Shown here: positions 1 to 64,000 of the stretch, one piece after another
Numbering within the stretch: position 1 is the stretch's first letter
How the letters are laid out: the number at the start of each line of letters is the position of its first letter
Assembly: GCA_028386065.3 (NCBI GenBank)
Contig: JAKUCV010007814.1
Location: forward strand, 101,057 to 165,056
DNA: 64,000 bases
Origin: Turnera subulata
Lineage: Eukaryota > Streptophyta > Magnoliopsida > Malpighiales > Passifloraceae
Direction of reading: 5' to 3'
Made by a program: the position numbers and the translations under genes
The notes under the pieces: generated by a model
Database searches by the model: none
Seen by the model: the letters and a program-made list of their open reading frames with translations, nothing else
Told to the model about the DNA's origin: nothing

Positions 1-76
1 AATCCTAATTCACTTTATAAAATGGTTAGCAAGGAAGTAATGGTTTGATGAATAAGGCTCATGGAGGTCTTCTTGG

Positions 77-456
77 AAAGCAAACGGGTTTAGTCCCTCT
101 ACGATATGAAAACTGATAAGAATGGTCCTTATACGCTAATTACGATTAATTGGGTCACCGAACTTTTCTAAAATGATAAATTTGGTCCCCTAGTCCGGTT
201 TAATTCGTAATTAGTTGACGTGACATTGTTTAAGCACTTATATGGGCCCCACATGTTAGAAAAACTAAATTTTATATTATTTGTTACTGATATGTGGGGC
301 CCACACGTGCCACGTCAGCTAATTGCGGATTAAACCAGGCATGGGACCAAATTTGTCATTTAAGGCGAGTATAGGGACGCAATTAATCTTAATTAGCGTA
401 GAGGGACCATTCGTATCAACTCAATTATAGTAAGGAGTCCAATCATATATTTAACC
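77..456. repeat. Foldback MITE, copy A
   Basis: The two halves are near-complementary. The left arm reads GGTTTAGTCCCTCTACGATA and the right arm carries the complement of AGTCCCTCTACGCTAATTA-like sequence. The core includes TTGACGTGAC on one side and GTGCCACGTCAGC on the other. The same organisation recurs at 1214-1597, which defines a repeated family. There is no coding capacity. Outer ends are approximate because I could not fix a target duplication. Confidence 0.7.
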
Positions 457-1213
457 AAAAATAATTATATAAAAATATAAAAAATCTACATAAAGGAAGG
501 AAGTATGAGAGGTAATATATATTCTTTCTTATTAAACCTCTAAAATTTGAAAAATATATTTCTCCACTTTAATTATTAAAAATATGTATAATTTTTATGT
601 AATATGTAAAAAAGGAAAGAGAATAATTAGGGGATAAATATAAATTTTTAAAAATCATGTCTCATGAAAACAAAAAAAAACTTATTTCTATTAAAGATAA
701 GTATAAGATATTTCTGAAAGATTCATGTATCAAAATATTTTTTTAGTGCATTCTAGCTCACAAAATAACTAAAAATGTTTTTAAAATATTTTGCTAACTT
801 AAGTTTTAGAATAAAAGAAGTTATATGTATTATTAAAATAAAAAGAGAAAGAATGTAGAATTAATATGAATTGTAAATAAAAAAATTAATTATATATAAA
901 ATAGTAAAAAATATACTGGTACAAGTTATGAAAAAAATAAAGGTTATAAATCAAAAAACAATTTTTGTATTAAGGAAGAAGTTAACAAATAATAACAACT
1001 ATACACAAGCATTATATTGAATATATAAATAGTATATCAACTTAAAAATATAAAAAATCTATATGTGAAGAGAAGAAGAAGAAGAGAAAATAAAATAATC
1101 AAATCAAATCAATTTTAAAAGTTGAACATGTCCCATAAAAATACAAGTAATATTATTTTTTCTACTAAAAAATTAGTTAAAATTATAAACTAAACCAAAA
1201 ATATTATGAAAAA
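457..1213. other. AT-rich spacer, no gene seen
   Basis: Very AT-rich sequence between two foldback MITEs, with short homopolymers and no convincing ORF or protein similarity. It may include the eroded 5' non-coding part of the hAT element that follows, but nothing in it shows that. Confidence 0.5.
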
Positions 1214-1597
1214 GGGGTTAAATAAATGATTGGTCCCCCTACTATATCGAATTGATATGAATGGTCCCTCTATGCTAATTATGATTAATTATGCCCCCTA
1301 CTCTTCTTAAATGATAAATTTGGTCCCCACGCCTTGTTTAATCCGCGATTAACTGACGTGACAGTATGGGACCCACATGTCATTCGGAAAAAATAATAAA
1401 ATAATCATTTTCCTGACATGTGGGGCTCACATGAGTGCTTAAACAATGCCACGTCAGCTAATTAAGAATTAAACCGAATGGGGGACCAAATTTATCATTT
1501 CAGAAGAGTAAATGGACCTAACTAATCATAATTAGCATAAAGGGACTATTCTTATCAATTTGATATGGTAGAGGGACTAAACACATATATAGCTCGA
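1214..1597. repeat. Foldback MITE, copy B
   Basis: Second copy of the family at 77-456. The left arm (GATTGGTCCCCCTACTATAT) and right arm (ending GTAGAGGGACTAAACACATA) are inverted repeats. The centre again contains TGACGTGACA and GCCACGTCAGC-type sequence. The element ends almost exactly where readable hAT transposase begins, so it may have replaced or truncated the hAT 5' end. Confidence 0.7.
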
Positions 1598-1598
1598 A

Positions 1599-3051
1599 AA
1601 GCAAACTAGTGAACAAATTGAAATCAATCGATTAAGGCTTCAAGTTTCAATTGATGTGATTCGTTGGCTTACATTTCAAGCTTGTGCTTTCCAAGGACAT
1701 GATGAAAGTGTTGGTTCTTTTAATCGTGGAAATTTTCCTGAACTAATCAAATTATTGACTTCTTATAATGAAAAAGTTTCTAAAGTTGTTCTAGACAAAG
1801 TTCTTATCTACTCTTCTTCAACTTCATCAACAACTCAAAAATAAATTTTTTTCAATCATGTCCAATAAAGTGAGAGGAAAGACACGTAAAGAAATGAGTG
1901 ATGCAAGATTTTGTATCATTGTCGATGAAGCTCTAGATGAATTAAAGAAAGAACAAATGTCTATTTTTTTTAAGGTTTGTAGATAAAGGAGGTTATATAC
2001 GTGAGAATTTTTTTTCGTATTTCTCACGTTCAGGATACTAAAGCTTCAACCTTGAAGGATGAAATTTTTTTTATCCTCTCTCAACATGATCTGCCTACTC
2101 ATAATATTTGGGGATAATGATATGATGGAGCTAGTAATATGAGAGGTGAATGGAATGGATTGCAAGCTTTAATCCTTGCTGAATGCGCACTTGCTTATTA
2201 CATTCATTGTTTAGCTCATCGACTTCAACTTGCTTTGGTTGCAGCTTCTAGAGAAGTATCTTATGTTCATCAATTCTTCTCCAATTTCGCTTTTATTATC
2301 AATGTTGCTACTGCATCTTCAAAGCGCACTAACGAGTTAAAAGAAGTCCATTCTGTTATAGCAGGAGAAAAATTTCGACCAATATTCTTAAGTCAAGGAA
2401 GGTACTCAATCAAATTGATACATTGAAACATGCTAGAGATACTCGTTGGTGCTCACATCTACAAATCTATTTCTTGTATGCTAAACATGTTCGGTGCTAC
2501 TTATCAGTTCTTATTAAATATGCTAGTGAAGGGGGCTCATATTCTCGACGAGATGATGCTGAATCAACTTTAAATCAATTGGTGTCCTTTGAGTTTGTTT
2601 TCATTTTATATTTGGTGAAGGAACTCTTGGAAATCTCGTCTTCTTGCCAAGTCTTGCAACGAAAGCCTCAAGATATTTTAAATACAATGCATATGGTTTC
2701 AAGCACAAAAATACTAACTAAGAGTTTTAGAGATTCAGGATGGGATTTTTTTCTTTCAAAAGTCAAATCATTCTGTGAGGATCATGATATTTCTCTTCCA
2801 GATTTCAATGCTCGTTCCTGAAATCAACAAGATGAGATAAGTATACAGTATTATTATCGTGTTGATGTGTTTATTGCAACAATTGATTATCAATTGCAAG
2901 AATTGTATAGTAGATTTAATGAGTTACTTACTCTTAGTTGTGCTCTTGATCCTAGAGGAAAGTTTCAGGGATTCAATGTTGATAAAATTTGTTTACTTGC
3001 CAGAAAATTTTGTTCTGAAGATTTCACTACCCAAGACTTATTGTATTTAAG
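1599..3051 (+). pseudogene. hAT transposase (DUF4371 / zinc-finger MYM-type protein 1-like), N-terminal and central part
   Basis: Translation gives WLTFQACAFQGHDES, RGNFPELIKLLTSYN, then MRGEWNGLQAL, AYYIHCLAHRLQLALVAAS and CALDPRGKFQGF. These are hallmarks of plant hAT-type transposases annotated as DUF4371 / zinc-finger MYM-type 1-like proteins. In the intact family the enzyme acts in the nucleus on element ends through an RNase H-like core. Here the reading frame is interrupted by several stops and shifts between about 1845 and 2135, near 2425 and near 2820, and no zinc-finger N-terminus is present. The coding thread stops at 3051, where a retroelement LTR begins, and resumes at 13026. It is a decayed remnant with no plausible full product. 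Confidence 0.8.
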
Positions 3052-5074
3052 TGTAACGTCCTCAATTTTTCATAATTAAATTTATGAAATTTTGGAATTT
3101 TAATTCCAATATTACCCTCGAGATATTTTCAAGTTTTGGACAAGAAATTAATTCTTTTCTTGGAATTACTTCTTTTGTGTTGGTTTTGTTCGTTCTTAGG
3201 AGTTCGTTTGGTGGAAATTGGGTTTCTTATAGAGTTTAATTGAGTTTGAAGTGAAACACAAAGTGTATTGTAGTTTTGGTTAAAACTACGTAGTTTCGGG
3301 ATAGGCTAAGCATGAAACTCAAGCTTGTAGCGTGTTTTGACCAGGGGAGTATGGGTGTGTTGACCTGGGGAGTAGAAAGATGAAATAATGCCGTTTTGTG
3401 AACCAAAACGACACCTTTTGTGCACAGCCGAACCCTAGGTTTTGCCCTAGGTACAAAAACGTATTTTCTTCTCTCTCTCCTCACTTTTTCTCCTTGTTTC
3501 TTTCGCCGATGCCTCGTCCATCTCTCTCTTCGCCGTCGTCTCTCTCTTTTCTTCTCCACAAACTCGCACAACCGCCGCCCTCGCCTTTGGAGCAACCGCA
3601 CGCCGCTTCTCTTCCTTTGTGTTTCTCGTCGCGCCGCCGCCGCCGTAGCTAGTAAATCAGAGGAGAGCTCGAGGTGAGGGGCTCCAGTTTTGGATCGGGC
3701 ACGGGAAATCAAGGTCCAACAGGTAACCCGTCGTTCCTCTTCTCTGTTCCTGTTCTTCTCTTCCTTCCTTTGTCTTCGTACTGCTGTGGTTGTTAACCGA
3801 GTCTCTCTCTCTCTCTTTCTCACTCTCTCTCTCTCTATGGTGCTTGGGTGTGAATCGACGGTGGGTTTGTGTTGGTGATGGTCGTAGGTGTTATCGGGCT
3901 GCGTGGGTGGCCGTGGTGGTTGGTTGGGTCTGCTGCGGGTTATTTTGGTGTTCGCCGGAGCAGGTTTTTCTACAGATGGTGGTTCCGGCAGGCAGTGGTT
4001 GTTTATAGCCGGAGTCCGCTTGTTCTTCCCAGGCAATGGTGTTGTTTTTGCTCGGGTTATTGTGGAGTGGCGAGTTCGGGTTTGAACTGTTGGTGTGGGT
4101 TTGAATCCGTGGAGACAACTCCGGATTCTATGATCTCCGGTAAGAATTTCGCATCCTATTTTGGTCTCCGTTCATTGTTAATCCTTGATAGTGATGCTTT
4201 CAGTTGATTGAACATTGGTGTTTGGATTATTGGTTTGGCAGTTTATTGGAAGCGTGTTTCTGGGCTGCTTGCGTGTGTTCTCCGGCAAACTTGAGCACTG
4301 TTTCGGCGAGGTTTGACCGGAATCCGGCGAGAGGTTACTGTTCCAATGGGTAGGAGTTATTTTCCGGTGGGACGGAATTTTCTCGGCAATTCACGGTATT
4401 GCCTCGATATTGTATGATTTAAACCCATACATGGCATGTACTTCTATTATTCTTGGATTGGATTATGTAACTTTAATTATACCTAGTAAAGACCGAGAGC
4501 GGGGAGTGAGAGGCACGTGGCCGGTTTGTCCGACGCGGGTAGAACCTCTAGGACGGTGACTCGGGAGATAGACTAATTTGGGCCTTGGCCAGTAATAAAA
4601 TGTTTTGACCATTATAACATATGGACCTATTATAAGTGGACTCAAAGCCCAAGGACATATAAGGTTTATAGTGGGCTTAATGGCATGGGCTTTAGGCCCG
4701 AAATTGTAGTGAGTTAAGTAATGGATTGGTGGTATGGGCTTTAAGCCCGGGATTAGGACTTTGGACTTTGTGGGCTTGAGCCTATGTGTTAGAACTAATG
4801 CCTCCTTGTCTCATTCAGGTTTTAATATTGACTAACCGACAATGATTCAAAATGATGACACACCCGAAGCAAAAAGAAATCGATCAAAGAACACAACTCG
4901 AAATGAAGAAGAGCACAAGAATTGAAGAGCAAAACTAGAAGATTTAAGAATCTAATTGTAAAAGGTTAACTCTTAAATTCTTCCAAGATATTAGCTCAAG
5001 TCAAATTAGTTTTTTATCATGCATCAAATAGCATCTCTTTTATCAATCATAAAAAAATGACTTTCGAGCTCTAA

Positions 5075-5477
5075 AACATCAATGTTTGAGTTTACAACAT
5101 CGATGTTCCAGCCTTCAGATGATTTATCAAAAATTGGCAGAAGCTCAAAACATCGATGTTGGCATCCCAAACATCGATGTTCTCATGACCGATTGCTTTT
5201 CAATGTTATTGACAGAACTAAAAAACATCAATGTTCTACTGAGCAACATCGATGTTCTTTCAATCGTGGTTTTAAGATGTTTTGGGCAGAACTAAGAAAA
5301 CATCGATGTTCTAATTGACAACATCGATGTTCTTACACTTATGGTCTTTAAATTGTTTGGCAGAATTCCAAAAACATCGATGTTCTATTTGGAAACATCG
5401 ATGTTCCTGTGACCATTGGACCAAAAATTCATATTTATTGGCCAAACATCGATGTTGTGATTCTAAACATCGATGTT
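5075..5477. promoter_or_regulatory. Array of paired AACATCGATGTT palindromes in U3
   Basis: Twelve units start at 5075, 5096, 5149, 5170, 5224, 5245, 5299, 5320, 5373, 5394, 5445 and 5466. They form six pairs; within every pair the start-to-start distance is exactly 21 bp (9-bp linker), and pairs recur every 72-75 bp. Ten units are perfect; 5075 and 5224 read AACATCAATGTT. The linkers differ from pair to pair, so the conserved parts are the 12-mer and its spacing. The array ends about 100 bp before the TATA box. Direct observation is the spacing; a role as an upstream activating array is inferred. Confidence 0.85.
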
Positions 5478-5575
5478 GTGCCGTTATGTCAGAAACCTTC
5501 TACAATTTTTATTGCTTATCTTTTCAAAAGGTGTTTAAGGAATGTTTTCCCAACGGCTATGTTAGTTTTCAGACT

Positions 5576-5583
5576 TATAAATA
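5576..5583 (+). promoter_or_regulatory. TATA box of the 5' LTR
   Basis: TATAAATA lies 99 bp after the palindrome array and is preserved at 11006-11013 in the 3' LTR. It would place transcription start near 5605-5615. Confidence 0.65.
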
Positions 5584-6124
5584 GAGATGTCAAACCTCTC
5601 TTTTTAACACAATCAACTCCCCATACTTTAAGCATTCATTGTTACACATTCTTCCAAGTTTTTATGAGCTAATATCCTTGAGAATTGAGAGTTGCCTTAT
5701 AGTGCTTATCTTGTTGCTCAATATCCACTCTTTGAGAGAGCTTTTGTTTTGAGTGATATTAGTGTAGTCATACACCTTAAGGGAGGAATGTTTTCTTGTT
5801 GTAATTCATAGGAAGTGAGTTTTCTTTCTGTGTGAGAAGTCTTGAAGTGAGGTATCTTCAAGCAAGAGTGTTGAGGTTCGTGTGACTCGAATTCTTAGGT
5901 TGTAAACGGTTTGTTAAGCACCCGGAAGCTTAACGTAGACAGTAAAATCTTCGAGAGAGTCTCTCGGAGAACTGGACTAGCCACAATTTGTGTGTGAACC
6001 AGTATAAAAATTTGGTGTCTTCTTTCCTTCATTCTTTTAATTCCGCATTTATTCCTACAAATTTTTATTTCGTCCATAAAACACTATTCACCACCCTCTA
6101 GCGTAGGGCATATATTCTAACAAT

Positions 6125-6137
6125 TGGTAGTGGAGCC
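6125..6137 (+). other. Primer binding site
   Basis: TGGTAGTGGAGCC begins two bases after the LTR end. It resembles the usual plant initiator-Met site (TGGTATCAGAGC) but differs at three positions. The other retroelements in the window have TGGTAGCGGAGC at the same place. Confidence 0.7.
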
Positions 6138-6177
6138 TAACTCTCTGAAAGACTTAACCGTTTGAGAGGAATCATCC

Positions 6178-7796
6178 ATGGCTTTTTCAAGTAATTTGTA
6201 TGCAGAAATCGTTGAAGGACAATCCACCACTCGCCCACCTCTCTTCGATGGCACCAACTACACATATAGGAAAGAGAGGATGAGAATCTTCATCCAAGTC
6301 AACAACTTTGCTCTTTGGCAAATAATGAAGATCGGAGAGCAAATTCAAATGAAGAAAGTTGGTGAAACCACCGTGACAAAGACGGAGGCGGAATACAATG
6401 TTGAAGACATCAAGATGGTTAAAAACAATGCCAAGGCCATCAATATGCTCTATTGTGCAGTTAACCCAGATGATTACCGAAAATTCTCATGTTGCACTAC
6501 TGCCAAGGAGATGTGGGACAAGCTGGAAATTACCTATGAAGGAACCGATCAAGTCCGTAAGGCCAAAATCAATTCTCTCGCTGCCGAATATGAACTCTTT
6601 CGAATGAAGGAGAGCGAGAAGATCGAGGAGATGTTTGAACGATTTTCCAAAATCGTGAACAATCTTCATGCTCTGAAGAAAGTCTACTCCGATAGGGACT
6701 TGGTTAGAAAAGTCCTTAGAAGTCTCACTCCCGAATGGAGTTCCAAAGCCGACGCTATTTATGAAAACATCGGGACTTCAAACACGACCATTGACCGGCT
6801 TAGAGGTAATCTTTAACTTATGAATCCACTATTCTTAAACCCTCTTTGCAGGAACCAAAGAAGAAAGATATAGCTCTAAAAGCTTCCACTTCCAAGACCC
6901 AAGATCAGACCGAGATGGACTCCAGTGAGGATGATCAAGAATTCGGACCTATCATCCGAAAATTCCACAAGTTCATGCCAAAAAAAATTGAGAAGAAAGG
7001 AAGGAAGCAATCCGATCAGCCCAAGTGTTATGGGTGCGGAGAAGTTGGGCACATCAAACCTAAGTGCCCTAAGGCAAGGGAAGGCAAGAAAAAGAAGCCC
7101 TACAAGAAGCAACGAGCGTATATTTCTTGGGAAGGTGATTCCGGTGATGAGTCAACTGACAGCGAGGAAGAGGAGACGGTCAACCTTTGTCTCATGGCAC
7201 AGGAAGAACCGCCGGAAGAGGTAAGTACTTTTCTCTCAAATGAGGCTTTTACTTTTGAAGAATTACAAAATGCTTTTGAAGAACTCTATGGAGAATATGT
7301 TAGTGCCACTAAAATCAACAAAGATTTAAAGAAACAACTTATGATATTAGGAAAAGATGTTGAGAAGTTGTCTAGTGAAAACGAAAAACTTAAGGAAGAA
7401 AACAAGTTTTTCGGAAAAAGGAGTGCTAACAAACCCGAGAGCTCACCTAGGGAATGTTCATCATGTAACTCTTTAAAGGAACAAGTTGAAAAGCTTGAGA
7501 CCACCTTAAAGAAATTCAACATCCCTCATAAGAACTTGAGTTCTATTTTAGGTAACTTGCAATCGACTAAGCATCGACTAGGTTTTAAGAATGAACCTAA
7601 GAGGAAGAAATTGGAGTCTAAACTTAGAAAATCTAAGGCTCAAACAAAGGATAACAAAATCAGTAGAATAAACAAGTATAGACAACCTAGTAATTACTAT
7701 CAACCTAGGAGAATGCATAATCCGAATGTTATTTGTCATTATTGCAATAGAATAGGACATATTGCTCCTGTTTGTTTCACTAGGCATAGGCATTAG
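6178..7796 (+). pseudogene. gag: Copia gag (Sirevirus-like), one frameshift
   Basis: The gag polyprotein packages element RNA into cytoplasmic virus-like particles. The start is the ATG at 6178 (MAFSSNLYAEIVEG), 41 bases after the primer site. Residues 1-210 resemble the DUF4219/UBN2 gag region (PPLFDGTNYTYRKERM, TAKEMWDKLEITYEG). A one-base loss in a T run near 6812 stops the first frame. The second frame continues through YESTILKP, an acidic/basic hinge, a CCHC knuckle (CYGCGEVGHIKPKC) around 7026, a long lysine/glutamate-rich probable coiled coil, and a second CCHC knuckle (CHYCNRIGHIAPVC) near 7734. The stop at 7794-7796 interrupts what was once gag-pol. GTAATC...TTGCAG at the shift looks like an intron but is coding sequence in another frame. 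Confidence 0.8.
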
Positions 7797-8170
7797 GCAC
7801 AAGAAGAAGCTCACTACTATTATGCCTCTAACACTCAAGGACCCAAGATGGTTTGGGTACCAAAAACTCATTGAATTGTTTATGTAGCTATGCTTGAAGG
7901 CATCAAGTGTACTTTAGTACCTTGATAGCGGATGCTCCAAGCAAATGACCAGAGAAGCATCCAAGTTCTTATAAAGCATATAAAGCCTTTAATAAACGTA
8001 CTTTAACTATTGAGGAGTCCCCTCATGTAGTATTTGTGAAAAATGATACTCGCTTGGCAAGAAAGGATTTTTGTGATGATCTTGCAGGTACTATTGAGAA
8101 GATGTCATTGCACGACGAAGAAGAAGAGCAAGAAGGCCAAGATATCATAGTGTTTTCTAAATTTCTTTTG
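7797..8170 (+). pseudogene. Deleted pol remnant: protease start joined to post-integrase segment
   Basis: After the gag stop the frame still reads EEAHYYYASNTQGPKMVWVPKTH, then YLDSGCSKQMTREASKF (from 7918). The latter is the copia protease D-S-G neighbourhood. Within about 10 bases the sequence jumps to AFNKRTLTIEESPHVVF-like text and an acidic stretch, typical of the region after integrase. The protease body and integrase are thus lost in one deletion, and reverse transcriptase in another before 8190. Several stops are present. Confidence 0.65.
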
Positions 8171-8225
8171 CAGGTACCCCTCACTTAGGCCAAAAGATAG
8201 GGGGAATAAGACTGCAAAGAAAACA

Positions 8226-8516
8226 AACATCGATGTTGGTCAGAACAACATCGATGTTCTTTGAAGTTCAGCTTGCACCAAATTGGACCAGAGGCTGAAA
8301 ACATCGATGTTCAATGAAGTGAACTGCCATTAACAGAATGCCAAAAACATCGATGTTTCCTATCAAAACATCGATGTGCAGGGAGTAAATTCCATCCAGA
8401 GCCTTCTAAACATCGATGTTTCCAAACCAAACATCGATGTTCTGCCGTTGGAAGTCAAAAAAATTTCAATCCAGAGAGCATGAAACATCGATGTTGCCTG
8501 ACCAAACATCGATGTT
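8226..8516. promoter_or_regulatory. Internal AACATCGATGTT palindrome array upstream of the env-like ORF
   Basis: Units start at 8226, 8247, 8300, 8346, 8367, 8409, 8430, 8484 and 8505. Every visible pair is spaced exactly 21 bp; the partner expected at 8321 is degenerate. Other steps are 42, 46, 53 and 54 bp. A TATA-like run (TATATATA, from about 8591) follows about 75 bp after the last unit, echoing the LTR layout, and the env-like ORF begins after it. A purine tract (GATAGGGGGAATAAG, near 8190) precedes it. Function as an internal promoter module is inference. Confidence 0.75.
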
Positions 8517-8730
8517 TGACCGTTAATTTTCAAAAAATATATCCCTTAGAGGCTGATTTCAACACTCCAACAGCTCTATTTTGGCTTCCATATATATATT
8601 CATGCCTCCTTTATCATTTCCACACATTACATCCTTCACTTATTCTACTTCTACTCTCAACATTTCATTCTCCTACTCATTTCCTTTAAGTAAGGCAGGT
8701 GGAAAGAAAGCTTCGAAGGGGAAATCTCCC

Positions 8731-9932
8731 ATGAAGGAGAAACAATCAAAGAAAAGAGGAGGATCCTCAAGCTCAGCTCCTCAATTTGTTGTAGAAGGAA
8801 CTTCTGTTTGGTTCTCTTCCAAAATCGAGCTCAATCAATTTCAGACCATCTTCGCCAAACGGACAATTGCTCCTCCATGTTACCTTCCGGCCGATTACCT
8901 GAAAGAAAAGAAGTATAGGCAGATTGAAGCACATCTTTTGGAATCCTGATTGTGGGAGTTTGTGACTAGAAGGCACTTCCAATATTGTGCAGATCTCTTC
9001 CGAGCCTTCTACTCTACTCTCTGCCGAGACGGTGATGTTCTATATGCTCACGTCAATGGAGTGTCCATCACAATGACTTTGGAAGACTTCGGGACACTTT
9101 TCGAGCTGCCATACCAGGGTGAGGATATCTCTTCTTATGGAGGTGACCATTGGCTCACAAACCACGAAGTCACTCTTCTCTATGAGCTAGGCTTCACGAA
9201 TATTGTCCGCAACCGTTTCGGAAGGCCAACAATCCACTCCATCAACCCAGAATACAGAGTCATCTTCTACCTTCTCACCCGGGTGATTAAACCACGAGTT
9301 GGTAATCACACGACAATGTCCGTCATGGATGAGAAGGTTCTTCATGCTATCATCCACCATACACCGATCAACTGGGCACGATTCATGCTTATGCATATGT
9401 CAGAATATGCATCCCCATTCAACGAGCATCCACTACCATATGCTTTCTTGGTGTTGGATATTTTGATGAATGCAGGTGTTGATGACCGGAAAGGCGCACA
9501 GGTTCCTCACTCCAAGGTTTGGGCGATAAGTGATGCCACATTCCGAGCCGGACCATCCAAGGAAGCACAAAGGCCAGCCCGAGCAGAGGGTTCTCGAGCA
9601 TCCACTTCTCGCGGCAGAACCTCTGCAGCCACACTTGAATCCATCGCCGACTCCATCCACAACCTACAATTAAGCGTCACCAGCATAAGTCGAGCAATCA
9701 AGAGGATTGACACGAAAGTTCAAGACAGGGCCATCACCTTCGGTCTTACTTTGCACGTGTCAACTACGAGCCTCCACCATATCTCAAGACACTTCATGGC
9801 TTCAACTTTGAAGATGAGGGTGATGATGATGATGAGACCTTTGATGAGAATGTGGACGGTGATCCGATGGATGTGGAGGGTGAAGAGGAAGATGACGATA
9901 ATGATGAAGAGGAAGAAGACCTTGCTGGGTAG
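8731..9932 (+). pseudogene. Env-like ORF of Sirevirus type (putative plant transposon protein domain)
   Basis: From the first ATG in frame (8731; similar lysine-rich sequence is readable upstream, so the true start may be earlier or spliced) the product begins with a basic Lys/Ser stretch. It continues SSKIELNQFQTIFAKRTIAP, YLKEKKYRQIEAHLLES, a TGA stop at 8947-8949, then LWEFVTRRHFQYCADLFRAF and GVSITMTLEDFGTLFELPY. This resembles plant proteins annotated 'putative plant transposon protein', found in the third ORF of Sireviruses. A Ser/Arg linker and a short heptad-like helix follow. A frameshift near 9735 moves the acidic tail (FEDEGDDDDETFDEN, DDDNDEEEEDLAG) to another frame ending at 9932. 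I see no signal peptide or obvious membrane span, so 'envelope' is a positional label only. Two lesions make it a pseudogene. Confidence 0.7.
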
Positions 9933-10085
9933 CAATTCGATGACGCTGACGGGAGCCCAAGCCCAACTTTCTAAACCTTTATCTCTTGTTATTTTTATGT
10001 CTCTTCTAGCTTGATCTTTAATTATTAGACGATTAATGCCTCTTCAGTTTGATTTTGTCTCTTTTGTTTATCTTTTTGCTAATGC

Positions 10086-10217
10086 CAAAAGGGGGAAGAT
10101 TAAAGTATATGCATCAAGTTAGGGGGAATAAACAAGTTAGGGAGAATTAACCTCATTTTGAATCCATAAACTTGGCATATACACTCAGTTGTTTGTCATT
10201 ATCAAAAAGGGAGAAAT
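10086..10217 (+). other. Repeated polypurine tracts before the 3' LTR
   Basis: AAAAGGGGGAAGATTAAAG, GTTAGGGGGAATAAAC, GTTAGGGAGAATTAAC and AAAAAGGGAGAAAT follow one another, the last ending at the LTR start (10218). The final tract is the likely plus-strand primer; several copies of this motif are a Sirevirus habit. Confidence 0.65.
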
Positions 10218-11568
10218 TGTTAGAACTAATGCCTCCTTGTCTTATACAGGAATTGATATTGACAAACCGACAATGATTCAAAATGATGACACACCCGAAG
10301 CAAAAAGAAATCGATCAAAGAACACAACTTGAAATGAAAAAGAGCACAAGAATTGAAGAGCAAAACTAGAAGATTTAAGAATCTAATTGTAAAAGGTTAA
10401 CTCTTAAATTCTTCCAAGATATTAGCTCAAGTCAAATCAGTTTTTTATCATGCATCAAAGAGCATCTCTTTTATCAATCATAAAAAATGACTTTCGAGCT
10501 CTAAAACATCGATGTTTGAGTTTATAACATCGATGTTCCAGCCTTCAGATGATTTATCAAAAATTGGCAGAAGCTCAAAACATCAATGCTGGCATCCCAA
10601 ACATCGAGGCTCTCATGACCAATTGCTTTGCAATATTTTTGACAGAACTAAAAAACATCGATGTTCTACTGAACAACATCGATGTTCTTTCAATCGTGGT
10701 TTTAAGATGTTTTGGGCAGAACTAAGAAAACATCGATGTTCTCATTAACAACATCGATGTTCTTACACTTATGGTCTTTAAATTGTTTGGCAGAATTCCA
10801 AAAACATCGATGTTCTATTTGGAAACATCGATGCTCCTGTGACCGTTAGACCAAAAATTCATATTTACTGGCCAAACATCGATGTTGTGATTCTAAACAT
10901 CGATCTTGTGCCATTATGTCAGATACCTTTTACAACTTTTAATGCTTATCTTTTCAAAAGGTGTTTAAGGAATGTTTTCCCAACGTCTATGTTAGTTTTC
11001 AGACTTATAAATAAAGATGTTAAACCTCTCCTTTTAACACAATCAACTCTCCACTCTTTAAGCATTCATTGTTATACATTCTTCCAAGTTTTTATGAGCT
11101 AATATCCTTGAGAATTGAAAATTGCCTTATAGTGCTTATCTTGTTGCTCATTATCCACTCTTTGAGAGAGCTTTTATTTTGAGTGATATAAGTGTAGTCA
11201 TACATCTTAAGAGAGGATTGTTCTCCTGTTGTAATTCATAGGAAGTGAGTTTTCTTTCTATGTGAGAAGTCTTGAAGTGAGGTATCTTCAAGCAAGAGTG
11301 TTGAAGTTCGTGTGACAAAAATTTTCAGGTTGTAAACGGTTCGTTAAGCATCCGGAAGCTTAACGTTGATAGTGAAATTTTCGAGAGAGTCTCTCGGAGG
11401 ACTAGACTAGCCACAAGTTGTGTGTGAACCAGTATAAAAATTTGGTGTCTTCTTTCCTTCATTCTTTTAATTCCGCATTTGTTCTTGCAAATTTTCATTT
11501 CGTCCATAAAACGCTGTCCACCACCACGCTGTCCACCACCCCTCTAGCGTAGGGCATATATTCTAACA
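10218..11568 (+). repeat. 3' LTR of the Sirevirus-like element
   Basis: Counterpart of 4787-6122, including the palindrome array and a TATA box at 11006-11013. Near its 3' end it carries a small duplication of ACGCTGTCCACCACC not seen in the 5' copy. Confidence 0.9.
10505..10907. promoter_or_regulatory. Palindrome array in the 3' LTR
   Basis: Units start at 10505, 10526, 10579, 10600, 10654, 10675, 10729, 10750, 10803, 10824, 10875 and 10896. The 21-bp within-pair spacing is again invariant. Units at 10579, 10600, 10824 and 10896 carry substitutions (for example AACATCAATGCT and AACATCGAGGCT), while the two units mutated in the 5' LTR are perfect here. The ancestral LTR therefore had twelve perfect units. 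Confidence 0.85.
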
Positions 11569-13025
11569 CTATGAACCATAGGCCCGTGACTTGGAGATAT
11601 AGTTTTGGGAGTGGTAAGTGGACTAGTTGGGCTAGACTTTAACTCACGGTTGCATTGCACAAGCATGAATGTTTTTGTTTAGTTCTTTGTGTGATAGTGG
11701 TATCTATGTGTTTAGGCACAAGACATAAGTCGGGAGCAGCAGGATCTAGTGCTGGTCAGGCAGAGCGTCTTCATATCTGGGTGACTCTATAAGACTTATA
11801 TACTTGTATGCGAATACTTATTGGTATGGTTAGATAGTACTACTTGCTGAGTATGCTGCATGCTATTGACTGTGTTGTGTACTTGTTACTTATATGTTGG
11901 AATGCTATGCATGATGTTTATGAGCTGTATTGCCAGGTTAAACACTATGAGCTGTTATTGCCATGCTGTAATATGTGTTGTTTTGCTATATCATGTATAT
12001 TGTGAGCCTGAGGCTCTGTTTAAAGAAAACTCTGTAATGGTACACAACCTATTTATAACTCTGAGGAGCACTTAAACAAACTTCATAATTGGTATCATAA
12101 TATACCTGGGTAACAAACATTCTACTATGGGGCTATTGACCGGTAGCACTGAGTGGGAGAATGGGTACCCCTCGGGATTTGTGTTGGATAATAACATAGA
12201 GTTTTAGAGACGCTGCCTTGGGGATTAGATGGATGCGCCCCTTGGTTAGTTTAGTACTGAGAGCATCCCTTAGAGAGACGTCGGCCACCTGAGGTGTTTC
12301 TGTGGTTAGTTTTGTTTTGGATCTTATCCCTTCCAATGTGATTATATTTTGGGTTGAGCCCTGGACTGATCTGTCCCTACCGCGCCCGATGCACACAATG
12401 GAGGGCCCTTAATAATAAAAGCAATAAAGAATATAAACAGATAATTCACATAACTCTTATGTGTGTGGTATTTTGACACGTGTTGATCGTGTGTGTATAC
12501 TTGTGCTCGTGGGCTTACTCACCCTACGAGCCTGTCTTCGTGTGCCTGTATATTTGTCTTATATTGTACATTGAGTAGGCGACTCATATAAATCGCCACT
12601 ATGGTTTTACAGATCATTAGTAGAATGTTGACGGTCGCTCTTACCTCGAGTATCAGACTCTTTCATATCAGCAAGTAGCCGTGTTTCCTTCCTGGTGAAT
12701 CTATAGGGTTGACACTTCATATGTTCTACACTTGTCATTGACTTTGTTGTTGTTATTTTTTCGCTGCGTATTTTGCTGGGATACTGTTTTGGTTCCTGTG
12801 GATTTTGATCAGTTGTTATTCCGGTTGGTTTAACCGGGTATTACCTTGGCTAGTTAAGCCTGATTTATATTTGACTCTTTGTATCCTGATATTTATCTTT
12901 GGTTACTCTGAGATATTGAGTTGATGTTTTTACACAGAGTTTGACATCCCTGGACTTAAGGGTATTTTGGCCATTTTATAATTGTTTATGTTTTGTATTA
13001 TCGTTTTTGGGATGCGGTCGTTTCA

Positions 13026-13357
13026 CTAAGAATGCAACTTGAACATTTCGAGCATGATGTTCTAAATCATCCTGAGTTGGAAGGTTTATCAAGTGTTAAT
13101 GAATTATGTCAATGGCTAGTCAAACATGAAAAGCAGAGATATATCCACTAATGATTAGACTGGTGTTGACTCTTCCAGTATCAACAACTACTGAGCGCGC
13201 ATTTTCTGTGATGAAGATTATCAAGACAAGACTTCAAAATAAGATGAAAAATCAATTTTTGAATGATTTCTTAATCATTTATATTGAGAAGAAAATTGCC
13301 AAGAAATTCACTCAAGATTCAATCATTAAAAATCTACGTCAATCTCAACTTAGTTAA
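13026..13357 (+). pseudogene. hAT transposase C-terminal dimerisation region
   Basis: Continues the coding thread broken at 3051. EHDVLNHPELEGLSSVNELC precedes a stop near 13148, then IRLVLTLPVSTTTERAFSVM, KTRLQNKMKNQFLNDFLIIY and a lysine-rich end, closing at 13357. The LTLPVSTTTERAFS motif is the hAT C-terminal dimerisation signature (Dimer_Tnp_hAT). The position right after the solo LTR and its CTAAG duplication shows that the LTR inserted into the transposase gene. Confidence 0.85.
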
Positions 13358-13497
13358 ATGAAATAAATTTCTTTTGACATTATTTAATATCAATTTTTTT
13401 TATTTTTTAGTGTTTAATTTTTAGATATCATTATCTATAAACAAATGTAATTCATATTTTTTGTTCCCCTAAAAATTTAGCCTAGCTTCGCCATTGG

Positions 13498-14059
13498 TAT
13501 AGTCCTTCCAATAACAGTCTTATGAATATGCCAACCTAGTTCAAACCAAACTAAATGGTTAGATAGATTGGCTACCTATTGTTTTTTTTTTTTGATTTAT
13601 TCGGAATTAATTCAGGTCATATTTGGTTATGATAGGTTTTTATAAGATTTTTTTTTTTATGTATGCACAGGAACTCGAACATGAGATTACACTTATGCGG
13701 AATTTAATCGCTTAACTGGCTAACAATTTTTATGGTAGGAAAACAAATACAAGATAAATAGGTACAATAGAGAAATAAATACAGTAAACAAATATTATTA
13801 TTTATTTTTGATAACTTAATATATTATTACTAAAAAGACTCTTTGGGCAAAAATAATGAAACACATGAAAGAGAATAGTAGTAAGCGGAAGGATATAAAC
13901 TAATAAAATATTAGGCATAATATACTTCTAGTTTGCTTGGATAGAAGGAGAATGGCGGGAAGGGAGGGGAAAGGAGGAGAATGGAGGAGAATTTTTAATT
14001 TAATCTTGTTTGAAAAAAGAAGTTAATGGAGGGAAAGGAGAATTTTTTAACCTTGTTTG
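13498..14059. other. Spacer, no gene seen
   Basis: AT-rich with T runs and a purine-rich GGAGAATGG repeat near 13950-14045. No ORF with recognisable protein similarity. Confidence 0.5.
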
Positions 14060-14400
14060 AGTTTTTGGTACGGTTGGTACCCAACTTTCTTACATTGGGT
14101 CAATCGTGTACCTACAATTTTTCTTGAGACATTTATGTACCTGGAGTTTTAGCAGGTAAGTCAGTCATAGGTCTTGGGTTGGGCATGTGCTGACGTGGTT
14201 TCTGCCCAATTTTGGGCTGCTGCCCGTGGCTCAAAACGACGTAGCATCACCACGGTACGACATTGTTTAGCATCCATGTGGCAGGTGTGGGTCCCATCAT
14301 TCTCCAAGTAACTTTCCACCCAATTTGACAGGTTCAACCATAGAATTCCCTGGCCCAACATATGCCCAAAATACCAATTATAAACCTTCAATCATAACCA
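14060..14400. repeat. Left member of a ~330 bp inverted repeat pair
   Basis: It begins GTTTTTGGTACGGTTGG and contains TTGGGTCAATCGTGTACC, CAGTCATAGGTCTTGGG and CAAAACGACGTAG. The complement of each occurs in order at 23233-23562. Either two opposite copies of one repeat family or the long terminal inverted repeats of a composite element enclosing the Helitrons; no flanking duplication was found that decides it. Confidence 0.65.
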
Positions 14401-16729
14401 TTTTTTTTAAAAAAAAGGCCTTGCACTTTTAAATTTTAAAATAGTTTTATTAATCATGATAATTATAATGAGATAAAAGATTGACATACAAGTGGATCCT
14501 ACTTTTATTCCTAAATCACTTATTAATTTTCTTAAAAAATTTTAACCGGTATTTATCTTTTTTTTTTTACATAACGGTATTTATTTCACAATCTTAATCC
14601 TACTTACATTTTTTTTCTTTTTAAAAATTTAATGGAGCTAGAAATACCCTATGAGAATAGGATTTTCTTTTTTAAAAAGCATAATCTATTATATATATTA
14701 ATAGCTGAATCCCTCACCAGGTTTTGACACATAGGATTTTTAGAGTCTTGCTTTTTTGCTCTGTGTAGGCTTTGAGGTCTTTGTTTTTTGCCATGTGGAG
14801 AGTTTTAGGTGTTGTTTGATTGGCCCTTATTTTCATTATAATTATCCCAATTAGAGTTAAGGAAAAACCTAATTATACACGATCAGATTTTTTAGCAAGA
14901 TTAGTACTCTCCACAATCAGATTTTTTTTTTAACCATACAGTCCTAATTATACTATACTTTTAGCAAGATGAGTTACTCATTCATTTTGTTCCGATTTTT
15001 TAAAGAAAAATTTTCATAATTATCCCAATCAGAGTATGGGTAAAAACCAACTTATTGATTTTGTTCCGTTTTTTTTTTTAAAAAAAATTATCAGAAACTT
15101 ACTCCTCTCTTCCCTTGCGTGTCGGTTTTGTGCATGCATGTATCTTACACAAATTTCTGTATCTATTGGAAGTAAATTAAATATAAGAATTCATCACGAA
15201 TTGCATATTAGGAGTTATTTATATAGGCGGGGATCTACACACCCAAGACTCACGCTTTCCTGAGAGTTTTTTGGATGAGGAGAAACTTGATATTGATGAG
15301 CGATTTGTGTCACATTGTATTCTGGACATTCCTTATTGGTAAAGAGGTGTAGTTTTGTAGCTTAACTCTACTTGGCTAAACCAAATGTCGGTGTGAACAA
15401 ATTATGATATGAGCTGCACCATCAGAAAAATAAACTGAAAAAAAATGTTGGTTTTTTTTTTAAAAAAAGATACAGGATTAGATTATCAGAATAAAAAAAA
15501 ATAAAAAGAATTTGTAAAAAAGATACTGAGATTAGATTAAAAAGAAGTTAAACCCTCCAGGATCAGATTAAAAAAAAGTTAAACTCTCCATGAGATCAGA
15601 TTTAAAAAAACTTTAGCCCATTTATTTTGTTCTGATTTTTTAACAAATAAATTTAATTAATAATTGTTAAACTCTTATCTCTAAATATTTATAAATACAG
15701 GTACAGGTTTTGTTTTTGATACTGTTTCCTCTCCATTTATTCTTCTCTGTTTTCCTACTTTTTTTAGTTTGCAGTACGTACTATTCTTATTCTTTTTTTT
15801 TGTTCTCTATACAATACTATTTTTGTTTTTAAGTTCCTGTATCTAATACAGTTTGTTTAAAGAAACAAAAAAGTATAATCACACAGAGAAATCCGGATGT
15901 TAGTACATTGATGTACGAATACAATTTCTGTGTTTTACAGTTTCTTTACAATTCTTTTTTTTTTAAGTTTCTGCTCATACAGTTTCTTTTCAGAAACAAA
16001 AAATGAAAACATACTGAGAAATCCTAATGTCAGTACAATGTAATCCGGATACAGCTCCTGTATTTTACAGTTTCTTTACAATTCTATTTTGTCTATTTTG
16101 TTTTAAAATTTTGTGTGTCTCTTATAGTTTCTTTTGAGAAACAAAAAATTGAAAACACACAGAGAAAATCCAGATGTCAGTACAATGAAATTCGGATACA
16201 GTTTCTGTGTTTTACAGTTTCTTTTCAGTTTCTTTTCTATTCTACTTTGATTTTTAAGTATTTATGTCTGTGAAAATTTAAATTTAAATTTTTTATTTTC
16301 TATTTGTATTGTACTTGTTTTCCCCCCCTCATTTTTTTCTATTATTTTTCCCATCCATTGCATTTGTTTTCTTTACCAGTATTTTATATTATTTTCCATT
16401 TTTGGGCATTATGTTGGTTTTTTTTAATTTCCTTGAATTTAATATTTTTTCCTATTTTCTTTTACATTGCATTAGTTTTTAAAAATTATCCAGTATTCTA
16501 TATTTTTTTCCATTTTTTTGGCATTGTGTTAATTTCTTTCAATTTCCTTGAATTAAATATTATTTTCCTGTGTTAGTTTTTTGTTTTTCAGTTTCCTTTT
16601 TTTTCTTTCTTTTAGTATGTATTTTAGTAAGTATTAATATTTTTAAGAATTTATATAAAATAAAATACTTTTTTTTGTGTTACACTTTAATTATATATTT
16701 AAATTTGTATAATATATTATTTTTTTCAG

Positions 16730-17906
16730 GAGAATGAATATTCATACATTGGATGAATTGACCCCTGACAAGGATTCATGGATAATTCAAGTTAGGGTTT
16801 CAAGGATGTGGGAGTCTTTGAATACCAAATTACAAAATCTTCTTATCAGTTTAGATTTGGTTCTAATTGATTCAAATGTATGCTTATTTGTTTTTATTTT
16901 TTCCATTATTATTTAATTTTCACGAAATTTTTATTAAAAAAATGACGGTAATAATAATTTCCATTGGATTTTTTATTTTCTTTTATTTTTATTATATTTC
17001 CTTTACATTGTATTAGTCTTTTTAAATTTTCCAGTATTATGTACATTTTTATATTTTTTGTTTGTATTTTATTTGTTTTTTTCCTCATTTATAGTATATA
17101 TTTTTTCCCCTTCCATTACGTCTGTTTTTTTCCAGTATTATATAGTAAGATAGTTTGTCATTTTCAGAGTAAGATAGTTTGTCATTTTCTTTGACTTCAT
17201 TTTCTTTTAAATATTATTTTAAACATTTTTTTTGTTAATCACATTTCAGGAATGATAAGTATCAAGTTACTTTGTGGGGAGTTCAAGCAGAAATGTTTTC
17301 TAAGAAATTCTTAAATGATGAAACTGGTCCTTATGTTGTGATTTTTACGTCTTTATTAATGTTTCAGAGTATGTTTCTCTTTTTAATTTTTTTCTTTAAG
17401 AATAAATTCTTTTAAACTATTTTTCCACTTATATTTTTTACCTATTAATTTTTTGAATGCAGGGTCCTATACTTTATCATCAACTAATGCCACGAAATTC
17501 TACAGTAATTTGGATATACCAGAAGTGAAACAGAAATTAGAAAGGTTTGAATATTCACTTAATTTAAAATTTATTATTTTAATCATACATTAACTATAAT
17601 AAATTGCAGTTTGGGATCTTCAAGTGGCGATGTTCCAATTACACAAGTTGAATCACACAAATATGTTTCCTTTCAAGAACAGATGCTAGAAAACAGAAAG
17701 ACTACAAAACAAATTCAAGAGATGGCAAATGAGCCAATAGACGTTGAAGATCTTAAGGTTACATTACATGCAAAGATCAAAGAAGTACAGAATAGGTTTG
17801 GTTGGTGCTACTTTGCATGTCAAAACTGTTGGAAGAAAATAGATAGAGATGATCCATCAAAGTCCTGCTCGAGTTGTAATTCTAAGTGTGAATTACCTTC
17901 TATCAG
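16730..17906 (+). pseudogene. RPA70-like single-strand DNA-binding protein carried by the Helitron, exon remnants
   Basis: Four exon-like blocks with GT/AG edges: 16730-16877 (LDELTPDKDSWIIQVRVSRM, an OB-fold start), 17250-17368 (DKYQVTLWGVQAEMFSKKF, GPYVVIFTSLLMFQ), 17463-17544 (YTLSSTNATKFYSNLDIP) and 17610-17906. The last ends in a C-X2-C...C-X2-C zinc-finger pattern (CYFACQNCWKK, CSSCNSKC). Plant Helitrons often carry such RPA1-like genes; the protein is thought to coat displaced single strands during rolling-circle transposition. The open frame runs into the N gap directly after the zinc finger, so the 3' end is unknown. Introns are T-rich and short. It might be intact to the gap, but I cannot show it. 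Confidence 0.65.
16799..17145 (+). repeat. Direct repeat, first copy (second at ~19440-19790)
   Basis: Begins CAAGGATGTGGGAGTCTTTG and recurs after the helicase at about 19440 with the same exon (TTACAAAATCTTCTTATCAG) and the start of the following T-rich intron. The second copy has small differences and lacks the ATG-containing upstream part. It shows a partial tandem duplication of the RPA exon around the helicase segment. Confidence 0.75.
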
Positions 17907-17909
17907 GTT

Positions 17910-18325
17910 NNNNNNNNNNNNNNNNNNNNNNNNNNNNNNNNNNNNNNNNNNNNNNNNNNNNNNNNNNNNNNNNNNNNNNNNNNNNNNNNNNNNNNNNNNN
18001 NNNNNNNNNNNNNNNNNNNNNNNNNNNNNNNNNNNNNNNNNNNNNNNNNNNNNNNNNNNNNNNNNNNNNNNNNNNNNNNNNNNNNNNNNNNNNNNNNNNN
18101 NNNNNNNNNNNNNNNNNNNNNNNNNNNNNNNNNNNNNNNNNNNNNNNNNNNNNNNNNNNNNNNNNNNNNNNNNNNNNNNNNNNNNNNNNNNNNNNNNNNN
18201 NNNNNNNNNNNNNNNNNNNNNNNNNNNNNNNNNNNNNNNNNNNNNNNNNNNNNNNNNNNNNNNNNNNNNNNNNNNNNNNNNNNNNNNNNNNNNNNNNNNN
18301 NNNNNNNNNNNNNNNNNNNNNNNNN
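17910..18325. other. Assembly gap (416 N)
   Basis: A run of N. Several long 'ORFs' drawn across it are meaningless. The length is as given in the sequence and may not be the true gap length. Confidence 0.99.
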
Positions 18326-18462
18326 AATACAAACAAAAATTGCCAAGAAGGTGGAGACAAAGAGACATGCTCTACAATTTCAGTTCGAGAAGAATCAAAT
18401 CCATTACAAAATGATAGGAAAAACAAAAAACAAAAAATTATTCATCTTGATGGTTAGGAGAA

Positions 18463-19338
18463 TTGTTTTTACCTATTATGGTAATGATGCATTTATTTGG
18501 CATTTGTATGCAAAATGACGTGGTAGTTCAAATTACTAGAATTAATTTAGTTTCTGTTTACATGGGAGAAGATGAAAGTTGGATAAAAATTCCAAAAAAA
18601 TTGCTACTGCTTTCATATGACAATTCATTTGACACAATATTCAGCTCAACATATCCTAACTTTGGATTGAATTATAAAGATCCAGAATATCTCCAGGAGA
18701 GGGCAAGATTGGCGCCAACAAATGAAGTAGTTACAGAAATGAATCACTACATCATGGCAAAAATTGATGAAGAAGAACAAACATTCCTCAGCAGTGACAA
18801 CATTTGTACACATTCAACATCAATACCAGAGCATGACATGCTTTATCCAGTTGAATTTTTGAACAAAATCAGGATGCCAGGAATACCAAACCACGAGCTG
18901 AAACTCAAAGTTGGAGTACCGATTATGCTGTTATGCAATATCAATCAGAAGGCAGGACTATGCAATGGTACAAGGCTAATAGTCACACAAATGGGTAAGT
19001 GGTTCATTGAGGCAGAAAAGATTTCTGAAATGAAACAGGGGAGCAAAGTTTATATACCAAGAACAACAATGACTACAGACACAAAATGGCCATTCAAGCT
19101 GAAAAGAAGACAATTCCCAGTTGCAATATGTTATGCTATGGCGATAAACAAAAGTCAAGGTCAGTCACTAAAAAGTGTTGGGTTATATCTTCCGAAACAA
19201 GTTTTCACACATGGTCAACTGTATGTTGCTGTTTCACGTGTAACAAGCAGAGAAGGATTACGCATATTGGTGGATGATAATGAATGTACTGAAAAAAATA
19301 TCATGAAAAATATTCTGTACCATGAAATTTTTGGTTAA
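18463..19338 (+). pseudogene. Helitron PIF1-like helicase, C-terminal fragment
   Basis: An uninterrupted 291-codon frame matching the C-terminal part of Helitron/PIF1 SF1 helicases: [91 protein letters not shown] and [17 protein letters not shown]. The last two are motifs V and VI of the ATP-dependent motor. Walker A/B motifs and the whole Rep nuclease region are absent, although a few hundred bases of coding could lie in the N gap. The ATG at 18463 is simply the first in the frame and lies in degraded text, so it is not a credible start. The absence of stops over 290 codons suggests recent decay or recent capture. Confidence 0.75.
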
Positions 19339-19439
19339 GATAGAAATAAGACATTTCTCATTCAATTTCTCAATTATCTTATTATATAACGAAATTTTTT
19401 CTTTAAACACTATAAAACTAATTGAAGGATGTGGGAGTC

Positions 19440-19790
19440 AAGGATGTGGGAGTCTTTGAATACCAAATTACAAAATCTTCTTATCAGTTTAGATTTGGTT
19501 CTAATTGATTCAAAGGTATACTTATTTGTTTTTATTTTTTCCATTATTATTTAATTTTCACGAAATTTATATAAAAAATTGACGGCAATATTAATTTCCA
19601 TTGGATTTTTTTATTTTCTTTTATTTTTATTATATTTCCTTTACATTGTATTAGTCTTTTTAAATTGTCCAGTATTATTTACAATTTTATATTTTTTGTT
19701 TGTATTTTATTTATTTTTTTCCTCATTTATAATATATATTTTTCTCCTTCTATTACATTTGTTTTTTTCCAGTATTATATATTATTTTCC
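19440..19790 (+). repeat. Direct repeat, second copy of RPA exon and intron
   Basis: Matches 16799-17145 in the same orientation. The preceding bases GATGTGGGAGTCAAGGATGTGGGAGTC contain a short local duplication at the junction. No downstream RPA exons follow, so this is a truncated copy. Confidence 0.75.
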
Positions 19791-20867
19791 AATTCTTTGG
19801 TATTATGATGGTTTTTTTAATTTTCCTGAATTTAATTTTTTTGCTTTTTTCTTTTACATTGCACTAGTTTAATTTTTGTCAATTTTCTTGAAATAAATAT
19901 TATTTTCCTATTTGTTATACATTGTGTTAGTTTTTTCCGAGAATATTATGTTATATTTCTATTCTTTGGCATTGTTTTTTTTAAATTTTATTGAATATTT
20001 TCAAAAACAAAATCGTGGTAATATATGAGATTTTATTTGATATTAAATATTAAATATTAAGTAGTGTAAGTATTAAAATAAAAAAAATTTCATGCCACTT
20101 AAATTTTTAGCAATTAAAAAAATTTGAAATTAATTTTTTTTGCTTTAATTTTTTTGGCATTGTTTCTGTTTTTTTAGTTACCCTAATTCGTTTACTATTT
20201 TGATTTTTTTAAAGGCTATTGTGTTAGTTTTCTTTATTTTTTGGATTATATATAATTTACTTTTTTTTGCATTGTGTTTTTTTAAAAACTAAATCTGATT
20301 TATTTATATTAAAGAAAAAATAGAACAACAAAAAAAATATATATAGAAAGGAAAAGGTTTAATTATAAGAAATATTTTTATTAAAAAAAAGAATTAAACT
20401 TGAAAAAAATTCTAAAAAAAAACAAAGAGGAAGGATGATGCATAAAAATAATTAATATATTAGTGGACAAAAAAACCCCAAAAAAAAAGAGAATCAATAA
20501 CAATAAAAAAATTTTTAAAAATAAAGTGTTTCTAAAAAATATAATCTATTTATATTAAAAAAACAAAAAAAATTATTTTATAACATAAATTAATATAAAA
20601 AATTAGTAGCAAAAAATTGTTACCCACTAAAAGTGAATACAAAAAATTATTCAGTTGTTGTGTTTGTGGAGAAAAATTTCGGAAATATTGGCTTAAAGAA
20701 TGAATAATTTCTTTTTTAAGAAACGGGATACAAATTTAAAAAACAATATGTTTTAAAAAAAATAGTATACTTATTAAAAATTTTATTGAAAAATATTTAA
20801 AATTTATACTAACCAAGTTTTTTCCTAAATAAGTTTTATGTGTATACTTTTAAAAAACTAACCATGT

Positions 20868-20892
20868 CCGTGTAATTCACGGGTAGTATTAG
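20868..20892 (+). other. Upstream, degenerate Helitron 3' terminus
   Basis: CCGTGTAATTCACGGG hairpin followed by TAGTATTAG and T, preceded by AAAAAACTAACCATG. It resembles the functional-looking end at 21339-21369 (AATACTAACCAAGCCCG...CTAGT) but ends TTAG instead of CTAG. It looks like an older or duplicated terminus read through by the present element. Confidence 0.5.
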
Positions 20893-21338
20893 TTTTAAGA
20901 ATTTTATTTCCTAGATTTCTATTCATTTTTTTTTACATAATATTAGCACTTAATATTTTATATTTTATATTTTAGTATTAGATTTCTAAGTTCAAAATTT
21001 TAACAAATATACCACTTAATATTTTATACGGCCATTAGCGAGCTTGATTTTAGAATATTAATTAAATTTATATAATTCTAAATCAGAAAATATTAAATTG
21101 ACGATATATAAATATAAATTTGACCTGAAAATTGAATAAATTAATACAGGTATGCAATTGGAAAAAGAGGACCTCACTTAATATTTTATATGGCCATTAG
21201 TTTCAATTCTGTTTTTTTTAACAGATTGGTTGAGCAGCAAGTTTAATGCGTATACTGTTAAAAAAAATTTAAACCATACAATAATATAAAAAAATTTAAA
21301 AATTATAAAAAATATATTTTATTAAAAAAATACTAACC

Positions 21339-21369
21339 AAGCCCGTGGAATCTACGGGTAGTGAACTAG
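21339..21369 (+). other. Helitron 3' terminal hairpin and CTAG end
   Basis: GCCCGTGGAATCTACGGG can fold into a short hairpin, followed by TAGTGAACTAG and the host T. This is the canonical Helitron 3' end arrangement. Confidence 0.75.
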
Positions 21370-22222
21370 TTATCTATTAATCTTGCTCAAACAGGACATA
21401 TAATCCAACTTTTTTCATAATCTTTTCTCTAATCCTCTCTTAATATTCCTTATCAAGCATTTTTTCTAAGGAAAAAAAATATTAAAAATTAACCAATGCA
21501 CAACCCCAGGAGACCACCACCACCACCTCCATGAACCACCACCACCACCCCCTCTTCAGCCCAAAGTTCACCGGATTTCAGCCCAAAAGTTCCCCCTTTT
21601 CTCACCAATCACCCCTAGCACCCCTCCCTCAACCCTTGCACAGTTGCACGCATCCGGCCTCAATATATAACAATCTGCCACCATCAAGTACCAATTCGCC
21701 ATCGTCAACAAGAACATTAACCCAATAGCAATCAAAAACCCACAAACACATAATTAAACAAAACCCAAAATTAATGCTGTAGAGCGGAGACCATGAGTAA
21801 AGAAGAAAGAAAAGGAAGATGAACGGCAGTGGCTTATCAGACGGCGACACAAGACCACCACAGAAGCGTGCCCGTGTGCGCAGTGGTGATACCCTTGTGT
21901 GTTTTCTGGCGAAGAGGAGGAGATTTGGGGGGGGGGGGGGGGGGCAGACTTGAAGGGTGTTGAGAGGAGGAGATGGTTAGGTTGGGGGTGGGAGTAGAAG
22001 AAGAGAAAGGATATAGATTTTTTGAATTTGCAGTGAGGTACGGGGAGATAGATGAGGGAAGATGAGAGGATGGGGAGGATGGTGGTGGTGATTATTGTTT
22101 TCTTGTTTTTTATTTTTTTCTCAGGAAAAATGATTGTTAAGAAAGTATTAATGGAAATTATGGAGAAAAGTAGGATCATGTCGTGATTATTCCCATTATA
22201 ACCATTATGATTATAAAATAAA
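21370..22222. other. Spacer with CCACCA and poly-G tracts, no credible gene
   Basis: Contains CCACCACCACCACC near 21510-21550 and an unbroken run of 18 G at 21927-21944. A 141-codon minus-strand frame exists (22179-21754) but is low-complexity with no recognisable domain. Confidence 0.5.
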
Positions 22223-22825
22223 CTAGCCCACGGGCTTGTATATTAATTAAATTTAAAAAATAATTAAACATTTTAACAATTATTTTTAGACATTTGTTAT
22301 CTAATATACTTCAATACATTTTAAAGAAAAACTTGCACATAATTTTTCCCAAAATATGTAACTATTTTATTTTTTAACCTATTTATGAATTCATAAAGGG
22401 GTTTTTATCGGATAAGAATTCATAAAGTAGAAAAAATATTATCTAAAAGATAATATCAACGCACTCCCAATTTTTATTGTTTACTTTGTTGTATGGACAT
22501 ATATATAAGAGTTTAATTCGATAATAGAGTCTTTTTAAAAGTGAACAGGTAAGGAATATAAGAATTCATATAAGAGTTAAATTCTATTAAAGGGGCAATA
22601 TGAGAAAAGTATAGGAAAAATATAGGATAGTTTAATAAGAGTGCAATCCTAATTAGTTTTGTTTATTAAACTTTTGGATAATTATATTTGTCATTTTGGC
22701 CATAAGTCAAAAGCTGATTGATTAAAACTAATCCTAAAACCCTCCACATGGCATTGAATGAAGACGTAAAAAATCCTATGTGTCAACACCTGGTGAGGGT
22801 ATCAGCTTTACATATATATAATAGA
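22223..22825 (-). mobile_element. Short non-autonomous Helitron
   Basis: On the minus strand it starts TCTATTATATATATG...GCTGATACCCTCACC, matching the first 60-80 bases of the large Helitron (14695 onward), including ACACATAGGATTTTT. It ends AAGCCCGTGGGCTAG followed by T. It is flanked by A and T as expected. About 0.6 kb, no coding capacity, opposite orientation to the large copy. Confidence 0.75.
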
Positions 22826-23232
22826 TAACCTTCTTAATGTTTTTACTTAAGGAGAAAATGAAGGAGGTAAAGTAGGATGTAGGATATAATTTGATTAATT
22901 TTTTATTTTATTACAATCATTATTACAGTAAAATAAATAACATTTTAAAGAAGAGACAAAATTAAGGGAGAGAATTTAGGAGTAAAACTAGGTACTAATA
23001 TTTGTCAATCCAAATATCTCATTATTATAATCATTATGATTAGTAAATGTGGTTTTAAAATTTATCTGGAATATGTTTAAAAAATTATTTGGAAGAGGTT
23101 CTTTTTAAGAATTAAAAATTTTCCCAATATTTTAAGAATTATATTAAAGATTATAATTTGAACTATGGATACTTTTTTCCTAATCCAACGTGTAAATAAA
23201 AGATTTGGTTTTTCTGAAATAATAAAAATTTT

Positions 23233-23562
23233 GGTTTAAGGTTTACGATTAGGGATGTTTTGGGTCATTTAATTCTTCGGTTGAACCTCTTGAACCGGGT
23301 GACAATTGTTGGGATAGTGAGTTGGACACACATCTGCCACATGGACCTAAAATGACGTCGTATCGTGGTTATACAACGTCGTTTTGAGCAACGGGCAGTA
23401 GCCCAATTCGGGACAGCATCCACGCCAGCACATGCCCCGCCCGAGACCTATGACTGACCTGCCCGCTAAAACTCAAGGTATATAAATGTCTCGAGAAAAG
23501 TTATAGGTACACGATTGACCCAATGCAAGAAAGTCGGGTATCAATTGTACCAAAAACCCGAG
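23233..23562. repeat. Right member of the ~330 bp inverted repeat pair
   Basis: Reverse-complement counterpart of 14060-14400. Shared blocks include CAACGTCGTTTTGAGC, GAGACCTATGACTGACCTG, GGTACACGATTGACCCAATG and TTGTACCAAAAACCC. Confidence 0.65.
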
Positions 23563-23696
23563 AAATTTTAAAAATAAATGGTGGCTTAAAATTCCATAAT
23601 TAACCTCTTATATCCTAAAAAATAATTTATAAATAAAGATATCTATATAATTTAAAAATAATACCAATCGTTTCTCTCCCTTCCCTTTAATAAATA

Positions 23697-23735
23697 CTAG
23701 ACCGCTCTCCCGTGTTACACAAGGGCAACATGATG
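23697..23735 (-). other. Possible third Helitron 3' terminus
   Basis: On the minus strand, CCCTTGTGTAACACGGG (hairpin) then AGAGCGGTCTAG and T. It fits the Helitron 3' rule. I could not find a matching 5' TC end, so the element extent is unknown. Confidence 0.4.
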
Positions 23736-24154
23736 TCTTGTTCGTATGTGCATTAGATTTTTATTAATTTTGTGTATTTGTCATATGATATACATAATTT
23801 TTAATACAAATCAATAAAAATTATTTTATATAATTATAAGGACTTATATAAAATAAATAAATTCAAAGAGTATGAATTTACAGCGTGATTTTATAAGGAT
23901 TTGCATTTAAAATAAAAATTTGAGCCAAGGAATCGAAAAAAATCCAAATAATAGAACTTTGGAAAATTTTCAGAGTGATTCATATTATGTATCTTTTTTA
24001 TATATCTTTATCATATGTATAGCTGGTTCCGCCTACACAGGGTTCCAACTTGAGTCCTTGTGTATATGAGAAATTACCGAGGTAAAATTTGGATTAGTTG
24101 GGATAAAATTCTGGACACTGAATAAACAATCAAATAAAAATAATGAATAGATAA

Positions 24155-24155
<1 letters not shown>

Positions 24156-24212
<57 letters not shown>

Positions 24213-24243
24213 GTAGTAGTAGTAGTAGTAGTAATAGTAGTAG
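24156..24243 (+). repeat. Compound microsatellite (AAT)n(AGT)n
   Basis: About 19 AAT/TAA units run directly into about 10 TAG units. Likely length-polymorphic. Confidence 0.9.
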
Positions 24244-24757
24244 GCTTAGTATGGTGAGAAGAAGTTTATGGTAGTGAATCGAAAACGTAAACGAAAACGA
24301 AAACCCAAAACCTTCCTATCTGTGATAGAAAAAAAATCGCTAAAAAATTCAGACTAAGGATCGTGGTACTCTTTCTCAACCAAACCCTGGCCAAAGTCTA
24401 GAACTTAATTTTTAATAGTATGAATATATAATTGATGAAAAAAATAGAGAGTATACGTGGACGATATGGAAAATACAGATACTAAATACACAAAGAAACC
24501 CTTTATCTATTTGGATTCATCTTGCATATAAAGGTGCCCCATGCCATCTGTTGACCACATATGACGTGAGGAAGGTAATCAGGTTGTCCGTTATGCTTTG
24601 AAGATGATCCTCTAACGAAAAGGAAACCATATATGATATACATATGTATAGGAAAAAAAAGTAAATTAGATTGGCAATGTAAAAAAGATAATTTAAATTA
24701 GGAATGTTATTGAAAATATGGCTAATTTCAATTAAAATCATCATGCTAATTTCAAAA

Positions 24758-27700
24758 TGTAACAGCCCGGGTAAAAATTTGGATTTTTACCGGGACTGTA
24801 AAAGTCTTTTTACGGTGATTTACCCAAAGAATTAATCTTGGGTAATTAATTCAAGGTAAATCGAGCGTTGTTTTTCGTAACCGAGTCTTTTCCCGCGCTC
24901 GAGATTTTTCCGTGGATTTTACGGACCAAAGTCGGTATTTTTCGGATCCCAGAATCCTCAGAAAACACACCGGAAAGTCTATTGCAGTTATTTTCTGGTC
25001 CGGTTTGGACACGCCTGAATAATTGGGGCTCAATTATGCAGGGCTGCCATTTCCTGTACGCCCGTGCGTGCCTCTCTTTTTCCCTGTGAACCCGTGTTGC
25101 CACCCATTTCTATATTCTTTTGCTCCCGTGAACCATGCCCGAGACCACCTTCCTCTCCTTCCTCTTCTTTACTTCTTTTTCCCCGAGGCCCGTTGTCACG
25201 CCCCTGCCTAAGCGCGACCGGCAAGGCATCGTGTGCACCCACATCGTGCCACAGGCACCCTAAGGCCTATACTCGTCCTCACAGAAATTCGTTGCCTCTG
25301 CCTAGCGGGTTACTAACTCGTAATATGCGCAGCGTATCGGAAGCAATAATCAAATGCAAAGGCAACATACAGAAACTAATTGTATCAAAAATCCATTTCC
25401 ACTATTGTTATAAAATTCTTGCTACAAGGGGGCACTAACTCTTTTCAAGACATAACCTCTTTAGTGTTTAAATACACTACAATAATGAAGAAAACTAGCT
25501 CGGCTATATCCATTGACCTACTTCCTATACTCTCTTCCTCACACCTGCAAGACAAGGGGAGGAAATAGGGGGTGAGTATAAACTCAGTAAGCAAATGTGC
25601 AGACAAGCAATAACCACCCAAAGCATGCAAAGCATAGCAAACATGCCACCAATCAGCAAGGTATCCAGTCCTCCGTGATCAGGCCCACGGGTAAGCGAAG
25701 TGATGTACTCCGGGCCTACTTGCATGTCTAGGCAGCCATGCACAAATGCACAATCATATCCCACAACCCCACGTACGAGGCATAACCGAATAGCCAACAA
25801 TGTGCATATGGCTTGCTACCGAGGCACACACAGCGCCCTTCGTAGCACCACCCTTTGGACAAGCGGATCCCACACCACAATGACCCAACCTGTCAATAAT
25901 ACCAAGCGGGAATAATCCTCCGCAAGGTTCCATAACCTGTCATGTGGCGCACATCACAAGTGCCCACCAATCTCACGGTACGTACAAGCCCCGCTTGCAC
26001 TACCCACATGATCCATTGGCCAACGATCTCCATGAATGCAATGACGCAAATGCAAATGATGCACAGCCCCTTGGGCACAACCAGCAAGCCAACCATAAGT
26101 CAATAATCAATAACACATGCACCAGAGGTGCTAACAGCAAGCCAACCAAGCAATTGGGCCATCTACCCAGCAAGCACACAATAGCAACTATCACAAGTAC
26201 GCATCACCTACTTACCTAGCACTTTGGCACAACCATACCAATCATTCCTTCCCTTTGGAGCCCTTGGGCATCTTGGGATCATAATCCCTTGTCACAAACA
26301 TATAAAGTCACATCATAACCCAAGCACAGCAAGCATAGCATGTAAACCACAATCTAATTACACAACACTTATCTATCCCCAAATCGGGCAGAAGCTGCCC
26401 TGTACCAACAGTGACTTAAACCCGAAATACAAAACCCTTAAAGTCAGAACAAGCTTCGGTCCTCAACATAAGAGTTTTAGAACTTCCTCTTATCTTTCCA
26501 TAGCCACCAAGAACACCAAATTCAAAACCGTCTAACTCCAGTTATGGCTCCTGCATCAACTCGGGGTCAAGCAGCTGGACTCCTGCATACCAGTCCATTT
26601 GGAGAAAGCCTAACTCACTCATTTCAGCTTCCAAATCCACCCAAACGGTGCCATATGAAAGCTAGGGATGTTAGCTAACCATAGGCGTTAGTTTCACTCA
26701 ATTCCAACCGGTGGTTTGGCCTGAATCCTTATTTTAGTGGCCAGGGGTCTGTCTGGCCGATAGCAGAAACCCTAGGCTCACCTCTCCTCCTTTCCCCTCT
26801 TTTCTCTCTCTCTCTCTCTCACACCTACCAGGATTTAGTTCTGATCAGAATGAGTGAGAGGTGCCTAGTTTCACCCCTTAAGTGATGGTAAGTAGGTGAC
26901 TAAGCACCCACCTCATGCTTGTTTCTCATCCAATTAGTTTGTGGCAACCAACCTGCTAGCTTGCACACCCAAACCACCAGCAGCTTATTCCCGAGCCACA
27001 CATCTCATTCTGGTTGGTCAGTTTGGCTAATTACGTATTTACCCTCATCGAGCCCAATTGTGCACCGACGGGCACCCCGGTGCCCCGTTGTGCACCAATT
27101 GTGCCAACCCGAGCCAACGGGTATCTCATTTGGGCAATTGTGCCTCCAATGCACCAATTGCACCTAATTATATATTCCTAACATAATCCATCACTTTATC
27201 GACTGATTAATAAAGGCGAGCACTCGGTATCCCCTAAATAGGTCAACCGTGCCATCGGGTCACCACGAACCCATTTGTGCACATTAGGCCAAGCCAATGC
27301 GCACCATTGTCCTCATTCTACTACTAGCACGTGTTACCGATCCAAAACCCATAGTATCATGTACACATGAAATATGAGCATCACGCACAAGATACCGAAT
27401 ACACGACCCAACTAACAAGAATGTCCTCGAAGGACAAGTAACACCCGGCTCTCATCAAACAAGTATCCCCCTAGGTACCTAGGTGTACCCGGGGTATCAC
27501 ACCCGTGAACCACCTTCACCCACACAACAAGACATCATCACCACCACAGCCGTAGACGCCACCTCATCCTTCCCCACTGCCAGACGTCGCCCGCCTTCAC
27601 CAGAGTTGTCGTGCCCCTACAGTCGCCGTCCAAGTCGCGACAACCCGACGAGCAAACCAACACGCCACCACCGAGACCGCCGGCCACCACCGTCCCTACC

Positions 27701-28950
27701 ATCTTCTCCTTCCTTCACGCGTGAATCGGCCGAAGACCAACTCCACCTCACGCGACGCCGGGACGACCTGCAGCAGCGACCACCAGCGCGTCACTGTCGT
27801 CGCCTTCCCTCGGCTGTGACTCGCCACACGCAGAACCCGACGCCGCTGTGAGGAGATCCGTACCCGACGACGAGCAGGCCGCCTCGCTCCTCCTCCTTCG
27901 CGCCGTCAGATCCGTCACCTGCAGACCACCGTCGCACGCCTCTTTTGCAGCCGCCTCCATCCCGTCGTGCCGCCACCCTCTGGACGCGTCGCCTTGCCTC
28001 GCCATCCCGTGCCGCGCCGCCGTTCTGCCAAGGTGAGCCTTGGGTTGAAGACGACCCGGATGTGGGTCGCGGGTTGCGGGTTGACCCGGTTTGGGCAGAT
28101 ATGGATTGTGGGCTGGTGTTTGTGGGTTGTGTGTGTGTGGGCTTGGTTTTGGTTTGGGCAGGTTAGATTAGAGTTGGGCTGTGTCGCTGGGCCTATTGCG
28201 CGGGCCGACACCTGGGTTCCTGTTGGGGCCCTGGATTGGCCTGTGCAAGGATCTGGGCTGGCACTATTTGGCCCAGTCCGAAAATTAAAAAAATAAAAAT
28301 ATATAAAAAAATATAACAGTAAATAAAATCTGGATATATACTCTTTGAGTATATTTTGGAATATATATACATATGTAAGTGTAAGTGACTAGTTTCTGGA
28401 AATTTATTTTTGGAATAGAATGTATATTATAGTAAATATTTTTAAGGAAATAAAACTATGAAAATAATAATAAATAAATATATATAAATATATTATGGAA
28501 TATGAATTTTCTGGAAAATATATATATAGTATATGGTTTATATCTTTTGAAAAATTATTAATACTTGGTAAATAGTTTGATAATATACACTATGGATATA
28601 TTTCAAAAACATATGAACAACTAATTTCTCTAGAAAATTATATTATGGTAAATAATAATCATGGAAATTTATGATATTAATTCTTCTGGAAATTGGTTAA
28701 ATATTTTCTGGGAAGTAATATAATTATATAGTGTATGATTATATCCTTTGAAAAATTATTATAGAGTAAATAATTTCAGAAAAAGATATATATACTAAGA
28801 AAATATTTTAGAAAATATATATATACGTTAACGTAAATAATTTTGGGAATAACTTTTGGAGATATAATTTTGTAACCTTATATGCATACGATATATTCTC
28901 GGAAAAAGGTTTAATTATGGTAAAAAATGATAATAAAGGATATGAACCGG
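24758..28950 (+). mobile_element. Left part of a Tekay-like gypsy LTR, carrying a nested solo LTR
   Basis: It starts TGTAACAGCCCGGGTAAAAA, as does the 3' LTR at 36103. Shared landmarks follow in order: GCTCGAGATTTTTC, GGATTTTACGGACCAAAG, TATTTTCTGGTCCGG, CAAGGTGAGC (28029), GACGACCCGGATGTGGGTCG and GGCTGGCACTATT. Similarity to the 3' LTR is clear but far from perfect. It loses similarity near 28950, where RPS15 upstream sequence begins; the rest of an LTR (30975-31290) lies beyond the gene. The five bases before it (CAAAA) do not match those after the 3' LTR (TCCAT). The region 28290-28950 is AT-rich LTR sequence without a gene. Confidence 0.7.
25194..27501 (-). mobile_element. Solo LTR nested in the gypsy LTR
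   Basis: Flanked by a perfect CCCGT duplication (25189-25193 and 27502-27506). On the plus strand it reads TGTCACGCCCCTGCC...CCCGGGGTATCACA. On the minus strand it starts TGTGATACCCCGGGT and ends GGGGCGTGACA, as plant gypsy LTRs do, so I place it on the minus strand. It is 2308 bp with no internal domain. Short ORFs inside are not coding. Confidence 0.75.
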
Positions 28951-29131
28951 GATGGGTTTACTTCGCAGTATTGCCAAACAAACTAGCATCTTAGCATTCC
29001 TAAAAAGATAAATACAACACACTCTACCCAAGCTCAAAACTTTCGTACTACACACACTACACCCGCCCAAAAAATCACAAGCAGAGCCGCCGCTTCTCCG
29101 TTTCGCCTTCTCGATCTCTCAGCATCATCGC

Positions 29132-30766
<1,635 letters not shown>

Positions 30767-31293
30767 AGATCATGCAGCGTCTCTAGCAACTTTGGCCGCC
30801 TCTCTGCATTGTCAATAATTTTTTTGGCATCGTTGCCTATGTTCTTCTTAATTAGAACACTTGTTTTTCTAGTGCTTGAACATGGTTAACCACTTTTACA
30901 TTTCTATCTAGCGTTTGGACATGGTTAGCTACTTTGTTAAGTTTGATCGCTGGTAAACCTCCTTTTTGGGTGTTTGTCATGCCCGCAGGTGAGGGTTATT
31001 TTTGGTACAGATTTGATGCATTCCAGACAAGCTACGGCGTTATTCCTTGGACAGCATAGGTTGCATCAGTGTCGCATACAGTGTCTTTGTGAGTTGTTAA
31101 GTCTTCCGCTGTGCATTATTTTGCTATTGTTGGGCCATTGGGCCGGTTATGTTGTTATTGATGTTTTTATTTTGGGTTGTTGAGCCCGAGTTTCTGTTGT
31201 ATACACTGTATGCTGGGCTTGGTTTGGTTGGGTCGTCACAGTTCCGGCACGTGTTTACTGTGTACGGTAAATACGGGTCGGGGCGTTTCATTT

Positions 31294-31305
31294 TGGTAGC
31301 GGAGC
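31294..31305 (+). other. Primer binding site of the gypsy element
   Basis: TGGTAGCGGAGC begins four bases after the LTR end. It is the same variant used by the copia elements at 49919-49931 and 61337-61349. Confidence 0.65.
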
Positions 31306-31407
31306 GGGTTGTAGGTCCTTGGTTGTTGTTTGATTGTTTGTGCATATCCTGCTCCACATGTTATAAATATGATACTTATGCATACATCTTCATATAGGCA
31401 GGACGAG

Positions 31408-34400
31408 ATGGATCCAGCTGAGGGACACCAGCATGCCGCCCAACAGCACTTGGAAGAGGACCAAGTGTCAATCGGTCAACCGCATGCCGCCCAACAGCAC
31501 TTGGAAGTGGACCAAGTGTCAATCGGTCAACCGCATGCCTACGTGGACGAGCCACATGTCTACGATGGGGTACCGGGTATGCCATACCAGATGTCCTTGC
31601 AGATGATGCACATGATGACACAGATCCTTCACCGACAGATAGCTGGGGGACCAGTCGAGGACCCTCTTTTCACCAAGCTATCTGAGCTTGGAGCTGAGCC
31701 ATTCTCAGGAGCGACCGACCCTCATGAGGCGGACGAGTGGTTACGCCAGATCGCCAGGGTCATGCTTAAGATCAAGTGCAAAACCGACCAGTGGGCGAAC
31801 TATGTCGCTTCTCTTTTCCGTGAGGAAGCAGTAACCTGGTGGGAATCTACCACAAGAGACCTGCCGAAACCAGTGGTGATGCCATGGGCTGAGTTCACGG
31901 CCATGTTCAAGGACAAGTTCATTACTGAAGAATTTCAAGAGCGCATGCAGCGCGAATTCCTGGAATTGCGCCAGGATGCTATGACCGTGACGGAGTACGA
32001 GAAGAAGTTTGATCGCCTGTCCCTGTATGTTGGAGATCTGGTAGCAACTACCAAAGCCAGATGCCAACATTTCTGGAGAGGTTTGCATCCTGACATCCGA
32101 GCTATCATGGGATGTAAGGATTTTGCTGGTTATCAGGACATGATAAGGGATGCTTAGAAGTCCGAAGTTACCTGGCGTGATCAATAGGAGTATCCCCAGA
32201 AGAGGAGTGCACCGCAGGTTCCACCTAGTCAGAACAAGAAGCCATATGTACCTGCCGCTAGTGCACCTGTAGTTGGACGTGGACAGTATCAGCAGATGAC
32301 CTATGGACGTGGTTGGACTAACAACTGCGGAGTTCCGGCTGGAGGATGGAGTGGACCTGGAGTGACTAGTTCTGGAGACAACCGCTTCCGACGCCCCATA
32401 TCAGCAGTCAGATGTTTCGAGTGCAACGAGTTGGGACATTACCGTTATGCATGCCCAAAGCTTGGGAGAGTCAGTAACTTTGCACCGGCAGCAACAGTTC
32501 AGGCCTCTGTGGCTAGTGTGCCAGGTGGATCTAGAGCACAAGGACAAGGTCAGGGTCATGGTCGTGGTTGTGGTCGTGGGAATCCTTCCGCAAGGACCCA
32601 ATCTGGAGCTAACCAGAGCACAGCAGTTCCTAGAGCTTTCGTCATCACCGCAGAAGAGGACCCTGATGCTGCTCAAGTCATAGCAGGTATCTTTACAGTA
32701 CTTGGTAGTGTTGCATTCATATTAATTGATCCTGGAGCTACATATTCCTTTATAGCTCAAACCTATGCTATGCAACATAACTGTGAAGATGTATCCTTAA
32801 AAAAACCGATGAGGGTTAGATTACCCGTAGGCATCATAGTGAGGCTAGATAGAGTTTGTAAGGATGTGCCGCTAGTGTTCGAGAACGAAACCTTTCCTGC
32901 TCGACTCATTGTCATAAACATGGGAGGATTTGATATAATCCTAGGCATGGATTGGTTGTCGAAGTATCAAGCCTTGGTGGATTGCCGAGCTAAGCAAGTG
33001 AGGTTGACATCCGCCGAAGATCGGTAGATTGTTTTGTCCAGAGTGGGGAGAACTACAACCATATGTAGGATCTCTGCTACCCAGGGCTACGAAGTGAAGC
33101 AACATGGTCCAGATGCTTTGCTGACTGACATTCCAGGCGGAGAGACACAAGACCCTACCCCGGAGGATGTATTAGTTGTGAGGGAGTTTGTTGATGTTTT
33201 TCCAGATGATCTACCAGGTTTGCCACCCGACAGAGAGGTTGAGTACACCATCGAGCTTGTACTTGGAGTTACACCTATCTCGATGGCACCATATAGGATG
33301 GCACCAACAGAACTTCAGGAGCTGAAGAAGCAGCTAGACGAACTATTGGAGAAAGGTTTCATCAGATGTAGTACCTCACCATGGGGTGCACCAGTTATGT
33401 TCGTGAAGAAGGATGGTAGTCTGCGAATGTGTGTAGACTATCGCCAGATCAACAAGATGACAATCAAGAACAAGTACCCATTACCGAGGATTGATGATCT
33501 TTTCGATCAGCTTCAAGGATCAACTGTGTTTTCAAAGATTGATCTCCGATCGGGCTATCACCAGATCAAGATTTCGGGGAAGGACATACCGAAGACAGTT
33601 TTTCGCACACGGTATGGCCACTACGAATTCACTGTGGTACCTTTCGGTTTTGACCAATGCACCGGCTGTATTCATGTGCTTGATGCACTTGGTTTTGAAC
33701 GAGTTTTTGGATAAGTTCGTTGTGGTCTTCATCGATGATATCCTCATCTACTCCAAGAGCAAAGAAGAGCACGAAGAGCATTTGAGGATAGTGCTTCAAA
33801 GGTTACGGGAGAAGCAGCTGTATGCCAAATTCAGCAAGTGTGAATTTTGGCTTGGAGAAGTTTCCTTCCTTGGACATGTAGTAGGCGGAGATGGAATAAA
33901 GGTTGATCCTGCCAAAGTTAAGGCTGTGTTGGAGTGGGAGCCTCCTAAGAATGTGTTCGAAGATAGGAGTTTTCCTGGCCTTGCAGGATATTATCGGAGG
34001 TTCATAGCAGGTTTTTCCTTATTAGCCAGTCCCATGACTAAGCTATTGAGGAAAGAACAAGCTTTTATTTGGAGCCCGGAATGTCAACAAAGTTTTGAGG
34101 AGCTTAAGAAGAAGCTGATTACGGCACCAGTGCTAACAGTACCCAAGCCAGGAGTGGAGTATGTGTTGTTTTGTGACGCATCAGGACTTGGTTTAGGAGC
34201 CGTGCTGATGCAAGAAGGACGAGTGATCGCCTATGCCTCTAGACAGCTAAGGACTCATAAGAAGAACTACCTGACTCATGATCTTGAGATGGCAGCTGTG
34301 ATTTTGGCTTTGAAGATTTGGAGACACTACTTGTTTGGAGAGAAGTGCCGAATCTTCACCGACCATAAAAGCCTCAAGTACATCATGACTTAGAAGGAGC

Positions 34401-36067
34401 TTAACCTGCAAAAAAGACGTTGGGTTGAGTTACTTAATGATTATGATTGTACTATCGAGTATCACCCAGGGAAGGCTAATGTGGTAGCTGATGCTTTGAG
34501 CCGGAGACAATCAGATGATTCCTCCATTAGTTACTCGATGTTTTCACTTATCGAGTTAAGGAAGTTGGGGGTTGACTTGACAGTGGATGGTACCGGAGCT
34601 TTGCTAGCACACATGAGTGTCAAGTCTAACCTAAGAGGATGGATAGTGGAGTTACAAGATAGAGATCCCGACTTGGTCAAGCTAAAGGAAGGAGTGAAGA
34701 GTGGAAAAAAGGACAAGTTCTGTATAGCAGATGATGGAGCACTGATGATTGGGAAACGGGTATGTGTACCCAATGTCAGTAACCTGCGTAGTCAGATCCT
34801 GGATGAAGGTCATATGACGCCGTATGCGATGCATTCTGGAAGCACCAAGATGTATCAGAACTTGAAGAGCCATTTCTGGAGGCCTCGCATGAAGAAGGAC
34901 GTAGCAGAGTATGTCGCTAGATGCATTACTTGCCAGCAGGTGAAAGCTGAACATCAGGCTCCAGCAGGCAAGAAGAGATCGTTGACAATACCAGAGTGGA
35001 AGTGGGAGATGATCACCATGGATTTTGTGATTGGGTTACCGATGATTTAGAGGCAGTATGATGCTATTTGGGTCATCGATGACCGATTAACAAAATCGGC
35101 TCATTTCCTCCATATCCACCAAACTGATACCATGGACACATTGGCGGGTAAGTATGTTGCTGAGATTGTGAGGCTACATGGGATTCCAAAGTTTATAGTG
35201 TCGGACAGGGGTCCCAAATTCATATCACGATTCTGGAAGAGTTTGCAAGCTGCATTGGGAACCAAGTTGAGTTTCAACACTGCTTTTCATCCTCAGACAG
35301 ATGGACAGTCTGAGAGGACTATACAGACACTGGAGGACATGCTTAGAGCTTGTGCACTTAACTTCAGTGGGAGTTGGGATAAGTATCTACCCTTGGCAGA
35401 GTTTGCATATAACAACGGCTACCATTCCAGCATTGGTATGCCACCTTTTGAGGCTCTCTATGGAAGGAAGTGTAGAAGTCCGGTATGTTGGGACGAAGAA
35501 GGTATGAGATTGATCGTTGGACCGGAGTTAGTCCAACAGACAGTGGACAAGATCCAGACGGTGAGACAGTGCCTGAGAGCTGCTTAGGATCGGCAGAAGA
35601 GCTATGCCGACAAACACCGATGTGAGATGGAGTATAACGTTGGTGAGAAGGTTTTTCTCAGAGTTGCACCCTGGAAAGGAGTGATCAGGTTCGGCAAGAG
35701 AGGAAAGATGAGTCCAAGATATATCGGGCCATATGAGATCGTGGAGAGAATTGGACCACTAGCTTACAGGTTGTCCTTACCTGAAGAGCTATCACGCATA
35801 CATGATGTATTCCACGTCTCCATGCTGAGGAGGTATCGATCAGACCCTAGTCATATTGTGGCCCCAGTGGATGTTGAAGTGGCAGAAGATCTCACCTACA
35901 CAGAAGTGCCGGAACAGATTCTTGCTCGAGAAGTACGGCAGTTGCGGAACCGTACCATTTCTATGGTTAAGGTCAAGTGGAGTAAGCATTTTGCTAACGA
36001 GTCAACATGGGAAGTCGAGGAGTATATGGGATCCCAGTATCCGCATCTCTTTACCAGTTCGGAGTGA
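31408..36067 (+). pseudogene. Gypsy gag-pol polyprotein, decayed
   Basis: Start at ATG 31408 (MDPAEGHQHAAQ). Gag: EPFSGATDPHEADEWLRQI and FITEEFQERMQREFLELRQD. CCHC knuckle: CFECNELGHYRYAC (near 32414). Protease: LIDPGATYSFI, with the catalytic D-S-G altered to D-P-G (near 32727). [22 protein letters not shown] and [10 protein letters not shown]. RNase [17 protein letters not shown]. Integrase: RCITCQQVKAEHQAP, IVSDRGPKFISRFW, TAFHPQTDGQSERTIQTLED. Then SPRYIGPYEIVERIGPLAYR and a chromodomain-like tail (VKVKWSKHFANESTWEVEEY). Six in-frame TAG codons end at 32157, 32187, 33027, 34393, 35050 and 35587, and an extra T in the run at 33648-33651 shifts the frame inside RT. No functional polyprotein can be made. 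Confidence 0.9.
31432..31533 (+). repeat. 51-bp in-frame duplication in gag
   Basis: Two adjacent 51-bp units encode HAAQQHLE(E/V)DQVSIGQP twice near the gag N-terminus. Length keeps the frame; the units differ at very few bases, so the duplication is much younger than the LTR divergence suggests for the element family. Confidence 0.8.
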
Positions 36068-36086
36068 ATTTCGGGGACGAAATTCT

Positions 36087-36102
36087 TTTAAGGGGGGTAG
36101 AC
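36087..36102 (+). other. Polypurine tract
   Basis: TTTTAAGGGGGGTAGAC directly precedes the 3' LTR start at 36103. Confidence 0.7.
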
Positions 36103-37447
36103 TGTAACAACCCGGGTAAAAATTTACATTTTACCGGGACTGTAAAAATGCTTTGTACAGTAATTTACCATGTAAAATAATCTTGGGTAAATATTTCAGG
36201 GTAAATATGCATCGGATTCCGAAACCGAGCTCTGTCCCATGCTCGAGATTTTTCTGCGGATTTTACGGACCAAAGTTGGAATTTTTCGGGTCCAGGAATC
36301 TCGAGAAAAGCCGTGTTTAACCTCGAATTATTAGGCCAGAAGTAAAGTCAAGGGGGTATTATAGATATTTTCTGGTCCGGATGGGACAGGATTGCATAAT
36401 TGAAATTATGCAGCCGCCTTCTCTTGTGTGCCCGTGAGCTGCATTCTGTGAAGCTTGTGACCCTGCACGTTTTATTCCTGCTCGTGTCGTCTCTGCAAAC
36501 ACACCAAACCACCCAGTTTTCTTCATCCTCACCTGCAAACACCATCATCTCCTGCCTGCAAAAACTCATCACCCAGTACCATTCTTTCCCTCCTGCCAAC
36601 TTCAACTGCAAACAAAAAATACAAACCCAGTTTCCTTCTTTTCCACCAAAACCAGAAAAAAGAAAAGAAAGAAGAGTAAAAAAAAAAAAAAAAAATACAA
36701 AACACACCACTGCCGCCACCTCACCACCACACACCGCCACCACTATTTTCTTTTTCTCCACGACCGGCCGCCTCCACCACCGAGCTGCCGCCTCCAGAGG
36801 TGCCATCACACAACCCGGCCACCATCCAAAGCGACCGAGCCGCCATCAACGTCGCATCATCCTCTCTACCATCCTGCTGCTGTTCGTCGCCGGCGCACTC
36901 CACGGGTTCCTTCCTTCCCTCGCTGCAGATCCACCGACGCCATTCCTTTCCCGCGTTCTCCTTCCTCGCCGTCGGCTTCCCTCTCCTGCCGCGTCTCCTC
37001 GCGACATCGCACCCACCGCGCTTCGCAACGCGCTTCTGCCTCACCGTGTCACGTCCGCCACCGCGCCGCCGCCTCCTGCTCAAGGTGAGCAACCCGGGTG
37101 AGGAAGACGACCCGGATGTGGGTCGCGGGTCGTGGGTTGACCCGACTAGCTTGAGTGGGTCTGTTGGTTATTGGGCTTGCTTAACTTGGTCTGGGCTCAG
37201 GTCCTGGGCTGCCTGGCTTGGTCTTCCACATGGGCCAGCGCTTGGGCCTCAGCTTGAGGTCTGGGCCTGGTGCTGTGCAGGCCTGGCTGGCACTATTCAC
37301 GGGCCCAATCCAATTTAAAAAAAAGGAGGAAAAAGGAAAAATAAATTCTGAAATGAAGAAAAATAATAAAAATAAAATAAATAATTATATTGGTATGTTG
37401 GAATAATTTGGAAAATATATAGATATTAAATGGAAATAATTACTTTC

Positions 37448-37481
<34 letters not shown>

Positions 37482-38944
37482 AATAATAATAATTTTGGAA
37501 AGTACATACTCAAGGAAAATAAAAATAGAAAGGGTATTATCAAAGAAAATACGTACCGGAATAATAACCGGATATAATTATGGTAAAATATTTCTGGCCT
37601 ATGTAATTAAATGGTGAATTATGACGATAACGGGAATAACCCGGGGAAGTACCGAGTAGGTCCAGTAATTATTTTTATGGCTTACAGCAATAGCCGAGCA
37701 TTTGCATATCATCTTATATGTGCATACATTGTTGTTTGATATAGGAATTGATAACGAGCAGTACCCCGAGGAGCCTGAGCCGGAACACTTCGAGGACTAT
37801 CAGGAATAGAAAATCGGCTAAGGTGAGGATAAGTAAATATTTATATACTGTCGTAGTACCAAGTTGCTGTTGTGTTATATGCTTGAATAATTCTTTATGG
37901 CTGTGAATAGTTGTTGTGAGATGAATTTAATTGTTGTTTGTTGCCGTTGATGTTGCAGAATTGATGCTACTGTTGATGTTATTGGTAATATCAGAAATGT
38001 GGTATTAGTAGGTTATTTCTGTTGTTGTTGGCTGTGAAAATTGTTAGGGTAGAGTACCGAGGGTACTAGTTGAGTAAGCTTGTATTATCCAGACGAGCGG
38101 AGAGGCTGTGAGCCTGCTCGGGATAATGAGAGAAGGGAGGATAATAGAAATTAAGTAACTAGGAGTAATAAAACTGGATACACTTAGACATCTAGTAATC
38201 ACAGTTAAATATTGGAATAGCCAGATGGTAGTTTTATTTTTATGGTGCTGGGGGAGAGTGTGCTTAGGGTCTGCTCCCTATCTGTACCAATTTCTATTTT
38301 AGGCGCCGGGGGAGAGTGTGCTTGGGGTCTGCTCCCTGTCTCAATTATACGTGGAGGTACCAAGGCGGGGTCCACGGGCTAGCTAGCTTGACTACCAGGC
38401 GACGGCCATCATTTAACTAATGATAGGGGCCCTGATAATAAAAATGGAATAGCGTGTCTAGAATCACAGAGTGTGTTATTTAGGGTTCATGTGAACCTTA
38501 GTTATTTACTGTTGTTGTAACTTGGATTATTTACGGTTGTTAGTATATGTATATTTGCTTATGGATTTTACCCGGTGAGCACTTCGGACTCACCCCTCGC
38601 CTGCGTGACCTGATCGCATAGTTTGATTGTGCGTAGCTCAGGTACGTTCGAGGCAAGCTGTGGCGCACCCTCTGCCAGGCCCGGATCCATCCTGCATTGC
38701 ATCATGTTTATACTGTTGTCTATTGCCGTGTTGTATTAAGACTTCCGCTGCTTGCATTTATAACTCTGTGGATTAATGCTTGTTGTAATAATGTTCCCGT
38801 GCCGGGACCAGTACTGTTGATGTATTATGTACTTTTATTGTAATAATTCTGTTGATTGTGATATTTACCACTGTGGTTATTGTAATAGTATGTGGTCCTA
38901 CGTGCTTACTGTGTATAACAGTAAATGCGGATCGGGGCGTTTCA
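36103..38944 (+). repeat. 3' LTR of the gypsy element
   Basis: Runs from TGTAACAACCCGGGTAAAAA to GCGGATCGGGGCGTTTCA, 2842 bp. Contains a CCACCA/CGCCGC-rich stretch (36700-37080) producing spurious ORFs, an AT-rich central part with a TA microsatellite (37452-37480), and two versions of GGGGGAGAGTGTGCTT(A/G)GG (near 38250 and 38308). No gene. Confidence 0.85.
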
Positions 38945-41450
38945 TCCATTGGTGGGTTGTTCAAGTCCAGCATAATTTCTTGTCCTATAATAATTATAAA
39001 GTGTTAGGTTTAAATTAAAAATCTAATAAATTTGGTGGAAATATTTTTCTAAGAACACACAAGATAATAAAGAATTATTCATAAAGAAGATAACAACAAA
39101 TTATTATAATAAATAAAATGCCTATTTTTTTTAATTATGCAGTAAGAATAGGAAAGGTTTTGATGCTGGAAATTTTATATCAATACTTACCCGAGGTCTC
39201 CTCTATATCTTCTTCTTCTTGTGCATACTTTAAGTCTAATAAAAATTTTATTCCTGACAAAATTGACAAACCGTGGAGTGTAAATGAATAATTAAGCTTA
39301 ATTTTAGTTTGTGGAGGAAAAAAAATAATATGTACCTCTGTTGTTATTATCCGCTAGTTGTTCCTTCCCTGCCTCTTGTAAATCCATAAATTGAAATTGA
39401 TATGTTGCTTTTATCATTTATCAACAAGAACTGTGAAGGCTTTTATAGAAGAAATATTGGAGGGAAATAGTTATATTTTCATGTTTAAGTGCTCTGGAAA
39501 TTTTTAAGTTTCCCGCAATAAAAATTCAAACCAAATTGGCAGCCAAGACTATTAATCTTCCCCTAAAATTTGGCGGGCATTAATATGTAAAAAAGATAAC
39601 TGTAGATAAAAAGAACCAATACCATACCTAGCCAGACCAGATTTCTTGGGTTATGTAATGTGGGAAAAAAGATTTACGAGGAGATTAGGGTATATGATTT
39701 GGTTTTGACTATTTAGATTGGTTAGAGAAAAAATAGGGTCTATTCCAGCCGTAATCTGAAAATATGTGTATTGGGAAAATAAACAATTGATGGGAGGATA
39801 ATTTAATCTCTTTATCACAATTTTAACTAAAATCAAAGGTAATGAGTAGTTTCTTAATAATAGTGTCAAAACTTTAAACGATAATTAAAATGAAACGGTG
39901 GGAGTAATTAGTTATAGGCCCACAGAAATTATTAGAGTCGGGATCAGGCTTGCCGTGGTGTTTTCAGTGAGCTACGATGACAAAAACAAATTAACTGAAC
40001 ACAAAACACTAACGTCTTATTTTTTTTCTTGGGTTTGTCTTTTGAATTTTTAATTCACGCCATTAAATTTGATTGAAGTGATTAGATAAAAACAAAGAGG
40101 ATGAAATCCCTAGTCAACCTCCCATTATAATCCGTTTTCAACCTCGGCTCGAACCTGGATTAAACCTCCAAATATTTAAATCCTTATCTTTGCCCAGTTT
40201 GATGATCATTTCCAAAACCCTGACATCTTGAGACACACCATCTTAGAAATATATATATATAAAAAAACCACCAGTGTAGAGTTGGTTTGAGGTGATAAAT
40301 AATTTGGCTTCATATAAGCAAATTTCTTTTAAAAAACTTACCCATTATAACCAAATGTGAGATCCGGATTAGACCCAGATAACACAGGGCAAGGCTTTGG
40401 TTGGAAAACCAAGAGGGATTACTAGTCGGTTCTAAATGAGCCAGTGACCACCATTAGTTGGTTTGTCTTTTTCTTAAACAAAACTCTTTTAGGTTGAATA
40501 TTTTGATTATTTTTTTTGTCATACTTTGATGTGTCCTAGTCTCCTAGTCCTACTAATTAACTCTCACCCATTTGAAAACCACCATGTGTTTTACCCTTTT
40601 TCCTTAGTTGCTGCTTCTCTCGTTTCCCTATTTATATAGCGACGGTGCTTGTATATTTGGAAGAAAGGTACACGGTTGGGTTCGGGCCACCTTGGAAAAT
40701 TTTGCCGACAACCATATTTTTTTCGTTTCTGAAAGCAATGGGGCGTGATTCAGGTGAGAGTATATTTAAATATCATCTGTAATAATCGTCTAGATTGGCA
40801 TGCTCCACATATCTTTGGTTAGTTGGAGTATTTTAACAAATAGCTTATCTGTCCTTGTTAGAAATGTTTGCAACTTTTTTACTCAAAAAAATTGACCAAA
40901 AAACGAGAAACCTACTGCCACTCTTTACATCTAATTTATAAGCTACCGACAAACCCCATTGTAACTTTAACGAAATGCTGCTATTTATCTATTTTCTAGA
41001 GCAGTATGTACAAATACATATACCAAAAAAAGACGTACATTTTTTATTTCCATATAAAGAGATAGATTCAAGGGAGCGTTAGAAAAATATTTTTGGAGCA
41101 ACAATATTAATAATTAATTAAGAAACACATCGGAAAAGTAGGCACTGATAACCCCTGGCAGAGAAGAAAGGGATGCGAGCCCCCACGTCTTTTAGTATAG
41201 TTTGGCTGGCATTGTGGATTTTTATGTTAAAAATGTCTTATCAGGTTCCTCAGTATCGAGTGGTTAATGTTCAAACTAGATATTTGCATTATTGTGGGGT
41301 TGATTACTCACGTTTTCCATGTTTCCCTTAATTTTTTTTTTTTTCTCTTTTGAGAGCAATGTTTCCCTTAAATTGGTAAGGTAGATGTATTATAAATTAA
41401 CACCCGCATGTCATAGTTTGGAGTATTCCACACACTAGTGTAACTCCACA
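38945..41450. other. Intergenic region and presumed apyrase promoter
   Basis: AT-rich DNA without a recognisable gene. TATATA at 40633-40638, in CTATTTATATAGCGACGG, could be the apyrase TATA box, about 815 bp before the ATG, which would need a 5' UTR intron; CAGGTGAGAG near 40752 is a candidate donor and ACACTAG just before 41441 a candidate acceptor. These are inferences from motifs. Confidence 0.4.
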
Positions 41451-44400
41451 ATGCCAAGAATGTGGAAGCCAGTGTTGTGGTGGATACCCCATGTTCTCTT
41501 CATGGCCTTTCTGGTGCCAACTCTGGCCAAGTACAAGCACATAAACCGAAAGATATTGCCCATCTTGGAGGAAACAAATAGCTATGCAGTTGTCTTTGAT
41601 GCTGGGAGTTCAGGTAGCAGGGTTCATGTCTTCTCATTCGATAGTAACCTTGATCTTGTTCCTGTAGAGGAAGGCTCAGATGAGTATGAGGTTTTCCTTC
41701 AGGTAGGACACACCCAAAATAACCCAAAAATAATAATAACAATAATAATACGTCTTTATTTGTTGTGTATCTTGGATGGAAAGTTAATTATTCAGCTTTG
41801 AAATTGTTAGTTTCCTTGGGTGCTGTTTTTAACTAACGGATAGGGGATTTTGCTTCTGTTTTGGTTGTGTTTTTAAATAGACAAAACCAGGCTTGAGTTC
41901 TTATGCAAGCGATCCACAAGCTGCAGCTGAGTCCCTTGAGCCTCTGCTTGTGAAAGCAGAAAATGCAGTGCCCGAGGCTTTGTGGTCCGAGACACCTGTC
42001 AGATTAGGAGTGAGTAAACCAAAATTAATTAACACTCACTTTTGCTTCTTCCTTTTTTTTTGGTTAATTAAACTGACGTTTGCTTTCTAAGCATCCTCAT
42101 AACCCTTTTCATTAATCCCTTCAAAAATGGTGCAGGCCACAGCCGGTTTGAGATCACTGGAGGGAAATGCATCGGCTCAGATTTTAGAGGCAGTATGATA
42201 CACATATTCATATACATATATATTCCATTTTATTAATTTCTTGTATTAACATGGTCTCCAATTATTGTATGCTTAATTAGAGTGATGTGACTTTGCTTTT
42301 TTTTTTTTTGGTGCTTCAAGGTCAGGGATCTATTCATGTATAACAGCACCCTAAAATATGAAGACGACAGTGTCTCTATCTTATCTGGCGCTCAAGAAGG
42401 GTCATATATGTGGGTATGTTCCTTGGTTATTTGAACTTTGAGGAAATATTGATAAATGACTAACTTCTGTTCTGGCTTTATTGTGAAAATCATGAATTGG
42501 AGAGTGGGTAAACATATATACATCTGCTATAATTTGTACCAAAGGTATAAAAACCAATACATTTAAAGATGATGTTAATAGATACTAAAACATAGATGAC
42601 GGTGTAAATGATCCAATTAACTTAGGCCACGAGTTGTCCACAATCTGCCAATAATGGTTAAAATCACTAACCTTGAGGTCTTTATGGGCCGAAACCCAAA
42701 GTGTCAGATAATAGACTAGCATTATACTTTATATGGACTATGGAGCACCTGTGTAGTGGGGAAAGTATTTGTGGTAAATTAAGTGTACGAAAGTGGACAG
42801 CTTTGACATTTTACTACCACAACTAAAGACAAAAGCTACTCCCATGTCACATCCTTCCATGTTGGAGTAATAAGATCGTCCATGGTTGTATGTAGAGCTG
42901 AAGTCTCCTGTTGGAGTTTCAGTCTCTCTTCCTCGTAAACAAGAAAAAAAAAAGGGTAATTCGAAATTAGTCTTTAACCATTAACTTAAATTTAAATTTT
43001 TGATTTTGATTAAGATAGCCACTCAGGCTGTAAGTATCTGGGCATGCAAATTTGACAATCAAACCGGCCAAGTCCAGCGGAAAGACCCGGAAACCTTGGA
43101 GGATCCAAGTGAAGCAACCAAACCGAACAACAAAATCGATCATACCTGAAACGGTTAGGATCTTTCACCTAACTGAAGAACCGAATCAGCTAGAGCCGGA
43201 AGAATATCCTGCTCCTCTACGGTATCCACACGAACCGTCAATCACCGGCCGGAATCGTTTCACGATTTCCAACCCCCGATATGGATTTTCGGGAGCTATA
43301 TGTGGTGTTTATGGTATCTCTTTCTTTCACAAAGAAGAGAGGAAGATGTGTGTGTGTTTCATACTCTGAAAAACTCAGAATTCAGAATACAAGAGAGAGT
43401 GAGAAGGGTCAAGAGTAATCTGATTACTCTACCCCCAATTAGTGCTAAGAGACAATGGGATAATGGCCAACATATTGGCCCATTATCTTTTATGATTATG
43501 TCTCCACATAACCATGTCTCCACTAATATACAAACACTTATCACAACACTAATTTGGTCCAATAATTCTGTCAATAACTAAACCAAACCAGCCCAAAACG
43601 ACCCTGGTCCAACCACGGTCCAACCATGGTCCAACCACACACGGTCGAACCTGGTCCAACCACGGCTCAACCACCTGCTCGAATCAACGATTCTATGTGT
43701 GTGACCCTGTAGGCACTTGTAACGTTCGGCAATAATTGTAAAATCTCATTTTACAATTATAAGCAAAGAGCGGCGTCTAGCAACACATCATTGCTACCCG
43801 AACGACAAGATCAATACTGATTCTATATGCCTCGGAACATGTCATCGTCTTTTCCTCCCATTATCAAGATTAAACCGAGACATGGAAAACGTCAATCTCG
43901 TATATGTTTAATCTTAGTTTCTTGATCCCCGAGTTAACTGTGTAAAACGGATCTTAATGATATCACCATATCATATAATCCGAGCATGACCATGCATTTA
44001 CAGTTCAACTCTATCAAGAGGCCCATCTGATAATATACCCGTTATATGGGTCGGACGAATCCCATCTTGACCAATCAAAACCCACTACACATTTATGATA
44101 TACCTAATGATTACCCTTAAGTCCACCCAGTTACGGATGATTAGGAATAATATCAAAGTATATGGCTTACATGTTGGGAACCTTGATGATCTCAGGTCTA
44201 AGGACAATACATATAAGAACCACTAATGACAATCATATAACGTTCCATGTAGGGTTCTTATGTGGGTTGGTCCAGTCCACAAGTTCTCTAACTTGTACCC
44301 ATATGTAGAATTAATATCTCATATAATTTTCAACACACGCTAGTCTTAATTTATTATTACAACCCATCCATAATAATAATCGACTAGGGACATTTTAAGA

Positions 44401-47400
44401 ATACAAAGTATTCTAGGGTTATAAATATGTGCATGCAATTTTCTCATAATCATATTTATTGGAATAACCTCAATATTTATACATGACTGATACAATCATC
44501 CATTGATTTGGCTTTTGGGCATATTACTAACAATCTCCCACTTGCACTAATGCCAATCAACCATGTATCTAATACCAATGGATGCGCAATGACCATCATG
44601 CTTCTGTTGTGTGAGCGGCTTAGTCAAGGGATCTGCTACATTGTTCTCAGAAGGAACTCTACACAGCCTGACATCGCCTCTATCTATGATCTCTCTAATA
44701 AGATGATAGCATCGGAGTATATGTTTGGATCTCTGGTGGTATCTAGGCTCTTGAGCCTGTGCGATTGTCCCATTATTGTCACATTAGAGCTCAATCGGAC
44801 TCTCAATACTAGGAACCACTCCAAGTTCAGTTACGAACTTCTTAATCCAAACAGCCTCTTTCGCCGCATCTGAGGCAGCAATGTACTCAGCCTCGGTTGT
44901 AGAGTCTGCAACTGTCTCTTGCTTTGAACTCTTCCAACATACAGCACCACCTCCAAGACAAAACACATAACCTGATTGCGATCTGAAGTCATCCCTGTCT
45001 GTTTGGAAGCTAGCATCTGTGTAACCCTTTACAACAAGCTCATCAATGCTTCCATACACAAAGAATGCATCCTTAGTCCTTCTCAAGTACTTAAGGATGT
45101 TCTTAACCGCTGTCCAGTGACTCTCACCGGGATCAGATTCATATCTGCTTGTGACACTCAAAGCATAAGCGACATCCGATCGAGTACATAGCATGGCATA
45201 CATGATAGATCCTATTGCCGAAGCATAAGGGATCTTACTCATCCGCTCTCTCTCCTTTGATGTACTAGGACATTGATTCTTAGAGAGAGATACGCCATGT
45301 GACATAGGCAAGAATCCTTTCTTGGAATCTTGCATGCTAAACCTCTTTAGCACCTTGTCAATATACGTACTCTGACTTAGCCCGAGAAACCTTTTGGATC
45401 TATCTCTGTAGATCTTTATACCTAACACATATGCAGCTTCTCCTAAGTCCTTGATCGAGAAATTCTTTCCCAACCAAGTCTTTACAGACTGTAGCGTCGG
45501 AATATCATTCCCAATGAGTAGAATGTCGTCAACATACAACAACAAGAAAACAACAGTGCTCCCACTAACCTTTTTGTAAACACATGGTTCATCTTCATTC
45601 TTACTGAAACCAAACTCTTTGATTACTTCATTAAAACGAAGATTCCAACTCCTAGAAGCTTGCTTCAACCCATAGATGGATCTTTGCTACTTGCATACCG
45701 TATTAGCATTCTCTAGATCGACAAAACCTTCAGGTTGTGTCATGTACACATCCTCTAAAAGATTTCCATTTAGGAAAGCGGTTTTGACATCCATCTGCCA
45801 TATCTCATAATCATGGTATGCCGCTATTGCCAACAGAATCCGGATAGATTTAACCATGGCAACTGGTGAGAAAGTTTCATCATAGTCTATACCATGAACT
45901 TGTTTGAAACCTTTCGCAACCAATCGCCCTTTATAGGTAATCACATTACCATCCATGTCGGTCTTTTTCTTAAAGACCCATTTGCACCCTATGGGTTTTA
46001 CCCCTTCGGGTGGATCAATCAAGGTCCATACCTTGTTTTCATACATGGATTCCATTTCCGAATTCATGGCTTTTAGCCACTTCTTGGAGTCTGGACCCGT
46101 AATGGCCTGCTGATAGGAAGTGGGCTCATCCTCATCTATGAGCATCACATCTCCAGTATGAGTCATAAGAAATCCATATCTCTCAGGCTCATTCCGAATC
46201 CTATCCGACCTACATGGTCCATGTGTTATAGGTACAGGATTCTCATCCACAACATCTTGTGGTTCCTATCCTTGTTCCATCTCAGCCTCTAGATCTCGAA
46301 CTTCTTCGAGTTCTATTTTTCTCCTACTTATTCCTGTAGAAATAAATTCTCTTTCTAGAAAAATAACAGTCCGAGCAACAAACACTTTGTGGTCGGTGGG
46401 ATTATAGAAGTAATACCCTTTTGTTTCCTTAGGGTATCCTCCAAAGAGGCACTTCTCGGATTGAGGGCCGAGTTTATTTGATGCTTCACGTCTCACGTAA
46501 GCCTCACAACCCCAAATCCTCATAAAAGACAAATTGGGACGCTTCCCGGTCCATATCTCATATGGTGTCTTTTCAACCGATTTCGATGGAATACGGTTAA
46601 GTGTAAAAGCAGCACTCAATAATGCATGTCCCCAAAATGAAGAAGGAAGGTCAGCTTGACTCATCATAGAACGAACCATGTCTAACAAAGTTCTGTTCCT
46701 CCTTTCGGACACACCATTCCATTGAGGTGTTCCTGGTGGAGTAAGTTGTGATACTATACCACAATCCTTTAGATGATCAAGAAATTCTCGGCTTAAGTAT
46801 TCTCCTCCTCGATCAGATCGAAGCATTTTAATACTTTTACCGAGTTGATTCTGTACTTCATTCTTGAATTCTTTGAACTTTTCAAAGGATTCTGACTTAT
46901 GTCTCATTAGACACACATAGCCATATCTACTGTAATCATCAGTAAATATAATGAAGTATTGAAAACCACCTCTAGCCTGTGTAGACATAGGTCCGCATAC
47001 ATCAGAATGTATAAGACCTAATAAGTCCGAAGCTCTTTCTCCTTTACCAGTAAAGGGAGCTTTCGTCATTTTGCCTAATAAGCATGACTCACATGTCTCA
47101 AATGATTCGAAATCAAATGAGTCTAAAAATCCATCTTTAAGGAGTTTAGCAATACGAGTCTCGTTTATATGGCCCAAACGACAATGCCAAAGGTAGGTTT
47201 CATTAGAATCGTTCATTCTAACCTTCTTCCTATTAACGTTATAGATTGGCGTTTCTAGGTTTAGAACATACAAACCATTGCTCAAATATGCACCACCATA
47301 ATAAATATCATTGAAATAAATAGAACAACATTTATTCTTTATTACAAATGAAAAGTCTTTCTTGTCCAGACAAGAAACAGAAATCAAATTTCTGCTTATG

Positions 47401-50400
47401 GTAGGAACATAATAACAATCGTCCAGTTCTAAAACCAAACCACTCGGTAAAGATAGATAGTAAGTCCCTACGGCTAATGCAGCAACTCTTGCTCCATTTA
47501 TAATGCGTAGGTCTATCTCACCCTTCTCCAATCTCCTACTCTTTCTTAGTTCCTGCACATTTACACAAATGTGAGAACCACATCCGGTATCTAATACCCA
47601 TGATGCAGAGATAGAGATATTAGCTTCTATAACAAAAATACCTGAAGTGGAAGTCTCACTTCCCTTCTTCTTTACCTCTTCAAGGCAAACAGGGCAGTTG
47701 CACTTCCAATGGCTCAATTTGTTGCAATGGAAACAATGTCCTTCCTTTACAATACCACCCTTGGGTTTCAGCACGTGGTCACAAGAAGATGCATATGCAC
47801 CAAACTTTCTGGCACATTTCTTCTTCTTGTTGAACTTTGCTTTACCCTTTTCTTTTGCCTTTTCCAATCATCAAAATGTTGGATTTGTTTGCCCTCATTT
47901 GTTGCTCAGCTGTTCCCAACATGTTAAGCAACTTAGACAACGATTTGTCAAGATGATTCATATTGTAGTTCATGACAAATTGGTTGTAACTGTTCGGCAA
48001 TGATTGCAGGACTAGATCAACCGCCAACTCCTTTTGCAAAGAAAAACCAAGACCCTCAAGGCTCTCAATGTAACCAATCATTTTGAGCACATGAGGTCTC
48101 ACGGATGATGACTCTGCCATCCTGCATTGGACCAATGCCTTAGAGGTCTCAAACCTCTCATGCCTTGCTTGCTCATCAAAGGGCATCTTTAAGTGTTCGA
48201 TCATATCGAACGCCCCCATGTAATCATGTTTCTTCTGAAGCCCAGATTCCATGGCTATTAGAATAAGACATGCGACATCCAATGCATCATCAAGATGCTT
48301 CTTGTAAGCATCCCTTTCTGCCCTAGGAGCATTAGGCGCCGGTTCAATCGCAACAGGCCCTTCAAGGACATACAGCTTCTTTTCTTGTTTGAGGACAATC
48401 CTCAAATTGCGATACCACTTTAGAAAATTATTCCCATTCAGCTTTTCCTTCTCAAGGACCGATCGCAATGATAGTGTACCTGTGTTTTGTGCCATGGTAG
48501 CTCTACAACAAAGATCAACTCACACAAATAAGAGTCATGTATACATAAATCATTTAACAAGGAATTCTATTAAATGATGCTCCTACTGTGAAAACAAAAT
48601 AATCATGAGTAGGCCAAATCCATATTTCACTACAATATAAGTCAGCTTTGGCTGATCGCCTACATCATAGCTATTTAGGTAGACAACTCTTGTCAATTAC
48701 ATCTCATGTAACTCTTGGGTAGTTGAGCGAACAACACTTGTTCTTATCTATCTCATAGACATTACTCAACTCCTTGCCTCTAAGTCCTTAATCCTATTAA
48801 GATGACGTAGTTAAGTCCAAACCCACAATAAGCAGTTCAGATATTACAATTATCCAGTCGCACCTTGCTAGGATAAACATAGGCACCTTGCTTTGGCAAA
48901 ACCTACCTAATGTTGATCTAAGCAATGATGAGTGCTTATCATGGAAGGCAACTAAGGACTTAATATTTATACCAACAATTGTTTCCATGCATAACAATTA
49001 TGCCATCACATCTTGCTAGGATAAACATTGGCACCTTGCTTTGGCAAAACCTACCAAATGTTGATCTAAGCAATGATGAATACTTGTCAACAATTGTATC
49101 CATACATGTCATGCATGTAATTCACAAATTATATATCTCATATACAATAACAATGCATTATATGCAATATACGCCGCTACGCAGAGGTAGCACGGCGGTC
49201 CCGCTAGCCGGTTAGCGGGCGGGGTCAAGGGGCAGCGCCCTTGCCAAGGACATCGGCCCAAAAATTATATGAACATCGATGTTTTGAGAATCTGATTCTC
49301 CTAACAACCTGGCAATGCTCATGGACATCGATGTCCTATCCTGAACATCGATGTCATTTGGCCTCTGGAACACAAGAAAATCGATGTCTAGACCTCAACA
49401 TCGATGTTCAACACTTGAACATCGATGTTTGATTCTTGAACATCGATGTTGGAAGGTTCTGAAAGTCCAAAGTTTCATGGCAGTACTTTTAAACATCGAT
49501 GTATAGGCCCTAAGCATCGATGTTTCTGTCCTGAACATCGATGTTCCCTACTGAACATCGATGTTTCAAACTTCTGCCAAGGCCAAAACTCATGTGAACA
49601 TCGATGTTCAACCATTGAACATCGATGTTCTAGCCTCGATGCACTAGAACGACCATCGTTCCTTACGAAAACCGACAATCGATTTTCCTTTTGTCGAACC
49701 CATTCGACTTACTGCTAAGAACCTCTTGATTGATATCACATACCAATCAAGTGCTTGTTGTCAAAACCCTTTTGACACAACAAACCTCAACATATATCGC
49801 ATATACAAAAATGAATTCAACATATCACATATACCAAAATGAATTCATCATATCACACACATTTAGATGAACATATCACACATATGCACAACTAAATTCG
49901 GTTTAGAGCTTCAAAAGGGGCTCCGCTACCACTGTAAGTATCCGGGCATGCAAACTTGACAAACAAGTGCAGCAGAAAGACCCGGAAACCATGGAGGATC
50001 CAAGTGAAGCAACCAAACCGAACAACAAAATTGATCATACCTGAAACGGTTAGAATCTTTCACCTAACTGAAGAACCGAATCAGTTAGAGCCGGAAGAAT
50101 ATCCTGCTCCTCTACGGTATCCACACGAACCGTCAATCATTGGCCGGAATCGTCTCACGATCTCCAACCCCCGAGCACTCCCGAACCGTGGTGCTAGCTA
50201 CGGATTTCCGGGAGCTATATGTGGTGCTTATGGTATCTCTTTTTTTCACAAAGAAGAGAAGAAAATGTGTGTGTGTTTCTTACTCTGAAAAACTCAGAAT
50301 TCAGAATACAAGAGAGAGTGAGAAGGGTCAAGAGTAATCTGATTACTCTACCCCCAATTAGTGCTAAGAGACAATGGGATAACGGCCAACATATTGGCCC

Positions 50401-53021
50401 ATTATCTTTTATGATTATGTCTCCACATAACCATGTCTCCACTAATGTACAAACACTCATCACAGCACTAATTTGGTCCAATAATTCTGTCAATAACTGA
50501 ACCAAACCAGCCCAAAACGACCCTGGTCTAACCACGGTCCAACCACACACGGTCGAACCTGGTCCAACCACGGTTCAACCACCTGCTCGAATCAACGATT
50601 CTATGTGTGTGACCCTGTAGGCACTTGTAACGTTCGGCAATAATTGTAAAATCTCATTTTACAATTATAAGCAAAGAGCGGCGTCTAGCAACACATCATT
50701 GCTACCCGAACGACAAGATCAGTACTGATTCTATATGCCTCGGAACATGTCATCGCCCTTTCGTCCCATTATCAAGATTAAACCGAAACATGGAAAACAT
50801 CAATCTCGTATATGTTTAATCTTAGTTTCTTGATCCCCGAGTTAACTGTGTAAAACGGATCCTAATGATATCACCATATCATATAATCCGAGCATGGCCA
50901 TGCATTTACAGTTCAACTCTATCAGGAGGCCCATCTGATAATATACCCGTTATATGGGTCGGACGAATCCCATCTTGACCAATCAAAACCCACTACACAT
51001 TTATGATATACCCAATGATTACCCTTAATTCCACCTAGTTACGGATGACTAGGAATAATATCAAAGTATATGACTTACATGTTGGGAACCTTGATGATCT
51101 CAGGTCTAAGGACAATACATATAAGAACCACTAATGCCAATCATATAACGTTCCATGTAGGGTTCTTATGTGGGTCGGTCCAGTCCACAAGTTCTCTAAC
51201 TTGTACCCGTATGTAGAATTAATTTCTCATATAATTCTCAACACACGCTAGTCTTAATTTATTATTACAACCCATCCATAATAATAATCGACTAGGGACA
51301 TTTTAAGAATACAAAGTATTCTAAGATTATAAATGTGTGCAAGCGATTATCTCATAATCATATTTATTGGAATAACCTCAATGTTTATACATGACTCAAA
51401 CAATCATCGATTGATTTGGCTTTTGGGCATATTACTAACACAGACATGATAGCCAAGTTATTATGATTCACGGTTGCGTGTTCAAGAACAAAATAATAAA
51501 ACTCAAAACCAATGCTAGTGCCTCATAGCTTTAAGTTTTTCTTAAAAGAATTTTCATAGTATAAATAATTTTAACAATTTTTGTGCTTCTCCCACCGTAT
51601 AGTATACAACCTTTTTCACTTTTGCCGACACTAATTTCTTATAAACTGACATGTTCTTTTCTTTTTTTAATTTGTGACATCTTTTTGTAGATAGCAATAA
51701 ATTACCTGCTGGGAAATGTGGGGAACGAGTATGATGATACAGTTGGAATTGTTGATCTTGGCGGTGGATCTGTTCAGATGGCATATGCCATCACTGAGTC
51801 TGCTGCTGCCATTGCTCCAAATGCACCTGATGGAGATGATCCATATGTAGTCAAGCTACTCCTAAAGAAATCCAACTATCACATTTATGTTCACAGGTAA
51901 CAACAATTAGCTAACTGATTGATTTGTGATGCTTCGTTGGTAATATTTCCAGGCCCTTCTTTTGTTGATTTGTGAGGCATATGAAATATGTTTTCCTGAA
52001 AAATTTACCAGAATGTACTGCGCCGAAATATATATGTGTTAATTTTGCATGTTGTGGTTTCTCCGGCTGCATCAGTTACTTGAGTTATGGACTTTTCGCT
52101 GCTCGAGCACAGATTTTGAAGGTTTCTGGAAATGACTCTACCAATCCATGCATCTTAGATGGTTACGAAGGTGATTAATTTTTATTTCACAGTTTTTGCC
52201 TGGCAAGGCAAGCACATAATTGCTAGTTGGGCTGCAAATGAAATGATAATGTTTGTTTGTCCTTTGTGTTGTTGCATTAGGCACTTACACTTATGGAGAC
52301 ACGGTATACAAGGTCTCAGCTTCTCCATCTGGCCCAAACTTGAAAAGATGCAGAGAAGCAATCCTTGAGGTCCTCAATGTTGATGAAACGTGTGCGTATG
52401 ATAATTGCACATTCAATGGAGTTTGGAATGGTGGAGGTGGAAATGGACAGAAGAACTTATATCTGGGTTCACTATTCTATGACAAGCCAGCTCAGGTACC
52501 AGTCACGCTTTTAACTTGCTTTGCTAGAGCTCGAGCTTATTCCTTTAGGCTAAACAGAGTAATGGGGGGTGTTTTGCAGGTTGGCTTCATTAATTCCACA
52601 GCAACTTCTGCAAAAGTTATTCCCAAAGATTTCAAGGATGCAGCTAAAATTCTATGCAGCACCACATTTGAGGACGCAGAATCCAAATATCCAGACGTGC
52701 TAGACCCAGCTTTCATTTGCATGGACCTTATCTACGAATATACTCTGCTTGTAGATGGATTCGGTAAGACATTCTCATATTTAAGTGCTTTTTTTTTTGT
52801 AAGAAAAGGGCTAAAATTCTATGTCCTGGAATCCATAACCCAAGTTGATTTGATCTATGTCCTTACTGCTCATCCTTTCAATCTTAATTTCTCGTCCAGG
52901 GCTTCAACCAACTCAAGAGATTACGGTGGTTACGAGTATCGAGTACCAGAATTCTCTTATTGAAGCTGCTTGGCCCCTGGGTAGTGCTTTAGAGGTTGTG
53001 TCATCAGTGGAATCCTTCTAA
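41451..53021 (+). CDS. Apyrase (GDA1/CD39 nucleoside-triphosphate diphosphatase)
   Basis: Plant apyrases hydrolyse NTPs and NDPs to NMP in the Golgi lumen or extracellularly and limit extracellular ATP. Nine exons: 41451-41702, 41881-42009, 42136-42192, 42321-42413, 51691-51896, 52076-52170, 52281-52495, 52580-52763 and 52900-53021; all junctions are GT-AG and in phase, giving 450 residues, a normal length. An N-terminal hydrophobic anchor ([19 protein letters not shown]) is followed by the apyrase conserved regions: [66 protein letters not shown] and, near the C-terminus, [15 protein letters not shown]. Conserved-region residues binding phosphate are present. Intron 4 is 9.3 kb because an antisense copia element (43029-51440) sits in it. 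No lesion is seen in the coding exons; correct splicing across the large intron is the main uncertainty. Confidence 0.92.
43029..44532 (-). repeat. 3' LTR of the intronic copia element
   Basis: Close match of 49933-51440. It abuts a purine tract on the minus strand (AAGTGGGAGATTG, plus-strand 44531-44544). Confidence 0.9.
44547..47867 (-). pseudogene. pol: Copia pol polyprotein (PR-IN-RT-RH)
   Basis: Read on the minus strand. Zinc knuckle [15 protein letters not shown]; protease [16 protein letters not shown] (D-T-G); GAG-pre-integrase [20 protein letters not shown]; integrase [38 protein letters not shown] and [55 protein letters not shown] and [14 protein letters not shown] (YVDD); RNase [21 protein letters not shown] and, after a stop at 44784-44786, [20 protein letters not shown] up to the natural end at 44547. 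In-frame stops end at 46266, 45687 and 44784. The N-terminal frame is offset from gag by a one-base shift near 47862. Except for these lesions every catalytic motif is recognisable. Confidence 0.9.
47842..48495 (-). pseudogene. gag: Copia gag
   Basis: A 217-codon frame on the minus strand from ATG at 48495: [60 protein letters not shown]. This is the UBN2-type copia gag, with the nucleocapsid knuckle now in the pol frame because of a one-base shift near 47862 in an A-rich stretch. It would form the particle shell of the intact element. Confidence 0.85.
48846..49088. repeat. Imperfect tandem duplication in the copia leader
   Basis: TTGCTAGGATAAACAT(A/T)GGC, CACCTTGCTTTGGCAAAACC and TGTTGATCTAAGCAATGATG occur twice with a 148-bp offset (first from 48846, second from 48994). 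Each copy also has TTTGGCAAA near its centre, and CAACAATTGT(T/A)TCCAT occurs at 48974 and 49089. Confidence 0.75.
49171..49250. other. GC-rich, hairpin-prone block in the copia leader
   Basis: An abrupt GC-rich island in AT-rich leader: ACGCCGCTACGCAG, CCCGCTAGCCGGTTAGCGGG (stem-loop) and AAGGGGCAGCGCCCTTG (stem-loop). It lies between the tandem duplication and the palindrome array. Might be an RNA packaging or translation element; that is a guess. Confidence 0.5.
49272..49629. promoter_or_regulatory. AACATCGATGTT palindrome array in the copia leader
   Basis: Units start at 49272, 49324 (GACATCGATGTC), 49344, 49377, 49397, 49418, 49439, 49492, 49513, 49534, 49554, 49597 and 49618. Neighbouring starts are 20 or 21 bp apart in eight of twelve steps; the others are 52, 33, 53 and 43 bp, close to whole helical turns. 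The linkers are unlike those in the Sirevirus-like LTR. The array is downstream of the LTR and primer site in transcript order, so here it is transcribed as leader RNA. Confidence 0.8.
49919..49931 (-). other. Primer binding site of the intronic copia element
   Basis: On the minus strand TGGTAGCGGAGCC follows the 5' LTR end by one base. Confidence 0.65.
49933..51440 (-). repeat. 5' LTR of the intronic copia element
   Basis: Pairs with 43029-44532. The two differ by scattered substitutions and a ~25-bp indel (the segment with GAGCACTCCCGAACCG near 50175 is absent from the other copy). Confidence 0.9.
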
Positions 53022-54459
53022 TATTTTGATCACTAGTCAGAAATTTTATCACCTTATTAAGGTTCCTCAAAGCATCAGTAATTTAGGCATTTTCTTAATA
53101 AGTCTCACGGGCTGATAATGCTTATGTTGACTGTGAAACTCTGATTTTCAGGGGATGGTAAGTAAAATGCCTTTGTTTATTTCCTTTCGGAATTCAAGTG
53201 TTCAGGTTTGCTTATCCAAGTGTGTGAGACTTGCTAGAAGATTATTCTAATGCTTTCTAGGAATGCATTTCGTGCAAAAATGGGATGCAGACGCATTTCT
53301 AATCAACTTCTAACTCCTGAGCAGATTCAACTTCTTCATGACACAAAAAAAAAACTTTACCATAACTTAATTAGACAAACAAAATTGTATGCACAGTTTT
53401 GCTTGTGGTGTCATGAAACTGATTATCTTGCACTTCTGTGCTTAAAGAATTTGTGATTGGGTGGGGAATTGTTTGATGATGAATTTGATCTGTGCCGAGA
53501 TACTGCGCTACGCTTCTTCAATGGTTAAAATGATAGTTAGATTTAATCGGATGTAATAGAATAGAGTCAATAGCTATTGAAATGGAGCAATTATATGTTG
53601 GGAAAATTTTTACCAAAGCTAATGGCTCAGATAGAATGACCAGCCATTAGCCAAGGAGAAACTTGGTTTTATTTGAAGCCCACTGGTTTGGTAGAGTTCT
53701 CCATGTAATTTAGAGAGGGAGATTGTTGGTAGAGTTCTCCATGTTCTCAATTATATGTTTGGATCTGTTTATTTGTTTAGTATTCAATATTGGCCGGCAA
53801 AGCCGCCTTGCTTCATTTATTGGCCAGCAAAGCCGCCTTATCGAGTAAGCATATATTATATAGCATCTATTATTATTATGCTTATTTTTATGATTGGGCT
53901 ATTAAAAGGGCCATTATATTTATTTTCTTGCTTTAATTTATATTTTGATTGGGCTCGTACAAGGCCCATTGCATTTAATTTTCATTAATTTAATTTTAAT
54001 TGGGCTAATTAATAAAAAGGCCCATGTTTATTTATTTTATTTAAGTCTTTTATTTATTTTTGGAATTATGTTAATATTACAAAATCTGGAGGCCCTTGAA
54101 ATTTTCGGAAAAAATTTGTCACGGACATTGAATGTATTTAAATGCTAATAGTCTGAAAGACGCAACAAAAGAGAAAATAAAGCAAAGACCGGATGTCTTA
54201 CTGCCAAAAGATCCTGCAGATCTTTGAGAAAAATTGAAGAAAGATATGACCACCAGAAGGTGGATATTGTATGACCATCAGAAGATGGATACTATTCTTA
54301 TCTTGCTTACCCTGAAGGTGCAAGCTAATATATATTGACTGTTTTTATTTTATGTTCAGTTTAATTATTGAATTATTTTATTTTATGTTCAGTTTACTTT
54401 ACAGTATGTTATAATCGTTTTCTAGTATAATGACTCATGCATTTGTCCTGAAGACAATG
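53022..54459. other. Apyrase 3' flank and degenerate repeat sequence
   Basis: It first holds the presumed apyrase 3' UTR. A local repeat GGTAGAGTTCTCCATGT occurs near 53689 and 53729 around a purine tract (GAGAGGGAGATTG), and GGCC(G/A)GCAAAGCCGCCTT occurs at about 53793 and 53822. These look like retroelement scraps. No gene is recognised. Confidence 0.45.
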
Positions 54460-54916
54460 CAAACTGACATCCAAGGGGGAGTGTTATATGTGTGGATGTC
54501 CGCTATTTCACCTAACATATGATAGTACAATCTCGAAATGAGAAAAAGATTAACATACTCCAGAAGAGCATAAGTTTAAATACGTTCCTGAAGAACGCAT
54601 GCATTATTATGATCGAGAAGATCATATATTTAAGCTCTGAAAGAGCATATACTCTTGAAGAGTACAGACACTCCTACTTAAAGTAATAAAAGAAATTATA
54701 TGGAACCAGTTGAATTGACTCTGCTCTATTCCCCCTAAAGCGAATAAGACAGTACAATTTAATTGTGTCTGTGACAGTGTAAGAGGTTATAATGGCAAAG
54801 CAAAGGGAAAACATGCATATTATTAGTGCAAAATGGATCTATAACTGGAGAACATTCACAAAGAGGAATCGTTCTCATACATGAGTTCAAAAAGTTATTT
54901 ATCTGTTGGGTACAAC

Positions 54917-55690
54917 AAGTGGCGGATCCAGGAATTTTGTTTAGTGTAGGCAAAAAAACAAATAGTAAAAATAATTTTAGAACCCATAAATATATATAAC
55001 TATTATACTATATAATATGAAAAATAAATATTACAATTGTTCCCTATGCGTTCTCATATTTTGATAACTTTGAATTATTTGTTCATTTTCAATACGATTA
55101 AATACATCTTTCTCATAATCAAATAATCATTTAATAATTTATCACCCATCCGTAAGTGGTTTTCTTCCCAAAAAAAATTGATTACAAGTCATATCTCTAA
55201 CCAGTCTTTCTTACATTATGTTTTTAACTATCTTCTTTCAAAAAAAAAAATATCTCAACTAGTCTTTCTTACATTCTGTTTTTAACTATCTTCTTTCAAA
55301 AAAATTGAATACAGTTCAAACTACTAATGATTCTAACAATTATCTTTCTTTCAGTCTCTTTTAAATTTTTAATAATTATCTCTCTTTTTCTTTCTTTTAT
55401 TAAAAAAAAGAAAAAATGAATTTAGGTAAAGCTAAAATAATAAAATAATAGTGTGTAGATAAAGTATTTTATCATATTTGGAAGATATTAAAAACAAACT
55501 TACCTCTTGCCGATGCTGGTGGTGTGATGGGATTGATTTAACAAAATTGTAATGTAGGAGTTGTGGAAGATTAAAGGTGAGAAAGAAAATAAAAGAGTAA
55601 AAAATAAATAGAACAGAGAGATGTAGATAAGTAAGGCTTGTTTGTCTATAATGAGTGGCAGCAAACTACGGATCCACCGACTTACCAAGT
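54917..55690. mobile_element. Possible small hAT-type non-autonomous element
   Basis: It opens AGTGGCGGATCCAGGAATTT, a sequence typical of ends of the hAT group seen at 13497, and closes near CTACGGATCCACCGACTT, a partial complement. No target duplication could be confirmed. It contains tandem CTTTCTTACATT(A/C)TGTTTTTAAC units (about 55205 and 55265). Confidence 0.3.
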
Positions 55691-55833
55691 TCTATACAAA
55701 ATAGTTTGGGGTATTATAGTTTGGGCTGGGCTTTTATTTTTTTACAAATTCAATGTGGGCAAAAACAAATTAAATGTGTGTCATGGGTTAAAACTTAATG
55801 GGTTAAATTTTTTTTTTTTTAAATTGGAGCCCA

Positions 55834-55862
55834 GTGTAGTCACCTGCCTATGGTGACTACAC
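55834..55862. other. Perfect 11-bp stem inverted repeat
   Basis: GTGTAGTCACC, a 7-base loop TGCCTAT, and GGTGACTACAC. It lies just beside the LINE fragment boundary. Confidence 0.6.
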
Positions 55863-56648
55863 CGTGCATTCGCCGTTGGGTACAACATTAACCCTGAAAC
55901 TTTGAGCCTCATTGTTGATGCTGACCCTAACACTCTCGTTCCAGGAGAACCACATACCACCCATGTTGTTTTCTCCAGGTAGCTCAAACCGATTCGTTGG
56001 AGGGAAATGGAGTGGAATTACTCCATGATTCTCTACAGGTTGCCACAAGGTTTCAGTGATCAATACCATGTTGGGCTTGTACTGATTCTTTAGATCCCTT
56101 AAGGTACGCACGAAATCTTGAGATCTTCTTGCTACACCCCTGCAATTCCATAGTAACAGTCGTACTTTAGGCCATGTAGGTGGTAACCCAGACACCCTCG
56201 GTACACTCCCAGCCATCATGGAAAATTGATAATAACTGCCCTGATTAAGAAATTGACAAGAAGGCTCTAGCTGGAATTCCTGCAATCTATCAGATATGAA
56301 AAACATAATAGAATTAGCTGAGCCATAAAAGGAAGCCCTTAGATTGCCTTGGTCCTCTAGGAAGAAAGTTTCTTCCATAGGAGTCATACAGAACCTAGAT
56401 GAGTAAAGCTCATCAACGAAAACCAAACGAGGAATTCTTGAGAGCTCACTCGGTAATTCCTCTTGCTGTTCATTCACCATACGATATGCTATTCTATTCC
56501 TCCTTCTTAGAGAGGCACCCTCAACAAAGAACACAGTGGTCGGGGAAGGCATATTTTTATCTCTTATTGTTTTTCTGTATGTTTCCACCACATATCTCTC
56601 CCCCTTCTTATAGTCTGAGACTAGAAAGTAAGGTGTCAGTTTTTCCAA
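55857..56648 (-). pseudogene. LINE ORF2 fragment, endonuclease start
   Basis: A 263-codon minus-strand frame. The first ~165 residues are unfamiliar. Then KVRLLLWNCRGVARRSQDFV, LRDLKNQYKPNMVLITETLW and NNMGGMWFSWNESVRVSINN match the N-terminal part of the APE-type endonuclease/exonuclease-phosphatase domain of plant L1-like LINEs, which nicks target DNA. Only about 90 residues of it remain; catalytic residues further on and the reverse transcriptase are absent. The frame ends beside a perfect hairpin at 55834-55862. Probably a truncated copy with LINE 5' sequence. Confidence 0.7.
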
Positions 56649-59600
56649 ACGTAGACCCCGGAAAGATCCAAAAGGATTTGCTTTTGAAAAAGTTTGCCAC
56701 TACATTAATTATTGCTCAATAATTCTGATCTTTTTCGACATGAGTGGCAGAAATAAGCCTGAAATTGACACATGTATAGCAGCCTGAAGCTGGCACATAT
56801 ATAGCAGCCAGAAGCTAGCAATTGTAAGTTATTAAATACACAATATTCGAGTAATTGAAACTTACCGATATCCAGCCAGTAGCTAGAATGCACTAGCCTG
56901 AAGCTAGCAATTTTAAGTGTTTAAATACACAGTTTGCACAGCCCGAAGCTGAGATCAACTAGAAGTTGATTATTGGATATCTTATTTAGCATGATCGGTT
57001 GGGCCATCCCGGATCAATAATGATGCACGAAATTTATTCTTGGTTATTCATTGAAAAACCGGAAGTTTTTACAATCAATGAATTTCCATGTGTTTGTTTG
57101 CTACGGAAAAACCAAATTAATTGTTCGGCTTTCCTATGATGAGGTTGGCCTAGAATCACCAACAAGTTTTTGGAAATAATTCAGGGATATGAACGCAGAG
57201 TAATAAATCCGTCCTGTTGACCATCTAGGTAATTTTATGGTTTTAATCGATGCATCGACTAGATGGTCTATTGTGTGCTTATTAGACGCAAGTTGGCATA
57301 TTGCGCGCTTATTATGATTAGCCAATTGTGGGTACACATCCCTAATTATTTTATAAGACTATATGTCTAGATAATACTGGTATATTTCTTCAATGGATAA
57401 TGTATATCATTGGAAATAAACCCAAACCGATCTAGGTGAATATTTCCAATTGATTGCAAGACCATTGTTAATGAAATATTACTGTTTGAGAAAATGGTAT
57501 TTTACATGCAGCATCACTTGTGTGCATCAAGCCAACAAGTTAACATAAAATCTCCCTATTTTATTGGTTCATGGTCACGAACCCATCTTTGGACCGTTGA
57601 TTATACAGTATACGTACCTAATGCTCCACCACAACATAGTAAAGTGGGTCCTTAAAGAAGAATGGGAATATATGTTGAGTATGTTGGGTACGTTGGTTAT
57701 TATTTTAATGAAAGATTTTACCCAACACAAGTGGGAGGAAATAAGCAGCTGGATCAAGATATTATTGAAATGCATTATCAATGTATAATTGTTGATCCTC
57801 AAACAAATTACACGATTCATTTGCAGGAAAATTGATATGCAATTGCCAGACACATAAAGTGACCAAATCTTATATACCAGCTGCAAATGCTCTTGTTCAA
57901 ATTGATGTTCTTGAAGAATAATTACTGTATGCAAATGAATCTAAAGTGCGCCAGAAGCATAGAATATACTCGGTTCCAAAAGAAAACAAAAATTCTCGAT
58001 GGAAAAAAAGGAGCAAAGAGATAAGATGGCCCCAGTGAGAAAATAAGACCTCCAGTAGAAGTTCAAATTAAAAATCATCAAGAAGAGGAAAATCCTCCAG
58101 AAGAGGTCCCTGACACAATTGATAAAGTTCCAGAAGTAACTCAGGTACCTGAAATAAATGAAAATGATGAGATCTCAATTACAGTGTCAGGAATGAGATG
58201 GAACCGATGTGAAATAACCGTCGACGGAATACTTGTTTTATTTATAATGTAGCGCTAAATAAAATGAGGATCATGAACCTACATCTGTTGGTGAATGTAG
58301 GCGCAGAATGATTGGCCAAAATAGAGAAATACAATTAAGGCTGTGTTGGACTCGCTTGTGAAGCGGATTTTTTCTGGACCTGTAGTCCGTACACCAGATG
58401 GTGAAAAATCGGTCGGTCTTAAAATGGGTATTTGTGTGGAAAAGAATATGAAATAGTGAGATATAAAGCACGGCTTGTAGCACAAGTTTTCACCCAGCGA
58501 CCCGATATTAATTGTGAGGAGATATACTCCCTTGTGGTGGATGCAATTATTTTTAGTCTGGCATTATATGAAAGAAATTAGAAATGCATCAAATGGATGC
58601 TCTTACAGCTTATATTTTTATGGATCCATAAGTCATAACATATGCATGAGAATCTCTAAAGGATTCAAGTTGCTTGAAGCAACGAATTCCCGGAAATATA
58701 TTTAATTAAATTGATCTTTAGATGGTTTGAATCATTTTGAGTATCTATATTATAATGATTCTTGCATATGTGCTCTATGTGTTTTATTTAATTAGTTCAT
58801 ATGTGAATTAATTATTATCATCGTTGATGATTAATGCTTTAGATACTATTATTGTGATCTAAATATTATTGGAACTCCTGAAGATGTTTCCAAATGCTGT
58901 GCTACATTTTAAAGAATTTGAGATGAAAGATCTCATAAAAGAATTAGACTGGTCCTGAAGTTCCATATCATAGTGCAATATATTTTGCTAGTAATATGAA
59001 GCCTGAAGCTTTGCCATAATCTTGTTAGCAAAATTTCATTTTGTTCTAATTTTTCCTATAAAGTCTGAAGCTCTCCATTATCTTGAAGTATAATAGACAT
59101 GTAATAATCTTAACCTTGTAAGTCCAAGGAGACTATAGTTTGTTTTGCAGATGCAGATCATACATTTGATTCACATAATGCGCCGAAGCAGATACCTGAA
59201 GTATCATGGCAAACACAAAACAAAGTATTGTTGCTACCACTTTAAATAATGCAGATGCTAGTTGAGACTGTGCTTGGCTAAGTTCGATGATGCTATGCAT
59301 TCAAGATTCATATGGATAAGATAGCAAGGATGATGTTTCCAACAACAAATTTTGAAGATAATGCTGCCAATGTTGCCCAATTAAAGTAGTGCTGTATCAA
59401 AAGTGATCGGACAAAGCATCTGTCACCAAATGTCACCGAAAGTTGACAAGGACGATTGGCATGCAACGACATCAAGGAATCCAGAGAGGCCAAAATGAGG
59501 GGGAGTAGAATACGCACTGCACTCTTTTTTCCTTCACCAAGTTTTTATCCCACTGAGTTTTTCTTGGTAAGGTTTTTAATGAGGCAGTTATCCCAAAAAG

Positions 59601-59855
59601 CGTATTCTGCCCAAAGTACAACAGCATTCAAGGGGGAGTGTTACAAAACGTGATATAAATATGTGAATACTATTGTAATACTATTGTATCTACCCCGGCA
59701 TTATATATATCATTGCACAGATGAATAAAAGATTAAGCTGATTCTGGCTCTGCTTCTTCTGTATCTCTCCCTTATTGCTTTTCCTTCCTTCTTCTTCAAC
59801 TTCTTCTTCTTCATTCTCTTCTTCATTAGCAACAACATTTATAACATGTTCTTTG

Positions 59856-61614
59856 TGTTTGTGTAATATGCCCAAAAACCAATCAATGGATGATTGTACA
59901 TAGTCATGTAAATACATTAAGGTTATTCCAATAAATATGTTTATGAGATAAACACTTGCACATATTTATAACCCTAGAATATTTTATATTCTTAAATGTC
60001 CCTAGTCGATTATTATTATGGATGGATTGTAATAATAAATTAAGACTAGCGTATGTTGAGAATTATATGAGATATGAATTCTACATACGGGTACAAGTTA
60101 GAGAACCTGTGGACTGGACCGACTCAACATAAGAACACTACATGGAACGTTATATGATTGTCATTAGTGGTTCTTATATGTATTGTCCTTAGACCTGAGA
60201 TCATCAAGGTTCCCAATATGTAAGTCATATACTTTGATATTACTCTTGGCTATTCATAACTGAGTAGACCTTAGTGTAATCATTGGGTATATGATATAAT
60301 GTGTTGTGGGTTTTGTATGATCAAGATGGAATTCGTCCAACCCATATAACGGGTATAATATCAGTTGGGCCTCTTGATAGAGTTGAACTGTAAATGCATG
60401 GCCATGCTCGAATTATGTGATATGGTGATATCATTTGTATCCGTTTTACACAGTTAACTCGGGAATCAAGAAACTTAGATTGAACTCATACAAGATTGAT
60501 GTATTCCCTGTCTCGTGTTTAATCTTGATAATGTGACGAAAGGACGATGACATGTTCCGAGGCATATTGAATCAGTACTCATCTTGTCGTTTGGGTAGCA
60601 ATGATGTATTGCTAGACACCGCTCATTGTTTATAATTGTAAAATGAGATTTTACAATTATTGCCAAACGTTACAAGTGCCTACAGGGTCACACACTTAGA
60701 ACTGTTGATTCGAGCTGGTGGTTGAACCATGGTTGGACCGTAGTTGGACTGTAGTTGGACCAGGGTCGTTTTGGTTCACTAATTGTCTGAATTATTGAAC
60801 CAGAACTAATGTTGTGATGTGTTGATATATGATAATGCATTAGTGGTAGACAGGATAATTGGAATCATATTCATGATAGTTGGTGGACCATTATGTTGGC
60901 CATTGTCTCCATTACTTTATACATTAGTGGGTGTGGATAATCAGATTATCTTGCTCTTGCAATTCTGAGTTCTAGAGACTTGAGATAGTTTTTCAGACTT
61001 GCAAGAACACACACCTTTGAGAAAGAAAGAAAACACTACAAACACAAGTTTTAGCTCCCGCAAATCTGCAGCTAGCACTGTTGTTCGGGAGTGCTCGGGT
61101 TGGTAATCGTGATACGATTTTCGGCTAGTTATCGATGGTTCGTGTGGATACCGTAAAGGAGCAGGATTTCTGTCCGGTTCTTGCTGTTTCAACCAAACAG
61201 TTGAGTGAAAGATCTCAACCATTTCCAGGTACGATTTTTGTTATTCGGTTTACTCTATTTCACATGGATCCTCCATGAGTACCGGGTCTTTCCGCTACAT
61301 TTTGATTGTCAAGTTTGCATGCCCGGTTACTTACAGTGGTAGCGGAGCCTCTTGTGAAACGCTAAACCGAATTAGATGTTCATCTTAGTATATGTGATAT
61401 GCTGAATTCATTTGCATAAGTGATATGTTGAATTTCAATTTTGTATACATGATACATGTTTAGGTTGGTGTTTGTCAAAAGTGTTTTGACAATGAATGCT
61501 TGATTGGTATGTGATATCAATCAAGGTGTTCATGACAGTAAGTCAAATGAGCTCGACAAGGAAAAATCGATTGTCAGTTTTTGTATGGAACGATTGTCGT
61601 TCTAGTACAGCAAG
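59856..61614 (+). mobile_element. Second member of the intronic copia family: 5' LTR and leader start, truncated
   Basis: Reverse-complement match to the LTR at 49933-51440. It starts near 59856 (TGTTTGTGTAATATGCCC) and ends GCCCGGTTACTTACA at 61335. A primer site TGGTAGCGGAGCC (61337-61349) and leader sequence follow (GAAACGCTAAACCGAATTAG, ATCGATTGTCAGTTTTTG). The match to the other copy's leader reaches CGTTCTAGTAC at ~61610, directly before where that copy's palindrome array begins; there a gypsy LTR interrupts it. The LTR is well diverged from the intronic copies. It inserted into the 3' LTR of the degenerate copia element. Confidence 0.85.
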
Positions 61615-64000
61615 TGAAACACCCTGACCTAAATTTACCCGACTAACAGTAATTACAGTAAACAGTACCCCCACGTGGCCAACATATCACAGAAGCAAGA
61701 ACACATAATAATAAAAAGATAAATAGACAATCAAAATCACAACTACGTCACCTTGTGGGGACATCAACATTTGCACAGCGGAAGCATTTCTAGATATTCA
61801 GTAACATTTTATATGCAAAACACAATGCATGCTAATGGATCCGAGTCTTGTCCGAGGTGACGCCACAGCCGCCGGTATGCAAACCTAACCTGCAGGAACT
61901 GTGTGAGGGGTGAGACCAACCACTGTCTCACCGATAAACAAATAAACCACAGTATACATACAACCGCAAATACACCCAAGCCAACACAGAACACAATAGA
62001 AGTACAACAAGCACAAACATAGTATCGGTATCAACCTACCTGAACCAACTATACGTCAGACTTCTCATGGTTAAGCTAATCTCATAAACTCACCGACATA
62101 TGACAATAGACTTACCAATTTTATTATTAGGGCCCTGTCACGTAATAAGTATCGGCCGTGCCTGGTAGCCAGGTTAGCTAACCCCAGGGTACTCCCCGTT
62201 AATCCATAAATATCACAAATCATATCACAAATAACCGAGTCCCGCAGTCCTCGGCGGAAGTCCCGCAGTCCTTCCTATAACAAATCAACTGAGTCCCGCA
62301 GTCCTCAGCCGGGAGTCCACGCAGTCCTCCCTATCATATCACAAATCACAGGGCGACTACCATCTGGCCGTACCAATACCTGTCACGTGACAACCTAGAT
62401 GTCTAGTTGTTATTACCACTGTTTATTATTATTTCTTATTCCACTGTCCAACAGTAACTCATCATATACACGTTCCCGAGCAGGCTCTCAGCCTCACAGC
62501 TCCTCTGGGAAACCAATCACAATGTTAGATTATCGGGTCACTGTCACAATTAACTCAAATATCTCGTATCTCGTATGAACATCACAATATTCACATCAAC
62601 GTCACAAAGTTCAATAATCAACCACAGTAGTCATCAAACACATAACAATGATCACAATAGTAGCCAGCAAAATCATGACAGGCACAACAAGATAACATAT
62701 AAGAAAAACGATCAATCAAACATTCAGGGTACCACGGGCAGCATACCGAAGTTTATAAGTTTATATCCTCACCTGATACTCCTTAGAAGCCGATAGAAGC
62801 CAATATCTGGTTAAGCCTCGTTGTTCCTATATTTATAACAAAAATAATCACATATGATGCACAGATAGTTATGATCATGCATGATGCCGGTTAACAGGTA
62901 TTAGACGGCTTATCAGTTCTTTTTATTATTTCCATAACTATCTCCGACATAATAATAATAAATGAATATGTATTTCTTTTAATGATTATAAAATAGTGAA
63001 GCGATAAATACGTTGGATTAGCATATGAATAATGTCATTTTTAAATCCATAAATTAAATTGTTAATTACTCATTTACATATGTATATATATATATATATA
63101 TATGTTAGACACATAGTTACATAATTATTCACAAAAATCTTATTAGTAACTAAATTAAGTTGTGACTACCATTTACACTTATGTATTTATATATTGACTA
63201 GAAGAAAATAATTGTTATGAGTTATATATATATACTCTTAGTATATTTATATAATCCTAAGGAAATATATACTCAGAATTATTAAATAAAACATAATTAG
63301 AATTATTAGTTAGTATTTGATTAATTAGATTAAATCTTCATTTAATTAAAACCGTAAAACGTCCGGGTTCGTTAACGTGGCTCGGGTTCATTATTATGTC
63401 CATGGTCCGTTAGATGCATATGGTCCAAAGTGGCTCGGGTTTACCCAAAGACTCGTTTCCGGGCTCGCCGGAAAATACCCGGGACTGCCAGAATCTCGCC
63501 GGATTCCGGCTAAGCACTGTTCACGCAGATCAAAAGCTTTTCTACCACAGTTCATCATCTAACAAATCGTGCAACCGCATAGCTGATCCACTGCCCAATC
63601 ACCCATCAACGACCATAGGCACCATCATCCCCAGTTAATCAACTCACATCCACAACAGCGTCAACAGCGGCATCATCGTCTGCCACTACCACAAATCCCA
63701 CAAACACACAGTTTAATCCTAGCTTAAATTGTCTCAGGCCGTTCAATTAATTGAAATCCAATTAACAACAATCCCCAGAAAAATCAGAAGAAAAGGAAGC
63801 AAAGAGAAGAAAGAGGGGGCGCGGCCGGAGACTCACCTAGTCTTGGCTTCGCCGGCGGCAGTCCAAGGGAGGAGAGCAGGGGTCCACGGCGCGTGAGGGG
63901 AAGAGGAACAGAGGCGAAGAGGGACGGTGAGGCGACGGTCGCGAGGCACTGTGGCGGTGCGAGGAGGACGGCGGCAGCAGGAGGGAGTTGATTCGGTCGG
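61615..64000 (-). mobile_element. Gypsy (Tekay-like) LTR, minus strand, running off the window
   Basis: Starts TGAAACACCCTGACC on the plus strand, the complement of a GGGTGTTTCA LTR end. Inside, GGGCCCTGTCACG, GGTACTCCCCG, TTTATATCCTCACC and ACTCACCTAGTC correspond in reverse order to landmarks of the LTR at 36103-38944 (splice-like CAAGGTGAGC, GGTGAGGATAAG). No protein domain is seen. It may be a solo LTR or the 3' LTR of a full element beyond the window. Its insertion cuts the copia leader at 61614. Confidence 0.75.

Follow-up and report, generated by a model that had tools for sequence, protein, structure and literature searches.

Rows of helix-phased palindromes in the control regions of Turnera subulata retrotransposons, possible docking arrays for a dimeric protein

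What keeps a row of short palindromes in register upstream of a retrotransposon promoter? The row in question lies in a 64,000-nucleotide window (the whole stretch of DNA analysed here) of the Turnera subulata assembly GCA_028386065.3, contig JAKUCV010007814.1, positions 101,057–165,056 of the forward strand, and it is part of an element whose features are as follows.

4787..11568, + strand, Sirevirus-like Copia element without pol, from its LTR pair, target duplication, and gag and zinc-knuckle domains
4787..6122, + strand, 5′ LTR, from self-comparison
5075..5477, + strand, U3 array of 12 palindromes, 10 of them perfect, with spacings 21/53/21/54/21/54/21/53/21/51/21
5549..5559, + strand, MSA (MYB3R)-like box CCCAACGGCTA between the array and the TATA box, with an AACGG core
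5576..5583, + strand, predicted TATA box TATAAATA of the LTR promoter, from sequence
6178..7796, + strand, gag reading frames in two pieces, from domain matches (Retrotran_gag_2, zf-CCHC)
8226..8516, + strand, internal array of 9 sites (8 perfect) upstream of the extra gene, with spacings 21/53/46/21/42/21/54/21
8591..8597, + strand, TATATAT, 74 bp past the internal array, from sequence
8950..10014, + strand, extra gene in the envelope position, from a domain match (PF20167, Transposase_32)
10218..11568, + strand, 3′ LTR, from self-comparison
10505..10907, + strand, 3′ LTR array of 12 sites (8 perfect), with the same spacings as in the 5′ LTR

The two LTRs are 93% identical by self-comparison, and CTATG target duplications flank the element at 4782–4786 and 11569–11573. 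Because only ~430 bp lie between the end of gag (7796) and the start of the internal array (8226), there is no room for pol, and in this copy the upstream part of the extra gene's frame is interrupted.

The sites of the U3 array start at 5075, 5096, 5149, 5170, 5224, 5245, 5299, 5320, 5373, 5394, 5445 and 5466, and ten of them are the 12-bp palindrome AACATCGATGTT. A first reading made from the sequence alone had claimed twelve perfect copies; the number stands, the perfection does not, since the sites at 5075 and 5224 are AACATCAATGTT with one mismatch each, and no position of the twelve is imperfect in both LTRs. Its spacings of 21 bp within pairs and 51–54 bp between them agree with our measurements (21 bp in 6/6 pairs, and steps of 53, 54, 54, 53 and 51 bp from the second site to the next pair), as does its placement of the array in U3 just upstream of the TATA box (the array ends at 5477, and TATAAATA lies 98 bp downstream). 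Modulo 10.56 bp, the period fitted below, the twelve starts fall within an arc of ~2.5 bp. The window as a whole contains 50 matches to the palindrome at up to two mismatches (shuffles gave a mean of 4.08 and a maximum of 9); a two-mismatch site at 10982 is likely a chance match and was excluded from the 12-site count of the 3′ LTR array while being retained in the spacing statistics. The U3 location holds for the array at 5075–5477 but not as an LTR-only rule, since an array also precedes the extra gene (with one off-phase step, 46 bp) and another occupies the leader of the window's second Copia element.

43028..44532 and 49932..51440, − strand, LTRs of the second Copia element, from self-comparison, with gag, int and RT domains
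49272..49629, − strand, 13-site array, 8 of the sites perfect, in this element's leader, between its 5′ LTR and gag

The exact palindrome occurs 76,101 times in the 518.7-Mb assembly, where its reversed-word control occurs 63 times and ~58 copies are expected from the base composition of the window; a palindrome of the same composition, ACAATCGATTGT, is present 18 times and its own reversed control 41 times. Exact pairs at 21 bp number 20,153 genome-wide (reversed control, 11). Among wider spacings, pairs at whole turns number 2,294 at 31–33 bp, 5,834 at 42–44 bp and 16,209 at 51–53 bp (reversed controls 0, 5 and 5), versus 36 at 36–38 bp and 111 at 46–48 bp in the half-turn classes (reversed controls 0 and 0), so that these three-spacing counts give a ~53- to 162-fold excess of whole-turn over neighbouring half-turn classes, in tallies that include many copies per young family and are not independent events. 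Helical phase is thus a property of the genome-wide population and not only of the window; copies lacking the 21-bp phase, which the sequence-only reading had named as evidence against itself, were looked for genome-wide and no loss of phase was found.

The rule itself was measured on 55 arrays with four or more sites (up to two mismatches allowed) from 52 sources, comprising 702 sites of which 566 are perfect. Locus L001 and twenty further loci are the first listed places of the exact word and of the 21-bp pair, and are biased to such pairs; thirty others come from a search for PF20167 and were chosen blind to spacing; L002–L004 overlap L001 and were removed before counting. Grouping by shared 14-mers with the sites masked gave 24 families, each represented by its array with the most sites. 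Their 297 adjacent steps comprise 164 at 20–22 bp, 7 at 29–33 bp, 29 at 39–46 bp, 87 at 51–55 bp and 10 others, and the 45 steps that fall outside 19–23 and 51–55 bp are phased too (R 0.62, Rayleigh p ~3e-8, on an assumption of independence that is only partly true). Fitting gives a period of 10.56 bp (10.50–10.58 by bootstrap over the 24 families) and R 0.69, compared to at most 0.10 in 1000 nulls with steps jittered by as much as 5 bp; this period is closer to that of free B-DNA than to that of nucleosomal DNA. Phase declines with distance, from R 0.82 below 60 bp to ~0.25–0.27 past 250 bp, as neighbour-to-neighbour contacts would predict. The wider rule is therefore whole turns (2, 3, 4, 5 and 7), and the 21/~52 pairing that had been taken for the pattern is present as one case of it. 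Part of the phase is inherited, the 24 families being of older common ancestry.

In the sampled arrays the inner positions of the sites carry 1.5–2 bits and the outermost as little as 1.2, versus at most 0.46 bits in linkers and flanks except for 0.79 at a single position flanking the 20-bp pairs, which bears out the earlier impression that linkers vary while sites are kept. Comparison of the 5′ and 3′ LTRs of the first element gave differences at 8/144 site positions, 11/259 array-linker positions and 56/932 positions in the rest of the LTR, and CpG changes at 3/12 places in sites, 2/3 in linkers and 5/19 elsewhere, with no sign in this comparison of special CpG protection at the sites. Since these differences are similar, the sites decay after insertion much like other sequence; it is thus apparently in the transposing lineage, not at the window locus, that the sites are constrained, which argues for a role in the element's own life cycle.

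Arrays are found in three settings, namely in the LTR U3, upstream of a PF20167 gene, and between LTR and gag as in the second element (a setting common to L039 and in part to L051). Fifteen of the 30 PF20167 loci, from four families, have an array upstream of that gene, and TATAWAW follows 54–78 bp downstream in 14 of these 15, the exception (L024) containing 413 N. A further 14 arrays lie downstream of PF20167. For 11 of them fewer than 100 bp remain between the array and the edge of the fetched sequence; of the remaining three, L031 is followed by a TATA word at 96 bp, and L018 and L032 show no TATAWAW in the 184 bp that follow. When the 22 arrays of L001 and L035–L054 were scanned for TATAWAW over 300 bp in both orientations, the word lay at 41–97 bp in nine (at 96–97 bp in L001, L040, L044, L046 and L052) and at 243 and 288 bp in two, and was absent within 300 bp on either side in 11, some of which lie close to where the fetched sequence stops. 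Of the 20 loci taken from the listing of exact words and 21-bp pairs, nine showed no match to the window flanks that were tested, and the array-to-TATA distance, checked by eye, follows no clear helical rule.

Our best reading, to which we give a probability of roughly 0.6, is that each row is a docking array along one face of the helix for a putative dimeric protein, which would bind cooperatively and control two promoters, that of the LTR and that of the extra gene. The arrays would be multi-site cis-regulatory elements in which a protein that reads the 12-bp dyad as a dimer occupies each palindrome, and adjacent dimers would touch where whole-turn spacing aligns their sites along one face of free B-DNA, the commonest layout being a two-turn pair that recurs at intervals of about seven turns. 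Where the bound array stands close upstream of the TATA box, as in the LTR and extra-gene settings, it would activate the promoter or shield it from silencing. We infer such binding as follows: the site is a palindrome, so its reader should be symmetric and probably dimeric; the spacing is in whole turns at the pitch of free DNA, so adjacent readers would meet, and could cooperate, on one face; and the arrays precede TATA boxes in the U3 and PF20167-upstream settings, so promoter control, perhaps activation, is the probable outcome. The sequence data here fit activation as well as resistance to silencing, and either a host protein or one made by the element may serve as the reader. The arrays with no TATA word nearby, the leader array downstream of its LTR, the one 46-bp step, the partly inherited phase and the nine loci that match no tested window flank all speak against the docking-array reading.

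Could the phase instead be a by-product of inherited tandem duplication, in which a ~74-bp two-site unit was simply copied? TRF does report units of 74–75 bp (2.2–3.2 copies, 78–81% matches including the sites) in both window LTR arrays, and linkers are more alike within an array (median similarity 0.44; 0.31–0.65 in the window 3′ LTR array) than long linkers are between families (median 0.38, versus 0.35 when shuffled); from these units and similarities we conclude that each array arose in part by duplication of such units, after which linkers drifted while sites and phase held. As the whole explanation, however, duplication is quite improbable: sites are near-perfect while linkers randomise, spacings of three and four turns are common while the half-turn classes counted are nearly absent genome-wide, and the genome counts suggest free gain and loss of linker, never at half turns. 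The sequence-only reading had set a tandem 75-bp duplication with equally conserved linkers against its own proposal; the unit and some linker likeness are there, but the linkers are far less conserved than the sites. Rotational nucleosome positioning, with which a pair-to-pair distance of about half a nucleosome would agree, is very hard to credit, since R falls to 0.47 at a period of 10.2 bp, so that nucleosomal pitch is disfavoured, and since positioning would not require a near-perfect 12-bp word. Much the same small probability attaches to hairpins in RNA or single-stranded DNA (paired palindromes forming an inverted repeat with a 9-nt loop) and to 21-nt small-RNA phasing. Any two sites are complementary, and for 5/51 mutated positions of the left site the partner has a match (p 0.009), but all of these are outermost bases (5/28), and 0/23 changes at core positions are compensated; over all 55 arrays, with both sites of each pair counted, compensation is 16/156, and both sites of a pair are mutated together 18 times versus 11.5 expected. 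The 31–33 and 51–53 bp steps are not multiples of 21, which rejects 21-nt phasing, and a 10.56-bp period indicates a DNA duplex.

A factor made by the element, PF20167 or another product, might bind the palindromes in trans and counter silencing, as VANC does for VANDAL transposons. This is unlikely, though it has points in its favour: arrays are present in 17 of the 30 fetched PF20167 loci, a TATA word follows the array in nearly all of the PF20167-upstream cases, VANC proteins offer a precedent by binding short motifs in noncoding tandem-repeat arrays (PMC5735166), and palindromes differ between Sireviruses (PMC2829016). Against it, 13 of the 30 loci have no array, and 12 of these 13 have no other palindrome repeated at least three times (the remaining one, L005, has one gapped palindrome with 6-bp arms, three times); the second element bears an array, yet PF20167 is absent among its three tested ORFs (at least 200 aa); and a PDB search at E up to 1 gave no sequence relative of the PF20167 protein. 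A broader proposal, that one palindrome code is read by an element-made cooperative one-faced assembly (possibly of the envelope-position protein) and shared across retrotransposon lineages as an anti-silencing or activation platform, we consider distinctly unlikely; if true, the so-called envelope gene of these elements would encode a DNA-binding regulator. More generally, a binder made by the element may account for the purpose of the envelope-position gene.

Short boxes are also repeated in the U3 of the tobacco Tnt1 and Tto1 LTRs, where they reportedly serve as activators; there they differ from the present arrays in being few, and to our knowledge they have no comparable phasing. The layout seen here is known from the repeated motifs (RMs) of Sireviruses, dyads that number 8 to 32 per element and lie in the LTR and before ENV (Bousios et al. 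2010, PMC2829016). In both cases many copies of a dyad motif precede the TATA box within the LTR, and further copies precede the envelope gene; our first element has 12 + 9 + 12 sites where RMs have at least eight, one cluster lies shortly upstream of TATAAATA, and a second precedes the envelope-position gene, as in half of the PF20167 loci. The differences are that 12 of the 13 RMs have a CGG-CCG core whereas AACATCGATGTT has an ATCGAT core, that a helical spacing rule is present here and absent from the RM description in the parts of PMC2829016 consulted, and that here another Copia element also has an array, in its leader. In Sireviruses a CpG island is bounded by RMs (PMC2829016); here the CpG observed/expected ratio is 0.96 in the array versus 0.71 in the LTR, and GC is just 0.352. 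The Tnd-1 RM, ACAATCGATTGT, also without a CGG-CCG core, has the ATCGAT centre and the same base composition, with 8 LTR copies (PMC2829016, Table 3), but its outer bases are unlike ours and it is the word found only 18 times in the Turnera subulata genome.

Sirevirus signals in the first element are mixed. The 5′ junction CA/ATTGG is present; in place of the primer-binding site TATCAGAGC there is TAGTGGAGC (6/9 bases); compared to the polypurine tract AGGGGGAG followed by AT/TG, the terminal AAAAGGGAGAAAT/TG deviates, and PPT-like copies AGGGGGAA occur at 8199, 10090 and 10121 (A-ended PPT octamers are reported for Tnd-1 and ToRTL1). Near the LTR end lies CACCACCC, a candidate for the Sirevirus C-rich signal ~21 bp from that end. 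We thus call the element Sirevirus-like by its layout and make no claim of genus membership. Its PF20167 protein has relatives in Turnera (P0001, 65% identity across half the query) and in Cuscuta campestris, and the domain is related to Athila ORF1 (PMC11728184). Several of the Cuscuta campestris proteins have both PF14223 (gag) and PF20167, which suggests that gag plus PF20167 without pol may be a recurrent non-autonomous form.

VANC target arrays of VANDAL elements resemble ours in that a short motif is multiplied in noncoding parts of the transposon and varies by family, and differ in that the 9-base VANC21 motif, YAGTATTAY, is not palindromic and its binder is encoded by a DNA transposon (PMC5735166 and PMC10398659). 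In the open-licence literature we found no report, by title or abstract start, of AACATCGATGTT in plant retrotransposons or of helically spaced palindromic arrays in LTR U3 regions, no retrotransposon report by title for ACATCGATGT in plants, and no reports that link the MSA element and MYB3R to retrotransposons or describe an ATCGAT palindrome as a plant transcription factor site. What is new here is the motif, the phasing and the scale. Bousios et al. left RM function open and called for promoter-reporter tests (PMC2829016). The strict spacing rule points to a protein whose copies bind next to each other along one face of free DNA, and rows of helix-phased identical palindromes in the control regions of many retrotransposons strongly suggest a landing strip for a putative DNA-binding protein, for which the ~76,000 genomic sites are a resource for ChIP or accessibility mapping.

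Other words recur in the long linkers of the sampled arrays. YCYAACGGYYA, which we take to be the consensus of an MSA/MYB3R-like box, is found in 10/24 families, and such boxes in linkers and before the TATA box hint at possible G2/M-phase expression. AACGG is the core of MSA-like motifs (PMC10905365). GGCAGA recurs in 14/24 families and CTGCCAA in 12/24, far above shuffles; a second factor or old shared ancestry is possible. Elsewhere in the window, an N-masked stretch breaks the ORF region at 17611–18457 beside a frame that looks helicase-like by eye, and the reading frames at 31330–33027, Gypsy-type in appearance by eye only, contain a 51-bp tandem duplication at 31431–31539.
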